Assembly (NCBI RefSeq): GCF_000619825.1
Contig: NZ_JHUW01000009.1
Coordinates: forward strand, 1 to 64,000
DNA from: Prevotella sp. MA2016
Lineage (GTDB): Bacteria > Bacteroidota > Bacteroidia > Bacteroidales > Bacteroidaceae
Direction of reading: 5' to 3'
Length of the DNA stretch: 64,000 bases
Position 1 is the first letter of the stretch. Every line of letters begins with the position of its first letter. The position numbers and the translations under genes were made by a program. This document shows, one piece after another, positions 1 to 64,000 of the stretch. The notes under the pieces were generated by a model. The model ran no database searches. It had not been told where the DNA came from and saw only the letters and a list, made by a program, of their open reading frames with translations.

Positions 1-92
1 CAAAGCAAGCTTCGATCATGCTGCCCCTCGACTTGCATGTGTTAAGCCTGTAGCTAGCGTTCATCCTGAGCCAGGATCAAACTCTTCATTGT
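1..92 (-). rRNA. rrs: 16S ribosomal RNA, 5' end only
   Basis: The reverse complement holds the universal 16S 5' segment: the 27F primer site (AGAGTTTGATCCTGGCTCAG at 66-85), followed by Bacteroidota-type sequence running to the left edge. The mature 5' end should lie near 88-94 by comparison with other 16S genes. The rest of the gene, and any 23S, 5S or tRNA genes of the operon, lie outside the window. Confidence 0.97.
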
Positions 93-361
93 ATAAAATA
101 TCTTCGATATTTTCTACGAGTCTTCGTCGTCGCTCGGAAATTGAAAGCAAGCTTTCATTTCTCTCGCTCCTAGAAGCCTTGTAAAAATAACCATTTGTCT
201 CTGATTCAGAACGACTATCCTTCAAGAAATTGAAACGGTTTGTTTCTCTTTTACCCAAGAGCATTTCTGCTCTCGCTTCTTGTACTACTTCTGTCTATGT
301 AAATCTTTCAAAGAACTCTTTCTTTTGTTGCTTGTCAGGTGGTGTTCCTGATTTGCGGGTG
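93..361 (-). other. 16S rRNA operon leader
   Basis: This is the region between the likely rRNA promoter and the 16S 5' end, read leftwards. A perfect hairpin lies just before the mature RNA (arms 95-102 and 106-113, loop of 3), as expected in a processing or antitermination leader. A second short palindrome is at 143-156. Short open frames here lack any coding signal and are chance. Confidence 0.7.
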
Positions 362-392
362 CAAAGGTACGGCTTTTTTTGGAACTACCAAA
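362..392 (-). promoter_or_regulatory. rRNA operon promoter
   Basis: On the minus strand TTTG (389-392) is followed after 19 bp by TAccTTTG (362-369). This is an exact match to the Bacteroidota housekeeping sigma consensus. Transcription would start near 355 and run into 16S. The spacer is T-rich, as in strong promoters. Confidence 0.8.
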
Positions 393-519
393 ACTTTTCG
401 AGAGAAATTTTCATTTTTCATGCATTTTTTTAGTCACTCTTGATATGCATCAATCGCGAATATTCATTCACATTATAATATTATATATAAGACCAAGAAG
501 ACCTGCTCCCAAAAACCGT

Positions 520-573
520 GAGTTAACTCAAAAGTCTTTCTGAGCTAATTCAAAAGTCTTTTTGAGTTAACTC
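520..573. repeat. Three 10-bp palindromes at 22-bp spacing
   Basis: GAGTTAACTC occurs at 520-529 and 564-573, with a diverged copy GAGCTAATTC at 542-551. The starts are exactly 22 bp apart, about two helical turns, and the spacers between boxes are similar (AAAAGTCTTT). The array lies between the rRNA promoter (leftward) and the promoter of the lipoprotein gene at 720 (rightward). It could be a multimeric operator or a small intergenic repeat; no binding protein can be named. The rest of 393-645 shows no gene. Confidence 0.75.
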
Positions 574-645
574 ACGTCATTTTGAGGGTTGATTCGGAGA
601 GAAAAACAAGCGAGCCATACGTATGCGTTAATTTCTGATAATTAT

Positions 646-676
646 TTTGCGATTTAAGAGAATTCGTTTATCTTTG
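646..676 (+). promoter_or_regulatory. Promoter of the 720-1322 lipoprotein gene
   Basis: TTTG at 646-649 and TAtcTTTG at 669-676 are separated by 19 bp, matching the Bacteroidota consensus. The start codon follows about 43 bp downstream. Confidence 0.75.
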
Positions 677-719
677 CATCCCAATAGAAACAATAACCAT
701 CAATAAACATTTATTAGAA

Positions 720-1322
720 ATGAGGAAAGTCATAGTAGGATTTGCAATTTTGTCATGCATCGCAATGACAAGTTGTGGTAATATGGGACAAGTTTTAGGA
801 GCGATGACTAATGGTACTGGATTGACAAACGCAATAACGAGCGTTATCGGTCTCGACAAGATAAAGGCAAAAAACCTAATCGCCACTTGGAAATACGAAG
901 GACCAGGCTGTGCATTCACCAGCGAGAATCTTTTAGCGAAAGCAGGTGGAGAAGTTGCTGCCGTACAAATTGAAGAAAAACTGCTACCCTATTATCAGCA
1001 AGTTGGTCTGTCGGCAAGCAACACATTCATCACCTTCAACGAAGACGGCACTTTTACATCCAAGATAGCAGGCACTCCCTTTAGTGGGAAATATACTTTC
1101 GACGAACCTTCGCAGAAAATAACTCTAAAGGGACTGCTGCTCAGTATGAACTGTTATGCCAAAAAGGAAGCAAATGGCATTTCAATCCTATTTGAATCCA
1201 AGAAACTGCTGACAGTTCTCCAGACCATGGCCGCCATGAGCGGAAACAAAGATTTGCAAACCATCGGTGATTTAAGCAAAAATTACGATGGCGTACGCGT
1301 TGGATTCGATATGAAACGGTAA
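720..1322 (+). CDS. DUF4923-like lipoprotein
   Basis: This 200-residue protein has a lipoprotein signal peptide with lipobox MTSC (Cys19), so it is probably anchored in the envelope. Gly/Asn-rich residues follow, then a beta-rich domain with FNEDGTFTSKIAG and GKYTFDEPSQKITL, as in lipocalin-like or META-like folds. It resembles the DUF4923 family of Bacteroidota, whose role is not known. It has its own consensus promoter and is followed by the separate argR promoter, so it is probably monocistronic. The start is the only ATG that gives a signal peptide. Confidence 0.8.
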   Translation: MRKVIVGFAILSCIAMTSCGNMGQVLGAMTNGTGLTNAITSVIGLDKIKAKNLIATWKYEGPGCAFTSENLLAKAGGEVAAVQIEEKLLPYYQQVGLSASNTFITFNEDGTFTSKIAGTPFSGKYTFDEPSQKITLKGLLLSMNCYAKKEANGISILFESKKLLTVLQTMAAMSGNKDLQTIGDLSKNYDGVRVGFDMKR

Positions 1323-1346
1323 AATTTGCAAATATATGCAGAAATA

Positions 1347-1378
1347 TTTGGTTGGTTGCGAAATTTTGTATAATTTTG
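1347..1378 (+). promoter_or_regulatory. Promoter of the arginine/proline gene run
   Basis: TTTG (1347-1350) and TAatTTTG (1371-1378) are 20 bp apart. The element lies just upstream of argR and is the only clear promoter before the run of plus-strand genes to 16991. ArgR may act here, but I cannot identify an ARG box by eye. Confidence 0.7.
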
Positions 1379-1406
1379 CAACCGATTTCTGAATAAATAT
1401 ACTGCG

Positions 1407-1883
1407 ATGAAAGTAAAGACCAACAGATTAGAAGCGCTGAGACTGATCATATCAAGTCAGCAGTTAGGAAGCCAAGACGAATTATTGAATGCCCTTCAGA
1501 AAGAAGGCTTCAAACTAACGCAAGCCACCCTGAGTCGTGACCTGAAACAACTAAAGGTTGCCAAAGCTGCCTCTATGAGTGGCAACTACGTGTACGTTCT
1601 CCCCAACGAGACGATGTACAAACGAGTTAGCACCCCCAACAGCATCCGCGAGATGATGAAGGTTCCAGGCTTTATCAGTATCAACTTTTCAGGCAACATG
1701 GGTATCATCAAGACCCGTCCTGGTTATGCCAGTTCGATTGCCTGGAACATCGACAACAGCGACGTACCCGAGATATTAGGTACCATCGCTGGCGACGACA
1801 CCATATTCATAGTAATTAAAGAAGGTGTGAAACATCAGGATGTGGTAGAAGCCCTGACTGACGTGGTACCAAACATGAAATAA
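1407..1883 (+). CDS. argR: Arginine repressor ArgR
   Basis: ArgR is the arginine-sensing DNA-binding protein that controls arginine metabolism genes. This 158-residue protein has the usual length. The N-terminal winged helix (about 1-70) includes TQATLSRDLKQLKV, and the C-terminal hexamerisation and arginine-binding domain carries GTIAGDDTIFIV (about 131-142). The two Asp residues of that motif contact arginine in the family. It heads the arginine gene run and is 11 bp from the next gene. Autoregulation together with the downstream genes is likely, by analogy and position. Confidence 0.96.
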   Translation: MKVKTNRLEALRLIISSQQLGSQDELLNALQKEGFKLTQATLSRDLKQLKVAKAASMSGNYVYVLPNETMYKRVSTPNSIREMMKVPGFISINFSGNMGIIKTRPGYASSIAWNIDNSDVPEILGTIAGDDTIFIVIKEGVKHQDVVEALTDVVPNMK

Positions 1884-1894
1884 AGTAGATAGAA

Positions 1895-2500
1895 ATGGAA
1901 GAAGAAATTGAAGTCTTGGTAGCAGGACCTGAACACGAGAAGTATGTAGATACTATTCTCGACACCATTGCAGAGGCAGCAAAGGTGCGCGGTACAGGTA
2001 TAGCCAAGAGAACGCATGAGTATCTGGCCAAGAAGATGATGGAGGCCAAAGCCGTCATTGCCCTGACCAAGGAAGGCCGTTTTGCCGGATTCAGTTATAT
2101 TGAGACGTGGGAAAACCAGCAATATGTCACCACCTCGGGATTGATAGTTCATCCCGACTTCAGAGGCAAGCATATTGCCAAGCGTATCAAGGATATGACT
2201 TTCACACTAGCCAGAACCAGATGGCCACACGCCAAGATTTTCTCACTGACAAGCGGTGCCGCAGTAATGGCAATGAACACCGCACTGGGCTATCAACCAG
2301 TAACTTTCGCCAACTTAACTGATGACGAAGCTTTCTGGAAAGGTTGTGAAGGCTGCTGCAATGTTGATGTACTGCATCGTACAGGTCGTAAATATTGCAT
2401 CTGCACAGCTATGCTCTACGATCCCACAGAGCATCTTCCTGCAAAAATCTCAGACGACGTATTGGCACGCATCCGCAAGATTGACGGGAAAGAAGAATAG
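1895..2500 (+). CDS. GNAT acyltransferase, candidate N-acylglutamate synthase
   Basis: A 201-residue GNAT-fold protein. The acyl-CoA-binding segment is at about 91-105 (GLIVHPDFRGKHIAK), followed by a family-typical NxALGY region (TALGYQP, near 129-135). A Cys-rich tail (GCEGCCNVD, then CICTA) is notable. It sits between argR and argG, where a first-step enzyme is expected. Bacteroidota make arginine through succinylated intermediates and lack classical ArgA, and from memory a GNAT in the corresponding Bacteroides cluster has been linked to acylglutamate synthesis. I infer that it acylates glutamate, probably from succinyl-CoA; the acyl donor cannot be read from sequence. Confidence 0.8.
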   Translation: MEEEIEVLVAGPEHEKYVDTILDTIAEAAKVRGTGIAKRTHEYLAKKMMEAKAVIALTKEGRFAGFSYIETWENQQYVTTSGLIVHPDFRGKHIAKRIKDMTFTLARTRWPHAKIFSLTSGAAVMAMNTALGYQPVTFANLTDDEAFWKGCEGCCNVDVLHRTGRKYCICTAMLYDPTEHLPAKISDDVLARIRKIDGKEE

Positions 2501-2505
2501 CGTAT

Positions 2506-2541
2506 AAGGTAAAAAAGTAAAAAGGTTAAAAAATAAAAAGC
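2506..2541. repeat. Degenerate 8-bp tandem repeat before argG
   Basis: The units AAGGTAAA, AAAGTAAA, AAGGTTAA and AAAATAAA run in register at 8-bp period and fill most of the 50-bp gap between the GNAT gene and argG. A-rich low complexity alone is a possible explanation. Its place fits the other repeats listed at gene boundaries in this window. Confidence 0.5.
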
Positions 2542-2550
2542 AACAAAGAT

Positions 2551-3753
2551 ATGGCAAACAAGAAAGTAGTAGTCGCATTTTCAGGAGGTCTCGACACCTC
2601 TTACACAGTAATGAAGCTCACCCAGGATGGTTGGGATGTCTATGCAGCATGCGCCAACACCGGTGGTTTCAGCGACGAGCAGTTGAAGAAAAACGAGGAA
2701 AACGCCTTTAAACTCGGCGCAAAAGCATACGTAACCCTCGATGTTACTCACGAGTATTATGAGAAATCACTGAAGTACATGATCTTCGGCAATGTATTGC
2801 GAAACAACTGCTATCCGATTTCCGTATCTAGCGAGCGTATTTTCCAGGCTATCGCCATTGCCCGTTATGCAAAGGAGATTGGTGCCGATGCCATCGCTCA
2901 CGGATCTACTGGAGCCGGCAACGACCAGATTCGTTTCGACATGACCTTTCTTGTAATGGCCCCCGGTGTTGAGATTATTACCCTGACGCGCGATAAGAAA
3001 CTGACCCGTAAGGAAGAGGTTGATTATCTGAACGAGCACGGTTTCTTTGCCGATTTCACCAAGCTGAAGTACTCATACAATGTAGGTATTTGGGGCACCA
3101 GTATCTGCGGTGGCGAACTGCTCGATCCTACTCAAGGACTACCTGAAGAGGCTTATTTGAAGCACGTAACTGCCAAGGAACAGGAGACACTGTTGAAGAT
3201 ACAGTTCGACAAGGGTGAAATTGTTGCTGTTAACGGCGAAAAGTTTGATGATAAGGTGAAGGCCATCCAAAAAATCGAAGAGATTGGTGCCAGCTATGCC
3301 ATCGGTCGTGATGCCAACGTGGGCGACACCATCATCGGTATCAAAGGCCGTGTAGGTTTCGAGGCAGCAGCTCCGAAGCTCATCATCGAAGCTCACCGCC
3401 TGTTGGAGAAGTCAACCCTCTCTAAGTGGCAGCAGTATTGGAAGGATCAGGTTGCCAACTGGTATGGTATGTTCCTGCACGAGAGTCAATATCTGGAGCC
3501 AGTGATGCCAGATATTGAGGCTATGCTCACCAGCAGTCAGCGCCATGTAACAGGTACCGCTATTCTGAAGCTCCGTCCCTTCGGATTCGAAACAGTAGGT
3601 ATTGACAGCGCCAACGATTTGACAAAAAGCAAGCTTGGCGAGTATGGTGAGACACAGACAGGCTGGACAGCCGATGAAGCAAAGGGCTTTATCAAGGTAT
3701 CTAGCACACCACTGCGTGTTTACTACGGAATCCATAAAGACGAACAAAGATGA
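2551..3753 (+). CDS. argG: Argininosuccinate synthase
   Basis: Condenses citrulline and aspartate with ATP to give argininosuccinate, the next-to-last step of arginine synthesis, in the cytoplasm. The 400-residue length is normal. The ATP pyrophosphatase loop AFSGGLDTS is at 9-17. Further family motifs are AHGSTGAGNDQIRFD (about 117-131) and SVSSERIF. The stop overlaps the argC start by 4 bp (ATGA), indicating translational coupling. The argininosuccinate lyase partner ArgH is not in the window. Confidence 0.97.
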   Translation: MANKKVVVAFSGGLDTSYTVMKLTQDGWDVYAACANTGGFSDEQLKKNEENAFKLGAKAYVTLDVTHEYYEKSLKYMIFGNVLRNNCYPISVSSERIFQAIAIARYAKEIGADAIAHGSTGAGNDQIRFDMTFLVMAPGVEIITLTRDKKLTRKEEVDYLNEHGFFADFTKLKYSYNVGIWGTSICGGELLDPTQGLPEEAYLKHVTAKEQETLLKIQFDKGEIVAVNGEKFDDKVKAIQKIEEIGASYAIGRDANVGDTIIGIKGRVGFEAAAPKLIIEAHRLLEKSTLSKWQQYWKDQVANWYGMFLHESQYLEPVMPDIEAMLTSSQRHVTGTAILKLRPFGFETVGIDSANDLTKSKLGEYGETQTGWTADEAKGFIKVSSTPLRVYYGIHKDEQR

Positions 3754-4715
3754 TAAAAGTTGGTATATTAGGTGCAGCCGGTTACACAGGCGGAGAGTTG
3801 ATTCGTCTGCTATTGAACCACCCCGATGCAAAGATTGTGTTTGCTAACTCAGAGAGTAATGCAGGCAATCTGGTATCGGATGTGCACGAAGGTCTGATTG
3901 GTGACACCGATTTGAAGTTCACCAGCGAGATGCCATTTGATCAGGTTGATGTGATATTCTTCTGTTTCGGTCACGGTAAGAGCGAAGCATTCTTGAAAGA
4001 GCATACCATTCCTGATAACGTAAAGATCATCGATCTGGCACAGGACTTCCGCATCAAAGGTAATCATGACTATGTGTATGGTCTGCCGGAGATTAACAAG
4101 GAAGAGATCATGAAGGCTCAGCATCTGGCCAACCCAGGCTGCTTTGCCACCTGTATCCAAGTAGCCTTGCTACCAGCAGCCCATCTCAACCTACTGAAAG
4201 AAGATGTAGCCGTCAATGCCATTACCGGTTCTACTGGTGCTGGTCAGAAGCCAGGAGCTACGACCCATTTCTCGTGGCGCAACAACAACTTGAGCATCTA
4301 CAAGCCCTTCCAGCATCAGCATATAGCCGAGATTCGTCAGTCGCTGAAACAAATTCAGGGTTATCTGGATGCAGATATCGACTTCATCCCCTATCGCGGC
4401 GACTTTGCTCGTGGCATTTTCTGCACTGCAGTCATCAAGACAGCAGCTCCAGTAGAGGATGTTATCGAGGCTTATAAGGACTTCTACAAAGACGCAGCCT
4501 TTACGCACTATAGCGACAAAGCCATCGACCTGAAGCAGGTAGTAAACACCAACAAAGCTTTGGTACATGTAGAGAAATACGGCAATAAGCTACTGGTTAC
4601 CTCTGCTATCGACAACCTACTGAAAGGTGCTGTAGGTCAGGCTGTACAAAACATGAATATCATGTTCGGTATCGACGAGACTGCCGGACTGAAGCTAAAG
4701 GCAAGTGCATTCTAA
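3750..4715 (+). CDS. argC: N-acyl-gamma-glutamyl-phosphate reductase
   Basis: Reduces N-acyl-glutamyl phosphate to the semialdehyde with NADPH. The Rossmann start GAAGYTGGELIRLL is near residues 9-22. The catalytic Cys lies in NPGCFATCIQ (near 133-142), and the substrate loop includes STGAGQKPGATTHFSWR. The 321-residue length matches the short type of ArgC. In Bacteroidota the substrate is probably the succinylated form, inferred from the argF' gene downstream. Overlaps argG by 4 bp. Confidence 0.96.
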   Translation: MIKVGILGAAGYTGGELIRLLLNHPDAKIVFANSESNAGNLVSDVHEGLIGDTDLKFTSEMPFDQVDVIFFCFGHGKSEAFLKEHTIPDNVKIIDLAQDFRIKGNHDYVYGLPEINKEEIMKAQHLANPGCFATCIQVALLPAAHLNLLKEDVAVNAITGSTGAGQKPGATTHFSWRNNNLSIYKPFQHQHIAEIRQSLKQIQGYLDADIDFIPYRGDFARGIFCTAVIKTAAPVEDVIEAYKDFYKDAAFTHYSDKAIDLKQVVNTNKALVHVEKYGNKLLVTSAIDNLLKGAVGQAVQNMNIMFGIDETAGLKLKASAF

Positions 4716-4716
4716 A

Positions 4717-4752
4717 AGAATTGAAGAGTTGAAAAATTGTAAAATTGAAGCT
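4717..4752. repeat. Degenerate 8-bp tandem repeat between argC and argD
   Basis: AGAATTGA, AGAGTTGA, AAAATTGT and AAAATTGA follow in 8-bp register and fill the gap between the argC stop and the argD start. It begins 2 bp after the argC stop and ends just before the argD ATG. Confidence 0.6.
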
Positions 4753-4753
4753 T

Positions 4754-5893
4754 ATGAAACTGTTCGACGTATATCCGTTATTCGATGTAAACATCGTAAA
4801 AGGAAAAGGTTGTAAAGTATGGGACGACAAAGGTCAGGAATATCTCGACCTCTATGGTGGACATGCAGTCATCAGTATCGGCCACTCTCATCCCCATTAT
4901 ATAAATAAGGTAACAGAACAGCTGCAGAACCTCGGGTTCTATTCAAATTCTGTTATCAACAAGCTGCAAGTACAGTTGGCCGAACGTTTAGGCAAGATCT
5001 CTGGTTACGATGATTATCAGTTATTCTTGATTAATTCTGGTGCCGAGGCTAACGAGAATGCCTTGAAGCTGGCTTCGTTTAAAACAGGCAACACCCGTGT
5101 GCTGAGTTGCGAGAAAGCATTCCATGGACGTACAAGTCTGGCTGTTGAGGTAACCAACAATCCTAAGATTGTGGCTCCTATCAACGACAACCACCATGCC
5201 CGTTTTCTGCCTCTCAACGACTTGGAGCCATGGGTTCGCGAATTGTCGAAAGGCGGTGTGGCAGCTGTTATTCTAGAGTGCATCCAGGGTGTTGGTGGTA
5301 TCCAGATGGCCACACCAGAGTTTGCGCAAGGGCTGGCTTATGCTTGTAAACGTTATGGTGCAGTGCTCATTTGTGATGAGATTCAGTGCGGCTATGGTCG
5401 TAGCGGAAAGTTCTTTGCCCACCAGTGGTTAGGCATCAAACCCGACATTATCACTGTTGCCAAGGGTATCGCAAACGGATTCCCTATGGGCGGCGTGCTG
5501 ATTTCGCCAGAATTCGAGCCTGTTTACGGACAGTTAGGAACCACTTTTGGTGGTAACCACTTGGCTTGTGCAGCAGCATTGGCTACACTCGATGTATTTG
5601 AGGACGAGGGATTGGTAGAGAATGCCCGCGAGGTTGGCGACTACCTGATGGAAGGTATCCGCAACATTGGCAGTTCACACATCAAGGAAGTGCGCGGTCG
5701 CGGTTTGATGATTGGTATCGAACTCGACATGCCGCATGCGATGGTTCGCAAGCCACTCATCAAGCACGAGCATTGCTTCACTGGCTGTGCAGGTCAGAAC
5801 ATTCTGCGTCTGCTACCACCATTGTGCCTCACCAAGAAAGAGGCCGACGACTTTATCGAAAGACTGATTAGAGTTAAACCCGAAGAATTATGA
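4754..5893 (+). CDS. argD: Acylornithine aminotransferase
   Basis: PLP enzyme (class III aminotransferase) converting N-acylglutamate semialdehyde to N-acylornithine with glutamate as amino donor. Motifs: LINSGAEANENALK for cofactor phosphate binding, DEIQCGYGRSGKFFAHQ, and the PLP lysine in TVAKGIANGFPMGG. I chose the ATG at 4754 (379 residues). An in-frame TTG at 4745 lies inside the upstream repeat and adds only three residues. The 4-bp overlap with proC (ATGA) couples arginine and proline genes. Confidence 0.95.
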   Translation: MKLFDVYPLFDVNIVKGKGCKVWDDKGQEYLDLYGGHAVISIGHSHPHYINKVTEQLQNLGFYSNSVINKLQVQLAERLGKISGYDDYQLFLINSGAEANENALKLASFKTGNTRVLSCEKAFHGRTSLAVEVTNNPKIVAPINDNHHARFLPLNDLEPWVRELSKGGVAAVILECIQGVGGIQMATPEFAQGLAYACKRYGAVLICDEIQCGYGRSGKFFAHQWLGIKPDIITVAKGIANGFPMGGVLISPEFEPVYGQLGTTFGGNHLACAAALATLDVFEDEGLVENAREVGDYLMEGIRNIGSSHIKEVRGRGLMIGIELDMPHAMVRKPLIKHEHCFTGCAGQNILRLLPPLCLTKKEADDFIERLIRVKPEEL

Positions 5894-6672
5894 AGATATC
5901 TGTAATAGGAGCTGGTGCCATGGGCGGCGCCACTGTTGAAGGCCTTATCAAAGGTCAGCAGTTCAAGAACGAAGATATTACCGTAAGCGATCCCTCGCAG
6001 GCGGTTGTTGATAAGTTTGCCAAGTTAGGCGTAAACGTCACGACCGACAACCACCAGGCAGCCAGTTCAGCTGATATTGTTTGCGTGGTGGTGAAACCTT
6101 GGTTGGTAGAACGTGTACTCACCGACATCAAAGCCGAACTCAATCCTAACAAACAACTTCTGATTGTGATCGCCGCAGGCGTTCCTTCTACAAGCATTAA
6201 GGAATGGTTGGGTGCCAACTGCCCCCCACTCTTCCTGGTGATTCCCAATATTGCCATTGCCGAACTGGCCTCGATGACATTCATTGTGCCATGCGACAAT
6301 ACCAAGAAAGAGCAAACAGATTTGATACAGGGCATCTTCAATGACATGGGAACCTCGCTCCTCACCGACGAGCAGCACCTGGCATCAGGCACCACCCTTG
6401 CCAGTTGTGGCATCGCTTATGCCATGCGCTACATCCGTGCAGCAGCTGAAGGTGGTGTAGAATTAGGCTTCAAGGCCGACGACGCCAAGAAGATTGTGAT
6501 GCAAACCATGAAGGGAGCTGTAGAACTACTCGAAGCCAGCGGCATGCATCCCGAAGCCGCCATCGATTTGGTTACCACCCCTGGCGGACTTACCATCAAA
6601 GGCCTCAATGAGATGGAGCATGCTGGTTTCACCTCAGCAGTTATCCGAGGACTAAAAGCAGGACTGAAATGA
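5890..6672 (+). CDS. proC: Pyrroline-5-carboxylate reductase
   Basis: Last step of proline synthesis: NAD(P)H reduction of pyrroline-5-carboxylate. The nucleotide-binding GAGAMGGATVEGL is at residues 7-19. The family C-terminal signature is present as PGGLTIKGLNEMEHAGFTSAVIRG. The 260-residue length is normal. It overlaps argD upstream and the next gene downstream by 4 bp each. Its proB and proA partners follow in the same run after five other genes. Confidence 0.96.
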   Translation: MKISVIGAGAMGGATVEGLIKGQQFKNEDITVSDPSQAVVDKFAKLGVNVTTDNHQAASSADIVCVVVKPWLVERVLTDIKAELNPNKQLLIVIAAGVPSTSIKEWLGANCPPLFLVIPNIAIAELASMTFIVPCDNTKKEQTDLIQGIFNDMGTSLLTDEQHLASGTTLASCGIAYAMRYIRAAAEGGVELGFKADDAKKIVMQTMKGAVELLEASGMHPEAAIDLVTTPGGLTIKGLNEMEHAGFTSAVIRGLKAGLK

Positions 6673-7280
6673 TACGAAAGCTATTGTTACTCTTGACATT
6701 CTTCTGTCTGACAGCATCGGCACAAGATACGCCCAATGCGCGTCAGGCCAAACGTGTATTCAACACGGCATGGAACCATATCTATGGTCAGGAGGGTGTT
6801 AAGTTTAACTATAAGCTCAACATCCTTAGCTTATATAAGGAAGAAGGCTATTCATGCAACAAAGGCAAAAAGAGTATATCAGAACATAAGAACACCATCA
6901 TCTATGACGATGGAGATTTGAAACATATCGTACGCACCAACAAGAAAATTGTGGAACTCCACGACCCCAAGGTAAACAAGAAGGACGAGAAGTTACAGAT
7001 GTTCAAGTTTGAGCCCGACAGCTATAACTACGCTATTGCAAAGGATCCAGAAGGTTTGCTAGTCACCCTCGAAGCCAAACCAGGCACAAAAGTCAAGATG
7101 AAGAAAATCATTGCCCTACTCACGCCTGGCAACTATTATCCCAAGAAGTTGCGTATCAAGGTAAGTCTATTCTGGGCAACCATCACCTTCTCAAACTTTC
7201 AAGCTGGCAATATAGATGATAATCTCTTCATCTTCCCTAAAGAAAAATATGCAAATTACAAAATTATTGATGAACGATAA
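6669..7280 (+). CDS. Secreted protein, LolA-like fold suspected
   Basis: 203 residues with a signal peptide cut after TASAQ (about residue 19), so it is periplasmic or exported. The mature part is Lys-rich and beta-rich (KNTIIYDDGDLKHIVR, MKKIIALLTPGNYYPKKLRI). This pattern recalls LolA/LolB-type lipoprotein-handling proteins, but I see no diagnostic motif, so the fold is a guess. The start overlaps proC by 4 bp and the stop is 14 bp from the XRE-cupin gene, so it is in the operon, with no evident metabolic link. Confidence 0.7.
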   Translation: MIRKLLLLLTFFCLTASAQDTPNARQAKRVFNTAWNHIYGQEGVKFNYKLNILSLYKEEGYSCNKGKKSISEHKNTIIYDDGDLKHIVRTNKKIVELHDPKVNKKDEKLQMFKFEPDSYNYAIAKDPEGLLVTLEAKPGTKVKMKKIIALLTPGNYYPKKLRIKVSLFWATITFSNFQAGNIDDNLFIFPKEKYANYKIIDER

Positions 7281-7294
7281 ATAACATAGAAAAT

Positions 7295-7852
7295 ATGGAT
7301 GAGCAATTAAAACAAATAGGAGAACGCCTTCGCGGATTGCGCGATGTTCTCGACATTCCAGTCAGTGAGATGGCCGAGACCATCGGCATCGACTCAGAAA
7401 AGTACGAGAAGATTGAGAAGGGTGAACTTGACATCACCATCTCAAACCTCATGAAGATAGCCCATAAGTACGGTGTATCAGCTGAAGAGCTGATGTTTGC
7501 CGAGGCACCTCATATGAAATCATATTTCGTGGTTCGTAAAGGTCAGGGCATGAGTGTTGAACGTACCAAAGCTTACAAGTACCAGAGCTTGGTTAGCGGT
7601 TTTGTAAACCACAATGCCGATGTATTCATTGTAACAGTTGAACCCAAACCAGGTGCACGCACCATATATAAGAACACTCACCCCGGTCAGGAGTTCAATA
7701 TGGTACTCGAGGGCAAGATGGAGCTTTTTATTGGTGGCAAGACCATCATTCTTGACGAAGGCGACAGCATCTACTTCGACTCATCAAAGCCCCACGGCAT
7801 GCTGGCAGTAGGCGACAAGCCCGTGAAATTCCTCGCCTTCACCGTCGAGTAA
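7295..7852 (+). CDS. XRE-family regulator with cupin domain
   Basis: 185 residues. An N-terminal helix-turn-helix of XRE type (about 5-62) covers GERLRGLRDVLDIPVSEMAE and ITISNLMKIAHKYGV. A C-terminal cupin (about 110-182) has HPGQEFNMVLEGKMEL and DSIYFDSSKPHGM. The cupin probably senses a small ligand. It directly precedes an acyl-CoA synthetase gene, a pairing common in Bacteroidota, so local control of that gene or metabolite sensing is likely; the ligand is unknown. Confidence 0.9.
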   Translation: MDEQLKQIGERLRGLRDVLDIPVSEMAETIGIDSEKYEKIEKGELDITISNLMKIAHKYGVSAEELMFAEAPHMKSYFVVRKGQGMSVERTKAYKYQSLVSGFVNHNADVFIVTVEPKPGARTIYKNTHPGQEFNMVLEGKMELFIGGKTIILDEGDSIYFDSSKPHGMLAVGDKPVKFLAFTVE

Positions 7853-7884
7853 AGTTGAAGGATTATATTATTGAAAAATTGAAT
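7853..7884. repeat. Degenerate 8-bp tandem repeat before the acyl-CoA synthetase gene
   Basis: AGTTGAAG, GATTATAT, TATTGAAA and AATTGAAT run in 8-bp register. They fill the whole 34-bp gap, from the stop codon to just before the next ATG. Confidence 0.55.
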
Positions 7885-7886
7885 TT

Positions 7887-9554
7887 ATGGTAGAAAGATT
7901 TTTAAAGCAGACACATTTCGAGTCTGTAGAGGATTACAATAAGAATCTGGAATTCATCATTCCAGAAAACTTTAACTTTGCCTACGATGTCATGGATGCG
8001 TGGGCAGAGGAAGCACCCGAGAAGTTAGCATTGCTCTGGACCAACGACCAGGGCGAGGAGATACGTGCCACCTATCAGCAGTTGAAAGAACAGAGCGACC
8101 AGGCTGCCGCCTACCTCATGTCGATTGGTATCGGCAAGGGCGACCCTGTGATGCTGATTCTGAAGCGCCGCTACGAGTGGTGGATTGTGATGCTGGCCCT
8201 TTGCAAGATTGGCGCCATCGTCATCCCTGCAACCCACATGCTCACCAAACACGATATTGTGTATCGTAATACCCGTGCCTCTATCAAGGCCATCATCTGT
8301 GTGGATGATGCTTATGTTTGCGAACAAATTCGCCTGGCCATGCCAGAGAGTCCTACGGTAAAACAATATATCACCATTACTGATCATGGTAAGCCCATCC
8401 CCGAAGGATTCCGCGATTATCAGACTGAGGTAGTAAAAGCGCCTAAGTTTGAGCGTCCTGCTTTCGTTAATAACAACGAAGACACCATGATTATGTACTT
8501 TACCTCTGGAACCAGTGGCGAACCAAAGATGGTAGCCCACGATTACCTGTATGCGATGGGACACCTCACCACCGGTGTTTTCTGGCATAACCTGCATGAG
8601 GGCTCACTCCACCTCACTGTTGCCGATACCGGTTGGGGTAAAGCTGTGTGGGGCAAGTTCTATGGTCAGTGGTTTGCCGGTGCAACTGTGTTTGTTTTCG
8701 ACCATGAGAAGTTTAATGCCGACACCCTGCTACGCCAGATGGAGAAATATAAGGTTACCAGTTTCTGTGCTCCCCCCACTATCTACCGTTTTATGATTCG
8801 TGAGGATTTGAGCAAGTACGACCTAAGCAGTCTCCAGTATTGCTGTACTGCAGGCGAAGCCTTAAACCCTGCCGTCTATGATAAGTTCTACGAGAAAACC
8901 GGCATCCGCATGATGGAGGGCTTTGGTCAGACAGAGACAACCATGACGCTCGGCACCTTCCCTTGGATGACCCCGAAACCCGGTTCGATGGGTATCCCCA
9001 ACGCCCAGTATGATATCGATCTGCTTCGTGCCGATGGTACCAGTTGTGAGGATGGTGAGAAAGGTGAGATTGTGGTACGCGTAGGCGACAAGAAGCCTAT
9101 TGGCTTGTTCAAGGGTTACTACCGTGATGAAGAGAAGACCCGCGAGGCATGGCACGACGGCATTTATCATACTGGTGACATGGCCTGGCGTGACGAAGAT
9201 GGTTACTACTGGTTCGAAGGACGTATCGACGATGTTATCAAGTCGTCGGGTTACCGCATCGGTCCGTTCGAAGTAGAGAGCGCCCTGATGACTCACCCTG
9301 CCGTGGTTGAGTGCGCCATTACTGGTGTGCCAGATGATATCCGTGGCATGGTGGTGAAGGCCACTGTTGTACTCGGCAAGGAATGGAAAGACAAAGCGGG
9401 TGAAGACCTTGTAAAGGAACTTCAGCAGCATGTCAAGAAGGAGACGGCTCCTTATAAGTATCCTCGCATTGTGGAATTTGTTGATGAGTTGCCCAAGACC
9501 ATCAGCGGTAAGATCCGCCGTGTAGAGATTCGCAAGAAAGACGCTGAGAAATAG
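7887..9554 (+). CDS. AMP-forming acyl-CoA synthetase
   Basis: Activates a carboxylic acid to its CoA thioester through an acyl-adenylate. 555 residues. Adenylation motifs: YFTSGTSGEPKMVAH (A3, near 205-219), GFGQTETT (A5), YHTGDMAW (A7), the hinge GRIDDVIKSSGYRIGPFEVE (A8) and the C-terminal catalytic Lys in PKTISGKIRR (A10). Overall it resembles the medium-chain/acetate-like AMP synthetases of Bacteroidota; the acid is not predictable from sequence alone. It is preceded by an XRE-cupin regulator and probably co-transcribed with it. Confidence 0.92.
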   Translation: MVERFLKQTHFESVEDYNKNLEFIIPENFNFAYDVMDAWAEEAPEKLALLWTNDQGEEIRATYQQLKEQSDQAAAYLMSIGIGKGDPVMLILKRRYEWWIVMLALCKIGAIVIPATHMLTKHDIVYRNTRASIKAIICVDDAYVCEQIRLAMPESPTVKQYITITDHGKPIPEGFRDYQTEVVKAPKFERPAFVNNNEDTMIMYFTSGTSGEPKMVAHDYLYAMGHLTTGVFWHNLHEGSLHLTVADTGWGKAVWGKFYGQWFAGATVFVFDHEKFNADTLLRQMEKYKVTSFCAPPTIYRFMIREDLSKYDLSSLQYCCTAGEALNPAVYDKFYEKTGIRMMEGFGQTETTMTLGTFPWMTPKPGSMGIPNAQYDIDLLRADGTSCEDGEKGEIVVRVGDKKPIGLFKGYYRDEEKTREAWHDGIYHTGDMAWRDEDGYYWFEGRIDDVIKSSGYRIGPFEVESALMTHPAVVECAITGVPDDIRGMVVKATVVLGKEWKDKAGEDLVKELQQHVKKETAPYKYPRIVEFVDELPKTISGKIRRVEIRKKDAEK

Positions 9555-9560
9555 GTTTGA

Positions 9561-9590
9561 TTGAAGATTGAACATTGAACATTGATAATT
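9561..9590. repeat. 7-bp tandem repeat before the YraN gene
   Basis: TTGAAGA, TTGAACA, TTGAACA and TTGATAA run in perfect 7-bp register between the synthetase stop and the YraN start. The same TTGAACA unit recurs at 14056-14083. Confidence 0.8.
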
Positions 9591-9594
9591 AGTG

Positions 9595-9954
9595 ATGGCT
9601 GCACATAATGAGTTAGGGAAATGGGGCGAAGATAAAGCCGCAGAATATCTACGACAAAATGGCTATCAGATTATTGAACGCGACTGGAAATCGGGGCGTC
9701 GGGATATCGACATCATCGCCACAGACGGCAATAGTATGGTATTTGTCGAAGTAAAGACCCGTCGCAACCGATTATTCGGTGAACCGGAAGAGGCTGTTGA
9801 TTACCGCAAGTTGCAAAGCCTGCGTCTGGCCATCAACCACTACATCAAGTTTCGCCGCATCAACAGTGAGATAAGGTTCGACATCATCTCTGTAGTAGGC
9901 ATGATAGGCGGAAAGCCCGAAATCGATCATATCAAAGATGTACCATTATATTAG
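9595..9954 (+). CDS. YraN family (UPF0102) endonuclease-like protein
   Basis: 119 residues with a restriction-endonuclease-like fold signature: GKWGEDKAAEYL at the N-terminus, RDIDIIATD and VFVEVKTRRN, giving the D...ExK nuclease core. Members are small and conserved, and their physiological role is unclear (DNA repair or resolvase-like activity has been proposed). I prefer the ATG at 9595 over the GTG three bases upstream. It ends 3 bp before proB. Confidence 0.9.
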   Translation: MAAHNELGKWGEDKAAEYLRQNGYQIIERDWKSGRRDIDIIATDGNSMVFVEVKTRRNRLFGEPEEAVDYRKLQSLRLAINHYIKFRRINSEIRFDIISVVGMIGGKPEIDHIKDVPLY

Positions 9955-9957
9955 AAG

Positions 9958-10725
9958 ATGAAAAGAAGAATTGTTATCAAAGTAGGTTCGAATGTACTAA
10001 CGCGTGCCGATGGCAAATTAGACGTTACCCGTATGTCAGGTCTTGTAGATCAGATAGCCTGGTTACGCAAGCAGGACATTGAGGTCATACTCGTCACCTC
10101 AGGTGCCGTAGCCTGTGGCCGACGCGAACTGACAGTCGATCACTCGCTCGACAGCGTAGAGCAGCGTCAGCTGTTTTCAGCTGTTGGTCAGGTTAAGCTT
10201 GTAGGTCTCTACTATGACTTATTCCGCGAGTTTGGCATTCATGTTGGTCAGGTACTCACCATGAAGGAAAATTTCCAGCCCGGCGAGCAGTATCGCAATC
10301 AACAGGCTTGTATGACGGTCATGCTTGAGAACGATGTGCTCCCTATCGTCAATGAGAACGACACCGTTTCGGTAACCGAGCTGATGTTTACGGATAACGA
10401 TGAACTATCGGGCCTCATCGCACAGATGATGAAGGCTGATTCACTCATCTTGCTATCAAACATTGACGGCATCTATACAGGTCATCCCGACGACCCAACT
10501 TCAGAACTGATACAGAAAGTTGCTCCCTGCACTGACCTCTCCAAATATATCAAGGAAGAAAAGAGCGCCTTCGGTCGAGGTGGCATGCACTCAAAGTACC
10601 ACACGGCTAGCAATATCCAGTCGGCAGGCATACATGTCATCATCGCCAATGGCACCCGTGATGATATCCTGATCGACCTGATAGAGAGACCAGAGTCAAC
10701 ACCTCATACAGAATTCCTAACCTAA
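9958..10725 (+). CDS. proB: Glutamate 5-kinase, single-domain form
   Basis: First step of proline synthesis: ATP phosphorylation of glutamate on the gamma-carboxyl. The amino-acid kinase fold is clear: [11 protein letters not shown] at the start, [18 protein letters not shown] and a GRGGMHSK phosphate-binding motif. At 255 residues it has only the kinase domain; the C-terminal PUA domain of the E. coli-type enzyme (about 367 residues) is missing, as in some other bacteria. The gene has an ordinary stop and is not broken. It is 7 bp from proA. Confidence 0.95.
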
Positions 10726-10732
10726 TAGAGCT

Positions 10733-11974
10733 ATGCAACTTAAAGATACATTCGAGCGTGTAAAACGTGCCAGCAAGAGTCTGGCTTTGCTTACCGATAA
10801 GCAACGCAACGAAATACTCCATGCCGTTGCCGATGCCATCGTCAAGAATAAGGAGAGAATACTGAAGGCCAACGCCCAGGATTTGGCTAAGATGGATAAA
10901 GCCAACCCACTATACGACCGTCTGCAACTCACAGACAGTCGTTTGGAGGATATTGCTTCCGACATGCGTAACGTAGCCACCCTACCCTCGCCATTAGGCC
11001 ATATCACCAAACAAAAAACGCTACCCAACGGTCTTCGTCTTTGCCGTGTCAGCGTGCCCTTTGGTGTGATTGGCATGATTTACGAGGCACGCCCAAATGT
11101 TACCTTTGATGTTTTCTCGCTCTGCTTCAAAAGCGGCAATGCCTGTGTTCTAAAGGGCGGTAAGGATGCTGACTGCAGCAACCAAGAAGAGGTTGCTTTG
11201 ATTCATGAGGTATTACAGCAATATGGCGTATCTAAAGATGTGGTAGCCCTGTTGCCTGCCACCCACGAAGCTACTGGCGAGATGCTGAATGCAGTAGGAT
11301 ATGTAGATCTTTGTATTCCACGCGGCGGTCGTAAACTCATCGACTTTGTACGCGATACAGCCCGCATCCCGGTCATCGAGACTGGTGCAGGCGTGGTAAA
11401 CACTTATTTCGATAAAGATGGCGACCTTGAGATGGGTCGAGCCATCATCCTGAATGCCAAGACACGCCGTGTGTCGGTTTGCAATGCGCTGGATTGCCTG
11501 TTAGTACATCGAGATAGATTAGATATATTATCAGAGTTAGTAAGTCCGTTGGCCGAAAAGCAGGTGATCATCTATGCCGACGACCAGGCTTATGCTGCTA
11601 TCGATGGCAAGTATCCTTATCTGGAGCATGCCACTGAGGAGAGTTTTGGAACCGAGTTTATGGACTATAAACTTGCCATCAAGACCGTAGCCAACCTTGA
11701 CGAGGCATTAGCCCATATAGACCAGAACGGTAGCGGCCATAGCGAGGCCATCATCACCAAGAACGAGCAAACGGCACGTATATTCCAGGCCCATGTTGAT
11801 GCAGCCTGTGTTTATTGGAATGCCCCTACTTCGTTTACCGATGGTGCCCAGTTCGGTCTTGGCGCCGAGATTGGCATCTCCACTCAGAAGCTCGGTCCGC
11901 GCGGTCCTATGGCACTCGAGGAGATAACCACTTACAAGTGGCTCATCGAAGGCGAAGGACAGGTGCGACCATAA
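10733..11974 (+). CDS. proA: Gamma-glutamyl phosphate reductase
   Basis: NADPH reduction of glutamyl-5-phosphate to glutamate semialdehyde, the second step of proline synthesis. 413 residues, normal length. Family motifs: [28 protein letters not shown] and the catalytic Cys region [12 protein letters not shown]. The C-terminus contains [20 protein letters not shown]. It is co-directional with proB (7 bp gap) and likely forms a channelling complex with it, as known for this pair. Confidence 0.97.
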
Positions 11975-11983
11975 GAAATAATT

Positions 11984-11990
11984 AAGGAGG
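11984..11990 (+). promoter_or_regulatory. Strong Shine-Dalgarno site before the SpoIIE-type gene
   Basis: AAGGAGG lies 7 nt before the ATG at 11998. Most start codons in this window have A/T-rich leaders without such a site, as is usual in Bacteroidota, so this perfect anti-SD match stands out. It supports the chosen start. Confidence 0.7.
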
Positions 11991-11997
11991 GAACGAT

Positions 11998-14073
11998 ATG
12001 AAAAAAACAATTACTATATACCTATTATTCCTTTTGCTGCCACTTGCAGTGGCTGCCCAAAGTCATCAGGCCGAACTTGATCGACTGACAAAAGAAATGT
12101 ACCGCCTGTATTCCTCACACGAGGTTGAGCAATTCATGAATGTCACCGACCAACTGAAAGAGGCATGTCTGAAAGCAAAAGACGAGAATCTCTTCTTTAG
12201 AACCTGGGCCAATCAGGCCTCCTTCGCATTCTCAAAAGTCAGCAGAGACAAAGGCATCGAGATAGCCAAGGCTCTGAACGAGTATAGCCAGCAACACGAC
12301 AGTAAACTGGGTATTTATTATTCATCACTTACCACTGCCAGTCAATCAAGCATACTAAGAATGGAAATACAAGCTGAGCAGAATTACTTAAAAGCCTTAA
12401 AATATAAACAATCATTTTTGCCCCATATCAATGCCGCTCCGGCCTATTTGGGACTAGCAAAAATCTATCACAATCGCAGAGACCAGAAGAAGGTACTTGA
12501 AATGGCCGACAAAGCCCTTAAAGAGCCCAACCTCTCCGGACCTTCGATAGTAGATGCATGGAGTTACCGATGCATTGCAGCAATGTATTATCAAGGGGCC
12601 GAACAAAAGACAGAGTTGAACAAGGCCTATACGGAATGGAAGAAAGTATCAGAGAAATACAACTACCGTTCCCTCTTTGCTAGCGATATAGAAATCTACC
12701 ATGCCCGTATCAATGGCGACTACGAGAAGATGCTTGAATTAGCCAAAAAGGTGAAGTTTCCCCAAGAAAGAGCCCAGCTCATCTCTTATGCTTACGAATG
12801 GATGGGGAAATGGGAAGATGCCCTACAATACTTCAAGGAATATAAAAGGGTTAGCGACTCTATCAACACGGCCGACATACGCAAACAATCGGCAGAGCAC
12901 ACCATGCAGATGGACATCATCCGAGCCGAAAACGAAGCCAAGAAGTTGAAGCTGCGCAACCAGGAACTACTTCTGGAACGCCAGGCAAACGAACTGGAAC
13001 AAGAACGTTTGGAGAAAGAAGCATTAGACCTGACGCTGAAGAATCGCGAGATAGAACTGAGTCACGCCTCGATAAAACTTAAGAACGACAGTCTGGATCG
13101 ACATGCACAGCAGCTGCAACTAAGCGAGTACCAGTCAAAACTCGAGTTGGAACAGAACAAGGAGAAGACAGAACGCATCACCCTTTGGACAGCCTTAGGC
13201 GTGGGCCTGCTCATCATCTCCTTCCTCTGCATCTACCTATACCGCCGTAGTTGCCACATGAAAGATCTGACCGCGGCCTACGATAAGTTAGAGACAGCCT
13301 ACGATCAGCTTGAACAAACCACTGCTGCCAAAGAGCGTATCGAGAGCGAGCTGCGCATTGCCCGCGAAATCCAGATGTCGATGGTACCACATGAGTTCCC
13401 CGAACGTACCGACCTGGACCTCTACGCATCGATGACTCCAGCCAAAGAGGTTGGTGGCGACCTTTACGATTATCTGCTCGAGGATGACATCTTGTATTTC
13501 TGCTTAGGCGACGTATCTGGAAAAGGAGTACCCGCATCATTGTTCATGGCACAAACCACACGCCTGTTCCGTGCTCTGGCCAAACAGCACCTGATGCCAG
13601 CTGCAATAGCCACCCGACTGAACAATGAACTGACAGAGAAAAACGACAATGGCATGTTTGTCACCATGTTCATCGGACAGCTGAATCTTATCTCAGGCCA
13701 GTTCTACTTCTGCAATGCCGGTCATAATCCCCCTGTGATTGGAGGTGACGAGCTACGTGGTTCGTTCCTTGAGATGGAACCGAATGCACCTATCGGTCTG
13801 TGGCCAGAACTTGACTATATCGGCGAGGAGATAGCATCCATCAAGGGGCGTCCTCTCTTCATTTATTCCGACGGACTAAATGAAGCCGAGAATCTTAAAC
13901 AAGAACAGTTCGGCGATGACCACATGCTCGACATACTACGACATACGAAATTCAAAGATGCACGCCATGTAGTAGAACTGATGGAAGCAGAGGTGGAGCG
14001 CCATCGCAACGGTGCAGAACCTAACGACGACATGACCATCATGTGCCTCAAGACATTGAACATTGAAGATTGA
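11998..14073 (+). CDS. Membrane TPR protein with SpoIIE-type phosphatase
   Basis: 691 residues. A signal peptide (1-20, ending AVAAQ) leads to periplasmic TPR-like helices (about 25-300). A charged coiled coil (about 300-390, LRNQELLLERQANELEQERLEKE) precedes one membrane helix (about 395-417) and a cytoplasmic PPM/SpoIIE Ser/Thr phosphatase domain (about 447-691). That domain has EVGGDLYDYL, GDVSGKGVPASLFMAQ, GHNPPV and the final metal-binding NDDMTIM. This type usually dephosphorylates an anti-sigma-factor antagonist in partner switching, but no STAS or HPK partner gene is nearby. The final codons lie in a 7-bp repeat. Confidence 0.92.
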   Translation: MKKTITIYLLFLLLPLAVAAQSHQAELDRLTKEMYRLYSSHEVEQFMNVTDQLKEACLKAKDENLFFRTWANQASFAFSKVSRDKGIEIAKALNEYSQQHDSKLGIYYSSLTTASQSSILRMEIQAEQNYLKALKYKQSFLPHINAAPAYLGLAKIYHNRRDQKKVLEMADKALKEPNLSGPSIVDAWSYRCIAAMYYQGAEQKTELNKAYTEWKKVSEKYNYRSLFASDIEIYHARINGDYEKMLELAKKVKFPQERAQLISYAYEWMGKWEDALQYFKEYKRVSDSINTADIRKQSAEHTMQMDIIRAENEAKKLKLRNQELLLERQANELEQERLEKEALDLTLKNREIELSHASIKLKNDSLDRHAQQLQLSEYQSKLELEQNKEKTERITLWTALGVGLLIISFLCIYLYRRSCHMKDLTAAYDKLETAYDQLEQTTAAKERIESELRIAREIQMSMVPHEFPERTDLDLYASMTPAKEVGGDLYDYLLEDDILYFCLGDVSGKGVPASLFMAQTTRLFRALAKQHLMPAAIATRLNNELTEKNDNGMFVTMFIGQLNLISGQFYFCNAGHNPPVIGGDELRGSFLEMEPNAPIGLWPELDYIGEEIASIKGRPLFIYSDGLNEAENLKQEQFGDDHMLDILRHTKFKDARHVVELMEAEVERHRNGAEPNDDMTIMCLKTLNIED

Positions 14074-14083
14074 ACATTAAAAA
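14056..14083. repeat. 7-bp tandem repeat spanning the SpoIIE-gene stop codon
   Basis: TTGAACA, TTGAAGA and TTGAACA, then the decayed TTAAAAA, run in 7-bp register. The stop codon of the upstream gene (14071-14073) is inside the third unit, so the last residues (LNIED) are repeat-encoded. Confidence 0.8.
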
Positions 14084-14097
14084 ATAAAAAACAAAAT

Positions 14098-15063
14098 ATG
14101 AAATCATTTATCAACGTAGAAGACCTCGGTCCATTGGACAAAGCCATGGCCGAAGCATTTGAGATTAAGAACGACCGTTTTAAATACCAGCATCTGGGCA
14201 AGAACAAAACCCTGATGATGATATTCTTTAATAACTCACTGCGCACACGCCTCAGCACCCAGAAGGCCGCCATGAACCTGGGCATGAATGTCATCGTGCT
14301 CGACGTGAATGCCGGTGCCTGGAAGCTGGAGACAGAGCGTGGCGTCATCATGGATGGCGACAAGAGCGAACACCTGTTGGAAGCCATCCCTGTCATGGGA
14401 TGCTACTGCGACCTGATTGGTGTGCGTAGCTTTGCCGGACTTAGCGATCGCGAATATGACTATGCTGAGACCGTACTCCAGCAATTCATCAAATACAGCG
14501 GTCGCCCCGTGTTTGCCATGGAGACAGCCACTGTTCATCCATTGCAGGCCTTTGCCGACCTTATCACCATCGAGGAGCACAAGGTAGTTGAGCGCCCGAA
14601 GGTAGTGCTTACATGGGCACCTCACTGCCGTGCTTTGCCCCAGGCAGTACCCAACTCATTTGCTCAGTGGATGAATGCAGCTCCCGATGTAGATTTGGTT
14701 ATCACCCACCCCGAAGGCTATGAGCTCGATCCAAAGTTCGTAGGTAATGCACGCGTGGAGTACGATCAGAAGAAAGCCTTCGAAGGTGCCGACTTCATCT
14801 ATGCCAAGAACTGGAGTAATCCTGGAGTAACCAATCCTGCCGACTATGGCAAGATAACCTGTGACGACCGCTCATGGACCGTAGACACCGAACACATGTC
14901 GTGGACCAACAATGGTAAGTTTATGCATTGTCTGCCCGTACGTCGCAATCTGATTGTTAGCGACGATGTCATCGAGAGCCCCAACAGTTTGGTTATCCCC
15001 GAGGCAGCCAACCGTGAAATCAGTTGTTCAGTAGTCATCAAACGTATGCTCGAAGCACTTTAA
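14098..15063 (+). CDS. argF': N-succinylornithine carbamoyltransferase-like enzyme
   Basis: Transfers a carbamoyl group to an N-acylated ornithine, giving acylcitrulline. 321 residues. The carbamoyl-phosphate motif is SLRTR (47-51, not the STRTR of many ornithine enzymes). Others are MDGDKSEH (85-92), HPLQAFADL and HCLPVRRN. It closely resembles the Bacteroides fragilis succinylornithine enzyme. The specificity residue there is Pro90 (Glu92 in the acetylornithine enzyme of Xanthomonas); here it is Ser90. A small residue there should still favour succinylornithine. It lies between two TPR signalling genes. Confidence 0.93.
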   Translation: MKSFINVEDLGPLDKAMAEAFEIKNDRFKYQHLGKNKTLMMIFFNNSLRTRLSTQKAAMNLGMNVIVLDVNAGAWKLETERGVIMDGDKSEHLLEAIPVMGCYCDLIGVRSFAGLSDREYDYAETVLQQFIKYSGRPVFAMETATVHPLQAFADLITIEEHKVVERPKVVLTWAPHCRALPQAVPNSFAQWMNAAPDVDLVITHPEGYELDPKFVGNARVEYDQKKAFEGADFIYAKNWSNPGVTNPADYGKITCDDRSWTVDTEHMSWTNNGKFMHCLPVRRNLIVSDDVIESPNSLVIPEAANREISCSVVIKRMLEAL

Positions 15064-15077
15064 ACAACCAATAACTC

Positions 15078-16991
15078 ATGAGGAAAAAACTTCTAAAGTT
15101 ATTAATTGTTATAGCTGCATTCATCTTTGGCAGCACAATAAAAGCGTATGCTGATGACTCAAAACCGGAGGATTTGAGCAAGTACTACCACTCACAGATG
15201 ATAGAAGTCATTAACGACGTTAATCAAAAGCATTTCCACCCTGCTTTTATCAAGATTCATCGTATGACCGATGAAATCCGTGAGCATCATCATGAACAGT
15301 ATCTCTATGTGCCGAACATGTGTCTGGGATTCTTCTATACCGGCAGAAACCAGCCCGAGATGGGAGAGACCTACTTCCGTAAGGCACTCCAGACTGTAGA
15401 TCGGAAAAAGAACGATGTGGCCGTATTCAATTGCTACCTATCCTTAGCTCAGGTGATGAGTTTCAACAAACCTGCCGAGGCCATGGCTTGTCTCGACAGT
15501 CTGCCACAGCACATGCTGCAGAACCCCATGTACGATAGTGGCGTGCTCGGCTTTCGCTGTATTCTGGCTAGTAAGATGGGCGACAATAAAGCCTTTAAAC
15601 ACTATTTTGCCCGATACGACAGCATACGCCAGAATCTCCCTCAGCAGTTTAATAGTGCCAACCTTTTCCAGGTGATGGTGTGCCACGCGCTCATGAACAA
15701 GGACTACAAGCTAGCCTTGGCCTGGAGCGACTCTACTGATGTAGAACTGATGGCCACAGAGTTACGCAGAGACATCTACGACCAAATGGGCGATTGGAAG
15801 AAAGCATACGAAGCAGCAGAACTGAAAGACAGTCTGCAGCAACTAGACGAGCGCGAGGTGCTGGAAGAATTGCTGATGGATGCCTCACGCGACATCAACC
15901 TGTTGCAGGCAGAACAAGACAAAGCTGAACTTAGAAAAAAGCAGTTGCTGACAGTAGGCTTTATGTCACTAATCATTATTGCGCTGCTGATAGCCGTTCT
16001 CATCTACCGCTATTTAAAAAACCATCGCCTTAAAGAGCAATTCCAGCAACTGCAGGAAGCTCGCCGAAAAACTGAGGCAGGTCAGGCCATCCGTCGTGCT
16101 TTCGTTACCACGATATTGGAGAAGCTCAAGTCGCCCATCAACGTACTGATGAACTATTCACGCATCTTCAACGATCCACAGTTTAATCTGAAGCCCGAAG
16201 AACGCATCAAGCGATACAGTGATATCGTGGCCGCAGCGCGTAATATAGAGTCTATGATGGATCCTGTACTCAACTCGTATGCCCAAGGCACCATTAGCAT
16301 CTCCGAAGAAGAAAGACGCACCTGTATGGATGCTATCCGTTCACCGCTGCTCTCGCTCATTGGTACAGCAGAGATGATTATCGAAGCCAATGGTCAGATT
16401 CCTCACGAAGAATATCAGGTACTCCGCTCGGAAGTATGCCGCAATGCATACAATGTGGCTACATCAACCCACAAGCTGGTACTATATAGCCTCTATGGCG
16501 ACGGTGCACCACTATTAAAAAATGTCGACCTGCATCTGAACGAGTCGCTACGTTCTATTCTCAACAGTTACGACCTGCAGCATACTGGTCCGGATCTTAA
16601 TGCTGAGAAAGAGCGTAAACTGACACTTGAGTATAAGACCGACATAAGTGATGATGTCATCATCCGCACCAATCCGCTGTTTGAGGTCATCATAAATTGT
16701 CTGCTGAGCAATGTCAACAAGTATGCCACTGGCGGTACAGTATTGCTGAACTGCCATAAGGAGCCCAACGGTACTTACACCGTATCGTTAAGCAATGAAG
16801 GACCTACGATTTCTGATGCCGATGCTGAGCGTATCTTTGAGCCTTACGTTCGTCTCAATGCCAATGAACATAGTCTGGGCATCGGTTTAGCCTTGGCACG
16901 AAGTCTGGCCACCTCAATGGGCTACACCCTTTACCTTGACACAACCTTCACGCAAGGTGCCCGCTTTGTCATCGCATTAAATGCGGAGTAG
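15078..16991 (+). CDS. TPR sensor with degenerate histidine-kinase module
   Basis: 637 residues. A signal peptide (about 1-25) is followed by a TPR-rich periplasmic region, a membrane helix (about 290-311) and a kinase-like module. The H-box has Glu348 where the phosphorylated His should be (FVTTILEKLKSPIN, 342-355). The ATPase part keeps the N-box Asn (LLSNVNKYA, near 545) and the G2 box (LGIGLALA). The G1 Asp is lost (SNEGPTI instead of DTGPGI). It is therefore probably not an autokinase and may bind a nucleotide or scaffold. The architecture parallels the SpoIIE-type gene two genes upstream. Its 3' end overlaps the convergent gene by 23 bp. Confidence 0.87.
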   Translation: MRKKLLKLLIVIAAFIFGSTIKAYADDSKPEDLSKYYHSQMIEVINDVNQKHFHPAFIKIHRMTDEIREHHHEQYLYVPNMCLGFFYTGRNQPEMGETYFRKALQTVDRKKNDVAVFNCYLSLAQVMSFNKPAEAMACLDSLPQHMLQNPMYDSGVLGFRCILASKMGDNKAFKHYFARYDSIRQNLPQQFNSANLFQVMVCHALMNKDYKLALAWSDSTDVELMATELRRDIYDQMGDWKKAYEAAELKDSLQQLDEREVLEELLMDASRDINLLQAEQDKAELRKKQLLTVGFMSLIIIALLIAVLIYRYLKNHRLKEQFQQLQEARRKTEAGQAIRRAFVTTILEKLKSPINVLMNYSRIFNDPQFNLKPEERIKRYSDIVAAARNIESMMDPVLNSYAQGTISISEEERRTCMDAIRSPLLSLIGTAEMIIEANGQIPHEEYQVLRSEVCRNAYNVATSTHKLVLYSLYGDGAPLLKNVDLHLNESLRSILNSYDLQHTGPDLNAEKERKLTLEYKTDISDDVIIRTNPLFEVIINCLLSNVNKYATGGTVLLNCHKEPNGTYTVSLSNEGPTISDADAERIFEPYVRLNANEHSLGIGLALARSLATSMGYTLYLDTTFTQGARFVIALNAE

Positions 16992-17928
16992 CATTCTCCA
17001 ATTCCACAAACTCTGCCTCACCTTCTATATTGAAAGTGAGCAGAGTTCTGTTTGCAGTCACATCCAGCACACATGGTGCACCTTCGATCATTGGCATACA
17101 AGTATTACTACCAAACGGGAAACCGCAGGCTATAGGAATATCAAGATCGTTAAGGTGAGCTATCAGCATCTGCTCTACGCTACCATACTGCAAATCGAAC
17201 TTAATAGAACTGAACGAACCAAATATGATACCTTTTACGCGTTCAAAATCCAATTGTAAACGCAACATATAAAACAAGCGGTCAATATCGTGAAGCGTCT
17301 CTTCTACCTCTTCAAGAAACAGAATAATATCTTTACCAGGAGGTAAGTTAAACCGTGACCCCGCAATAGCCGAATAGCTGGAAAGGTTGCCACCGATAAG
17401 AATGCCCTCAGCATGACCGCACTGATTGTGCGAGCTACTGACAAGTCCATACTGTGGCACTTTACCGAAAAGGATATTGCGCAGCACTGAGGATGCTGGT
17501 TCCTGTTTGGCACTGATCTGATATGCCATTGGTCCGTGCAGACTCATCACACCAGCACCAGCCACAGCATACAGCAAGGTGGTAACGTCGCCATGACCAA
17601 TCAGCCATTTCGGATGCTTTCTATACATATCCTGACTGACACGATTTAGCAAGTGAATAGAACCATAACCGCCACGCGTACAGATAATGGCCTTGATGCT
17701 GTCATCTTCAAGCGCCCAAATAAGGTCGGACGCCCTTTCATTGGCAGTACCTGCATAAACATCAACATTCAAGCAGTTTGTGTGTTCGCCTATAACAGGC
17801 TGCAGCCCCCAGCTTTCAACTACGGCAGCTGCTTCCATAATAGCCTCTTGCGCCACCCAATAAGCTGGCGATATAAGAGCAACCTTATCGCCAGGTTTCA
17901 AAAATGGCGGAAGGATCATGTTTTCCAT
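16969..17928 (-). CDS. S66 LD-carboxypeptidase homologue, probably catalytically dead
   Basis: 319 residues, full length for muramoyl-tetrapeptide carboxypeptidases (LdcA), which trim the terminal D-Ala from peptidoglycan stem peptides. Family landmarks: LKPGDKVALISPA at the start, TRGGYG (84-89), GGNLSSYSAIAG and LFLEEVEE with Glu206. The nucleophile motif reads GHGDVT (111-116) where active enzymes have GxSDxT, so Gly113 replaces Ser. The catalytic His of GFPFGH is Ser274 (GFPFGSN). Only the Glu of the triad remains. It may bind peptidoglycan without cutting it. It converges on the sensor gene with overlapping ends. Confidence 0.88.
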   Translation of the reverse strand: MENMILPPFLKPGDKVALISPAYWVAQEAIMEAAAVVESWGLQPVIGEHTNCLNVDVYAGTANERASDLIWALEDDSIKAIICTRGGYGSIHLLNRVSQDMYRKHPKWLIGHGDVTTLLYAVAGAGVMSLHGPMAYQISAKQEPASSVLRNILFGKVPQYGLVSSSHNQCGHAEGILIGGNLSSYSAIAGSRFNLPPGKDIILFLEEVEETLHDIDRLFYMLRLQLDFERVKGIIFGSFSSIKFDLQYGSVEQMLIAHLNDLDIPIACGFPFGSNTCMPMIEGAPCVLDVTANRTLLTFNIEGEAEFVELENATPHLMR

Positions 17929-17974
17929 TTCGTCCTTGTTTTAGTTACCTCGTTAATAAATCAGATATCGATTG

Positions 17975-17982
17975 CAAATATA
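17975..17982 (-). promoter_or_regulatory. Possible -7 element for the LdcA-like gene
   Basis: TAtaTTTG on the minus strand lies about 47 bp upstream of the ATG at 17928. No clear TTTG partner is present 19-21 bp further upstream, so this is only a partial match. Confidence 0.45.
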
Positions 17983-18055
17983 ATTAAATTCTGTGAATAT
18001 AAGTAAGAAAAAATATTAATTAACAGTTTTCTTCTATTAAAAACGCCAAAACAGA

Positions 18056-18089
18056 TGCACACACTTGGCTAGAAAGTCAAGTGCGTGCA
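18056..18089 (-). terminator. Terminator of the esterase gene
   Basis: A 12-bp stem with one mismatch has arms at 18056-18067 and 18078-18089 and a 10-nt loop. On the minus strand it follows the esterase stop and is followed by a T-rich tract. The rest of 17929-18108 shows nothing else. Confidence 0.7.
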
Positions 18090-18108
18090 TATATAGAAGA
18101 AGCAATGC

Positions 18109-19557
18109 TTACTTTGTCGTGATGGCTGTGGCTATGATTTCTGCCATCTTTTTGGCGCCCTTCTCATTGGGGTGAATACCATCTTCCACAACCTTATCAC
18201 CATCGTTAAGCATCAGCGTGTGCAGATCGATTACCTGAAGACCATACTGCTGAGCCACTTCTTGCTGAATGGGGATAATCTCATCTGTAATCACCTTGTC
18301 ATTGATATTCCAACTAGGTTTGAATGCCGGAATAGGGGTACAAAGCAGAATCTTTGGACCTACAGGTTGCTGAGCAGCCTTCACCTTTTTCTTACCTTTC
18401 TTAGCTGGTTGAGCCAGATCTGGGCGCAGCGTCTTAATCATCTGTTCCAAATCCTGCTTAAACTCTGCACCATACTTCCAGTTCTCGGGTTTCGAGTCGT
18501 TAGTGCCAAGTTTTATCACAACCACATCGGGTTTAAATGCCAGGGCATCCTGCCAAGCCATTTCGTTCATATAAGGGAAATCGCCCTTATTCAACATCGT
18601 ACGAGCCGAAACGCCAAAGTTCTTCACCCAATAGCCATCGCCAAGGATGCCTTGCAACTGTGCAGGATAGCCATACTTAGCACGCATATCTATTCCAAAA
18701 CCATCTGTGATACTATTGCCAATGCAAGCCACACGGATAGCATTCTCCTTGGGAGCAGGAATCGACTTCAACCAATTGCCCAGGTCTTGGAGCAACTGGT
18801 CGTGATACTTAAACCAAGTACCGAACCCAAAGCCATGATCGCCCGACGGATAGATAAACAGACTACACTCATTGCCAGCATTACGCATGGCAGAATAATA
18901 CTGTATGCCGTTAGTCACCACAGGCACCAAGCGGTCATCGTTGGCACTGATGATACAGGCAGGTGGTGTGAGATGACTACGCACCGCATTCTGGGTAGAA
19001 AAGGCTTGTACCATCTGCTTATCCTTGTGCCCCTCTTCGCCCAAGAAGTTGATACACGACCACTTATGCGACACACGCTCATCCATCGAGATCACAGGAT
19101 AGAAAAGTATCGAGAAATTGGGGCGCACCTCAAAAGGCGCCATCGTTGAAATAACCGACGACAGGTGACCCCCCGCCGAGAAGCCCATGATGCCCACATC
19201 ATTAGGATTGACATGCCACACCTTGGCAGAATCGCGAACAATGCGGATACCATGCTCCACATCGCCCACGGGGATAGTACGATCACCATGAGGCAGGCGA
19301 TAGTTCACTACAAAATAAGCGATACCCTGCTGATTCAACCAGTCGGATGCCAGATAGCCCTCATGGGTATTTGAAAGCATCGAGTAGCCACCTCCAGGTA
19401 CACCAACAATGGCTCTGCCCGAAGGATTCTCCGGCAGATAACACACCATCTGAGCCTTACCGTCATCAGTCAGGTTCAGCGTAAACTTCCTTGCGGTTTG
19501 TGCCTGCATGCTCATTGCAAGCATCAACAGGCCTGTCATGAATAGTTTTCTGTTCAT
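18109..19557 (-). CDS. Two-domain esterase: alpha/beta hydrolase plus SGNH hydrolase
   Basis: 482 residues from the ATG at 19557. Starting further upstream would run through the promoter and lose the signal peptide MNRKLFMTGLLMLAMSMQAQ. Domain 1 (about 25-265) is an alpha/beta hydrolase with oxyanion motif GVPGGGYS and nucleophile GFSAGG (Ser127). Domain 2 (about 280-480) is an SGNH/GDSL hydrolase with block I IGNSITDG, block III GTND and block V DGIHPN. Such fusions deacetylate plant polysaccharides such as xylan or mannan. Secretion and the nearby glycanases support this. A Lys-rich insert (PAKKGKKKVKAAQ) lies in the SGNH domain. Confidence 0.88.
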   Translation of the reverse strand: MNRKLFMTGLLMLAMSMQAQTARKFTLNLTDDGKAQMVCYLPENPSGRAIVGVPGGGYSMLSNTHEGYLASDWLNQQGIAYFVVNYRLPHGDRTIPVGDVEHGIRIVRDSAKVWHVNPNDVGIMGFSAGGHLSSVISTMAPFEVRPNFSILFYPVISMDERVSHKWSCINFLGEEGHKDKQMVQAFSTQNAVRSHLTPPACIISANDDRLVPVVTNGIQYYSAMRNAGNECSLFIYPSGDHGFGFGTWFKYHDQLLQDLGNWLKSIPAPKENAIRVACIGNSITDGFGIDMRAKYGYPAQLQGILGDGYWVKNFGVSARTMLNKGDFPYMNEMAWQDALAFKPDVVVIKLGTNDSKPENWKYGAEFKQDLEQMIKTLRPDLAQPAKKGKKKVKAAQQPVGPKILLCTPIPAFKPSWNINDKVITDEIIPIQQEVAQQYGLQVIDLHTLMLNDGDKVVEDGIHPNEKGAKKMAEIIATAITTK

Positions 19558-19586
19558 AGTTACAGCTTTATGTATTAATTTGTGTG

Positions 19587-19618
19587 CAAAAATACAAATA
19601 TTAGTCGAGGTAAGCAAA
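19587..19618 (-). promoter_or_regulatory. Promoter of the esterase gene
   Basis: On the minus strand TTTG (19615-19618) and TAttTTTG (19587-19594) are 20 bp apart. The esterase ATG is about 30 bp downstream. It lies back-to-back with the threonine aldolase promoter. Confidence 0.7.
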
Positions 19619-19638
19619 CAATTATCAGATTTTTTATT

Positions 19639-19646
19639 TATCTTTG
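19639..19646 (+). promoter_or_regulatory. -7 element for the threonine aldolase gene
   Basis: TAtcTTTG lies 26 bp before the ATG at 19673. No TTTG is found at the expected upstream spacing, so only the -7 half is supported. Confidence 0.6.
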
Positions 19647-19672
19647 CACGCAAAATAAACTGATTACAAAAT

Positions 19673-20701
19673 ATGATATCATTTGAATGCGACTACAACA
19701 ACGGGGCTCATCCAAAAGTTTTGGAGAACCTCATTAAATATAACGATGCCAAACCAACACCTTATGGCTTCGATGAGTTCAGCGAACGTGCTAAAGAGCG
19801 CATCCGTGTAGCCTGTGGTCTGCCCGATGCTCAGATATTCTTTCTGACAGGCGGCACACAGACCAATGCCACCACCATCGACTCCATGCTGTATCAGTAT
19901 GAGGGTGTCATCTGTGTGGGCAGTGGCCATATCAATGTGCATGAGGCAGGTGCCGTGGAGTTCACCGAGCATAAGATTATCACCATCGCCGACAACAATG
20001 GCAAGATGGAGGCCGCTACACTCGACAAGTATTTGGACGACTATATGCACGATGGCAACAAAGACCACGCTGTGCATCCTGGTTTGGTTTACATCACTTT
20101 CCCCACAGAGTTCGGTACGCTCTACAGCGCTAAAGAGCTGAACGACATCTATCAGGTATGTCAGCATTACGAGATACCTCTTTATATCGATGGTGCGCGT
20201 TTGGGCTATGGTCTGATGGCAGAGGATAACGACATCACCTTACCCTATCTGGCTCGCCACTGCGACGTATTCTATATCGGTGGCACCAAGATAGGTGCAC
20301 TATGTGGTGAAGCTGTCGTGTTCACTCACCAGAATGCACATAAGCACTTCTTCTCTATCCAGAAGCAGCATGGTGCCGTGATTGCCAAAGGTGCTCTGAT
20401 TGGCTTGCAGTTTGACGCGTTGTTCACTGACGACCTCTACTTTAAGCTCTCCGAGCATGCCATCAAGATGGCGATGCGCATGAAGGAGATCTTTATCCGC
20501 AAAGATTTCAAGTTCTACGTCGATTCACCCACCAACCAACAGTTTGTGATTATCGACAACGAACAGGTTGACAAACTGGAACAGAAGATGAGGTTCACCC
20601 ACTTTGGTCAAGCCGATAAATATCACACCATCTGTAGATTTGTTACCAGTTGGGCCACTACCGAAGAAGAACTTGACGAGCTGGAAAGATTATTAGACTA
20701 A
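19673..20701 (+). CDS. ltaE: Low-specificity L-threonine aldolase family
   Basis: PLP-dependent beta-eliminating lyase-fold enzyme that cleaves L-threonine or allo-threonine to glycine and acetaldehyde. 342 residues. Motifs: FLTGGTQTNATTIDSML at the cofactor phosphate site, YIDGARLGYGLM for the PLP ring Asp, and the Schiff-base Lys in YIGGTKIGALCGEAV. It is 28 bp before the GH9-like gene on the same strand; shared transcription is possible, but no functional link is evident. Confidence 0.92.
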   Translation: MISFECDYNNGAHPKVLENLIKYNDAKPTPYGFDEFSERAKERIRVACGLPDAQIFFLTGGTQTNATTIDSMLYQYEGVICVGSGHINVHEAGAVEFTEHKIITIADNNGKMEAATLDKYLDDYMHDGNKDHAVHPGLVYITFPTEFGTLYSAKELNDIYQVCQHYEIPLYIDGARLGYGLMAEDNDITLPYLARHCDVFYIGGTKIGALCGEAVVFTHQNAHKHFFSIQKQHGAVIAKGALIGLQFDALFTDDLYFKLSEHAIKMAMRMKEIFIRKDFKFYVDSPTNQQFVIIDNEQVDKLEQKMRFTHFGQADKYHTICRFVTSWATTEEELDELERLLD

Positions 20702-20729
20702 ACTCAAAACATATACCAAACTAAAAACG

Positions 20730-23003
20730 ATGAAAAAACTATTTTCAACCCTGCTCACAGGCATGTTCCTGATAACAGCAACACCAGCTGATGCCACCAA
20801 GTTATTGGGCATCAAAGTGATCGACAAGGATTATCTGATGCTGCACTTCCGCGATGGCGAAGTACATTATCGTGATAATGGTACAGGACCGAGTGCCTAT
20901 CTTGGACACTCATTTGCCGAGGGCGACGACACCCTTCTGGTTTTCGGCGAGAGACTGAAAGTCGCCGAAGCCCAGAAGGCAGGTCTGTGGCGGCTCAGCT
21001 CGCCCGACGACAAAGCCTTCGGCCAAGCCCAGCCATTGGCAGTATGGCGAAAGTCGAAGCCTATGAATTTCGACCACACACTGACGAGCGAACTCGACCA
21101 TTGGCTATTCATCCAAATGCCCCAATCAATGAAGCAGGGATGCACCTACAAGGTAGCCATCCCCACAGGTATCGGTGCCGACAAAGCCGAAGCCTCTATA
21201 CGTTTTGATGTATGGAATAACCAGTCAGAGGCAGTCCACGTCAATATCATCGGTTATTCACCACAGGAGGCTATACATGCTGCCGATCTGTATCAGTGGT
21301 TAGGTGATGGCGGTCAGCGCGACTATAAGGCACTGGAAGGTCGCCGTGTCTGGCTCTATAATGTCAACACCAAGAAGAAACAACAGGTGGGTGTCGTGAA
21401 GTTCTGGCAGCCAGCCTCAGCTTCCTCCAAAGAAGCCGGAGGTAAAAGTCTTATCAGCACCGATGTGTGGAACATCGACTTCAGTGCCAACAAGCCTGGC
21501 TGCTACCGATTGGTAGTTGAGGATGTAGGATGCAGCATGGACTTTGAAGTGGCTGATGACATCTATTATGAACCCTATCGTTACTCAGTACGCGGTTACT
21601 ACTATATGCGCCTGGGCGAACCTATCGACACCGGACACGTGTTCCCTGCACCCCGACAGCCTCAGTTCATTCCTGAGACCGATCCAAAGGGCTTCACTGT
21701 TTACAAAACCGATTTCCACCCTTGGAGCCCCGGTTGGCGCGAGTTGCACACCGATGTCTGGGATGAGCCCCACTTCAAGCAACTCAAGCAGTCTATCTTC
21801 TGGCAACACCGTCTGCCTGGAAACCCTGTTAACACCGAGGTGAAAGGCGGCCACTCCGATGCCTTCGACTGGGATCGCCATCTGGCTCATGTCAGCAATA
21901 TCTATGATATGCTCCTGCCTTATGTCCTCTCTGGTGGGAAACTGAATGAGGATGCCCTTGGTATCCGTGAGAGTGGTAATGGTATCCCCGACCTGATCGA
22001 CGAGGCACGCAACGAGGTTGACTTCTTCCTCTCTATCCGTGACGGCGAAGCCTACTCGCAGGGTGTCACCAACCCATGCGCCGATTGGAGCGTCATGTTC
22101 CAGGCAGGCTGTACTACCATGGCTGCTTGGGCCAATTCAGCCAACTGCGCTATCTTGGCCGAGGCTTTCCGTCAGAACAAGAACGACTCATTGTGCCAAT
22201 ACTATACCGCGGAAGCCATCAAGGCCTTCCGTTTTGCTGAGCGCCAAGAGAACCAGCAGCTCGACGACCGCCAGGACATCGGTTCGATGCAGATGCGCGG
22301 TCGCGACTTCCGCCAGATGGCTGCCGCTTACCTCTATAATGTAACGGGCGACGAACAGTGGGAGAAGATCTTTGCTGAGGAGAAATACAAGGTAAGCATT
22401 GCTACGGTTTGGACAGCAGCAGCCTATATGACCTGTCCTCACACCCGCCATTATTCCGAGCTGTATCAGGACATAAAGGCCGCCATCAATGCCGAGGCCG
22501 AGAAGTATAATATCTCGCACGTACAGCAGCGCCCATCACGCCGCGCCGCCAACGATGGTCGCTGGCAGACCTCCCAGAACCTGCAACTGGTAATGCTGGC
22601 TCACTATCTGGGTGACAAAGCTAAACGCAAGCAACTGGAGCATATCATGTTTATCGAAGCTGGCTGGGCGCTCGGTCGCAACCCCGGCAATATCGTAGAG
22701 ATGACGGGACTAGGTGAGCGCCATATCACCGATGTCTATTCTACAGGACGCAACGATGGTGCCCCTGGCACTCATCCAGGTCAGACACCATTCAATGGCA
22801 CCGAAACATGGTCGCCAGGACATAACGGCGGTGATGCCCGGATCATCTTAGCCTACTGTTATCCCGACTGGAACAATGGCGGGTGGCCACGCCAGGAGTC
22901 ATATTTCAACCAGCGTTACTTCTGGGTAAATGGTGAGTTCACGCCGCGTGAAACCATGCGCGGCAAGATGGCTCTCTTAGCTTACCTCTACGCCATCAGA
23001 TAA
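20730..23003 (+). CDS. GH9-like glycoside hydrolase, secreted
   Basis: 757 residues with a signal peptide (ending TPADA, about 22). An N-terminal Ig-like domain typical of GH9 (about 23-270) precedes a large (alpha/alpha)6-type domain. The catalytic base pair appears as SDAFDWDRH, where typical GH9 has DAGD. A C-terminal Glu in RETMRGKMALLAYLY may be the general acid, but the usual GH9 signature around it is not conserved. It is probably an endo-beta-glucanase acting on cellulose, xyloglucan or similar glucans, exported to the periplasm or surface. Its 3' end shares a hairpin terminator with the opposing gene. Confidence 0.83.
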   Translation: MKKLFSTLLTGMFLITATPADATKLLGIKVIDKDYLMLHFRDGEVHYRDNGTGPSAYLGHSFAEGDDTLLVFGERLKVAEAQKAGLWRLSSPDDKAFGQAQPLAVWRKSKPMNFDHTLTSELDHWLFIQMPQSMKQGCTYKVAIPTGIGADKAEASIRFDVWNNQSEAVHVNIIGYSPQEAIHAADLYQWLGDGGQRDYKALEGRRVWLYNVNTKKKQQVGVVKFWQPASASSKEAGGKSLISTDVWNIDFSANKPGCYRLVVEDVGCSMDFEVADDIYYEPYRYSVRGYYYMRLGEPIDTGHVFPAPRQPQFIPETDPKGFTVYKTDFHPWSPGWRELHTDVWDEPHFKQLKQSIFWQHRLPGNPVNTEVKGGHSDAFDWDRHLAHVSNIYDMLLPYVLSGGKLNEDALGIRESGNGIPDLIDEARNEVDFFLSIRDGEAYSQGVTNPCADWSVMFQAGCTTMAAWANSANCAILAEAFRQNKNDSLCQYYTAEAIKAFRFAERQENQQLDDRQDIGSMQMRGRDFRQMAAAYLYNVTGDEQWEKIFAEEKYKVSIATVWTAAAYMTCPHTRHYSELYQDIKAAINAEAEKYNISHVQQRPSRRAANDGRWQTSQNLQLVMLAHYLGDKAKRKQLEHIMFIEAGWALGRNPGNIVEMTGLGERHITDVYSTGRNDGAPGTHPGQTPFNGTETWSPGHNGGDARIILAYCYPDWNNGGWPRQESYFNQRYFWVNGEFTPRETMRGKMALLAYLYAIR

Positions 23004-23040
23004 AAATAAGAATGGGAGCTCGTGGCTCCCATTCTTATTT
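23004..23040. terminator. Bidirectional terminator
   Basis: A perfect 16-bp stem (arms 23004-23019 and 23025-23040) with a 5-nt loop. It has A/T-rich ends on both sides and lies between the convergent GH9-like gene and the propeller lipoprotein gene, whose stop codon falls in the right arm. It should work on both strands. Confidence 0.9.
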
Positions 23041-24525
23041 GCGTACGCCGAAATCCTTCCTGGATTTAGCGTTGATAATCTGACTGGCCTTATGCCCATC
23101 GAAATGTGTCGGAGCGATGACAAAATCTGGCACATTATAAGAAAGGAAACGCTCACGATAGAATCGGCGTGGGTTGCGTTGTGGCAACATAAATGCCTTG
23201 CTCACAGTGCCTTTATCATCGATATGACAGAAATAAGGACGTGTATAAAGACCATCATCGCGACGCGAGCTAAACACCAGCCAGCGTGAATTGGTGCTCC
23301 AGTTATGGAAAGACTCAGTATCCTCAGAGTTAGCCTCAATCATAGGCCGACTCTGATTGGTTTTAAAGTCAAGCAGATAGAGGTCGGCCTCATGATGCCA
23401 GATACTGAACTGGCCGTAATCAGAAATTGTGTAGCAAAGATATCGGCCATCGTAAGACGGACGAGGGAAAGACACCGACTTATGAAGCGCCTCGGCATCA
23501 ACAACCACTTCTATCTTATCACCAAACTTACCTGTTTCAGGGTCGAAGTCTATCCGGCAGAGATTATAACGAATTGAGTCTAACTGATGGTTATCCTCTG
23601 GCAGTGCCCGAGCCGCACAGAAATAGAGCGAACGCCCATCGGCAGAGAACACTGGATAGGTTTCATAAATAGAGTCTTGCTTGACGAGTGGCGAAAGTAT
23701 CAGTTCATTCTTCTCCACATCATACACCTGAAGGTCGGAAGCCTCATCAAACACCTCTATCAGGTTGCGATGAGCACTATGAAACGTCTGTTTAGTCACA
23801 TTAGTAGAATAGGCCACATAACGCCCGGAAGGGTGCCAATAGGGATACACACACAAGCCCAGTGTTTGGTCTGTCTTAGTGTTATAAGCAGTGATAGGTC
23901 CGTTGCCCTTGCGCAGTAAGGTAGCACCATGAGGACCACGGATATGCAGACTCATATCTGCGGGATTAGCCCGGTTGAAGCTATGGCAATTCACACACCC
24001 CTCAAACTGGGTATTCTCAATGAGTGCATGTTCCTCGAACGTAGAGAGATCACGCTCGTAAATACCCATCTTACTCCACACTTCATGACCTGGTGCTATC
24101 AGTCGGTAGCAGATACCATAGTCGATACTGTCCGAACTGACATAGATAGAAAAGGGGCTATAGGTATGCCAGCCTTCATCATACTTAGCAGACACGGTGA
24201 CGCTCAGTGAGTCGCCACGGTTCTGTTGTAGCATTTGATGCCAGTCGTCAAGATCAAAGTCAACAGTCTCATCACCTTGTCCACGCAAACTGTTACCATG
24301 ACGGTCGGTGATGACAGCATCAACAAACAAGGCCCCTTCATCAGCCATATTAAAATTAAGGGGAGCTATATTCACAGGTATGGTCACCCCGACATAATCC
24401 GGATAGATATGAGGCAACGACACCTCCTGCTTGGCATTTTCAGGTGTCACTGTGCAAGATGCCAACATCCAACACCCAACACCCAACATCCAACACCTAA
24501 CACCTAATAATATCTTTCTCATCAT
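23035..24525 (-). CDS. Beta-propeller (PD40-like) lipoprotein with CxxCH site, copy B
   Basis: 496 residues. Lipobox MLASC (Cys24) follows a signal peptide whose core is encoded by 7-bp DNA repeats. An N-terminal beta domain (about 35-165) holds YPDYVGVTIPVNIAPLNF. Next is CVNCH at 177-181 with Met191 and His194 beyond. TolB/PD40-like blades follow (YPYWHPSGRYVAYSTN, YPVFSADGRSLYFC). CxxCH suggests covalent haem c or a metal site. It is a paralogue of the 25926-27410 protein, last in the operon, and its start overlaps the membrane-protein gene by 4 bp. Function unknown. Confidence 0.85.
   Translation of the reverse strand: MMRKILLGVRCWMLGVGCWMLASCTVTPENAKQEVSLPHIYPDYVGVTIPVNIAPLNFNMADEGALFVDAVITDRHGNSLRGQGDETVDFDLDDWHQMLQQNRGDSLSVTVSAKYDEGWHTYSPFSIYVSSDSIDYGICYRLIAPGHEVWSKMGIYERDLSTFEEHALIENTQFEGCVNCHSFNRANPADMSLHIRGPHGATLLRKGNGPITAYNTKTDQTLGLCVYPYWHPSGRYVAYSTNVTKQTFHSAHRNLIEVFDEASDLQVYDVEKNELILSPLVKQDSIYETYPVFSADGRSLYFCAARALPEDNHQLDSIRYNLCRIDFDPETGKFGDKIEVVVDAEALHKSVSFPRPSYDGRYLCYTISDYGQFSIWHHEADLYLLDFKTNQSRPMIEANSEDTESFHNWSTNSRWLVFSSRRDDGLYTRPYFCHIDDKGTVSKAFMLPQRNPRRFYRERFLSYNVPDFVIAPTHFDGHKASQIINAKSRKDFGVRK
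24462..24510. repeat. 7-bp tandem repeat encoding a signal peptide
   Basis: Seven consecutive units in perfect register: CCAACAT, CCAACAC, CCAACAC, CCAACAT, CCAACAC, CTAACAC, CTAATAA. On the minus strand three units make seven codons, so the protein reads as repeats of LGVxCWM, forming the hydrophobic core of the lipoprotein signal peptide. Confidence 0.93.
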
Positions 24526-25913
24526 TTAATGGAATGAAGTAATAATTTGGTATAGTTATCACGATCGCCTGTCAGCAAGTAGTAAGCCTTCAGATATTCA
24601 AAAGCCAAGCGATTATTGGCATTGCTCGCTACTAGTTTCTGAAGCATCTCTGCTGTAACATGATCGCCGAAGAAGAAATTCTCTTGGTAGCCCATCTGGC
24701 GCAAACGTCCGTATTCGGGATGCTTGGCTATCGCCTTCTCATCACCTAATAATGGGAGTGTCTTCGTGGCCCAATCACGATAGAAGAGTGTTTTTTGCAA
24801 GGCTAAGAGGTACTTACGTGCAACCTCATAGTTGCCGAGAATCAGATTGGTCTGCGCCAAACGTTTGTAGCAGCGTCCGCTCTTCTGGAAATCAAGAATC
24901 GCTTCTTGTGCCTCGAACACCGTGCGCTGAGCAACAGTAATCATACCTAACTGATAGAAGGCCTCGGCTGTTGGCAAAGGACTGATGGCATCGGTGCCGA
25001 CATCAGGCAACAAACCAGCAAGGCCATTCTGATTATAGGCAAAAAGATGCTCGGCCAGAAGACCATGCATACCTAACGCCAGATTCTGCACCGTCACACC
25101 AATCTGATTGTTAGGTTTCTCTTTATTGATGGTCTCAATAATACGATTCCACTGCTGATAGCGGGCCATAAAATCGTATTGCATCACCTTCTCGGCCTTG
25201 AAATTGCTATTCTTCCACACCACGTTTCCCATCACAACAGCCACCACTGCGAAAGAAATCAGTGTAACGATGGGCTTTTTCAAAGTATTGGTCCATTTAT
25301 GGAAGATGCGCACCATCAGCACAAGCATGAAAACTGACAGAGCAGCACTCCAGAGTATCACGGGGAATTCGGCAGGATAACGATAATAATGCACGCCATG
25401 CCACAACTCACTAAATGGAAGCGGAAGAGACACGGGCCCAACCAGCCAATAGAGCACTGGGATGGCTACCACTATCGCAGCGTATTGCTTCCATCCACGT
25501 GGCAGTCGGAATAATCCCCATGCTACAAGCAACGTTATCAATACTGCCCAGACACCACTCATCAGTGCATTCTCGTCAAGCAAGAACAACCAAAGCAGGA
25601 ATGAAGGCACATAACTCAATCCATAGAGCCAGCCCCAACGAGCCACGCGACACATCAGAAGCTGTACTGCTGAGAGAAGCACACCAATAATAATCGCCCC
25701 TACCCAGGCATACAGAAAAAACTGTGTACAGAACCGCCCCAGCAAGTCGGCCACGCCACCTGGCTGTTTGACGATATCCCACACATAGTTGCTATCGAAG
25801 AGAAAGAGCTGGAACTGCTCCTGATAATGGAGATGATGCGGATAGGCCAGTCCAAAGAAAAGCACTACCGCTACACCAAAAAGGAGCGTATATAATACTT
25901 GTAAGTTCTTCAT
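24522..25913 (-). CDS. Polytopic membrane protein, DUF6057-like, copy B
   Basis: 463 residues. The N-terminal half (about 5-245) has around seven hydrophobic helices with short loops. The C-terminal half is soluble and helical, TPR-like (RLAQTNLILGNYEVARKYL, FEYLKAYYLLTGDRDNY). It looks like the DUF6057-type membrane proteins of Bacteroidota, and its layout recalls the larger 27410-29149 protein. It lies between the two CxxCH propeller lipoproteins, 12 bp and -4 bp from its neighbours. A role with the lipoprotein in the cell envelope is inferred; no enzymatic motif is visible. Confidence 0.78.
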   Translation of the reverse strand: MKNLQVLYTLLFGVAVVLFFGLAYPHHLHYQEQFQLFLFDSNYVWDIVKQPGGVADLLGRFCTQFFLYAWVGAIIIGVLLSAVQLLMCRVARWGWLYGLSYVPSFLLWLFLLDENALMSGVWAVLITLLVAWGLFRLPRGWKQYAAIVVAIPVLYWLVGPVSLPLPFSELWHGVHYYRYPAEFPVILWSAALSVFMLVLMVRIFHKWTNTLKKPIVTLISFAVVAVVMGNVVWKNSNFKAEKVMQYDFMARYQQWNRIIETINKEKPNNQIGVTVQNLALGMHGLLAEHLFAYNQNGLAGLLPDVGTDAISPLPTAEAFYQLGMITVAQRTVFEAQEAILDFQKSGRCYKRLAQTNLILGNYEVARKYLLALQKTLFYRDWATKTLPLLGDEKAIAKHPEYGRLRQMGYQENFFFGDHVTAEMLQKLVASNANNRLAFEYLKAYYLLTGDRDNYTKLLLHSIK

Positions 25914-25925
25914 CTGAACACATTA

Positions 25926-27410
25926 TTAGAAAAACACTCTACTAAATTCATCCACTCCTATCTTAACAGGTTCTATCATGAACTCAGGACGATTATAACT
26001 TTTCAGTCGGGTGATGTTTTGTTCTGGGTCTTCCTGCGGCAGCATAAAGGCCTTCCCCACTTTTCCCTTATTAAAATAGGCAATATAGACGCGACTGTAG
26101 TTGCCATCATCACGACGACTGGCACACATGATCCAGTGACCATTGCTCGACCAAGTGGGATAGCTCTCGGCAAAGCCTTTACTGTTCAGTCGATTCAGAT
26201 TGAGGCGTGGGTTACCCTCTTCATGAAGTGGCAAACAAACGATATCGGCATCATGATGCCAGATATGGAAACAGCCATACTGCCCTTCAGCAAAGAGCAG
26301 ATAACGCCCATCAGGACTGATACGAGGCAAGGTAGCACTCTTGTCATGTGAAGCAGCGTCATACAACAGTTCTTCATCACCAAAAGCATGCGAAGCCACA
26401 TCAAACGCACGGCGATATACATTGTATTGCACTTTTTGGAAGGTTGTCCTGATATCCTTATCGTGCATCTCTTCGGGGAGGGGAACCGATTTGCAGTAAT
26501 AAAGGTATTTTCCATCAGGCGACCAGGTTGGGAACACCTCTAACAACGTTGAATCATTACTGATAATGCTTACAGAATCTGTTGCCACATCATAAAGCAC
26601 CAGATCGCTTGCCGTATCAAACACCTCCACTTTGTTGGCATTTGCCGTATGGAATACCTGATGCGTCTCATTGGTAGAGAATGCGATAAGCTTAGCTGTA
26701 GGATGCCATGCCGGATATACACCAGCGGATATCGTATAATCGCGCTTCAGGTCCACCTTCGATATCTTGCCATCATTTACGATAACAGTTCCTCCACGAG
26801 TAGCACGGGCATGAAACAGCATGTTATCAGTCTTATAGTTCTGATAACTATGACAGTTGATACACTGCCCCTTTGGATTGTCGCACGCCACTTTATTATT
26901 AAAAATCTGCTTCTCCTCGAACGAAGAAAGGTTGCGCTGAGCTATCTCCATATAGTCATAAACAATATACGATGGCTCTATCAGACGGTATGACAGATAT
27001 TCATCTATAGGCTGTTCAGCAATATGTATCTCAAAGGGCGTGAAAGCCAACCATTCATCAGCCTTTTTACCCCATACTTCCACTTTGATGCTTCTGCCCT
27101 TTGCCGCCAGAAGCATAGCATGCCATTCCTCTTCAGGGATAAGCACCTTCACACCATCGCCATACGTCTGTTGCATGCCATCAGGCGTACTGATTCGTGC
27201 CACACATGCCTCATACTCATCAGCAGACAACATAAAGTTAAGCGGCGCAATATTACAAGGCACGGTAACGTCATTATAATCAGGAAATATCGTAGGCCAG
27301 CATTTTGCATCACGACTTGACGCAGGCACATCAGGGTGATTCACACACGATGCCAGAAGCAATATCCCCCACGCCAGCAATATTATTCTTAATCTTTTCA
27401 TATACGTCAT
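25926..27410 (-). CDS. Beta-propeller (PD40-like) lipoprotein with CxxCH site, copy A
   Basis: 494 residues. Lipobox LLASC (Cys22) follows an ordinary signal peptide. The domain order matches the 23035-24525 paralogue: FPDYNDVTVPCNIAPLNF near 42-59, CINCH at 183-187, Met197 ten residues after the His, then propeller motifs (YPAWHPTAKLIAFSTN, FPTWSPDGKYLYYC, SYPTWSSNGHWIM). The spacing CxxCH-x9-M-x2-H is identical in both copies, as expected for a retained haem or metal ligand set. The start codon shares a base with the upstream stop (TAATG), so translation is coupled to the membrane-protein gene. Confidence 0.85.
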   Translation of the reverse strand: MTYMKRLRIILLAWGILLLASCVNHPDVPASSRDAKCWPTIFPDYNDVTVPCNIAPLNFMLSADEYEACVARISTPDGMQQTYGDGVKVLIPEEEWHAMLLAAKGRSIKVEVWGKKADEWLAFTPFEIHIAEQPIDEYLSYRLIEPSYIVYDYMEIAQRNLSSFEEKQIFNNKVACDNPKGQCINCHSYQNYKTDNMLFHARATRGGTVIVNDGKISKVDLKRDYTISAGVYPAWHPTAKLIAFSTNETHQVFHTANANKVEVFDTASDLVLYDVATDSVSIISNDSTLLEVFPTWSPDGKYLYYCKSVPLPEEMHDKDIRTTFQKVQYNVYRRAFDVASHAFGDEELLYDAASHDKSATLPRISPDGRYLLFAEGQYGCFHIWHHDADIVCLPLHEEGNPRLNLNRLNSKGFAESYPTWSSNGHWIMCASRRDDGNYSRVYIAYFNKGKVGKAFMLPQEDPEQNITRLKSYNRPEFMIEPVKIGVDEFSRVFF

Positions 27411-29149
27411 TACAATTTTCGTCCAAAGATATTATACCACCAATAGGTATCGGCCCATTCTGCTTGCATCTTCACACCTACATCTTCTAGTTTCACGCCA
27501 GTTTTTACATGACTTCCAAGTGCTTCCCAGAACAGCTTATAGCGGTCATAGACCTCTTGCTCTACAGGGAGCATCATACGCTTCTCTTCGGGGGCTTTAT
27601 CAAGATACATGATATATGCCTCCTGAGCATGCAACGGGAATTTGCCGCCAGGGTGCAGTTTCACAAACTTGCGCAACGATGCCCAGAAACAACGTGAGTC
27701 GCGACGTATCATGGAATAGAACAAAGCCTGTTCAGAAGCCACCTGACTGACTGTATCCGCAGAATGACTAAAGCTATTGATAATATAGCGCTCACTATCA
27801 TTCTCAACACCATTAATCTCGTCATCGAACGAGTTGTTTAACTCTTTTACAGTATTTGTAATTGGAGCAGGATGCCAATGCTCATAAAACAGGTTATGCT
27901 GCAGCATCTTACGATAGCGTCCGGCCAAATTCTTTTCACCTGTTGCATCAGCACAACGCCATAAGAGCTTCATATAGAAAGGCGACAGTCCTGTGGCTAC
28001 AGTATTTTCAAAACTCAACCGCGTAGCATAATTCATCTTACCATAGTTATAATAAACCAGCGGTGCCGCAATGTTCATCATACTGATATGGAGTGTATCA
28101 GGCTGATATACATCTACCCCACTATTGCCAAGTTTAAACGAACGGTCAAGCAGTCCGCCTTCGTTCATCAGCGCAATATTCCGGAGCATAACCATCGTTG
28201 TTGTAGGTTTATGATTTTCTGTGGCCACCTGGAGCACTCCTTTCCAGTCGTCGCTCTCGGCATAGCGCACCATACGCATCTCGTCAATATAACGAGGCTC
28301 ATTAAACATGAATACATGGCAGAAAGCTATAGCCGATACAGCACAAAGCACTGGAACAATCCCATGGTTCAGGTAGTAACGGAATAAAGGAATCAGTATA
28401 GAAATAGCGCCCAGCACCCAGAATGGGATAGACAACTGGTCACTATGTTCCACCGGTGTCACAAATTGTGGGAAGCCAGCCAATGCCACATCGGCCAGTT
28501 TTTGATCGGAATATAGTAACGCACGCCAGATAGCAGCGGTAAAGAGCACCAGGATGATAGCTAATAATTCACGCCAGGTAGGTTTACCGGTAACCACCAG
28601 ACAAATTACAAAGAGCAAGGCGAACCACCCCAAAACAGGGTACAAAGCAAAGCCCACCAGATACCAAACAAGGTGCCACTTTCTAGGTGTACTGCTTGCA
28701 GCCCATAGCAGCAGAAGCATCAAGAGATAGCCTACTGACTGCGAGAACCAGTAGCCACGAATAGAAAAGATGTAGATCCAGTAACCCAGGTCAACAATAG
28801 AAGTAAGCAGACAGGCAACAGGCAAGAGCATCAATGCCGAGGCGCTTCCCTGTAGCCGGAACGCTTTGGTCCCTACATAGAAGATGACCCCCCAGATAAG
28901 AATCAGGATACATGTACCTAAGGTTGGATAATAACAGAGCTGTGTGAGCCACGCGCCCACATATTGCATCAAACCAAAAGGTTTTGATAGTAACGAACAG
29001 TAAAAAGGCGCTCCATAAAGAAATTCAGAGCGATCATGTGCCGTATATAATACCTCTTGATTAAGATAAAGCAGATATACAGCAAATGAAATAAAAGCCA
29101 ACATACTTACATAGAGGATGGCTCTGGAGATATTAGTTTTTTTAGTCAT
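27410..29149 (-). CDS. Polytopic membrane protein, DUF6057-like, copy A
   Basis: 579 residues. About ten hydrophobic segments lie in residues 10-300 (WLTQLCYYPTLGTCILILIWGVIFY; SVGYLLMLLLLWAA). A helical soluble region of about 275 residues follows, with TPR-like character. Its topology recalls GT-C-type or oligosaccharide-handling membrane proteins, but no catalytic motif is recognisable. It is the first gene of a duplicated module (membrane protein plus CxxCH propeller lipoprotein, twice), lying 69 bp downstream of the susC-susD-lipoprotein operon beyond a hairpin. Confidence 0.78.
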   Translation of the reverse strand: MTKKTNISRAILYVSMLAFISFAVYLLYLNQEVLYTAHDRSEFLYGAPFYCSLLSKPFGLMQYVGAWLTQLCYYPTLGTCILILIWGVIFYVGTKAFRLQGSASALMLLPVACLLTSIVDLGYWIYIFSIRGYWFSQSVGYLLMLLLLWAASSTPRKWHLVWYLVGFALYPVLGWFALLFVICLVVTGKPTWRELLAIILVLFTAAIWRALLYSDQKLADVALAGFPQFVTPVEHSDQLSIPFWVLGAISILIPLFRYYLNHGIVPVLCAVSAIAFCHVFMFNEPRYIDEMRMVRYAESDDWKGVLQVATENHKPTTTMVMLRNIALMNEGGLLDRSFKLGNSGVDVYQPDTLHISMMNIAAPLVYYNYGKMNYATRLSFENTVATGLSPFYMKLLWRCADATGEKNLAGRYRKMLQHNLFYEHWHPAPITNTVKELNNSFDDEINGVENDSERYIINSFSHSADTVSQVASEQALFYSMIRRDSRCFWASLRKFVKLHPGGKFPLHAQEAYIMYLDKAPEEKRMMLPVEQEVYDRYKLFWEALGSHVKTGVKLEDVGVKMQAEWADTYWWYNIFGRKL

Positions 29150-29163
29150 TTTTGGGCTATAAA

Positions 29164-29190
29164 AGGCTGGCTCACTGATTGAGCCAGCCT
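29164..29190 (-). terminator. Hairpin between PUL lipoprotein and membrane-protein gene
   Basis: A perfect 11-bp GC-rich stem (29164-29174 and 29180-29190), loop of 5, followed on the minus strand by TTTTA. It may be a partial terminator or an mRNA-processing hairpin. No promoter is visible between it and the next start at 29149, so some read-through is likely. Confidence 0.75.
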
Positions 29191-29217
29191 CATTTTAGTT
29201 ATAACAACAAGGAACGA

Positions 29218-29934
29218 TTATTCCTCATAGTAAACACTTGTGAATGTTGCAGAACCATTTGTAATCAGCAGGTTCAGGTCCTTACCAGCACCACCATTAC
29301 CCTTAGCACACTCCTTAGCAATCTGCTCAGTAATGGTAACCTCCCACTTCATACCTGAAGTCAATGGAATATTATCTGCATAAGTAGAGCTCCACCAACC
29401 GTTCATGACACGAGCAGTACAGCCATCGCTGGCCTCCTTAACGTCAAGAATCAGGGTCTTCAAACCGAAGTAGAAGTCGTCGGTAAGAGTTGGGAAATTC
29501 TGACCTTCAGAATCGCTGAAACGCAGAGGAGCAGCATCCCAACCGCCAACAGTGAATTCACCTTCCCAGAGGGTGTACTTGGTCAGAGGATCGGTGATCT
29601 CGTCGCAAGTTACAGGATATTCAGCTGTAAGCTGTGTACCATCAGGACAAAGAGCTGTAAGAACTACAGTATAAGCACCGAGCTTCATCTTTTTCTTAGC
29701 GAAATTGCTAACGAAATCCTTACCTCCAATAGACCACTTGGCATTAACAGGAGCCGAAGTTGAGCAGGTAATAACGTTTCCGTTCTGACCACTGGCTGCC
29801 TTATCTACAGAAACAGTAGTCATTGCCTTGAGCTCATCAACAGTGATGTGACCGGCATTGCTGATATCCTCATGAACGGGATCGCATGCTGCAAAGGCAC
29901 ATACTGCGAATAACATCAAAAATATCTTTTTCAT
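29218..29934 (-). CDS. PUL surface lipoprotein (SusE-position)
   Basis: 238 residues, lipobox AFAAC (Cys16). An N-terminal Ig/PKD-like beta domain (about 35-110) precedes a C-terminal beta-sandwich (about 118-238: LWEGEFTVGGWDAAPLRF, then NGWWSSTYADNIPL). Aromatic-rich loops suggest glycan binding. The C-terminal part faintly resembles the modules at the end of the 39108-40955 protein. It follows susD by 21 bp, the usual place for a surface glycan-binding protein. Confidence 0.8.
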   Translation of the reverse strand: MKKIFLMLFAVCAFAACDPVHEDISNAGHITVDELKAMTTVSVDKAASGQNGNVITCSTSAPVNAKWSIGGKDFVSNFAKKKMKLGAYTVVLTALCPDGTQLTAEYPVTCDEITDPLTKYTLWEGEFTVGGWDAAPLRFSDSEGQNFPTLTDDFYFGLKTLILDVKEASDGCTARVMNGWWSSTYADNIPLTSGMKWEVTITEQIAKECAKGNGGAGKDLNLLITNGSATFTSVYYEE

Positions 29935-29955
29935 ATTGATTACGATTTTATTACA

Positions 29956-31845
29956 TTAATAAAGAACTTTATACTGAGTCTTAGCATCAGCTGCATCCCA
30001 ACCTGGGTTCTGCTCAATCTTACCATTCATCAGAGTAATCTGAGTCTGTGGCTTTGCCAAGAATCCATTAGTAGCGGCATAACGCTCAGCCCAAGAGCAA
30101 GTCATGTGCTCCATTGTACGCTTGTTAGACTTGTCGCCGAGGCAAACAATCTTCTTACCAGCCTGAGCCTGAAGAGCTTTAGCTGCGATTGAGCTCTCGC
30201 CTGCATCCTTACCAGACCAACGACGCAAATCGTTGAAACGCAGACCCTCGAATGCGAACTCCCAACGGCGCTCGTTCTGAACGGCCTTCAGAGAGTATGG
30301 AGTCTCAGGAACACCAGCACGCTTCTGAACCAGGTTCATATAAGAAGCATCACCAGTAAGCTCGGTAGCCATCAGAAGCACGTCAGCATAACGCATCAGA
30401 TAGAAATCCTCGAAGTGGTCGCCCTGCATCTTGTTGTCAAGAGAGCTGCTGGTATAACCAGGAGCCTGAGACCACCATGTGTCGTTGTTTGCACCGCATG
30501 CATCGAGGTTAACCTCAGCATACTTCTTCACAGAATAACCAGACTCTTCACAGTCATCCTTCTCATAGGTGTACTTAGCGAGTTCATTATCGAGATCAAT
30601 CAGAGAAGCCTTCTTACGGAGGTCAGTATATTCACCAGATCTCTCAGCATCTGTCCAGTCGTCCCAGATGTTGCAAGAAGGAGTACCCTGACCCCAACCC
30701 TGGTTGAATGGATAAGTATTGTTGCGGTCACCATTCTGGTTAGAAGCACCATTACGCAGACCCCAGAATACAGAGATGTAGTTAGAATACATACGCTGAG
30801 CGTTGTAAGTACCACCGATGTTCCAGCTTGAAGCATTCATAAACTGGATCTGGAAGAGCTCCTCAGTGTTACCATTACCCATACCAGGCATATCGAAGCA
30901 GTTTTCGCGCTTCATATCCTTGATGAAGGCATAACCATGATCTGCATCATCCTGAGCCTCAGCCCACAGCAAGCTGTTAGAATACTGCCAGAGTGAACGG
31001 TAGTCCTCACAGAGCTTGTAAGCACCACTGCCAATGATCTCCTTCAGACCGCTGACAACATCAGCCTGAGAAAGAGAACCTGAGCAACCTTCCTGCTCTA
31101 CCAGTGTGATAGCAGGAGCAGAACCTGTAGCGAGCTCACCTACCTTCTTATAGAAGCCAGCCCAGAACATGTAAGCACGAGCAATGAATGCCTCGGCAAC
31201 ATACTTGTTGGCATGACCATCACCAAAGCCCTTATCAGTACCCATCAAGCTCTTTGCAGAAACAAAGTCAGAGAGAATCTGTGGATAGATTACATCCTCA
31301 GCACTTACCTGCTCCTCCATCTCAGGAGTAATAGTGGTAGAAGTGATTAGGGGCACATCACCAAACAGCTGTGTGAGCCACAAGGTGTAGAGACCACGCA
31401 TGAAGTAAGCCTCACCAAGCAACTGGTTACGCTGAGCCTGCTGCTTATCTGTCCAGGGCACATTATCAATAGTCTCAATCTGGTTGTTAGCACGTGAGAT
31501 ACCACCATACAGGAGGATGAATGGAGTCTCAAACTGGCTTGTACTCATCTCTACAAGGTGATGAAGTGACTTTACCTTGTTGTCCTGCAAACCGCCACTT
31601 CCGTAGCAGTCATCTGACATAACTTCCCACCAGAAGAAGATATTCTGGTTATCTGAGTCGCCGCCACCCATGGTATTCATGATACTATAGGTTGCTGCAT
31701 TCAAGGCCTCAACATCGGCAGGCTTACCAGGGAAAGTAGCCTGTGTCATCTCAGTAACACGTGGATCTGTATCCAGCATGTCGTTACAAGATGTAAACGC
31801 TGCTGCTGACAAAACAGCTAACGATGATAAAATATATTTTTTCAT
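29956..31845 (-). CDS. SusD/RagB-family glycan-binding lipoprotein 1
   Basis: 629 residues, lipobox AFTSC (Cys19) followed by NDMLDTDP, the standard SusD start. TPR-like helices and the family C-terminal region (NERRWEFAFEGLRFNDLRRW) are present. It caps the SusC barrel 1 and presents oligosaccharides for uptake. It is 15 bp downstream of susC 1. The ligand is unknown; neighbouring GH5/GH9-like enzymes suggest a beta-glucan. Confidence 0.95.
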   Translation of the reverse strand: MKKYILSSLAVLSAAAFTSCNDMLDTDPRVTEMTQATFPGKPADVEALNAATYSIMNTMGGGDSDNQNIFFWWEVMSDDCYGSGGLQDNKVKSLHHLVEMSTSQFETPFILLYGGISRANNQIETIDNVPWTDKQQAQRNQLLGEAYFMRGLYTLWLTQLFGDVPLITSTTITPEMEEQVSAEDVIYPQILSDFVSAKSLMGTDKGFGDGHANKYVAEAFIARAYMFWAGFYKKVGELATGSAPAITLVEQEGCSGSLSQADVVSGLKEIIGSGAYKLCEDYRSLWQYSNSLLWAEAQDDADHGYAFIKDMKRENCFDMPGMGNGNTEELFQIQFMNASSWNIGGTYNAQRMYSNYISVFWGLRNGASNQNGDRNNTYPFNQGWGQGTPSCNIWDDWTDAERSGEYTDLRKKASLIDLDNELAKYTYEKDDCEESGYSVKKYAEVNLDACGANNDTWWSQAPGYTSSSLDNKMQGDHFEDFYLMRYADVLLMATELTGDASYMNLVQKRAGVPETPYSLKAVQNERRWEFAFEGLRFNDLRRWSGKDAGESSIAAKALQAQAGKKIVCLGDKSNKRTMEHMTCSWAERYAATNGFLAKPQTQITLMNGKIEQNPGWDAADAKTQYKVLY

Positions 31846-31860
31846 ATCTTAAATATCGAA

Positions 31861-34800
31861 TTAGAATTTAATACTTGCACCAACCAAGAATGTGCGTGCG
31901 GTTGGGTAAAGACCCAGGTCGATACCAGATGCCCAACCATTACCACCACCGGCTGAACCAACCTCAGGATCGAGACCAGTGTAGCTTGTGAAGGTGTGGA
32001 GGTTCTGAGCCTGTACATAGAAACGGAGCTGCTGGAATGGGCAAGACTTCCAGATGTTCTTAAAGTCGTAACCGAGAGTTACAGTCTTAATCTTGAAGTA
32101 GTCTGCATCCTCCATATAGCGGTTAGATACCCAGATAGTATTCTGGTGACCTGTAGCAGAGATACGTGGCTGACTGTTAGAAGTGCCCTCACCATGCCAA
32201 CGATTCAGGATAGTAGTATCGTAGTTCTGGTCGGGGTCGTCACCGTATGAACGGTAAGAACGCATGATCTGCTGACCGAATGCACCTGCACCGTTAACAC
32301 CGAAGTCGAAGCCCTTATAGTTCAAACCGAGGTTGATACCAAGGGTGAAGTCTGGGTTAGGATTACCAATCTCATGACGGTCGCAAAGATCGCCTTCAGC
32401 ATAAGTAATCACGCCATCGTTGTTCCAGTCATCCCAGATGCAGTCACCAGGCTGAGCATTGTCAAGAACGGCCTTACCAGCAGCGCGAGCTGCATCGATC
32501 TGCTCCTGATTCTGCCAGATACCGCTGTAAGACATACCATAGAAGTAGCCGATAGGCTTGCCTTCCTCAGCACGGTAGATATACTCAGTACCCTGTGAAA
32601 GCAGGTTACCAGCACCATTCAGATAGTGGTTCTCGTTAGCAATACGAGTTACCTTATTCTTATTGGTAGCCAGGTTCACGCCAATGTTATAGCTGAAGTC
32701 CTTACCAATATTGTCGTTCCAAGTAAGAGCGAGCTCAAAACCAGTGTTCTCTACGTCACCACCATTGATAGCAGCAGGATTGGTACCCTGGATAGCAATC
32801 ATTGGACCTGTGATCAACCAGTCCTTAGTGGTCTTCTTATACCAGTCGAAGTTTACACCCAGACGGCTGTTGAGGAAACGAGCGTCGAAACCTAAGTCGA
32901 GCTGCTCAGAAGTCTCCCAAGTAAGGTCAGGGTTAGGAACGATGTTAGCATAAGCACCGGTGTTAGGAGTACCGCTTGTAGAAGTCTCCATGTCCGAACC
33001 GAACTTATAACCACTGTCGTTAGCATCACCAGACATAGCGATAGTAGCCAGATACTGATACTTAGAAATAGCGCAGTTACCGTTCTGACCCCAAGAAGCA
33101 CGGAGTTTGAAGAAGTCCATCCAGCTCTTAGTGCTCTGCATAAATTTCTCGTTGGTGAGTACCCAACCAGCAGATACTGATGGGAAGAAGCCCCAGCGCT
33201 TACCATCGTTAAAGATACTTGAACCATCATAACGCATGGTTACGGTAGCCATATAAGTCTCGTTCCAGTCCCAAGTTACACGACCGAACCAAGAAGCAAG
33301 ATACTCTTCGTCATTAGGGTTACCAGTGAGCGAAGCATCGGTAGCACTTGTCAGTTTCAGGTTAGACAGCCAAGCTGAATCCCAGTTCTTCAGGGTAGCA
33401 AGCTGCTCGCCGAACTTAACCTTGTTAGAACCGCTGAGGTTTGTACCCCAAGCACTGCTCTGGTAACTCTGACCAACCATAGCGCTAATCTTATGACCAG
33501 CAATAATAGGAAGATCGTAAGTAAGTGTATTTTCTACAGAGAATGAAGAGTTCATCCAAGAGCTCTGGCTAACGTTATATGAGTCAACGATAGCAGAACC
33601 TTCTGCTGGAGCACGAGGAATACCAAAGTTACGGTAAGCACCAGAACCCCAGTTATAGTTGAACTGTGAGCGGAATCTCAGGCCCTTGATAGGCTGGATG
33701 GTGATGAAACCAGTAGCACTGGCATTGAAGTTACGGCTCTCAGCCATTGAGTTGAAGCCACCTTTAGACAGATTCTCCCATGGGTTGCTGAACATAGAAG
33801 GATTCCAGCCCTGTCCATAAGCAGGTGTACCATCAGGATTCTGATAAGCGTAGATATCGCCATTGTCAGCAAACTGTGGAACCAGTGGAGAAGTCTGAAG
33901 CAGACTGTGGATATAGCTCCAGTACATACCGTCCTCAGCCAGGTCGTGATTCTTGTTATAGCCGATAGAGATGTTCTCACCGATGGTGATAGCATCGAAA
34001 TCCTTGACCTTCAAGAGCACATGATCACTGTTGATACGGATAGTGTGACGATTGTAGTAAGAAGCTCTGTCAGCACCCATGATACCTTCGTTACCAGTAT
34101 AGGTGTAAGACATAGCAAACTTAGAACGGTCAGTACCACCAGTCAGTGTTACTGAATGGTTCTGCTGAACTGCATTGTTATTCTCGAATGCACCCCACCA
34201 GTCGGTACCTTCCCAACCATTGTTCACCTTGTTGAGAATATCCTGTGGAACATAGTCAGCCCAATTAATCTTTGCACCAGAAGTATTGAAATTATACTCG
34301 TCAAAGATGGTCATGTACTGCTGTGCATTGAGCAGCTGTGGACGCTTATAAGCCTTTGACCAACCCATAGCACCATTATAGCTGAGTTCGATCTTACCGG
34401 CCTTACCCTGCTTAGTAGTAACAAGGATTACACCGTTGGCAGCACGGGCACCATAGATGGCAGCCGATGCAGCATCCTTCAATACGTCGATGCTCTCAAT
34501 ATCGTTAGGGTTAATACCGTCAAGGTTTCCACCAGCTACACCGTCGATAACATACAGAGGTGAAGCAGAACCTGTGGTACCGATACCACGGATGTAAACC
34601 TTGTAACCCTTACCTGGCTGAGCAGAAGACTGGGTGATCTGTACACCAGGAGTGCTTGACTGCATAGCCTCAAGTGCGTTGGTTGTGTTCAGCTTGGCGA
34701 TTTCCTCACCCTTTACCTGAACTGTAGCACCGGTAACCAGCTTCTTCTTCATGGTACCGTAACCAACAACTACAACTTCGTCCAACAAGGCGTCATCGTC

Positions 34801-35133
34801 AACCAGTGTGATGTTGAAGTTTGACTGATTACCAACCTTGATTTCCTGAGTAACATAGCCGATGTACGATACAACGATCGTAGCACCTGGCGAAACGTTG
34901 AGAGTAAAGTTTCCGTCGAAATCGGTAATGGCACCGTTTCCGGATTTACCTTTTTCAACTACGCTAGCTCCGATAACGGGGCCCTGAGCGTCGACTACAG
35001 TACCTGTAATCTTCTTCGTTGCCTGCTGGATCTCCTGAGGAGCTCCTGCGGCGTAGGCATTCGAAGAGTAACCAAGGCCGAACATAGCCATGGCACTCAT
35101 CAGCAGCGCTGTCTTTCTAAAATTTCGATTCAT
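31861..35133 (-). CDS. SusC/RagA TonB-dependent transporter 1
   Basis: 1090 residues. The signal region is followed by a carboxypeptidase-like regulatory domain (about 40-115: ITGTVVDAQGPVIGASV, DFDGNFTLNV), the TonB-box-like DEVVVVGYGTMKKK, a plug with YVIDGVAGGNLDGINPNDIESIDVLKDAASAAIYG, and a 22-strand barrel ending in an aromatic-rich strand (FLVGASIKF). It imports oligosaccharides across the outer membrane with its SusD partner. Its first 45 or so codons are nearly identical at DNA level to those of SusC 2. It starts a minus-strand operon. Confidence 0.96.
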   Translation of the reverse strand: MNRNFRKTALLMSAMAMFGLGYSSNAYAAGAPQEIQQATKKITGTVVDAQGPVIGASVVEKGKSGNGAITDFDGNFTLNVSPGATIVVSYIGYVTQEIKVGNQSNFNITLVDDDALLDEVVVVGYGTMKKKLVTGATVQVKGEEIAKLNTTNALEAMQSSTPGVQITQSSAQPGKGYKVYIRGIGTTGSASPLYVIDGVAGGNLDGINPNDIESIDVLKDAASAAIYGARAANGVILVTTKQGKAGKIELSYNGAMGWSKAYKRPQLLNAQQYMTIFDEYNFNTSGAKINWADYVPQDILNKVNNGWEGTDWWGAFENNNAVQQNHSVTLTGGTDRSKFAMSYTYTGNEGIMGADRASYYNRHTIRINSDHVLLKVKDFDAITIGENISIGYNKNHDLAEDGMYWSYIHSLLQTSPLVPQFADNGDIYAYQNPDGTPAYGQGWNPSMFSNPWENLSKGGFNSMAESRNFNASATGFITIQPIKGLRFRSQFNYNWGSGAYRNFGIPRAPAEGSAIVDSYNVSQSSWMNSSFSVENTLTYDLPIIAGHKISAMVGQSYQSSAWGTNLSGSNKVKFGEQLATLKNWDSAWLSNLKLTSATDASLTGNPNDEEYLASWFGRVTWDWNETYMATVTMRYDGSSIFNDGKRWGFFPSVSAGWVLTNEKFMQSTKSWMDFFKLRASWGQNGNCAISKYQYLATIAMSGDANDSGYKFGSDMETSTSGTPNTGAYANIVPNPDLTWETSEQLDLGFDARFLNSRLGVNFDWYKKTTKDWLITGPMIAIQGTNPAAINGGDVENTGFELALTWNDNIGKDFSYNIGVNLATNKNKVTRIANENHYLNGAGNLLSQGTEYIYRAEEGKPIGYFYGMSYSGIWQNQEQIDAARAAGKAVLDNAQPGDCIWDDWNNDGVITYAEGDLCDRHEIGNPNPDFTLGINLGLNYKGFDFGVNGAGAFGQQIMRSYRSYGDDPDQNYDTTILNRWHGEGTSNSQPRISATGHQNTIWVSNRYMEDADYFKIKTVTLGYDFKNIWKSCPFQQLRFYVQAQNLHTFTSYTGLDPEVGSAGGGNGWASGIDLGLYPTARTFLVGASIKF

Positions 35134-35633
35134 ACTTAAGTTTTAAACTATAGATAATTGGTTTGAAATAAGCTAGTGGTACAAAGGGATACCATAAAGG
35201 ATTCCTAAGATCTACCCCTCATATATCAGATATACAAGGAGCACAAAATCACACGCTAAGACGAATTTTTACTGGTCATAAGTTTGATTTTAAGTTTTTA
35301 CTAATTGGAATAGTTGAATTTGTACACTCCTATATTCGGTGGCAAAGGTAATGAATTATTTAGAAACTATATAAAGATTGGTTGACAAAAACTGATACTT
35401 TTTTGCTCAAACCACATTTTTAACATTTAAAATACGTAAAAACTATCAAAAAGAGGGTAAAAGTGTGACCTAAACACCACCAAAAACGGGGTTTTTACTA
35501 AATTAATGTGAATAACTTGTAAGATTTCTAATAATATAATAAGGTACGCGTACGAGAAAATTTTCTGAAAAATCCTTGTTTATGTCGATAAAAGTACATA
35601 TCTTTGCGGGCGAATTATCAATCTAAAACTAAT
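35134..35633. other. Divergent control region between susC 1 and a GH5 gene
   Basis: A 500-bp A/T-rich noncoding region. On the minus strand TAccTTTG (35343-35350) is a likely -7 element for susC 1 without a matching TTTG, implying a leader of about 200 nt. Missing -33 elements are common where an activator is needed. A short hairpin (AAAAAC/GTTTTT at 35482-35496) lies centrally. The plus-strand promoter of the GH5 gene is at the right end. I see no gene or RNA structure beyond these. Confidence 0.6.
35575..35606 (+). promoter_or_regulatory. Promoter of GH5 gene 1
   Basis: CTTG (35575-35578, one mismatch to TTTG) and TAtcTTTG (35599-35606) are 20 bp apart. The GH5 ATG is at 35634. This excludes an upstream in-frame start at 35604, which would fall inside the promoter. 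Confidence 0.65.
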
Positions 35634-37403
35634 ATGAACAAGAAAGTTTGTACATTTTTGTCTTTGCTGCTGCTCCTAGGCATGCAGGCAAAAGCACAAG
35701 AGTTTGAGGCTGCCAGCAAAGCAGTAGTTAACATGGGTGTAGGCTGGAACTTAGGCAACACCCTTGAGGCCAACAACCAGAACTACCACGATTTTACAAA
35801 AGATAGCTACTGGGGCCAGCAAGGACTGGAATCGGAAACCTGTTGGGGACAAGCCAAGGCCAAGCCAGAACTGATCAAGATGATGAAGGATGCTGGTTTT
35901 GGTGCCATCCGTGTACCTGTGACCTGGTATAACCACATGGATAAAGACGGCAAGGTAAATGCCGAATGGATGAAACGTGTACACGAAGTGGTGGACTATG
36001 TGATAGACCAAGGACTGTACTGTATCGTTAACGTGCACCACGATACTGGAGCCGATAGAGACAGTTTTAAGTCATGGATCAAAGCCGACGAGGCCAACTA
36101 TAAGCAGAACAAAACCAAATATGAGAACCTCTGGAAACAGATAGCAGAGGAATTCAAGGACTACGATGAGCACCTGCTGTTTGAGAGCTACAACGAAATG
36201 CTCGACAAGTTGAACTCATGGTGCTTTGCCTCATACGCTGCGAAAGGGCAATACGATGCAACTGTTGCCACATCGGCTTATAATGCCATCAACAGCTATG
36301 CCCAGAGTTTTGTGACTACCGTGCGTGCCACCGGCGGCAATAATGCCACGCGCAATCTGGTAGTGAACACTTATGCCGCCTGCTGCGGTAGCGGTACCTG
36401 GAACAACCACTTGAAAGAACCGCTGACACAACTCACCCTCCCCAAAGACCCTGCCAGCAACGCAGAGAAACACCTGATTGTTCAGGTACACGACTATCCT
36501 AATATTGCCAATGGTATAAACAACGTCAAGAAAGAGATTGACGACATGGTAGCAGCCTGGAAGAAGACCTTCATTTCGAAAGGCGTCCCTATGATTCTTG
36601 GTGAATGGGGCACAGCCAATGTGGATGAAGGCGACGGCAAGACAGACTATGACGTACGCAGAAAAGTGATGTTCGAGTTTGTGGAATACATGATTAAGAA
36701 ATGTAAGGAAAACAACGTAGCCACCTTCTACTGGATGGGACTTTCGGATGGTGCCTTTCGTTCTCTGCCCGCCTTCAACCAGCCCGACCTGGCCGAATGC
36801 ATCACTAAAGCCTATCATGGCAGCGACTTTGTAGGCGCTTATCCTACCGAGAACGATTTCGACATCAATTATATCGTGGACTACGAGAAAGAGTGGTCAG
36901 AGTTGTTCCTCTATGGTAATTACAACGGCGTAACGCCTCTGAAACTGGAAGAATACAAGGCCATCCGCGTAGAAACAGATGAGGCCTACGGCAACAAACT
37001 GCAAGTGAAAGTATATGGCGACAAAGACTCATCAAAAGATTCAGGCTTCAAGGAAGGCTACTATCCCCTGTCGGAAGACTCGAAGACAACCACCGTCAAT
37101 TTCGAGAGTTCTACAACAGGCTCTACGGTATCGCGCATCACTCTACAAACCAATGTTGGAGCCACCAAAGCCAAAATCACAAAGGTTTGTTTTATCAAGA
37201 GCGATGACACAGAAGTGAAACTGACCCCAACTACTGCTTGGGGCTGCACACTCAGCACCGAGGCCACTCCTACTGCTGGCATACAGAGCATCAAGCTGAA
37301 ACCTCAGCATGATGATAGATTATTCAATCTGCAAGGTCAGCGGATAAGCCTTCCCAAGAAAGGTCTCTACATCCAAAACGGCAAAAAGTATATCGGCAGA
37401 TAA
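35634..37403 (+). CDS. Secreted GH5 endo-beta-glucanase (GH5_4-like)
   Basis: 589 residues from the ATG at 35634, signal peptide ending MQAKAQ. The GH5 barrel (about 30-370) has GWNLGNTLEA, RVPVTWY, VNVHHDTG, acid/base Glu188 in YNEML and nucleophile Glu324 in LGEWG. The pattern fits subfamily 4, which includes xyloglucanases and beta-glucanases. A beta-rich region (about 400-540) of unknown type follows, then a short tail (FNLQGQRIS...GLYIQNGKKYI) common on secreted Prevotella proteins and possibly a sorting or anchoring signal. It is divergent from susC 1. Confidence 0.9.
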   Translation: MNKKVCTFLSLLLLLGMQAKAQEFEAASKAVVNMGVGWNLGNTLEANNQNYHDFTKDSYWGQQGLESETCWGQAKAKPELIKMMKDAGFGAIRVPVTWYNHMDKDGKVNAEWMKRVHEVVDYVIDQGLYCIVNVHHDTGADRDSFKSWIKADEANYKQNKTKYENLWKQIAEEFKDYDEHLLFESYNEMLDKLNSWCFASYAAKGQYDATVATSAYNAINSYAQSFVTTVRATGGNNATRNLVVNTYAACCGSGTWNNHLKEPLTQLTLPKDPASNAEKHLIVQVHDYPNIANGINNVKKEIDDMVAAWKKTFISKGVPMILGEWGTANVDEGDGKTDYDVRRKVMFEFVEYMIKKCKENNVATFYWMGLSDGAFRSLPAFNQPDLAECITKAYHGSDFVGAYPTENDFDINYIVDYEKEWSELFLYGNYNGVTPLKLEEYKAIRVETDEAYGNKLQVKVYGDKDSSKDSGFKEGYYPLSEDSKTTTVNFESSTTGSTVSRITLQTNVGATKAKITKVCFIKSDDTEVKLTPTTAWGCTLSTEATPTAGIQSIKLKPQHDDRLFNLQGQRISLPKKGLYIQNGKKYIGR

Positions 37404-37426
37404 GAAAGACTGCCAATAACAATAAA

Positions 37427-37464
37427 AAGAAGAGCGCTTACTGTAATACGTAAGCGCTCTTCTT
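37427..37464. terminator. Bidirectional terminator between the two GH5 genes
   Basis: A perfect 15-bp stem (37427-37441 and 37450-37464) with an 8-nt loop. It has an A-run on the left and T-richness on the right, between convergent GH5 genes. Confidence 0.9.
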
Positions 37465-37469
37465 GATGA

Positions 37470-39032
37470 TTATTTCGGTGCGTTGTTGTAAATCGATTCC
37501 AATGTATAGCCTGCTTCATCCGACGTAGCAGCTTTAATCATTGTCTTTATCAACGCCTCCATCCCGCTCTGATAGGAGCCGTCATTGTGGTTAAAATAGC
37601 CATGATGCTCATTGCCTCCTCCAGTCTGGTTGTTATCCCAGATGCATAGCGGCATATGATAAGTATGGGCAGCACGACAAACATACTCTAAGTAATAGTT
37701 GCGGAAGCGGTTGGAGCGATCCGACTTATGCATCACGCATCCATACTCACCGATATAGACAGGAATATTATTGGCAACAAACTTATCCTGCAGGTTCTGG
37801 AACACCTCAACAACATGATCTTCGTTGCTGGAAGCCTGATATTTGCCTTCTGCGGCTGTATGGCCCCATTCCGACTTACCATCGCTGTTCTCTGGTGTCA
37901 GCGTAAAGGTATTAGGATCGTAGAAATGCACACTTACCATCACACGGTTGGCAGCATCGGCAGGCAGGACAAACGAGTTGTCAATAGCATATACAGGACT
38001 CGATGCATAGGCAGGCACACCTATCCAGCGTGTCGCGTTATTACCACCAGTAGCACGAATAGTATTTACTACCAACTGGTTCCACTCGTTCAGCGTTCTA
38101 TACTGCTTGCCACCATCTGTACGGTTGTCGCCCCAGCCCCATTTGCCATCTTGTATCTCATTGAACGACTCAAAGAACAAGAAGTCCCCCTTATCCTTGA
38201 AAGCCTCAGCAATCTGTTTCCAGGTCTTCTCAATTCGTGTCTTGATGCCGTCGTTGATGAGGTTATTGTTTGCGGCACCCTTGATGTCGAGCCAGTATTC
38301 ATCGTGGTGCAGGTTCAGAATTACATTCAGTCCTGCTGCCTCAGCCCACTCCACATTCTGTCGCACCTCAGCCATATACTCGGCTTCAATCTCCCATGTG
38401 CTGGTGTTCTGGTAGTTACCCCAAGTCACGCCGATACGCACGGTACTGACGCCAGCATTCTTCAGATTGGTATAGAGGGCTGCTGTTGGAGTGGCATTAT
38501 CCCAGTATCCCCATTGCGGATGTTTACCATCTTCGCCCGAGCTGGTATCGAAGTGGTTACCCAGGTTCCAGCCCCAACCGAGTTTCTGAGCCAGGGCCGT
38601 AGCATCGTTATTGATAGGTTTTGCGCCTCCTTTTGTGGTGAAGCTCACCTTATAGGCAGGTGCCTTTACACTGTTGTCCGCCTTGCTCACGATAGCCCCT
38701 TCGGGTATGGTTAAAACATAGGTCTTACCTGCTTCCAATGTAGGCAGTGTGATGACGACGTCCATCGCAGTGGTGGCACTCGACTTAGCTGTACATTTTG
38801 TGTCGTTCAGTGTGATATTAGCATTAGAGCTGACTGCCACCACATTATTGTAAGAGACGGTTACCTCTTTCAGTGACGTGGCAGTATATTCTTGTCCCTC
38901 CGTTATACTGCATGAACGCAAATTGATAGTTACTTGAGGCGCGGGTTCCTCACCACTACTACTGCCGCAAGCTATAAACGCGAAACATGAGAATAACAAA
39001 CAAGCAAGATAACAAAAAACAATTCTCTTCAT
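37470..39032 (-). CDS. GH5 lipoprotein endoglucanase (GH5_4-like) with Ig domain
   Basis: 520 residues from the ATG at 39032; a GTG six bases upstream is possible. Lipobox FIAC (Cys22) suggests surface display. An Ig-like domain (about 32-133, ending in IPEGAIVSKADNSVKAPAYKVSF, SbsA-type) precedes the GH5 barrel (about 145-515) with GWNLGNHFD, LNLHHDEYW, acid/base Glu292 (FNEIQ) and nucleophile Glu429 (YIGEYG). The layout (lipid anchor, Ig module, GH5_4) matches the surface xyloglucanase of the Bacteroides ovatus xyloglucan locus. Probably the last gene of the susC 2 operon, beyond a hairpin. Confidence 0.91.
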   Translation of the reverse strand: MKRIVFCYLACLLFSCFAFIACGSSSGEEPAPQVTINLRSCSITEGQEYTATSLKEVTVSYNNVVAVSSNANITLNDTKCTAKSSATTAMDVVITLPTLEAGKTYVLTIPEGAIVSKADNSVKAPAYKVSFTTKGGAKPINNDATALAQKLGWGWNLGNHFDTSSGEDGKHPQWGYWDNATPTAALYTNLKNAGVSTVRIGVTWGNYQNTSTWEIEAEYMAEVRQNVEWAEAAGLNVILNLHHDEYWLDIKGAANNNLINDGIKTRIEKTWKQIAEAFKDKGDFLFFESFNEIQDGKWGWGDNRTDGGKQYRTLNEWNQLVVNTIRATGGNNATRWIGVPAYASSPVYAIDNSFVLPADAANRVMVSVHFYDPNTFTLTPENSDGKSEWGHTAAEGKYQASSNEDHVVEVFQNLQDKFVANNIPVYIGEYGCVMHKSDRSNRFRNYYLEYVCRAAHTYHMPLCIWDNNQTGGGNEHHGYFNHNDGSYQSGMEALIKTMIKAATSDEAGYTLESIYNNAPK

Positions 39033-39063
39033 TGTCACATTATTATATTAGTAAAAAAAAGAA

Positions 39064-39098
39064 AGCAGAGTGCCCCTACTATTCATGGGCACTCTGCT
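39064..39098 (-). terminator. Terminator or attenuating hairpin after the SGBP gene
   Basis: A perfect 12-bp stem (39064-39075 and 39087-39098) with an 11-nt loop, followed on the minus strand by a long T-run (TTTCTTTTTTTTA). This is a good intrinsic terminator. GH5 gene 2 starts 32 bp beyond and shows no promoter of its own, so its expression would need read-through. Confidence 0.85.
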
Positions 39099-39107
39099 CT
39101 TTGAGTA

Positions 39108-40955
39108 TTATTGAAGAACTACCTTCTTACAAATAACACCTGCACCGCAGATAACCAAACCACCAGCGTTTACAAGCTGATCAAGATCGTCGGCTGTAAG
39201 AACAGTCTTGATAGATGTCTCAGAAGGATCTGGTGTTGCATTTCCGTCATTGCCCCAACTGAGTGTGCTTGGCAGTGCTGCCCAAGAGCCATTACCGAAA
39301 CGGATATTAATATATCCAACCGATGGGTCAACTTCATAATAAAGCTTAAGGGTTGTACCCACGGCTACCTGACTCCAGTCATAGCCACCCCACGACAGAT
39401 CACCGACATTGCCAGACCAGTTTCCTAATGCTGTAGATCCACTCCAGATGGTCTCCTCGAGGATAGAGAGAGTCACCTTGGTTACAGTGAAGTAAGCACC
39501 ACAGAGCACGAGACCACCATTGGCAGTGAGTTCGTCGATCATTGCCTGAGTCAGTGTGACAGAGAACTTCGTATCACCAGCCGTCAAGTCATTGGTATCA
39601 GCAGTTCCTGGCAATGCAGCCCATGAGCCATTACCAACACGGATCTGCGACCAACCAGCAGACATATCAGGAGTCAGGTAAATAGTCAGCACCTGTCCGG
39701 GCTTAACTGTTGACCAGTCATAGCCACCCCATGACAAATCACCCATGGAGCCGTCCCAGTTGCCAATCGTCTTATTACCAGACCAGATAGTAGTCTCAGG
39801 AGCCTCGCTATACATCGAGATCTTATCCGACTCTACGCTGTAGTTAGCATGCTGAACAAGCACTACCTTACCATCGCCCATGCCTTCTGGAACCACGAAA
39901 CTGATTTGGGTAGCACTCTGGGTGAACTCACCCTTCTTCAGAGGGGTATCCAGACCAGGCAATACCAGCTCTACGATACGGTCGAGCTTCTCACCAGTGA
40001 TTGTAATTGTATTACCCACCTTCACATCCTTTGTAGGATTAATGCTGCTGACAGTTGCCTGTGGCACGGTGATATCAACAGAAGTGGTCAGACCAGAAGC
40101 AGAATTCAGAGTTACCGTACCTGACACACATGTTGCAGGAACCTTCACCTTGAGCGACTTACCATCTGCGCTTACAGAGAAGTCTTTAACATCATCTACA
40201 GCAGGGAAGTCAATATCTGTAACGAGATCGAGGTTTTCACCAGTGATGGTGATCTCGTCGCCAAACTCAGGAGTAGCATTCGACACAGCAGTAGCCTTAG
40301 CCGCATCCACACTCAGGTTGGCTAAAACAATATTCTCTGCACCTTCTGAACCATCGTTATAAGCCACCTCACCAGATTTTGCTTCCATAGGCACACGAAC
40401 CTGAATTTCATTGCGCGTATTCACAACAAAGTTCTCCGCATCAACGACGACATGGTCAAAGAATACAACCTGTCCGATATTCCATACATATTCACCTTTG
40501 ATTGTCAGAATGTCACCTGGATGAATAGGATTAGGATCAATAGATGAAACCTTGATTTCCTCTGCGAAAGTAATAAAAGTCTTCGATTCTACGACATCGC
40601 CACTTTTAGTTACCAAACGCAGTTTTCCTGGCACACACTGATCGGGAATAGTAACCGTCATCTCCTGTGAGTTCTGAAGTTGGAACTCGCCATTGATGGT
40701 TGTTGAAGATGGTGTAACCTTCTGGTTGCCGCCAGGGAAGAGCACCTCCTGAACCTCGTTCAGTTTGGTACCCGTGACACGCATGGTTGCACCACGGGTG
40801 ATAGGCATGGGACCAAATCCCAAAATATTCACGCCGCTTTTGTTGTACTGGTTGGTATCGAGTTCGTCATTACTGCAACTGGTAAAACCCGAAGCAAGCA
40901 CCAGTGCAGCCATGGCCAATACTGATATTTTACGATATATTTTCATTGTCTTCAT
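39108..40955 (-). CDS. Surface glycan-binding lipoprotein with IPT domains and twin C-terminal modules
   Basis: 615 residues, lipobox GFTSC (near Cys27). Four IPT/TIG-like Ig domains (about 40-390) form a stalk (TRGATMRVTGTKL, HPGDILTIKGEY, FGDEITITGENL, VGNTITITGEKL). Two tandem modules of about 105 residues follow. Both start TIWSG, both contain LSWGGYDWS and GNGSWAALP, and both end near NGGLV(L/I)CGA. The aromatic-rich repeats are likely carbohydrate-binding. It is the fourth gene of the susC 2 operon, 12 bp after the other SGBP. Confidence 0.87.
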   Translation of the reverse strand: MKTMKIYRKISVLAMAALVLASGFTSCSNDELDTNQYNKSGVNILGFGPMPITRGATMRVTGTKLNEVQEVLFPGGNQKVTPSSTTINGEFQLQNSQEMTVTIPDQCVPGKLRLVTKSGDVVESKTFITFAEEIKVSSIDPNPIHPGDILTIKGEYVWNIGQVVFFDHVVVDAENFVVNTRNEIQVRVPMEAKSGEVAYNDGSEGAENIVLANLSVDAAKATAVSNATPEFGDEITITGENLDLVTDIDFPAVDDVKDFSVSADGKSLKVKVPATCVSGTVTLNSASGLTTSVDITVPQATVSSINPTKDVKVGNTITITGEKLDRIVELVLPGLDTPLKKGEFTQSATQISFVVPEGMGDGKVVLVQHANYSVESDKISMYSEAPETTIWSGNKTIGNWDGSMGDLSWGGYDWSTVKPGQVLTIYLTPDMSAGWSQIRVGNGSWAALPGTADTNDLTAGDTKFSVTLTQAMIDELTANGGLVLCGAYFTVTKVTLSILEETIWSGSTALGNWSGNVGDLSWGGYDWSQVAVGTTLKLYYEVDPSVGYINIRFGNGSWAALPSTLSWGNDGNATPDPSETSIKTVLTADDLDQLVNAGGLVICGAGVICKKVVLQ

Positions 40956-40967
40956 GTTTTTATGAGT

Positions 40968-42251
40968 TTAGTATGCTACCGCACGGATATTATCGATACG
41001 GATGATAGGATGGCAAGTGGTGCCACTGGTTACACCGCTCCAAACAAAGAGTGTGAGACCTGTGAAGCAGTCTGCTGTCAGTGGTGTACCGGCAGGTGTA
41101 CCATCGTTCTTATACTTAAAGGTAGAGAATGGCAGTGTTACTGTCACCCATTTGCCACCAGTGTCGTACGAACCGGTCTTGCTCCATGGTGTCCAGAGTC
41201 CGCGTGGATAGTCGGTACCATTGAAGAAGGTGTTATTAGCAGTAGGCAATGTCACCTGAGCATCACCAGAGAAGATACACTGCATAGAGAGGTTAGTCCA
41301 AGGATTACTTGCTGGGATGTTCACCTCAAACTTCAGTGCCATATTAGCGAAGTCGGCAAAGCTCACAAGGTCAGACAGGCGTGAGTTAACACCAGTGAAT
41401 GTGCCATCCCAATCGCCAGGCCAATACTCGAACGAGAGATTGCCATCTGCCCATGTACCATCTTCCACATCGCAGTCACCAAGCAGCAAGTAGCTACCAT
41501 CGAGAGAGTTCTCGTCACTCACAATCTTCTGTCCATGCCAACCATGATTGGTAAGACCAGTAGAAAGAGTGCCAGCATCGTAGGTACCGAAGTCATTAAA
41601 CATCATACCGCGCGTATCGTGGTAGTAGAACTTTGCCTTCTGCTTACCATATACGGTTGCAACCTCGATAGGACCTTCCTTCATCCCTTCTGGGATAGTG
41701 AATGTAAGGTGGCTGATGTCATAATCCTCAATGGCCACTTTAGTACCGTTGATGGTCAGCGTCAGTGGTGTATTAGGATCATCCACGAAATAGTTTCCAT
41801 AGATGGTAGCCTGCTCACCGGCTTTAGCCCACTCATTGCTCATGTTGTTGATGCTTGGTCCAGGCACCAGAACCTTGAAGTCATAAGTGGTGGTATCGTT
41901 GTCGTTGTTGACCATAAAGATCTTATTAAACACCTCACCAGGAATCTGACCAGGCACGGTCACGATCATGGTATTGTCGGTAATCAAGCTTGGCACCAAC
42001 TTGGCCTCCTGATCATTGAAAAGCATCTTGGTGATGCTTCGCAGATTCTCACCAACTATGCAGATATTATTGTCCATGTAAGCACCCGTTAGGATAGAGT
42101 CTGCAGTCTCCACATTTACAGGGCGTATATAGCGAATGGTTGGATTGCCATCGCTAATCTTGTACTTATCAGGCTCGTCTTCGCAGGCTGTGAATACAGA
42201 TGTGACAGCGACAGCCGACAGCAGCAAGAAACTATTGAATAATCTTTTCAT
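40968..42251 (-). CDS. Surface glycan-binding protein (IPT type)
   Basis: 427 residues, lipobox VFTAC (Cys22). Two IPT/TIG-like domains (about 35-215) precede a C-terminal beta-sandwich (about 220-427) rich in Trp and Tyr (NHGWHGQKI, FEYWPGDWDG, PRGLWTPWSK). It resembles the SGBP-B family, whose members bind xyloglucan or related glucans at the cell surface. It follows susD 2 by 23 bp. Confidence 0.88.
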   Translation of the reverse strand: MKRLFNSFLLLSAVAVTSVFTACEDEPDKYKISDGNPTIRYIRPVNVETADSILTGAYMDNNICIVGENLRSITKMLFNDQEAKLVPSLITDNTMIVTVPGQIPGEVFNKIFMVNNDNDTTTYDFKVLVPGPSINNMSNEWAKAGEQATIYGNYFVDDPNTPLTLTINGTKVAIEDYDISHLTFTIPEGMKEGPIEVATVYGKQKAKFYYHDTRGMMFNDFGTYDAGTLSTGLTNHGWHGQKIVSDENSLDGSYLLLGDCDVEDGTWADGNLSFEYWPGDWDGTFTGVNSRLSDLVSFADFANMALKFEVNIPASNPWTNLSMQCIFSGDAQVTLPTANNTFFNGTDYPRGLWTPWSKTGSYDTGGKWVTVTLPFSTFKYKNDGTPAGTPLTADCFTGLTLFVWSGVTSGTTCHPIIRIDNIRAVAY

Positions 42252-42274
42252 GATTTGATATGTCTATTAAATGA

Positions 42275-44008
42275 TTAATACTGATATGCCTCACGTACAT
42301 CCACATGGATCGCATCCTCCTTCAGCAGTGGGTTGAAGGTGAGATCCTCCATTGGGAATGGGATGGTGAAACTGTTGACAGTTACGTTTGGAGCAGGAGT
42401 ATCCTCGTCGTAAGTAGTATTCTGGGCATTACCATCGTCATCTTTGTTCTCAAGCAGCCACTGACCAGTCTGGTAGTAGTTCTTGAATGTCAGATTAAGA
42501 TTCCAGTACTGGTTACGACGCTGAGATTTCAGCTCTGAGATAGCACGGTCTGGGTTATAATAGGCCAGACGAACGAAGTCGTACCAGCGGTCGCCCTCGC
42601 AGGCCAGCTCAAGACGGCGCTCTTTCCATACGTCATCAAATGTCAATGATGTTGCAGCCAGTGCATTAGGAATAGCACGCTGACGAACGGCATTGAAAGC
42701 CTTCAGAGCGTCGGCATCGGTACCCTGTCCCTGCAGCACCTTTGCTTCAGCAAACACCAGATAGATATCAGCTAGGCGCAGTATTGGTGTGCACAGAGAA
42801 CTGGCCATACGGGCAGCAGATGTACCAAGCACAGTCACGTGGTCAGCATTGTTACCATAGAGATGCTTCACTACGTTACAACCTGTTGGTGAACGATGCT
42901 CACCCCATGCTGCTGAATTGTAGTCTTTGTCGTACTCAAAACGCATGTAGTCGAAACCACCCTTATCGCGCCAGAGATATGGAATCACATCGCCTACAGT
43001 CATCATTGTGGCCTTACGACGGGTGTCCACGTCAGGACGTGTAGAAGGGTCGTCGAGCACATTGAATCCGAAAGCATCCTGGAGGTCAACAGATGGACCA
43101 CCCCATTCACCCCAGACGTCACCATATTCGTCCATACCGGTCATACCGAGGTCAGACTGGAACGTGTTCTGAGATGTCCACTGACTGCTGACAACCCAAC
43201 GCCAGGCAATCATGTTCTCAGGCGACTTATTGCCTTCGAGTTTAAAGATGTCGGCATAGTTTTTCTCCAGTGAGCGACCAGAGTTGTCGATAACGTCCTT
43301 AGCCAGCGTTGCTGCCATCTGAAGATCATTACTGTTCAGCTGTCCGCTGACACCAGCCTTGGTCAGATAGACTTTAGCCAACAGTCCTTTTGCGCAGTAC
43401 TTGTCAAGACGACCTTCTGTGCAATGCTCTGGGAGCAGTTCGATGGCCTTCTCCAGTGTCATCACGATATACTCATAAACGTCGGCCTTCTGTACTTTTG
43501 GCTGTTCATTGTATGTACCACTTGAAATCATGTCGGCATTATCATGCACGATGGGCACATCACCGAAAGTACGTACCAGATAGAAGTAAGCCATCGCCTT
43601 CCAAAGCAGGCACTCACCCATCGTCTGGTTCTTGATGGCTTGTGAAGCGCCACCACCTTCAATATATTTACGCACTACGTTTGAGTGACCGTTGACAGCC
43701 CACAGTGAATACGACATGTTTCTCAGGTCCTCGTCATTAGAGTTCAGCGAGAAGTTCAAGTAAGGGCTTGAACCCCAATAGTAGTTACCTGAAAGTACCT
43801 CACCCACCTTGAAGAATCCACGCTGGAAATCATACCAGGGTGAGTTATATAGATAGTCAACGGCAGCGATACACTCGGCATCGGTCTTATAATAGCCGCC
43901 AGCCACATAACTGTCTTCTGTTGGACGATCCAGGAAGTCCTCACACGAGGTCAGTCCCAGACCAATGACAGAGGCAGCCATCAATATTTTAATCTTATTT
44001 ATTTTCAT
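42275..44008 (-). CDS. SusD/RagB-family glycan-binding lipoprotein 2
   Basis: 577 residues with lipobox GLTSC (Cys22) followed by EDFLDRPTED. The SusD core is evident (YFYLVRTFGDVPIV, RADVYEYI-like helices, KERRLELACEGDRWYDFVRL). It works with SusC 2 in binding and import of oligosaccharides. It is preceded by an AGGAGG site, rare here. 19 bp downstream of susC 2. Confidence 0.95.
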   Translation of the reverse strand: MKINKIKILMAASVIGLGLTSCEDFLDRPTEDSYVAGGYYKTDAECIAAVDYLYNSPWYDFQRGFFKVGEVLSGNYYWGSSPYLNFSLNSNDEDLRNMSYSLWAVNGHSNVVRKYIEGGGASQAIKNQTMGECLLWKAMAYFYLVRTFGDVPIVHDNADMISSGTYNEQPKVQKADVYEYIVMTLEKAIELLPEHCTEGRLDKYCAKGLLAKVYLTKAGVSGQLNSNDLQMAATLAKDVIDNSGRSLEKNYADIFKLEGNKSPENMIAWRWVVSSQWTSQNTFQSDLGMTGMDEYGDVWGEWGGPSVDLQDAFGFNVLDDPSTRPDVDTRRKATMMTVGDVIPYLWRDKGGFDYMRFEYDKDYNSAAWGEHRSPTGCNVVKHLYGNNADHVTVLGTSAARMASSLCTPILRLADIYLVFAEAKVLQGQGTDADALKAFNAVRQRAIPNALAATSLTFDDVWKERRLELACEGDRWYDFVRLAYYNPDRAISELKSQRRNQYWNLNLTFKNYYQTGQWLLENKDDDGNAQNTTYDEDTPAPNVTVNSFTIPFPMEDLTFNPLLKEDAIHVDVREAYQY

Positions 44009-44017
44009 AATGTTTGT

Positions 44018-44023
44018 CCTCCT
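44018..44023 (-). promoter_or_regulatory. Shine-Dalgarno site of susD 2
   Basis: AGGAGG on the minus strand, 9 nt before the ATG at 44008. With the site at 11984 it is one of two strong SD matches I noticed in the window. Confidence 0.65.
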
Positions 44024-44027
44024 ATTA

Positions 44028-47000
44028 TTAGAATGATATGTTTACACCAAATGTGCATGTGAATGGTGAAGGATAACGTCCGTTATCAAGACCGAACACA
44101 TAACCGTTAGCATCAGTAGTAGAAGCTCCGATTTCTGGGTCGTAGCCATCATAGCCTGTGATGGTCAGTACATTCTGCAGGTTGCAGTACAGGCGCAGAT
44201 TCTCCAGATACAGCTTGTTCACCAGTTTCTTGGGGAAGGTATAGCCCAGCGAGATGTTCTTCAAGCGGATATAGCTTCCATCCTCGATATAGCGACTAGA
44301 GATATTCTGGTTGTAGGTATTACCGATAGCCACACGTGGTGTGCTGGTGCCAGGGTTGGTCACATAAACATTAGTGATGTCATTGTACCACTGACCACCG
44401 TCTGCGTAAACCTTAGCAGGGTCGATGGCAGCCAACTGTGCACGGTCGGCAATCTTCTCCTGAATCTGGTTGTTCCATGTACTGGTCATAGAAGTCAGAG
44501 GAATAGAGGTGTAGTTCATCACCTTATTGCCAACAGAACCATTGATGAAGATTGACAAGTCGAAGTTCTTATAATTGAAGGTGTTGTTGAAACCGAAAGT
44601 AAACTTAGGCAGTGGTGAACCGATGTTGGTCTTATCGTTCTCATCGATCTTACCATCGTCGTTCACATCCTTGAACTTCAGATCGCCAGGCCATACGGTA
44701 TTGCTCTTGCTATACTTAGAAGGATCGGTCACATGACTGAAGGTACCGTCGCCATTGTCGATACATGACTGAGCATAGAGTGTGTTAACAGGTGAGTTCA
44801 GGATATCGTCGAAATCCTTATAGACACCTTCAACCTCATAGCCATAGAAGTCGTACATAGGACGACCAACAGAAGAAACAGCTACAACGTCACTCCACTG
44901 ACCATAACCGATGATAGCAGCCGATGTTGTTCCCTGAAGGGCTACCAGTTTGTTCTTATTGAACGAGAACTGCAGGTCGGTCTCCCAACTGAAGTCATTG
45001 GTGATAACGGGAGTAGCCTTCACCTCGATCTCAAGACCGGTGTTACGCATGGTGCCGTAGTTTCCATAAGGTGCAGAGAGTGCAGAAGAACCGTTACCCT
45101 GTGTACCCAGGTATGAAGGCAACTGCATCTTCATCAGCATATCCTTCGACTCCTTCTTATACCAGTCGATAGTCAGGTTGACGCGGTTGTTGAAGAAGCC
45201 AAGGTCGAGTCCTAAGTCAATCTGCTCCTGGGTCTCCCACTGGATAGACTCATTGGGCAGACCAGTAGGACGATATGACTGTCCGAGTGCAGAAGGCATG
45301 ACGCCCAGGGCGACACCCCATTTATAGCCACCAATATTGGCATTACCTGTCTGTCCCCAGCCTACACGAACCTTACCATTGCTCAACCATTTAACGTTCT
45401 TCATGAATTGCTCGTTGGTGAATCGCCAGCTAGCAGCAACAGAGTGGAAGCCTGCCCAGCGGTTGTTAGGTCCGAAGTTTGACGAGCCATCATAACGGAA
45501 GGTGTAAGTGGCATAATAGCGATCATCATAATTATAGGTTTCGCGCGTGAAGAACGAAGCCATTGATGCACTTCCGAATCCTGATGTGAAATCACGATCG
45601 GTCTTCTCTGCCAGCGATGGGTTGCGCACATCATTACGTGGCAGGTTCTGACCAGTGATGCCCTGATACTTCCATGTTGACTCCCAGCACTCCTGACCGA
45701 GCATCGCTGTGAAGTGGTGCTTATCGAAGTTGCCAGAATAGGTGATATAGTTCTTCAGCTGCCAGAACTTATTATTGTTGCTCTGCCAGTGATCCTGGTT
45801 TGCTGGTTTCTGCCAACCACCCAAGTCAACCGATGGTTCCCATGTCTCAGCATTTGAGTCGGAGATATCATAACCCAGCTCAGCATGCCATACCAGATTC
45901 TTGATGGGGGTAATCTCAGCAAAGATGTTACCAGTGAGCTTACGGCGCTCCAAGGTGTATGAGTTCATGTTGGCCAGGGCCACAGGGTTGGGGTTGGTAT
46001 AACCCTCACGCACCTCAGCATAGTAATTGCCGAATACATCGTAGATGGGAATATCAGGCAGCGTAGTCAATGAATAGGTAATAATACCCTCGTTACCATC
46101 AGCCTTCTTCAGGTCATCATTGGTGGTAGAGAAAGTGGTTGACATACCCAGTTTCAACCATGACTTCAGCTGTGCATCGAGGTTAGCACGAACCGAATAG
46201 CGCTTGAAGTTTGAACCGATGATGGTACCCTCCTGATTCATGAAGTTACCTGATACATAGTACTTGATCTTATCCGTACCGCCCTGGGCAGACAGCTGGT
46301 GCTGATGCTGGATGGCAGTCTGGAAAATAGCATCCTGCCAGTTGGTACCATTACCCAGAATAGAAGGATCAGAATAGTTCTGGTTGGCCTGACTCTTGAC
46401 GATCCAACCATCGTTGACGAAGTCCTGATAGTACTCTGAATACTCACGGAGATTCATCATATCAAGACGTTTCATCTGGCGGTTTACAGCCAGCATACCA
46501 TCATAACTGAACTTTGCCTCACCGGCCACACCACGCTTTGTGGTAATCAGCACGACACCATTGGCTCCCTGGGCACCATAGATGGCTGTGGCAGAAGCAT
46601 CCTTCAGGATTTCCATCGACACGATATCCGATGGGTTAAGAGTTGACAGTGGAGAGATGGTTGACACTTTACCGTTACCCAGACGGTCGGCCAATCCATA
46701 GTCGGCACCCGACTGACCGCCACTCTGAACGATGACACCGTCGATGACATAAAGAGGTTCCTGATTGGCATTGATAGAACCGATACCACGCACACGAATA
46801 GACGAGCTTGAGCCTGGAGCACCCGAGGTAGTAACAGCTGTCACACCAGTAGCACGTCCCTGAAGGGACTGGTCGAGCGAGGTGATGACCGAACCTTTCA
46901 GTGCCTGCTCGCCAAGAGATACCGAAGCACCAGAGAGGTCACTCTTCTTCATCGTACCATAACCCACGACAACCACTTCGTCAAGCAGTTGCTTGTCCTC

Positions 47001-47333
47001 CTCAAGAGTGATCTGGATGTTTGTCTGGTTAGCAGTAACCTTTACCTCTTTTTTAAGGTAACCAACGTAAGAAACGACCAGGGTTTGTCCTGGGCTTGCG
47101 TTCAGTTGGAAGTTACCATCGAAGTCGGTGACTACACCGTTCGACGTGCCTTTCACAACCACACTGGCTCCAATAATGGGGCCCGAAGCATCGACTACAG
47201 TACCTGTAATCTTCTTCGTTGCCTGCTGAATCTCCTGAGGAGAAGCGGCGGCGTAGGCGTTTGAAGAGTATCCAAGCCCGATAAAGGCCATGGTACTCAA
47301 CAGCAGCGCTGTCTTTCCAAAATTGCGATTCAT
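44028..47333 (-). CDS. SusC/RagA TonB-dependent transporter 2
   Basis: 1101 residues from the ATG at 47333 (MNRNFGKTALL). An upstream in-frame start lies in the promoter region and is rejected because SusC 1 begins the same way. It has the carboxypeptidase-like domain (ITGTVVDASGPIIGASVV, DFDGNFQLNA), DEVVVVGYGTMKKSD, plug (YVIDGVIVQSGG, VSMEILKDASATAIYGAQGANGV) and barrel ending in CTFGVNISF. Outer-membrane oligosaccharide importer and first gene of a susC-susD-SGBP-SGBP(-GH5) operon. Confidence 0.96.
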   Translation of the reverse strand: MNRNFGKTALLLSTMAFIGLGYSSNAYAAASPQEIQQATKKITGTVVDASGPIIGASVVVKGTSNGVVTDFDGNFQLNASPGQTLVVSYVGYLKKEVKVTANQTNIQITLEEDKQLLDEVVVVGYGTMKKSDLSGASVSLGEQALKGSVITSLDQSLQGRATGVTAVTTSGAPGSSSSIRVRGIGSINANQEPLYVIDGVIVQSGGQSGADYGLADRLGNGKVSTISPLSTLNPSDIVSMEILKDASATAIYGAQGANGVVLITTKRGVAGEAKFSYDGMLAVNRQMKRLDMMNLREYSEYYQDFVNDGWIVKSQANQNYSDPSILGNGTNWQDAIFQTAIQHQHQLSAQGGTDKIKYYVSGNFMNQEGTIIGSNFKRYSVRANLDAQLKSWLKLGMSTTFSTTNDDLKKADGNEGIITYSLTTLPDIPIYDVFGNYYAEVREGYTNPNPVALANMNSYTLERRKLTGNIFAEITPIKNLVWHAELGYDISDSNAETWEPSVDLGGWQKPANQDHWQSNNNKFWQLKNYITYSGNFDKHHFTAMLGQECWESTWKYQGITGQNLPRNDVRNPSLAEKTDRDFTSGFGSASMASFFTRETYNYDDRYYATYTFRYDGSSNFGPNNRWAGFHSVAASWRFTNEQFMKNVKWLSNGKVRVGWGQTGNANIGGYKWGVALGVMPSALGQSYRPTGLPNESIQWETQEQIDLGLDLGFFNNRVNLTIDWYKKESKDMLMKMQLPSYLGTQGNGSSALSAPYGNYGTMRNTGLEIEVKATPVITNDFSWETDLQFSFNKNKLVALQGTTSAAIIGYGQWSDVVAVSSVGRPMYDFYGYEVEGVYKDFDDILNSPVNTLYAQSCIDNGDGTFSHVTDPSKYSKSNTVWPGDLKFKDVNDDGKIDENDKTNIGSPLPKFTFGFNNTFNYKNFDLSIFINGSVGNKVMNYTSIPLTSMTSTWNNQIQEKIADRAQLAAIDPAKVYADGGQWYNDITNVYVTNPGTSTPRVAIGNTYNQNISSRYIEDGSYIRLKNISLGYTFPKKLVNKLYLENLRLYCNLQNVLTITGYDGYDPEIGASTTDANGYVFGLDNGRYPSPFTCTFGVNISF

Positions 47334-47586
47334 AATTAGTGTTAATATTAATAACTTGGTTTTCTTTTGAGTCAATACAAATCTTCAGTTTGTAGTTTTG
47401 ATCTAACAATTTCTGGGTGCAAAGTTAAGCAAAACGAAACAAATCATGATACTTTTGTTTGATAAATACTAATACTTTTCTGCCTAATACTTTCTTTTTG
47501 ATGATAACCCCCTCAAATAATCCGAAAAAAGCGTCATTTTTCCAAAACCTTTTGTACCTTTGCACCACTGACAAAAAAGTATAAAT
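47334..47586. promoter_or_regulatory. Divergent control region, susC 2 and GH31
   Basis: Two -7 elements face outward: TAacTTTG on the minus strand (47420-47427) for susC 2, and TAccTTTG on the plus strand (47555-47562) 25 bp before the GH31 ATG. Neither has a TTTG at the correct upstream spacing, which suggests activator dependence and possible co-induction. No gene lies between. Confidence 0.6.
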
Positions 47587-49848
47587 ATGAAACGCCTATT
47601 ATCAATCATGTGTGCTGCCTGGCTGACAGGGGTCGCCTCGGCACAGATCCAAACCAACGCAGGGGTACAATACCTGCAGTGTATGCAAAAAGACATGTCG
47701 ACCGACTTCTACGACCTGTCGAACACCTATTTCTTTGCCGACTCATTGGTGAGCTTCGATGCCGCCAAGGGCGAAGGACTGGTGCAGTGGAAACGCTACC
47801 GCCTGTCGCCGCGCCAGGCATTCAATCTCAACGGCTATTGGCCTGTACGCATGCAGATGCTCGACTTCCCCGATGCGGCATACGACAATGATCCCAACCT
47901 GAAACTCAAGATTGAGTTTATCTCACCCCGAACAGCACGCATCCGCATGCTGACATCACCTGTTGAACCAAAGAACAGCGACCAGGAGGATGTGATGTTC
48001 TGCGATGGATTCAAGACCAAAGGGGCAGGCGCCATGTGGAAGACCTCACAGACAGCTGATGCCATCACCTACCAGTCACAATACGGCAGTATAGAAATTA
48101 AGCAGTATCCCTGGCGACTGGTGATTAAGGATGCCAACGGCAAGGTGCTGACCCAGACGCGCCACAGCATCGATAACGACTCTTCACAGGTGAAACTGCA
48201 GCCCTTCTCGTTTATCAAACGTGGTTCAGACAACTCACGCAGCATCAACCCCGTGCTCACATTGGCGCCAGGCGAGCGTATCTATGGCTGCGGTGAGTCG
48301 TTCACCTCTCTTAATAAGGTGGGCCAGAAGGTTCATCTGAGCGTTACCGACCCACAGGGACCAGAGACCGACGGACAGTATAAGCCCGTGCCCTTCTTCT
48401 TCTCGAATCGCGGCTACGGTATCTTTATGCACACCTCAGCACCCGTCACCTGCGATTTCGGTGCTTCGTATATCGGTGCCGACCGCCTGTTTATGGCCGA
48501 TGAGCAGATGGACTTCTTCGTGTTCTTTGGTGAGCCGAAGGATATCCTTTATGAATATACCGAGATTACCGGCAAGTCGCCCCTACCCCCACTGTGGAGT
48601 TTCGGCACCTGGATGAGTCGTATCACCTATTTCTCTCAGGAAGAGGGTCTGGAGATAGCACGTCAGCTCAGAGCTAACCGCATCCCAGCCGATGTGATAC
48701 ATTTTGATACGGGTTGGTTTGGTACCGACTGGCAGTGCGACTACCAGTTTGCCAAAGATCGTTTTAAGGACCCGGTAAAGATGCTGAAGCAACTCTCCAA
48801 GGATGGTTTCCACACCTGTTTGTGGCAGTTGCCCTACTTCACGCCCAAGAACCGTTTCTTTAACGAGATTATCGACAAGGGCATACACGTAAAGAATGCC
48901 ACTGGCGGCATGCCTGTCGAAGATGCCATCCTCGACTTCTCGAACCCAGAGACTATCGATTGGTACCAGCAGAAGATAGAAGGCTTGATGAAACAAGGAG
49001 TCTCTACCATCAAGTGCGACTTTGGTGAGGCAGCTCCTTACAACGGTTTCTACCATAGCGGCAAGGGTGGTCTCTACGAGCATAACCTCTATCCACTGCG
49101 CTACAACAAAGCCCTGTGGGAGGTGGTAGAGCGCAATCATCCCGGCGAAGGTATCATCTGGGCCCGCTCGGCTTGGGCAGGCAGTCAGCGCTATGCCCTG
49201 CACTGGGGAGGCGATGCTGCCACCACCAACACCGGCATGCTGGGCGACCTGCGAGGCGGACTGAGTTTCGGCCTGAGCGGCTTCTCGTTCTGGAGCCATG
49301 ATATGGGCGGCTTCGTCACAGCCTCGCCCGAGGATATCTATCGCCGTTGGCTACCCTTCGGATTCCTGAGCAGTCACACCCGTGCCCACGGTGCCCCTCC
49401 CACCGAGCCATGGCTCATCTCCGAGTCGTTTACCGATGCTTTCCGTGCCTGCGCTGAGATGAAATATAAGCTGATGCCATACGTTTGGGAGCAGGCCAAG
49501 GAGTGTTCACAGCTCGGCCTACCGATGGTGCGTGCCCTGCTGGTAGAGTTCCCACACGATCAGGGAGCCTGGTATGTAGAGGATGAATATATGTTCGGCT
49601 CGAAGATGCTGGTAGCACCCTTGTTAGAAAGTGGCAACAGTCGCAACGTCTATCTGCCGAAGGGCAAGTGGATTGACTATCAGACGGGTAAGGTTTACGA
49701 GGGTGGCTATCAAACCATCGAGGCAGGTGCTATCCCCTGCATCATACTGGTGAAGGATGGCAGCGTGATACCACACGTCCCACTGGCACAGCGCACCGAC
49801 CAGATAGACTGGAACGCTATATATAATAAGGTATATAAGGCGAACTAA
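47587..49848 (+). CDS. GH31 alpha-glycosidase, alpha-xylosidase-like
   Basis: 753 residues with signal peptide ending VASAQ (about 20). The GH31 barrel has FDTGWFGTDWQCDY, nucleophile Asp478 in KCDFGEAAP (as in alpha-xylosidase YicI, KxDFGE) and acid/base Asp543 in HWGGDAATT, then GLSGFSFWSHDMGGF. The KCDFGE type favours alpha-xylosidase over alpha-glucosidase. It would remove xylose from imported xyloglucan oligosaccharides in the periplasm. It is divergent from susC 2. Its stop overlaps the opposing gene by 4 bp, without a terminator. Confidence 0.9.
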   Translation: MKRLLSIMCAAWLTGVASAQIQTNAGVQYLQCMQKDMSTDFYDLSNTYFFADSLVSFDAAKGEGLVQWKRYRLSPRQAFNLNGYWPVRMQMLDFPDAAYDNDPNLKLKIEFISPRTARIRMLTSPVEPKNSDQEDVMFCDGFKTKGAGAMWKTSQTADAITYQSQYGSIEIKQYPWRLVIKDANGKVLTQTRHSIDNDSSQVKLQPFSFIKRGSDNSRSINPVLTLAPGERIYGCGESFTSLNKVGQKVHLSVTDPQGPETDGQYKPVPFFFSNRGYGIFMHTSAPVTCDFGASYIGADRLFMADEQMDFFVFFGEPKDILYEYTEITGKSPLPPLWSFGTWMSRITYFSQEEGLEIARQLRANRIPADVIHFDTGWFGTDWQCDYQFAKDRFKDPVKMLKQLSKDGFHTCLWQLPYFTPKNRFFNEIIDKGIHVKNATGGMPVEDAILDFSNPETIDWYQQKIEGLMKQGVSTIKCDFGEAAPYNGFYHSGKGGLYEHNLYPLRYNKALWEVVERNHPGEGIIWARSAWAGSQRYALHWGGDAATTNTGMLGDLRGGLSFGLSGFSFWSHDMGGFVTASPEDIYRRWLPFGFLSSHTRAHGAPPTEPWLISESFTDAFRACAEMKYKLMPYVWEQAKECSQLGLPMVRALLVEFPHDQGAWYVEDEYMFGSKMLVAPLLESGNSRNVYLPKGKWIDYQTGKVYEGGYQTIEAGAIPCIILVKDGSVIPHVPLAQRTDQIDWNAIYNKVYKAN

Positions 49849-50522
49849 CGAATACGGTGCTTGGTGATGACCTCACCGTCGTAGGAGTTGATGCTGATTC
49901 TAACGGAGTCGGCATCAATTCTGTTTGTAGGGATACTCATGTACACCTTGGTAGAATAATATTCTGGCACGTTACCCTGGTCGTGATACAGGATGAGATG
50001 GCGGATCTGCTTACCATCATGATGCCTGATCAGCGTATCACTGACAATAGCCAGACTCTGGGCGGCAGTAGAATCATCACTCACCCCCGTCTTGAGCAGC
50101 AGACCCATATTCAGATATTTGCCCGACTTGCTCATCCAGGTGCTTTCAAACTTCACCGGATCAGTTAGCAAGGGGGTATTGAGATCCTTTAAGAGCGTAA
50201 TCGCAGCACAAGGCACCTGCCTCATTGAGAGCACTTCGGCCTGATTCTTCACCTTATTATAATAAAGCATACAGCGATAGGTGGTATCGGCCTTCATAAT
50301 CCATTTGGCTTCGTAGGGTTTAACAAGCGGCAACTCATCACCGTCGTCAGTCTCTATCTTCGTCACCTGCTGGTTGCTGTTCACAACAGCCTCGGCAAAG
50401 TCGCCACGCAGCCATGAGTACTGTCCCTCACCCTTATCGTAGGCATCTTGCGAGCAAGAACTGAGAAGTGAGAGGTGAGAGGTGAGAACGATGATGGCTA
50501 TGAGTTGCAGAAACTTTCTCAT
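49845..50522 (-). CDS. NigD-like lipoprotein
   Basis: 225 residues. The lipoprotein signal (lipobox LLSSC, Cys23) has a hydrophobic core encoded by a 7-bp DNA repeat. The mature part is beta-rich, with DDGDELPLVKPYEAKW near the start and a C-terminal VYMSIPTNRIDADSVRISINSYDG that resembles the NigD-like C-terminal domain. Function is unknown; the family is widespread in Bacteroidota envelopes. It is last in a five-gene minus-strand operon (PASTA, rluD, ddl, acyltransferase, this gene), overlapping the acyltransferase by 4 bp. Confidence 0.75.
   Translation of the reverse strand: MRKFLQLIAIIVLTSHLSLLSSCSQDAYDKGEGQYSWLRGDFAEAVVNSNQQVTKIETDDGDELPLVKPYEAKWIMKADTTYRCMLYYNKVKNQAEVLSMRQVPCAAITLLKDLNTPLLTDPVKFESTWMSKSGKYLNMGLLLKTGVSDDSTAAQSLAIVSDTLIRHHDGKQIRHLILYHDQGNVPEYYSTKVYMSIPTNRIDADSVRISINSYDGEVITKHRIR
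50461..50488. repeat. 7-bp tandem repeat encoding part of a signal peptide
   Basis: CTGAGAA, GTGAGAG, GTGAGAG and GTGAGAA run in 7-bp register. Read on the minus strand they encode VLTSHLSLLS, the hydrophobic core just before the lipobox Cys. Confidence 0.88.
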
Positions 50523-51703
50523 TGGGCGGCCATTAAGTTGCGTACTGGGTTGGCATACATGGTGAGCATGCGCTCGCGGAGGAATGCCTCATCCTTATTG
50601 GGCAGATTAATCTTGGCCATCTGACCGGCCAGATACTGATTGAAACGCTTCACATCAGCCTCGGTATAGTGAGCAGCGTTGGCCTGATTGCCATTCAACT
50701 CATCCAGGGCGATGTAATTACAAGGGTAAAGCTCGTAACCACGATGTATCTCGCGATCCATCAGCTCTGCCAAGGCTTTAAACCACTCTGTCTTAGGCAA
50801 GCCTGAGAGTGTATCAATCCAGGTGTTGATAGGAACAGCAGGGCGATAAGTCACACGACCCTTATAACCAAAAATACCCGTCTTCATATTGTCGAGATCG
50901 TCCTGCTTACTCTTCTTAAAGGCGGGATTATCACGCTTCTGCTGAAACTCTTGTGCTTTCAGATAGTCGCAGGGATCATACTCGTAGCTGATGGTGAGCG
51001 GTACGATATTCAGTTCTTTCAGGTCGCCCCCCATCGCCAGCATCTTGAGCACAGCATCCTGGGTATGGTCACTCGAATCCTTGGCCCTACCCTCGCGCTG
51101 TGCAATCCAGATATTCTCCTTTTTCTGCGTCACGGCATAGTGGATATAGCGACTCATGAGCTGCGAGGCAGCCAATGTCTCGCGCAACGACAAGCCACGG
51201 CGCACGGTAAAAGCCTTGTTCATGCGCACCAGACGCTTGATCCAAGGATAAATCAGCAGGTTATCGCCAATACCAATCTCAACGGTAGTGGGATAACCAG
51301 CCTCAACCAGTTTGACATCGAGAAATGCTGAGTCGAGCACGATATCACGATGATTACTGACGAACGTGAAACGGGCGTCAAGGTGAGAACTGAGAGGTGA
51401 GAGTTGAGAGGTATGATTACTCTCCACTAACTGTCTGTCGTCGAAGACGCAGCCGTCGGTATGTTTGCGGATGATGTAGTTTACCACCGGCTTCATGAAT
51501 CGCTTCTGGAAGTCGAGTGGCGTTTTGATACCAGCAAAAGCCAGGCGCAACAAGCCATTACGCACCACTTTAGGCAACCAAGGGGCAAAGCCCTTCATCA
51601 CCAGATTAAACTGTCGGTCGGCAAGCAGTTCTTCGAACGCCTGCTTCATCTCCCCTGCCTCATAGGGCCTAATCGCATCAAACTCCGCTCTCTCCGTCAT
51701 CAT
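50519..51703 (-). CDS. Glycerolipid acyltransferase (PlsC-like)
   Basis: 394 residues from the ATG at 51703; the next codon is also ATG, and an earlier TTG lies in the upstream repeat. An LPLAT-family acyltransferase has its catalytic NHRDIVLD (NHxxxxD), with a substrate motif REGRAKD further on. It probably acylates a lysophospholipid or ornithine-lipid precursor at the inner membrane; the acceptor is uncertain. An insert SNHTSQLSPLSSHLDAR just before the catalytic motif is encoded by a 7-bp repeat. The start is separated from the ddl stop only by another such repeat. Confidence 0.85.
   Translation of the reverse strand: MMTERAEFDAIRPYEAGEMKQAFEELLADRQFNLVMKGFAPWLPKVVRNGLLRLAFAGIKTPLDFQKRFMKPVVNYIIRKHTDGCVFDDRQLVESNHTSQLSPLSSHLDARFTFVSNHRDIVLDSAFLDVKLVEAGYPTTVEIGIGDNLLIYPWIKRLVRMNKAFTVRRGLSLRETLAASQLMSRYIHYAVTQKKENIWIAQREGRAKDSSDHTQDAVLKMLAMGGDLKELNIVPLTISYEYDPCDYLKAQEFQQKRDNPAFKKSKQDDLDNMKTGIFGYKGRVTYRPAVPINTWIDTLSGLPKTEWFKALAELMDREIHRGYELYPCNYIALDELNGNQANAAHYTEADVKRFNQYLAGQMAKINLPNKDEAFLRERMLTMYANPVRNLMAAQ
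51383..51410. repeat. 7-bp tandem repeat inside the acyltransferase gene
   Basis: GTGAGAA, CTGAGAG, GTGAGAG and TTGAGAG run in register inside the coding sequence. They encode TSQLSPLSSHL, an insert just before the NHxxxxD motif. The frame is kept. Confidence 0.85.
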
Positions 51704-51738
51704 AACTGTCAACTCTCCACTTTCAACTGTCCACTAGA
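51704..51738. repeat. 7-bp tandem repeat between ddl and the acyltransferase gene
   Basis: AACTGTC, AACTCTC, CACTTTC, AACTGTC and CACTAGA fill the whole gap from the ddl stop (51734-51736, in the last unit) to the acyltransferase ATG. Confidence 0.88.
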
Positions 51739-52723
51739 ATTGATTCTCCACGATCTCTGTCAGCACATCAGTCATCGACAGGCCTGCAGCACGCACCTGC
51801 TGAGGAATAAAGCTGGTAGCTGTCATACCAGGTGTGGTGTTCACCTCAAGCATCGAGATGTCACCCTCCTTCGAGATGATATAGTCGATACGGATGATAC
51901 CATTGCAATGCAGGATATCGTAGATGTGCGAAGTAATCTGGCGAACGCGCTCTGTGACATCCTCGGGCAAACGGGCTGGGGTGATTTCCAGAACCTGACC
52001 GTTGTACTTGGCGTCATAGTCGAAGAACTCGTTAGTGGTAACCACCTCGGTGGCAGGCAGAACCACTGCCTTCTCCTTGGTTTTATATACACCGATTGAA
52101 ATCTCGGTACCTTCGAGGTAGCTCTCAACCATAATCTCAGGACTCTCCAGCATGGCCTTACGGATGGCAGGAGCCAGCATATCCTTCTCTTTAACCTTCG
52201 ACACACCGAAAGATGAACCATCGGCAGCAGGCTTCACGAAACAAGGCATGCCGATACGCTCTTCAATCTCGTCGTCGCTCACCAGCTCCTCGTAGCCCTG
52301 ACGAATCAGCAGTGAGTCGGCCACCTTGACGCCATAGCCACGCAGATACTGATTCAGCACAAACTTATCAAAAGTCATAGCCTCAACCAATACGCCACTG
52401 GTGCTGTAAGGCAGACCAATCAGATCGAAATAGCCCTGCAGCAGACCGTTCTCGCCTGGGGTGCCATGAATGGTGATATAAGCATAGTCGAAAACCTTAG
52501 CCTCGCCATTTTCCATAAACGAGAAATCGTTTCGATCAATCTTAGCTGTAGTTCCATCTGACAACTCCACATGCCAGTCCTGTCCTTTGATATCTACGAT
52601 ATACACATCGTAGCGTTCCTTATCAAAAAATGAATAAAGTCCCTGTGCCGAGCGCAGAGAAACGTCGTGTTCTGATGAGTCACCACCACAAACGATGGCA
52701 ATAGTTCTCTTCAAGTTTTTCAT
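51734..52723 (-). CDS. ddl: D-alanine--D-alanine ligase
   Basis: ATP-dependent ligation of two D-Ala for the peptidoglycan stem peptide, cytoplasmic. 329 residues with ATP-grasp fold: N-terminal GGDSSEHDVSLRSAQ, GTPGENGLLQGYFDLIGLPYSTSG, and C-terminal RIDYIISKEGDISMLEVNTTPGMTATS with Mg ligands. Its place beside rluD and a PASTA protein is common in Bacteroidota. The stop falls in a 7-bp repeat shared with the downstream gene start. Confidence 0.96.
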   Translation of the reverse strand: MKNLKRTIAIVCGGDSSEHDVSLRSAQGLYSFFDKERYDVYIVDIKGQDWHVELSDGTTAKIDRNDFSFMENGEAKVFDYAYITIHGTPGENGLLQGYFDLIGLPYSTSGVLVEAMTFDKFVLNQYLRGYGVKVADSLLIRQGYEELVSDDEIEERIGMPCFVKPAADGSSFGVSKVKEKDMLAPAIRKAMLESPEIMVESYLEGTEISIGVYKTKEKAVVLPATEVVTTNEFFDYDAKYNGQVLEITPARLPEDVTERVRQITSHIYDILHCNGIIRIDYIISKEGDISMLEVNTTPGMTATSFIPQQVRAAGLSMTDVLTEIVENQF

Positions 52724-52735
52724 ATCTATATTTTT

Positions 52736-52770
52736 TTAACTCTTAATTCTTAACTCTTAACTTTCAAATA
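52736..52770. repeat. 7-bp tandem repeat between rluD and ddl
   Basis: TTAACTC, TTAATTC, TTAACTC, TTAACTT and TCAAATA run in register. The rluD stop codon (52750-52752) lies inside, and the protein's last residues (LKVKS) are repeat-encoded. Confidence 0.88.
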
Positions 52771-53799
52771 CTTTCTCCACTTATCAATCAGGGCCGTCAT
52801 ATCAGCAGGCCACTCCGATGTGAAGTCCATCTGTTCACCTGTTCGTGGGTGCACAAAACCTAAGGTCTTGGCATGCAGCACCTGACGCGGACAGAGCTTA
52901 AAGCAGTTCTGGATATAAGCCTTGTAGCTGGCAGTGCGCTCGCCACGCAGTATTTCTGTTCCGCCATAGCGCTCATCGGCAAACAAGGGGTGACCGATAT
53001 GCTTCATGTGAGCACGTATCTGGTGGGTGCGCCCAGTCTCGAGGATACACTCCACCAGCGTTACATAGCCATAACGCTCCATCACCCGGTAATGGGTCAC
53101 GGCTGGTTTACCTATCTCTGAATCGGGTGGGAACACCTCCATACGCAGACGGTCCTTAGGGTCGCGACCGATATTACCTTCGATACGACCTTCATCCTCT
53201 ACAAAGTTACCCCACACCAGGGCATTATAGCTGCGATGGGTGGTCTTATTAAAGAATTGTTTTCCTAATGACGTTTTGGCATCGGGCGTTTTGGCCACTA
53301 CCAGCAGTCCACTGGTATCCTTATCGATACGATGCACCAAACCAACTTCGGGATCGTTAGGGTCATAGCTGGCCAGATCCTTCAGATGCCAGGCGATGGC
53401 ATTGACCAGTGTACCGTTGAAGTTGCCACAACCAGGATGCACCACCATACCTGCCGGTTTGTTGATCACCATCAGGTCGTCATCCTCGTAAACCACTTCC
53501 AGCGGGATATCCTCAGGTTCTATCGTGGTATCATAATGCGGACGATCGAGCATCAGTGTGATGACATCGCCTGGGCGCACCTTATAGTTGCTCTTCACAG
53601 GTTTGTCGTTCACATGAATAAAACCTGCGTCGGCAGCCTGCTGGATGCGGTTGCGACTAGAGTGTGGCTGATGCTCCACCAGATATTTGTCGATACGTAT
53701 GGGCACCTGCCCTTTATCCACCTCCATTCGGAAGTGTTCGTACAACAAATCCTCCTGTTCCTGCTCCTGTTCTTCTATATCGATATTGTCGTCAATCAT
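52750..53799 (-). CDS. rluD: 23S rRNA pseudouridine synthase, RluD type
   Basis: Converts uridines to pseudouridine in 23S rRNA (helix 69 in the E. coli enzyme). 349 residues: an S4 RNA-binding domain (about 22-90, RIDKYLVEHQPHSSRNRIQQAADAG) and a catalytic domain with HRIDKDTSGLLVVAK containing the catalytic Asp. The N-terminus is acidic (EEQEQEQEDL). It overlaps the PASTA gene by 4 bp. Confidence 0.94.
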   Translation of the reverse strand: MIDDNIDIEEQEQEQEDLLYEHFRMEVDKGQVPIRIDKYLVEHQPHSSRNRIQQAADAGFIHVNDKPVKSNYKVRPGDVITLMLDRPHYDTTIEPEDIPLEVVYEDDDLMVINKPAGMVVHPGCGNFNGTLVNAIAWHLKDLASYDPNDPEVGLVHRIDKDTSGLLVVAKTPDAKTSLGKQFFNKTTHRSYNALVWGNFVEDEGRIEGNIGRDPKDRLRMEVFPPDSEIGKPAVTHYRVMERYGYVTLVECILETGRTHQIRAHMKHIGHPLFADERYGGTEILRGERTASYKAYIQNCFKLCPRQVLHAKTLGFVHPRTGEQMDFTSEWPADMTALIDKWRKYLKVKS

Positions 53800-54446
53800 T
53801 CTTTCACCTCTTCAAAATCATCCACATCGCCGTCGCCTCCAGACACGCCAAGCTCATCTGAGCCAACCACGTTCAGTTCTTCATCCAAGCCATATCGACC
53901 AGAGCCAATCTGCAAAGTGATCGGCTGCTCAATAGACACGCGCTCGCCTGCCGACACACGGCGACCATTGCATGTCACGCCATAAACCCAGTCTTTCTCT
54001 CCAGTAACATACTGAGGTGGCAGCACCTTGAATCCTAATGATATCAGTTTTGCCTCAGCCTCACGATAGCTGCTGTTGTCCACCACATCGGGGATGGCCA
54101 CCGATGGTGAGTTCGAAGAGTTGATTGTCACATAAATGGTATGGCCTGCTTTCACAGTCAATCCTGCATCAGGACTCTGTGTCAGTATGCAGTCGGCTGG
54201 CAGGCGTTTATTATAGCCCGAGTCGGTAACCACGATTTCAAGTCCCTTCTCTTCCATCATCTCGCGGGCCTTGGTAATATTCACACCTTCAATATTCGGC
54301 ACTCGGATACCCTCACCATGGTGGGTGTACCAGTCGAGTCCGTAGTTCACGCCTACTATCAGCAATACGACGACGAGCGCCATCGCTACGAGGTTCCAAA
54401 TCAGGAACTTACTACAGAACTTGCCGAAGAATTCTTTTGTTTTCAT
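53796..54446 (-). CDS. PASTA-domain membrane protein
   Basis: 216 residues. One N-terminal membrane helix (about 16-37) is followed by PASTA-like domains (about 46-185): RVPNIEGVNITKAREMMEEKGLEI, VAIPDVVDNSSYREAEAKLISLGFKV, and a weak third. The C-terminus is Glu/Asp-rich. PASTA domains usually bind peptidoglycan fragments or penicillin targets; here there is no kinase domain, as in other Bacteroidota homologues. First gene of a minus-strand operon that includes ddl, consistent with a cell-wall role. Confidence 0.9.
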   Translation of the reverse strand: MKTKEFFGKFCSKFLIWNLVAMALVVVLLIVGVNYGLDWYTHHGEGIRVPNIEGVNITKAREMMEEKGLEIVVTDSGYNKRLPADCILTQSPDAGLTVKAGHTIYVTINSSNSPSVAIPDVVDNSSYREAEAKLISLGFKVLPPQYVTGEKDWVYGVTCNGRRVSAGERVSIEQPITLQIGSGRYGLDEELNVVGSDELGVSGGDGDVDDFEEVKE

Positions 54447-54468
54447 CTTCTACTTCTCTATTTCGGCA

Positions 54469-54500
54469 CAAAAGTACATAAAAAAACAGAAAGAAGCAAA
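54469..54500 (-). promoter_or_regulatory. Promoter of the PASTA-rluD-ddl operon
   Basis: On the minus strand TTTG (54497-54500) and TActTTTG (54469-54476) are 20 bp apart, a full consensus match. The PASTA ATG is 23 bp downstream. It lies in the short gap after rpmH. Confidence 0.75.
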
Positions 54501-54552
54501 GAATTCACTCTACTTCTTTCTATTTTAACTCATTTTCTAAGTTCCTCTCGGA

Positions 54553-54708
54553 TTACTTTCCGTGATTCTCGTCAGAAACTGTCAACTTCTTGCGGCCCTT
54601 AGCACGACGAGCAGCCAATACTCGACGACCGTTCTTTGTGGCCATTCTCTCACGGAAGCCGTGCTTGTTTACGCGACGGCGATTGTGTGGCTGAAATGTT
54701 CTCTTCAT
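54553..54708 (-). CDS. rpmH: Ribosomal protein L34
   Basis: 51 residues, basic: [12 protein letters not shown] start, then KHGFRERM and [20 protein letters not shown], the L34 signature. A short tail [10 protein letters not shown] extends it slightly beyond the E. coli protein (46). It has its own promoter upstream and is divergent from efp. Confidence 0.98.
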
Positions 54709-54755
54709 TGTGATATACTTATTTAATTTTGTTATTTATTTACCGATTTGGGGTG

Positions 54756-54787
54756 CAAAAGTACTCATTTCTTTTGAAATACGCAAA
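54756..54787 (-). promoter_or_regulatory. rpmH promoter
   Basis: On the minus strand TTTG (54784-54787) and TActTTTG (54756-54763) are 20 bp apart, matching the consensus. Leader of about 40 nt to the ATG. Confidence 0.75.
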
Positions 54788-54814
54788 TTTTATACGATTT
54801 TTAGCTAAACTTTT

Positions 54815-54845
54815 TATGTTTTTTTCCAAAAAAGCAGTACCTTTG
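54815..54845 (+). promoter_or_regulatory. efp promoter
   Basis: TATG (54815-54818, one mismatch) and TAccTTTG (54838-54845) are 19 bp apart. The efp ATG is at 54884. Back-to-back with the rpmH promoter. Confidence 0.65.
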
Positions 54846-54883
54846 CACCCGAAAACGATATAAAAGTAACATATTAAAGGTTT

Positions 54884-55450
54884 ATGATTAATTCACAAGA
54901 CATTAAAAAAGGCACCGCCATTCGCATGGACGGTGGCATCTGGGTGTGTATCGATTTCCAGCACCGCAAGCCAGGTAAGGGTAACACCATCATGATTATC
55001 AAAGTTAAGAACGTTTCAGACGGTCGCGTACTGGAGCGTCGCTTCAACATCGGTGAGAAGCTCGAGGATGTGATCATCGAGCGTCGTCCTTACCAGTACC
55101 TCTATGAGGATCAGTCTGGTCGTATCTTCATGAATCAGGAGACATTCGAGCAGATCCCCATCGACAACGAGCTCGTAATCGGTCATGAGTACATGAAGGA
55201 GAGCGACATCGTGGAGGTTGTTTCTGACACTACCGATGGTACTATCCTTTACGCTGAGATGCCTGTTAAGACCGTTCTCCGCGTTACTCACTCTGAGCCA
55301 GGTGTAAAGGGCGACACTGCTACCAACACTCTGAAGCCAGCTACTCTGGAGACAGGTGTTGAGATTCGTGTTCCTCTGTTCATCAACGAGGGCGACCTGA
55401 TTCAGGTTGACACTCGCGACGGTTCTTACCTGCAGCGTGTAAAGGAGTAA
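54884..55450 (+). CDS. efp: Elongation factor P
   Basis: Relieves ribosome stalling at polyproline stretches. 188 residues with three OB-like domains: N-terminal KKGTAIRMDGGIWVCIDFQHRKPGKGN (the tip loop KPGKG holds the usually modified Lys), a central domain, and a C-terminal VDTRDGSYLQRVKE. Start and length are standard. Codon use appears biased, as for a highly expressed gene. Confidence 0.97.
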   Translation: MINSQDIKKGTAIRMDGGIWVCIDFQHRKPGKGNTIMIIKVKNVSDGRVLERRFNIGEKLEDVIIERRPYQYLYEDQSGRIFMNQETFEQIPIDNELVIGHEYMKESDIVEVVSDTTDGTILYAEMPVKTVLRVTHSEPGVKGDTATNTLKPATLETGVEIRVPLFINEGDLIQVDTRDGSYLQRVKE

Positions 55451-55461
55451 ATCCTAATAAA

Positions 55462-55477
55462 GATTGAAGAATTGAAG
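55462..55477. repeat. Short 8-bp repeat at the glycosyltransferase start
   Basis: GATTGAAG and AATTGAAG are adjacent 8-bp units. The TTG start codon of the downstream gene (55472-55474) lies in the second. Confidence 0.4.
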
Positions 55478-56506
55478 TATTCGATCATCGTCCCCGTCTA
55501 TAATCGTCCTGATGAAGTGGACGAATTACTCGAAAGCCTGACCCAACAAGCTTTTAAGGATTTCGAGGTAATTATTGTTGAAGACGGTTCAATAAAACCA
55601 TGCAAGGATGTTTGCGACAAGTACGCAAGCATCCTTGATTTGCATTATTACGCCAAGGAGAACAGCGGCCCTGGTCAGAGTCGCAACTACGGCGTCGAGC
55701 GTGCTAGCGGTGAATATGTCATCATTCTGGATAGCGACGTAGTGCTGCCACAAGGCTACCTGCAAAGCATAGTGGATAGTTTACAGTTGACAGTGGACAG
55801 TTATGATCACTGTACACTCTCCACTGTACACTCTCAACTTGTCGCCTGGGGCGGCCCCGATGCAGCCCATCCTTCGTTTACACCGGTACAGAAGGCCATC
55901 AGCTATTCGATGACCTCATTCTTTACCACAGGTGGCATCCGTGGAGGAGGAAAAGCCAAGCTCGACAAGTTCTATCCTCGTTCGTTCAACATGGGCATCC
56001 GTCGCGATGTGTATCAGCAGTTGGGCGGTTTTAGCAAGATGCGTTTTGGCGAGGATATCGACTTCTCGTACCGTATTGTCGAGGCAGGCTACATGCCACG
56101 CCTCATCCCCGAGGCTTGGGTATGGCACAAGCGCCGTACCGACTTCCGCAAGTTCTTCCGTCAGGTGTATAACAGCGGTATCGCCCGCATCAATCTTGAG
56201 AAGCGCCATCCAGGCACTATGAAGTTAGTACATCTGTTACCAACAGTTTTTACACTGGGGGTCATCGGTTTGCTGCTCATCTCACTCTTCTGGCCACTCG
56301 CGTGCGTTCCTATTATATTATATAGCCTACTCCTCTTCATCGACTCAAGCATCCAGAACAAGAGCTTGTGGGTGGGGTTGCTCAGCATCCCTGCCGCCTT
56401 CGTACAGTTGATGGGCTATGGCTTCGGTTTCATCGAATCATGGTGGAAACGCTGCGTACTGAAACAAGACGAATTTACCGCCTTCGAAAAAAACTTCTAC
56501 AAGTGA
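55472..56506 (+). CDS. GT2 family glycosyltransferase
   Basis: 344 residues. A TTG start is used, since no ATG is available between the efp stop and the conserved KYSIIVPVYNRPDE. The GT-A fold has DSDVVLP (DxD-like), a GGIRGGGKAK region and GEDIDFSYRI. Two C-terminal membrane helices (about 255-300) place it at the inner membrane. It probably transfers a sugar to a lipid or polysaccharide acceptor. An insert of about 23 residues (SLQLTVDSYDHCTLSTVHSQL) after the DxD is encoded by 7-bp repeats. It overlaps radC by 4 bp. Confidence 0.88.
   Translation: MKYSIIVPVYNRPDEVDELLESLTQQAFKDFEVIIVEDGSIKPCKDVCDKYASILDLHYYAKENSGPGQSRNYGVERASGEYVIILDSDVVLPQGYLQSIVDSLQLTVDSYDHCTLSTVHSQLVAWGGPDAAHPSFTPVQKAISYSMTSFFTTGGIRGGGKAKLDKFYPRSFNMGIRRDVYQQLGGFSKMRFGEDIDFSYRIVEAGYMPRLIPEAWVWHKRRTDFRKFFRQVYNSGIARINLEKRHPGTMKLVHLLPTVFTLGVIGLLLISLFWPLACVPIILYSLLLFIDSSIQNKSLWVGLLSIPAAFVQLMGYGFGFIESWWKRCVLKQDEFTAFEKNFYK
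55772..55842. repeat. Two opposed 7-bp arrays inside the glycosyltransferase gene
   Basis: GTGGATA, GTTTACA, GTTGACA and GTGGACA run into CACTGTA, CACTCTC, CACTGTA, CACTCTC and AACTTGT. The second array is roughly the reverse complement of the first, so the pair forms an inverted repeat inside the gene. The frame is kept. Confidence 0.9.
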
Positions 56507-57192
56507 GTGAGAAACTGAACATCAATCAGTGGGCTGAGGAGGACCGTCCTCGTGAAAAAATGGCAGCGCAGGGTGCCGACACACTCAGCAGCGCCGAGCT
56601 GTTGGCCATACTGATAGGCTCTGGCTCTACCAAAGAGAGCGCTGTGGATTTGATGAAGCGCATTCTGGCCGACTGCAACAACAGTCTGAATGCCTTAGGC
56701 AAGAAATCCATCCACGACCTATGCCAGTATAACGGTGTTGGACCAGCCAAGGCCATCACCATCCTGGCAGCCTGCGAACTGGGCAAGCGCCGACAGATGG
56801 AGACACCCGAGGAGCGCCCCGACCTGGGCACTGCCACTCGTATCTACAACCACATGCGCCCTGTGATGCAGGACCTGGATGCAGAAGAGTTCTGGGTACT
56901 GCTGCTCAACCAGCAATACCGACTCATCAAAAAACTGCGTATTGCCCGTGGCGGCATTACTGCAACAACAGTAGATATACGCCTCATCATTCGCGAGGCA
57001 GTACTCTGCAACGCCACACAGTTGGTGGCATGCCACAACCACCCATCGGGCGGTATCATGCCCAGCCGACAAGACAACGAGCTAACCATCAGCATCATCA
57101 ATGCCTGCAAGCTGATGAATATTCACTTTGTAGATCACGTCATCGTTACCGATGGTCACTACTACAGCTACCACGAACAAGGGAAATGCTAA
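56503..57192 (+). CDS. radC: RadC/JAB1-domain protein
   Basis: 229 residues from a GTG that overlaps the glycosyltransferase stop (GTGA). A longer frame upstream overlaps that gene and adds no conserved sequence. N-terminal helix-hairpin-helix-like part (about 20-100), then the JAB1/MPN+ metalloprotease-like domain with EEFWVLLLN and CHNHPSGGIMPSRQD (HxHx...D zinc site). The role is uncertain: RadC was named for radiation sensitivity, but that function is not established. Confidence 0.94.
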   Translation: MSEKLNINQWAEEDRPREKMAAQGADTLSSAELLAILIGSGSTKESAVDLMKRILADCNNSLNALGKKSIHDLCQYNGVGPAKAITILAACELGKRRQMETPEERPDLGTATRIYNHMRPVMQDLDAEEFWVLLLNQQYRLIKKLRIARGGITATTVDIRLIIREAVLCNATQLVACHNHPSGGIMPSRQDNELTISIINACKLMNIHFVDHVIVTDGHYYSYHEQGKC

Positions 57193-57211
57193 CAAACAAA
57201 GATATACAGCT

Positions 57212-57532
57212 ATGACACAAGAAGAGAAAACACAGATAGAAGAGCGGATTGTAGATGTACTGAAGACCGTTTACGATCCAGAGATTCCCGTCAACATCTA
57301 CGACCTGGGAATGATTTACAAGATAGATGTACAGGACGACAGTTCTGTTGAGTTGGACATGACCTTTACAGCCCCCAACTGTCCGGCTGCCGACTTTATC
57401 CTGGAGGATGTGCGCACCAAGATAGAGAGTGTAGAGGGTGTGAAAGGTTCAAATGTAAACCTCGTGTTCGAGCCCGCCTGGGACCAGTCGATGATGAGCG
57501 AAGAAGCAAGAGTCGAGCTCGGATTTGATTAA
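57212..57532 (+). CDS. MIP18/SufT-family protein (DUF59)
   Basis: 106 residues from the ATG at 57212. The DUF59 domain covers the whole protein: VYDPEIPVNIYDLGMIYKI and MTFTAPNCPAADFI with the conserved Cys. Family members help deliver Fe-S clusters. It lies between radC and lpxH without other suf genes. A longer upstream frame overlaps radC and is not supported. Confidence 0.92.
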   Translation: MTQEEKTQIEERIVDVLKTVYDPEIPVNIYDLGMIYKIDVQDDSSVELDMTFTAPNCPAADFILEDVRTKIESVEGVKGSNVNLVFEPAWDQSMMSEEARVELGFD

Positions 57533-57539
57533 CCATACC

Positions 57540-57567
57540 TCTCAGTTCTTAACTCTCAGTTCTCAGT
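57540..57567. repeat. 7-bp tandem repeat before lpxH
   Basis: TCTCAGT, TCTTAAC, TCTCAGT and TCTCAGT run in register and end 1 bp before the lpxH ATG, filling most of the 36-bp gap. Confidence 0.85.
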
Positions 57568-57568
57568 T

Positions 57569-58333
57569 ATGAAAAATATCTATTTTTTATCCGATGCCCA
57601 TTTAGGCTCGTTGGCCATTCCGCACCAGCGCATGCAGGAGCGCCGACTGGTTCGTTTCCTCGATAGTATCAAGGAGAAGGCTGCCGCCATCTATCTGTTG
57701 GGCGACATGTTCGACTTCTGGTACGAATACAAATATGTGGTGCCCAAGGGCTACACCCGTTTTTTAGGCAAACTGTCGGAACTCACCGACATGGGTGTCG
57801 AGGTGCACTATTTCACCGGCAACCACGACATCTGGGCCTACGAGTATCTGGAAAAGGAGTGCGGCGTGATTCTGCACAAGAAGCCTGAGACTACTGAGAT
57901 ATACGGAAAGATGTTCTTCCTGGCGCATGGCGACGGACTGGGCGACCCCGACAAGAAGTTCAAGCTTATCAAGAGCATCTTCCACAACAAGCTCTGCCAG
58001 TGGGCCTTCTCGTCATTACATCCCCGTTGGGGCATGTGGTTTGGATTGAACTGGGCCAAGCACAGCCGCATGAAGCGTCCTAACGGCGAAGAGCCTGCCT
58101 ATATGGGCGAGAACCGCGAGCATCTGGTACTGTTCACCAAAAAGTACATCCAGTACCACTCTAACGTAGATTATTTCATCTACGGTCATCGTCACATCGA
58201 AGTAGATCTGCAGCTCACCAAGAAAGCCCGCATGATCATCCTCGGCGACTGGATAACCCACTTCACCTATGTCGTCTTCGACGGCGAGCACCTACTCCTC
58301 TCCCAATACATCGAAGGCGAGAGTCGCCCTTAA
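57569..58333 (+). CDS. lpxH: UDP-2,3-diacylglucosamine diphosphatase
   Basis: Cleaves UDP-diacylglucosamine to lipid X in lipid A synthesis, at the inner membrane face. 254 residues. Metallophosphoesterase motifs: SDAHLG (7-12), GDMFDFW, GNHD and HGDGLGD, and GHRHIE near the C-terminus. The family-typical basic, Trp-rich cap (WAFSSLHPRWGMWFGLNWAKHS) is present. Confidence 0.93.
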   Translation: MKNIYFLSDAHLGSLAIPHQRMQERRLVRFLDSIKEKAAAIYLLGDMFDFWYEYKYVVPKGYTRFLGKLSELTDMGVEVHYFTGNHDIWAYEYLEKECGVILHKKPETTEIYGKMFFLAHGDGLGDPDKKFKLIKSIFHNKLCQWAFSSLHPRWGMWFGLNWAKHSRMKRPNGEEPAYMGENREHLVLFTKKYIQYHSNVDYFIYGHRHIEVDLQLTKKARMIILGDWITHFTYVVFDGEHLLLSQYIEGESRP

Positions 58334-58350
58334 AATAAAAATTTCTAAAA

Positions 58351-58688
58351 TTATCTACCACTCTACCACCAAGGGGCTAAAACGCCCTGTTTATACGGGT
58401 TTGCGGGGTGGTGGTAGATAGGTGGTAGAGTGGTAGCAAATAGACAAGGTATTTTTAATATGCAAAAATGCTGTTTTCTACGGCAGAAAATGATGTTTTC
58501 GCACTGAGAAAACAGTGTTTTCTCTGGACAAAAGCACTGCGACCTTCCAACAAAAAAGACGGTATCTCAAAGCGAAAATAGTGGTATCTCTACCACCATC
58601 TACCACCTATCTATCACCTATCTACCACCTCGGAAACCCGCATAAAATAAGACTTTTCAGCTGATTGATGGTAGAGTGGTAGATAACT
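58351..58688. repeat. 340-bp nested inverted-repeat element with 11-bp units
   Basis: Outer arms 58351-58372 and 58665-58686 match at 21 of 22 bases. Inner imperfect arms lie at about 58391-58428 and 58609-58646. A perfect 9-bp palindrome is at 58506-58524. The arms are built of about 11-bp units (GGTGGTAGATA; TATCTACCACC), about one helical turn. The element fills the whole gap between lpxH and the next gene. No ORF of note is inside. It may be a MITE-like remnant, a structured RNA or a bidirectional terminator. Confidence 0.8.
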
Positions 58689-58718
58689 TTAAAAAAGAAT
58701 TTCAGAATTGAGTTTCAG

Positions 58719-59267
58719 TTACTTTTGGGGTGCCTTTAGGGCATCCCATTTGGCTTCGTATTCCTGCTCTTTTTGGCGGACTTCCTTGAGGGCTTTCTTT
58801 CGGCGCTGTTTGGCCTCAAGTGTTGGGGCTATGGTCTTGTCGAACAGCCAGACCATCATGGCCAACACGTTGGGACCGGCGGGTACGACTTGTGGCAACG
58901 GCACTTCTTTGGGCGTGACAGGCCTCATGATGCCAGCCATCATCGACTTACGGCGATCCTGGCCATACACCACCACCTCGTCAATGGCATGCAACGCGGG
59001 GATGAGATAGATGGTATCGCTATGCAGCTCGTTGGCCAGCACATAGCGATGCTGGAACCTGGGATGGCTGAGGGTGATGCGCTTAAAACTGTCGGGCACC
59101 TCTATCTCGCCACTCCATGGGGTCACAAACTCGTCACCATTATCCACACGGACCTTGATATCGCGTTGCGGCACCTTTGTGCCCAAGCTGGCCACCACCA
59201 GTTTGCGCTGTGCTAACACCCCAGAGCACCACAGTATGAGCACTATGCTTAGATACAGTTTCATCAT
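58719..59267 (-). CDS. Small exported protein with carboxypeptidase-regulatory-like domain
   Basis: 182 residues with signal peptide ending GVLAQ (about 20). The N-terminal half is a beta domain like those before SusC plugs (about 22-92), ending with IDEVVVYGQDRRKS, close to the DEVVVVGYG motif of TonB-dependent receptors. The C-terminal half is helical and charged (EAKQRRKKALKEVRQKEQEYEAKW). There is no barrel. It may be a periplasmic TonB-box-bearing partner; function unknown. Confidence 0.75.
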   Translation of the reverse strand: MMKLYLSIVLILWCSGVLAQRKLVVASLGTKVPQRDIKVRVDNGDEFVTPWSGEIEVPDSFKRITLSHPRFQHRYVLANELHSDTIYLIPALHAIDEVVVYGQDRRKSMMAGIMRPVTPKEVPLPQVVPAGPNVLAMMVWLFDKTIAPTLEAKQRRKKALKEVRQKEQEYEAKWDALKAPQK

Positions 59268-59288
59268 TTAGTCTTTTCAATACGGGTG

Positions 59289-59321
59289 CAAATGTAATAC
59301 TTTCCTGCATATCTTTCCAAA
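59289..59321 (-). promoter_or_regulatory. Promoter of the 58719-59267 gene
   Basis: On the minus strand TTTG (59318-59321) and TAcaTTTG (59289-59296) are 21 bp apart. ATG about 22 bp downstream. Confidence 0.6.
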
Positions 59322-59390
59322 ATGGAATATTATATTATCTTACAGATATAAAAATTAATGTAACATTAAGTTTTTTTGAATTAAAATATG

Positions 59391-59398
59391 TATCTTTG
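59391..59398 (+). promoter_or_regulatory. -7 element of the PfkB kinase gene
   Basis: TAtcTTTG lies 19 bp before the ATG at 59417. No TTTG at the expected distance upstream. It rules out the in-frame TTG at 59396 as start. Confidence 0.55.
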
Positions 59399-59416
59399 CA
59401 GCGAAGTTTACAGATA

Positions 59417-60448
59417 ATGACCAACATGAATAGAAAGAAAATTGTAACTTTCGGCGAGTTGTTGCTCAGGTTTTCGAAACCCGGGCAGTTGCGACTGACT
59501 CAGGGCGACCTGTTTACCAGTAAATATGGTGGTAGCGAGGCTAACGTGGCCGTATCATTAGCTACCCAAGGCGAAGATGTAACCTATATCACCCGACTGC
59601 CCGACACGCCAGTGGGCCACGCAGGTGCCATGAGTCTGGCCGAGCTGGGTGTAGATACCAGTCGCGTGCTTTATGGCGGACAGCGCATAGGTACCTACTA
59701 CTTTGAGCCTGCTGCCGGCATGCGTGCTGCCAAGGTGATCTACGACCGTAACGGCTCGGCTTATTCCGACCTGAAACCCGGCATGATTCCCTGGCTCGAG
59801 ATACTGAAGGATTGTAACTACTTCCATGTGTCGGGCATCACAGCTGCCATCTCGCAACAGGCTGCCGACGCCACCTTCGAGGCCCTCGACGTGGCCGACG
59901 AGTTAGGTATTACTGTCTGCTTCGACATCAACTACCGTAAGAACCTGTGGAAGTACGAAGGTGCTGAACCACGTAAAACCCTGAGCCGCATGCTGTCGCG
60001 ATGCGACATGATGTTTGGCGATGCCATCGAGTTCGACTGGCTGTCGCAGCATCCACAGCCACCATTCACGGCCACCGACTCTCACTTCACCATGCAGATG
60101 AAAGAATATGGCGAATGGTTCGAAGAGCTGCATGCTGCCTACCCCCGTGTAAAACACTGGATGATGGGTATGCGTAATATCGTAAGCTCGAACCATCACA
60201 CCCTGACAGCCCTGCTTTATACCGACAATAAACTGTTGCAGGCACCTATCATGGATATCCCTGATGTGGTGGAGCCTGTAGGTGTGGGCGATGCCTTTAT
60301 GGGTGGTTGGCTGCACGCCATCAGCCTGTTTCCCGACGACATGCAGAAGCAGTTGAATTACTCATTGGCTGCCGCGGCCCTCAAGAACACCATCCCAGGC
60401 GATTTCAACCTCTCGACCGAAGAAGAGATTCTGGAAGTGAATATTTAA
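59417..60448 (+). CDS. kdgK: PfkB sugar kinase, 2-keto-3-deoxygluconate kinase-like
   Basis: 343 residues from the ATG at 59417; a second ATG at 59426 is possible. Ribokinase fold: VTFGELLLRFS, KYGGSEANVAVSLA, FDINYRKNLW, and the catalytic PVGVGDAFMGG. Resembles KdgK, which phosphorylates 2-keto-3-deoxygluconate in uronate catabolism, but PfkB kinases vary in substrate and no uronate genes are nearby. A 67-bp gap separates it from the next lipoprotein gene. Confidence 0.87.
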   Translation: MTNMNRKKIVTFGELLLRFSKPGQLRLTQGDLFTSKYGGSEANVAVSLATQGEDVTYITRLPDTPVGHAGAMSLAELGVDTSRVLYGGQRIGTYYFEPAAGMRAAKVIYDRNGSAYSDLKPGMIPWLEILKDCNYFHVSGITAAISQQAADATFEALDVADELGITVCFDINYRKNLWKYEGAEPRKTLSRMLSRCDMMFGDAIEFDWLSQHPQPPFTATDSHFTMQMKEYGEWFEELHAAYPRVKHWMMGMRNIVSSNHHTLTALLYTDNKLLQAPIMDIPDVVEPVGVGDAFMGGWLHAISLFPDDMQKQLNYSLAAAALKNTIPGDFNLSTEEEILEVNI

Positions 60449-60515
60449 CATTTCTTCATGCAGTATTTGGTCTTCTTCATCGTTTTATGGATAAAGAAGC
60501 AACGAAACGTGTACA

Positions 60516-61205
60516 ATGATGAAGCGAATATTACCATTTTTTATCGTATTGGTCACGCTGATATCATGCAGTATCAGTGGCGATGAGCTGATAACAGGTG
60601 ACCCACAGCTGGAGCCAAGTAACCAACCGGCGCTCGACTACACCTTCAAAGGAGTATGGACTGTTGACGACATCAAGGGCATCGAGACCTATGCTCGCAC
60701 CCTCATCGACTTTAAGGGCAGTAACTACGTAGCCTGCGCGACATTCCCCTTCGCTGCTATTATGGAGCAACTGCTCCCTGATGTAAAGGTGGCCAAGATT
60801 AGCGATAGTGCACCTAGCAGCTCGACACCGACGCCCGAAGAAGAGCTCTGGATACAGACGCTGATGGACCACGGCAGCGACCGCTGTTTGGAGGCAAACC
60901 TGGGTGTGCCTTATCGCTGCATCGGCCTCTCAGAGCAGTCGATCTATCTGGAGATGATGCCCAACGTGACCTATGGCACACTCTACCTGCCGTTTATCGT
61001 AACCAAGGACGACGGCAAGCTGATGGCAGTGGTGCTGACAGTAGCCCCTACCCAATCTACCGCCCTGCTGGACAGAACAGGCGCATCATTCTCAAGCCGA
61101 CTAACGGTGACACAGATAGAGACCATCGTCGATGGCCAGTCGGAAACCAGGACGCTGAATCCCACCATGCAACTCAACTTCACCAGTATCGAAAGAGTCA
61201 AGTAA
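60516..61205 (+). CDS. Lipoprotein of unknown function upstream of the ECF sigma gene
   Basis: 229 residues, lipobox LISC (Cys18). The mature part is beta-rich (YTFKGVWTVDDIKG, LYLPFIVTKDDGK, LTVTQIETIVDG). I recognise no named family with confidence; it may be a DUF4840-like lipoprotein. It ends 6 bp before the sigma factor gene, so it may be co-transcribed and act as an envelope target or sensor in that system. Confidence 0.7.
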   Translation: MMKRILPFFIVLVTLISCSISGDELITGDPQLEPSNQPALDYTFKGVWTVDDIKGIETYARTLIDFKGSNYVACATFPFAAIMEQLLPDVKVAKISDSAPSSSTPTPEEELWIQTLMDHGSDRCLEANLGVPYRCIGLSEQSIYLEMMPNVTYGTLYLPFIVTKDDGKLMAVVLTVAPTQSTALLDRTGASFSSRLTVTQIETIVDGQSETRTLNPTMQLNFTSIERVK

Positions 61206-61211
61206 CAAGAA

Positions 61212-61751
61212 GTGGAGAACGAACAGCAACTGCTTTCAGCCATCAACCAAGGCGATCGTGCTGCCATGAAGCAACTCTACGAACGCTACAAGGGTTATGC
61301 CATGTCCATCGGACTAAGGTATATACCCGAAGTGAGCGATGTGGAGGACGTGGTGCAGGATAGCTTTGTCACCATCCTGACCTCTATCGGCAAGTTCTGC
61401 TACCGGGGCGAGGGGTCACTGAAAGGGTGGATAGGCAGGATTGTTGCTAATAAGGCGCTGGATTTCGTGAAACAGCATGAGCGCATCACGTTCACCACCG
61501 CCATCCCGGATACACAGGACGAAGAACCGGAGATAGAACGGATACCGCCCAACGTGCTGACGGCGATGATAGCCCAACTGCCTTCGGGCTACAGGATGGT
61601 GCTGAACCTATATGTGTTCGAGCATTGCTCCCATCGCGAGATTGCCCAGAAGTTGGGCATCAAAGAGAGTTCATCCTCCTCACAACTATCGAGAGCGCGA
61701 CAGCTACTCACCCACATGATAACAGATTACATCAAACAACACGAGATATGA
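61212..61751 (+). CDS. ECF-family RNA polymerase sigma factor
   Basis: 179 residues, GTG start. Region 2 (about 10-78: DRAAMKQLYERYKGYAMSI, DVVQDSFVTIL) binds core and the -10 element; region 4 (about 115-170: PSGYRMVLNLYVFEHCSHREIAQKLGI) binds the -35 element. Its stop overlaps the anti-sigma gene by 4 bp (ATGA). By its partner it resembles the Das sigma factors of Bacteroides thetaiotaomicron that respond to dual membrane-spanning anti-sigma proteins. Confidence 0.93.
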   Translation: MENEQQLLSAINQGDRAAMKQLYERYKGYAMSIGLRYIPEVSDVEDVVQDSFVTILTSIGKFCYRGEGSLKGWIGRIVANKALDFVKQHERITFTTAIPDTQDEEPEIERIPPNVLTAMIAQLPSGYRMVLNLYVFEHCSHREIAQKLGIKESSSSSQLSRARQLLTHMITDYIKQHEI

Positions 61752-62887
61752 AGCAAGAAGCATGGGCCGAAAGGCTTAACAACCATCTAAAGGACTACCA
61801 CCAGGAGCCATCGCGCGACTTGTGGGAGGGCATCGAGGCTTCGCTCGACAAGCAGGTTCAAGGTCAGGTGCGCCATGTTGCCCTGCGACGTTGGTTGATG
61901 GCTGCCGCTATCATCGGTGTGCTCTTTGGCGGTGCCTGTCTGATGTGGCACAACGCCCCCGAACAGCCACAGCTGGCACAGGCAGATGCCACGCCACAAG
62001 CTGCAGCCTCCCCTAACCCAGAGAAATTAACAGCTGAGGCTCCTGCAGCAGCACCTGAGGTTAGCACAACTAAGGTGGTTGCCCCTGAAGTGATTGTTCC
62101 AGAACCCACAGAGACGGCAACACTGCCCGAAGAGACGACAGCACAGCCCGACGAGACGGCCGTCAAGCCCAAGAAGGACACACCCAGTCCTCAGGTTCAC
62201 CGTCCCCAGCCAACCGAGCCCAAGGCATATCCCCAAGCAGAGCATCACCAGCAAAAACCGTTGCGTCTCACCATGGGACTGTATGCCCAAGGCAACACCA
62301 ACGAGATGAACAACAGGAATGCGGTGATGATGAACCCGCAGATGATGCAACGTGCAGCGGCCACACGTGCTTTTCTGATAGACTACGAAGAGCGTGAGAG
62401 TCACAACCATCCCATCTCGTTCGGTCTTACCGTTGGCTATCCGATCAACTCGTGGCTGTCGCTCAGTTCTGGTTTGGTTTATACCAAGCTGAGTTCCACC
62501 TTTACCACCCTGATGCCCAACCATCAGATACAGCGCCATCAGAAACTCCATTATATCGGCGTGCCCCTCAACCTGCAGGCCCATCTGCTGCAATGGCATG
62601 GTTTCAGTCTCTATCTTTCTGCAGGTGCTCAGGCCGACTGGAATGTCAAGGCCGAATCCAACACCGATGGCATCAATCAGGTGATGGATAAGGACCGCAT
62701 GCAGTGGTCGGTAGGCAGCAGTCTGGGATTGGCCTACCATATCATCCCACAGCTGAGCCTGTATGCCGAGCCAGGAGTCAGACATTATATAGATAATGGT
62801 AGCACTATCAATAATTATTTCAAGGATAAACCAACAAGCTTCAACCTACAGCTGGGCCTCAGGTTCGACCTAAGCCCAACAAAATGA
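61748..62887 (+). CDS. Dual-membrane anti-sigma factor (Dma-like): anti-sigma, TM, linker, outer-membrane barrel
   Basis: 379 residues from the ATG overlapping the sigma stop. The cytoplasmic N-terminus (1-48) is helical, like short anti-sigma domains. One membrane helix (50-67) follows, then a Pro/Ala/Glu/Thr-rich linker of about 100 residues (68-170). A C-terminal outer-membrane beta-barrel domain (about 171-379) has ISFGLTVGYPINSWLSLSSGLVY and ends in LQLGLRFDL. One chain could thus span both membranes. This layout matches the Dma family from Bacteroides thetaiotaomicron, which links outer-membrane state to a sigma factor and vesicle formation. Target genes are unknown. Confidence 0.88.
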   Translation: MKQEAWAERLNNHLKDYHQEPSRDLWEGIEASLDKQVQGQVRHVALRRWLMAAAIIGVLFGGACLMWHNAPEQPQLAQADATPQAAASPNPEKLTAEAPAAAPEVSTTKVVAPEVIVPEPTETATLPEETTAQPDETAVKPKKDTPSPQVHRPQPTEPKAYPQAEHHQQKPLRLTMGLYAQGNTNEMNNRNAVMMNPQMMQRAAATRAFLIDYEERESHNHPISFGLTVGYPINSWLSLSSGLVYTKLSSTFTTLMPNHQIQRHQKLHYIGVPLNLQAHLLQWHGFSLYLSAGAQADWNVKAESNTDGINQVMDKDRMQWSVGSSLGLAYHIIPQLSLYAEPGVRHYIDNGSTINNYFKDKPTSFNLQLGLRFDLSPTK

Positions 62888-62919
62888 AAGGACAAAACCC
62901 ATATGAGTTTTGTCCTTTC
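62886..62919. terminator. Terminator between the Dma-like gene and ackA
   Basis: A perfect 13-bp stem (62886-62898 and 62907-62919) with an 8-nt loop starting in the stop codon of the anti-sigma gene. A T-rich stretch follows on the plus strand. It lies between convergent genes, so it may act both ways. Confidence 0.85.
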
Positions 62920-62939
62920 TTATTTAATAGACAAAATGC

Positions 62940-64000
62940 TTACTTCAGCAGATTCATTGTGTCGGTAGCAATCATCAGCTCCTCGTCGGTTGGGATGACA
63001 ACCACCTTCACCTTTGAGTCGTCGGCTGAGATAATGGCCTCTTCGCCACGAACGTTGTTCTTCTCGTCGTCGAACTTCACGCCCAGGAACTCCAAGCCCT
63101 TGCAAACCTCAGAACGCATAGAAATCTGGTTCTCGCCCACACCGGCGGTGAACACAATCACATCTACACCACCCATGGCAGCTGCATAAGCACCGATATA
63201 CTTCTTGATACGATAGAAATACATCTGCTGTGCCAGTACAGCCTTAGGCTCACCAGCCTTGGCAGCATTCTCTACGTCGCGCATATCGCTCGAGCCACCA
63301 GTAATACCGGCTACACCACTCTTCTTGTTGAGCAGGTTGCTCATGCCATCGGCATCGAGACCCAGCTTCTTCTCCAAGAAGGTGACAGCACCACCGTCGA
63401 TATCTCCAGCACGAGTACCCATGACCAGACCCTCAAGTGGAGTGAGACCCATTGAGGTATCAATACACTTGCCATCCAGAACAGCAGCGATAGAACCACC
63501 ATTACCGATGTGACAGGTAATCATCTTGGTACCCTCGGCCTTGATACCCAGGAACTCGCAAGCACGAGCTGATACGTAACGGTGAGAGGTGCCGTGGAAA
63601 CCATAGCGACGCACACCGTACTTCTCGTACAGATCGTAAGGGATAGCGTACATATAAGCCTTAGCAGGCATGGTCTGATGGAAGGCGGTGTCGAACACAC
63701 CTACCTGAGGCAGACCTGGCATCAGCTCCTTAACAGCGTTAACACCCTTCAGGTTAGCAGGGTTGTGCAGGGGAGCCAAATCAGAGCACTCCTCGAAGGC
63801 CTTCAGAACCTCGTCGGTGAGCACTACTGACTTATTGAACTTCTCGCCGCCGTGCACCATACGGTGACCTACAGCGTCGATCTCGTCGAGACTCTTAATC
63901 ACACCAATCTCGGGATCGGTGAGCAGAGAGAAGATAAACTTCACACCCTCGGTATGCTCGGGGATATCGTGCATAATCTGCTTCTTCTCGCCATTGGCCA
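62940..64000 (-). CDS. ackA: Acetate kinase, 3' part
   Basis: Interconverts acetyl phosphate plus ADP with acetate plus ATP in fermentation. The frame is open to the right edge; the start lies outside, so this is partial (about 353 residues seen of roughly 400). Motifs: HRMVHGGEKF, FDTAFHQTMP, RRYGFHGTSHRYVS, HIGNGGSIAAV, GLTPLEGLVMGTR and FTAGVGENQ. An internal ATG at 63974 is not the start, because conserved sequence continues upstream of it. Confidence 0.96.
   Translation of the reverse strand, partial: ANGEKKQIMHDIPEHTEGVKFIFSLLTDPEIGVIKSLDEIDAVGHRMVHGGEKFNKSVVLTDEVLKAFEECSDLAPLHNPANLKGVNAVKELMPGLPQVGVFDTAFHQTMPAKAYMYAIPYDLYEKYGVRRYGFHGTSHRYVSARACEFLGIKAEGTKMITCHIGNGGSIAAVLDGKCIDTSMGLTPLEGLVMGTRAGDIDGGAVTFLEKKLGLDADGMSNLLNKKSGVAGITGGSSDMRDVENAAKAGEPKAVLAQQMYFYRIKKYIGAYAAAMGGVDVIVFTAGVGENQISMRSEVCKGLEFLGVKFDDEKNNVRGEEAIISADDSKVKVVVIPTDEELMIATDTMNLLK

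Follow-up and report, generated by a model that had tools for sequence, protein, structure and literature searches.

A conserved pairing of DUF6057 membrane proteins with TolB-type propeller lipoproteins carrying a candidate haem c site in gut and rumen Bacteroidales

NrfA is the usual client of the haem-attachment machinery. In System II, CXXCH is the substrate motif and is read on the unfolded apoprotein (PMC10663686). Hydrazine synthase alpha of anammox, itself a c-type haem protein, contains a CxxCH motif whose His binds zinc (PMC12607021). Together with TolB of the Tol-Pal system and the GT-C enzymes Pmt4 and ArnT, these are the described systems with which we compare a pair of proteins encoded by Prevotella sp. 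MA2016, a DUF6057 membrane protein and a propeller lipoprotein with a CxxCH motif. This pair is undescribed so far: no paper was found on DUF6057 or on 'TolB-like translocation protein', and nothing on it emerged when the literature was searched for CxxCH, propeller or cytochrome c together with Sus and Prevotella.

The window, a stretch of 64,000 nucleotides of contig NZ_JHUW01000009.1, carries on its minus strand an operon with the gene order susC, susD, a lipoprotein gene and then, twice, a DUF6057 gene followed by a propeller lipoprotein gene. The first gene (31861..35133) codes for a SusC/RagA TonB-linked outer membrane protein of 1090 aa (TIGR04056, 897 bits against a cut-off of 368). 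It is followed by the genes of a 629-aa SusD family lipoprotein (29956..31845; PF07980 and PF14322), whose CNDMLD start places acidic residues past the lipid Cys as in the surface-export signal, and of a third lipoprotein of 238 aa (29218..29934) that falls in no Pfam family, bears an acidic, surface-export-like signal and is kept in orthologous operons. The first pair consists of a full-length DUF6057 protein of 579 aa (27410..29149; PF19529, E 1.3e-62) and a propeller lipoprotein of 494 aa (25926..27410; PD40, E 1.5e-14), and the second of a 463-aa DUF6057 protein (24522..25913; PF19529, E 6.8e-130) and a 496-aa propeller lipoprotein (23035..24525; PD40, E 3.8e-9). The two genes of each pair meet at a TAATG at 27410 and an ATGA at 24522-24525, respectively. 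All four open reading frames between 23035 and 29149 are thus present with the arrangement and the coupled starts that an earlier note on this DNA had described. Both membrane proteins belong to PF19529 (435 and 213 bits against a curated cut-off of 29.8), a family without described function. The second copy lacks about 100 C-terminal residues; since most of its orthologues are also 455-530 aa long, this shortening does not result from a local frameshift.

Examination of other genomes, which the earlier note had proposed as a check, revealed that the pairing is conserved. The two genes are adjacent in 111 of 122 blocks from relatives, nearly always with DUF6057 first; the gap between them is 30 bases or less in 110/136 cases, and overlaps of 4 are frequent. 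In a 149-genome sample of the order, both families occur in nearly identical sets of genomes and as neighbours. The sole propeller without CxxCH (L096_7) also has no adjoining DUF6057 gene, and an orphan third DUF6057 copy scores 70 bits with PF19529, over the cut-off. Of the 201 Bacteroidaceae genomes examined, 150 encode the propeller, in up to 7 copies per genome, and its absence is frequent. The DUF6057-propeller pair is therefore a real, conserved two-gene module of gut and rumen Bacteroidales, and the absence of any conserved pairing, which the earlier note would have taken as a refutation, was not seen.

To call the locus a duplicated module, as had been done, is misleading. The two propellers of the window share 39% identity and the two DUF6057 proteins less than 20%, and in the tree proteins from other Bacteroidales families lie nearer to each propeller than its counterpart in the window does. 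The copies are members of two ancient subfamilies, which excludes a recent local tandem duplication.

The model of the propeller lipoprotein has a pLDDT of 93. Among solved folds, TolB comes closest to it across the propeller together with the N-terminal domain (Z 26.6, rmsd 3.4, 275-278 residues). Both propellers of the window exceed the cut-off for PD40 repeats (36.7 and 53.9 bits), which, together with the TolB-like predicted fold, assigns them to the TolB-type PD40 propellers; with the TolB family TIGR02800 they score 28.6 and 29.3 bits against an equivalog cut-off of 343. Among solved structures, a single propeller sequence used as query found no relatives, and a profile of the propellers found TolB-type propeller repeats only. 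With respect to location, the lipid Cys is followed by 0-1 acidic residues in 91 of 95 propellers, compared to 2-3 in all 18 SusD proteins and mostly 2-3 in the third lipoprotein. The propeller thus lacks the surface-export signal and, judged from its sequence, probably faces the periplasm. An envelope location of the module, as previously proposed, is supported, whereas sensing of glycans at the surface by the propeller is unlikely for the same reason.

Both propellers of the window contain a CxNCH motif: CINCH at residues 183-187 of the first (26850..26864), a candidate haem c attachment site, and CVNCH at residues 177-181 of the second (23983..23997). In both, as reported earlier, a Met and a His follow the motif His at +10 and +13; the latter, a candidate second axial ligand, is His200 of the first propeller (26811..26813) and lies at 23944-23946 in the second. 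A comparison of 139 relatives confirmed part of this set. CxxCH is found in 137 of the 138 propellers having that region and the second His in 136/138, with an Arg two residues further on in 138/138, so that the loss in most homologues that would have spoken against a conserved site was not seen. The Met, however, is present in only 117/137, being otherwise F, S, T or L, and it is variable in distant members too, which excludes it as a fixed haem ligand. The lipobox Cys is also conserved. The count for CxxCH is not circular, since the DNA patterns that found most of the relatives left out the CxxCH stretch. A Pfam search found no cytochrome c domain in the propellers.

Cytochrome c maturation genes, whose presence the earlier note had wished to see checked, exist in the MA2016 genome at two CcsA loci, a fused ccsBA (on C5) and a split ccsB/ccsA near nrfA (on C4). 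Within the family, CcsA is encoded by 175 of 201 genomes and NrfA by only 29. Among good genomes, CcsA occurs in 92/94 with the propeller and in 27/38 without it (Fisher P = 1.7e-5, kinship ignored); of the two propeller genomes that break the rule, G159 carries a ccsBA fragment. The association persists in genomes devoid of NrfA (P = 1.1e-5, kinship ignored) and in the sample of the order (17/17 with the propeller and 102/132 without; P = 0.02, kinship again ignored). At the threshold used, 22 genomes encode CcsA but no NrfA and give no match to the propeller. We found no ccsBA adjoining any DUF6057-propeller locus and no obvious electron donor or acceptor beside the pair. Three attributes of c-type cytochromes are found together here: a conserved CxxCH in an exported protein, a synthase in the genome and a conserved candidate second ligand, the His at +13.

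The reading we prefer, to which we give an even chance, is that the pair forms a periplasmic complex of an inner-membrane protein and a lipoprotein, with a haem c site in the TolB-type propeller, and serves the envelope either in redox reactions or in sensing haem. Co-translation of the two genes would yield the two-protein complex. DUF6057 would be anchored in the inner membrane by its GT-C-like multi-pass domain and offer its solenoid to the periplasm, which its partner, the lipoprotein bearing the TolB-type propeller, would face. After export, CcsBA would most likely charge CxNCH with haem, the axial ligands being two His residues, that of the motif and that at +13, and the holo-propeller and DUF6057 may then act together in redox reactions or haem sensing. 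Two such units, one from each ancient subfamily, would have been recruited behind the SusCD transporter, and the same pair would serve other loci elsewhere. We consider haem at the propeller CxNCH likely; like the haem, the physical complex and its orientation across the envelope are inferred.

The main rival to haem is a zinc site. It is possible, though doubtful, that CxxCH and the second His form a structural site or one for a metal, either zinc or non-haem iron, in a pair acting as scaffold or enzyme, the CcsBA association being a by-product of lineage. In the cofactor-free model of the propeller, the motif lies beside a beta strand, not at a helix start as in ordinary cytochromes c, and, in favour of a metal site, makes a hairpin with the strand bearing the second His. 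The Asn within the motif is found in 138/138 propellers, and an invariant Asn at this place is unusual for haem c motifs. Moreover, neither CcsA nor CcsBA could be detected in one propeller-bearing genome that is nearly complete (G187), and the zinc-binding CxxCH His of hydrazine synthase alpha provides a precedent, albeit at a site where haem is bound as well (PMC12607021). Against a metal site stand the exact CxxCH spacing in all but one of the propellers and the association, significant also in NrfA-less genomes, with the cytochrome c synthase; in addition, CcsBA, where active, would be expected to act on a CxxCH exposed in the periplasm.

The model of the 579-aa DUF6057 protein (pLDDT 91.6) looks like a GT-C-like membrane domain followed by a periplasmic helical solenoid, its C-terminus being TPR-like. 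According to the charge pattern (positive-inside count), the first loop and the C-terminal domain are predicted to be periplasmic. We considered whether DUF6057 could be an active GT-C glycosyltransferase or ligase working on a periplasmic envelope glycan or glycoprotein, with the propeller presenting the acceptor or taking the product, and judge this unlikely. The predicted topology fits such an enzyme, TPR solenoids are found on GT-C enzymes such as the TMTC proteins, and the long matches spanning the N-terminal domain (residues 1-288) are Pmt4 (Z 7.5 over 249) and ArnT (Z 7.3 over 242). Yet scores of about 7.4 are in the chance range for helical proteins, and an acid at positions 37-40, where GT-C enzymes have their catalytic Asp/Glu in the first periplasmic loop, occurs in only 50 of 66 DUF6057 sequences, most of the others having QQ. 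Foldseek returned no match under E 0.001 for the model, the sequence search for solved relatives gave nothing meaningful, and no sequence match to GT-C families was found. An enzyme of this kind would also leave CxxCH unexplained. No conserved membrane His pairs were found in DUF6057.

The proposed tie to glycan uptake holds for the orthologous operon and for some distant relatives, but not for paralogous pairs. Orthologues of the operon occur in about 20 ruminal Prevotella-like genomes, where they stay behind susCD, and the pair is linked to susCD in 20/22 orthologous loci and 12/29 distant ones. Prevotella sp. P2-180 is one strain with the orthologous locus. The 7/60 observed for paralogous loci is about what a genome with 39 SusC genes would show as background, which excludes a general dependence on SusCD. 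It is thus improbable that the pairs are ordinary accessories of a glycan-uptake operon, lipoproteins of a polysaccharide utilization locus that bind or process glycans at the surface, despite the orthologous operon and the GH2, GH3, GH10, GH28, GH43 and GH97 neighbours at other loci: many paralogous pairs adjoin housekeeping genes, and the propeller has neither the acidic signal nor the consistent susCD linkage of Sus surface glycan-binding lipoproteins. About as improbable is a TolB-like role in outer-membrane maintenance, analogous to Tol-Pal, which the TolB fold favours but which fits poorly with scores far under the TolB cut-off, with TolB itself being no lipoprotein and having no CxxCH, with the lack of Pal, TolA, TolQ or TolR homologues among the neighbours scanned, and with a gene that reaches 7 copies in some genomes and is frequently absent from others.

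NrfA is missing from most sampled genomes of gut and rumen Bacteroidaceae, yet these bacteria have kept the machinery for attaching haem, and the propeller, widespread and with a near-invariant CxxCH, offers a way to test what this machinery serves. If haem is bound, haem c would have a new setting in the TolB-type propeller, and fibre-degrading bacteria would commonly possess such an envelope complex. If zinc is bound instead, DUF6057 would still have gained a partner, and the pair would remain an envelope module that is highly conserved and undescribed. With somewhat less than even confidence, we propose an undescribed haem c class in which a TolB-type propeller lipoprotein has a GT-C-like/TPR membrane protein as its obligate partner; in gut and rumen Bacteroidaceae, this class would rank with the most common clients of CcsBA.

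What is new for DUF6057 is its CxxCH propeller partner, its predicted topology and its predicted solenoid; it may resemble Pmt4 and ArnT in the overall layout of residues 1-288, in the first loop and in the C-terminal domain, both of which charge places in the periplasm, but differs from them in the unconserved catalytic acid, in sequence and in the middling Z. The propeller shares with TolB the propeller type, the N-terminal domain and weak TIGR02800 and PD40 matches, and differs from it as a lipoprotein with CxNCH, a second His and a DUF6057 partner, scoring far under the TolB cut-off. The propeller of hydrazine synthase alpha aligns as well (Z 23.4 over 283 residues), but the motif for its haem (His587) is located beyond the part of the propeller that aligns (residues 53-417), which excludes it as a homologue sharing the haem site; the two have no sequence relation, and hydrazine synthase is an enzyme of nitrogen metabolism. 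With System II c-type cytochromes such as NrfHA, the pair has in common a CxxCH in an exported protein and CcsBA in the genome, whereas the candidate haem of the propeller would sit at a single motif in a beta propeller rather than in a cytochrome c domain.

The operon lies on the minus strand of the window and opens with susC (31861-35133), followed by susD (29956-31845) and a small lipoprotein gene (29218-29934). Behind it come two pairs of genes, each coding for a membrane protein matching the Pfam family DUF6057 (PF19529; 27410-29149 and 24522-25913, E 1.3e-62 and 6.8e-130, respectively) and a propeller lipoprotein containing PD40 repeats (25926-27410 and 23035-24525). The coupled starts described in an earlier note, TAATG at 27410 and ATGA at 24522-24525, were verified in the sequence, as was the presence in both propeller lipoproteins of a CxNCH motif with Met and His residues 10 and 13 positions beyond its own His. 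Beside the operon, 35604-49848 looks like a xyloglucan utilization locus containing two GH5 genes, a second SusC/SusD pair, a GH31 gene and a gene for a surface protein with a xyloglucan-binding domain (SGBP_B_XBD, 40968-42251), while a GH9 gene (20730-23003) occupies the other flank. Elsewhere in the window, two sensor-like proteins (11998-14073 and 15078-16991), as read from translations only, flank an ornithine carbamoyltransferase-like gene; one combines helical repeats with a PP2C-like phosphatase domain, the other with a histidine-kinase-like domain.

We followed the pair in 149 genomes of the order, in 80 loci retrieved by scanning 84,980 species with patterns that left out CxxCH, and in 201 genomes of the family. 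DUF6057 and propeller genes stood side by side in 111 of 122 module blocks of the order sample and species scan, bearing out the pairing proposed earlier. The gap from DUF6057 to propeller was at most 30 bases in 110 of 136 cases, many being 4-base overlaps, and gene order was reversed in three distant loci. Among 139 propellers compared, 138 have the motif region; CxxCH is retained in 137 of these and the second His, a candidate axial ligand, in 136, whereas the Met that the earlier note had included in the conserved set occurs in 117/137. The Asn inside the motif and an Arg two residues beyond the second His are invariant (138/138 each). The sole propeller without CxxCH (gene L096_7) also has no DUF6057 neighbour. 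DUF6057 was found in 2 of 295 other genomes of a phylum-wide sample and is thus essentially a Bacteroidales family.

Orphan DUF6057 genes were also observed. A third gene of the MA2016 genome (contig C10, 10158-11321; 387 aa, 70 bits), in which a large middle part of the family profile is matched weakly, lies beside a glgB-like gene with no propeller partner. Loci L100, L101 and L102 likewise hold DUF6057 without a propeller; in L100 the product of the following gene resembles a hybrid two-component regulator, and in L101 it is an 854-aa protein without Pfam match. Contigs assigned to Roseburia and Clostridium MAGs (L125 and L171) also carry propeller pairs, probably through mis-binning of Bacteroidales sequence and not by transfer.

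The two pairs had been taken for a duplicated module. A maximum-likelihood tree rules out local tandem duplication: the window propellers fall in two separate well-supported groups, each including members from other Bacteroidales families, and the operon thus joins two ancient propeller subfamilies. Some twenty Prevotella-like genomes from the rumen keep the whole operon together, and in them the second DUF6057 copy is also mostly shortened (455-530 aa). In two orthologous operons (L122:10761-12236 and L113:4223-5710) the second DUF6057 protein is orthologous to the window's as usual (61-66% identity), but its partner propeller is just 46% identical, compared to 66-82% in the other operons, as if the propeller alone had been replaced; that of L122 clusters with propellers of another Bacteroidales family.

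SusC/D genes flank the pair at 20 of 22 loci orthologous to the window's, at 12 of 29 in distant genomes and at 7 of 60 paralogous ones. The MA2016 genome has 39 strong SusC matches in 3.38 Mb, from which we calculate a chance expectation of about 10 of 60, so the supposed tie to SusCD holds for the orthologous operon but not for the paralogous pairs: it is local, not general. Neighbours at other loci include GH2, GH3, GH10, GH28, GH43, GH97 and hybrid two-component regulators, as well as LptF/G, methionyl-tRNA synthetase, methylmalonyl-CoA mutase and further housekeeping genes. Such variety, together with the local SusCD tie, marks the pair as a general envelope module recruited into some glycan loci.

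We predict, with confidence a little over one half, that the propeller binds haem c. Cytochrome c maturation genes, a check put forward in the earlier note, are present at two synthase loci of the genome: split ccsB/ccsA on contig C4, within about 1 kb of nrfA, the gene for the usual client, and fused ccsBA on contig C5 beside a cysteine synthase-like gene. The 201 family genomes contain the propeller in 150, CcsA in 175 and NrfA in 29. Among genomes at least 90% complete, in a table split from summary tallies plus listed genomes, CcsA occurs in 92/94 with the propeller compared to 27/38 without (Fisher P = 1.7e-5); the corresponding counts are 124/135 and 22/37 in NrfA-less genomes (P = 1.1e-5) and 17/17 and 102/132 in the order sample (P = 0.02), none of these values being corrected for shared ancestry. 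Of the two propeller-bearing exceptions among the 94, one (G159) holds half a ccsBA on a contig. System II recognises CXXCH on the unfolded apoprotein (PMC10663686), hence the propeller fold does not exclude haem attachment. Against haem, the model places CxxCH beside a strand, the Asn in the motif is invariant, and a propeller-bearing genome (G187) has no detectable CcsA; the foremost rival, to which the CcsA association stands opposed, is that CxxCH and the His would form a zinc site.

If haem is bound, CcsBA would most likely load it, as motif and association suggest. Coupling and pairing further suggest a single complex of the inner-membrane DUF6057 protein with its co-translated partner, the lipoprotein in the periplasm; haem would give this complex a redox or haem-dependent function. 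The second-ranked rival, that DUF6057 acts in a GT-C role, draws on its model (pLDDT 91.6). A Foldseek search with this model returned no significant match; in a second structure comparison, the matches spanning residues 1-288 are GT-C enzymes (Pmt4, Z 7.5 over 249 residues; ArnT, Z 7.3 over 242), with Z values within the chance range for helical proteins. The GT-C catalytic acid is not conserved either, an acid being present in 50 of 66 DUF6057 sequences; both points make GT-C likeness a lead rather than a membership. The C-terminal part is modelled as TPR-like.

In Bacteroidota, acidic residues after the lipid-bearing Cys act as a surface-export signal. We counted 0-1 in 91 of 95 propellers, 2-3 in 18 of 18 SusD and 2 in 12 of 14 third lipoproteins; this rule predicts a periplasm-facing propeller and a third lipoprotein exposed at the cell surface. 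DUF6057 has Lys/Arg-rich loops at 95-102, 151-158, 187-194 and 256-266 and an acidic first large loop and C-terminal part, a pattern placing the C-terminal domain in the periplasm, where it could meet the propeller. A surface glycan-binding role, third among the rivals, would suit the glycan loci but not the periplasm-facing location predicted for the propeller.

The propeller model (pLDDT 93.1) has lower-confidence blocks including 141-150 and 171-190, the latter around CxNCH, which could signal a missing cofactor; Tyr141, Arg142 and Pro146 are invariant in a propeller alignment. A TolB-like role, ranked last, has the modelled fold in its favour and the conserved CxNCH and DUF6057 partner to account for. 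In the literature searched we found no paper on DUF6057, a family of undescribed function, and no description of a CxNCH propeller lipoprotein paired with it. TolB-type propellers are already known. The modelled propeller matches TolB (Z 26.6 over 278 residues) and next the hydrazine synthase alpha propeller (Z 23.4), and there is a substantial chance that the module represents a new class of haem-c protein on this known TolB-type propeller.
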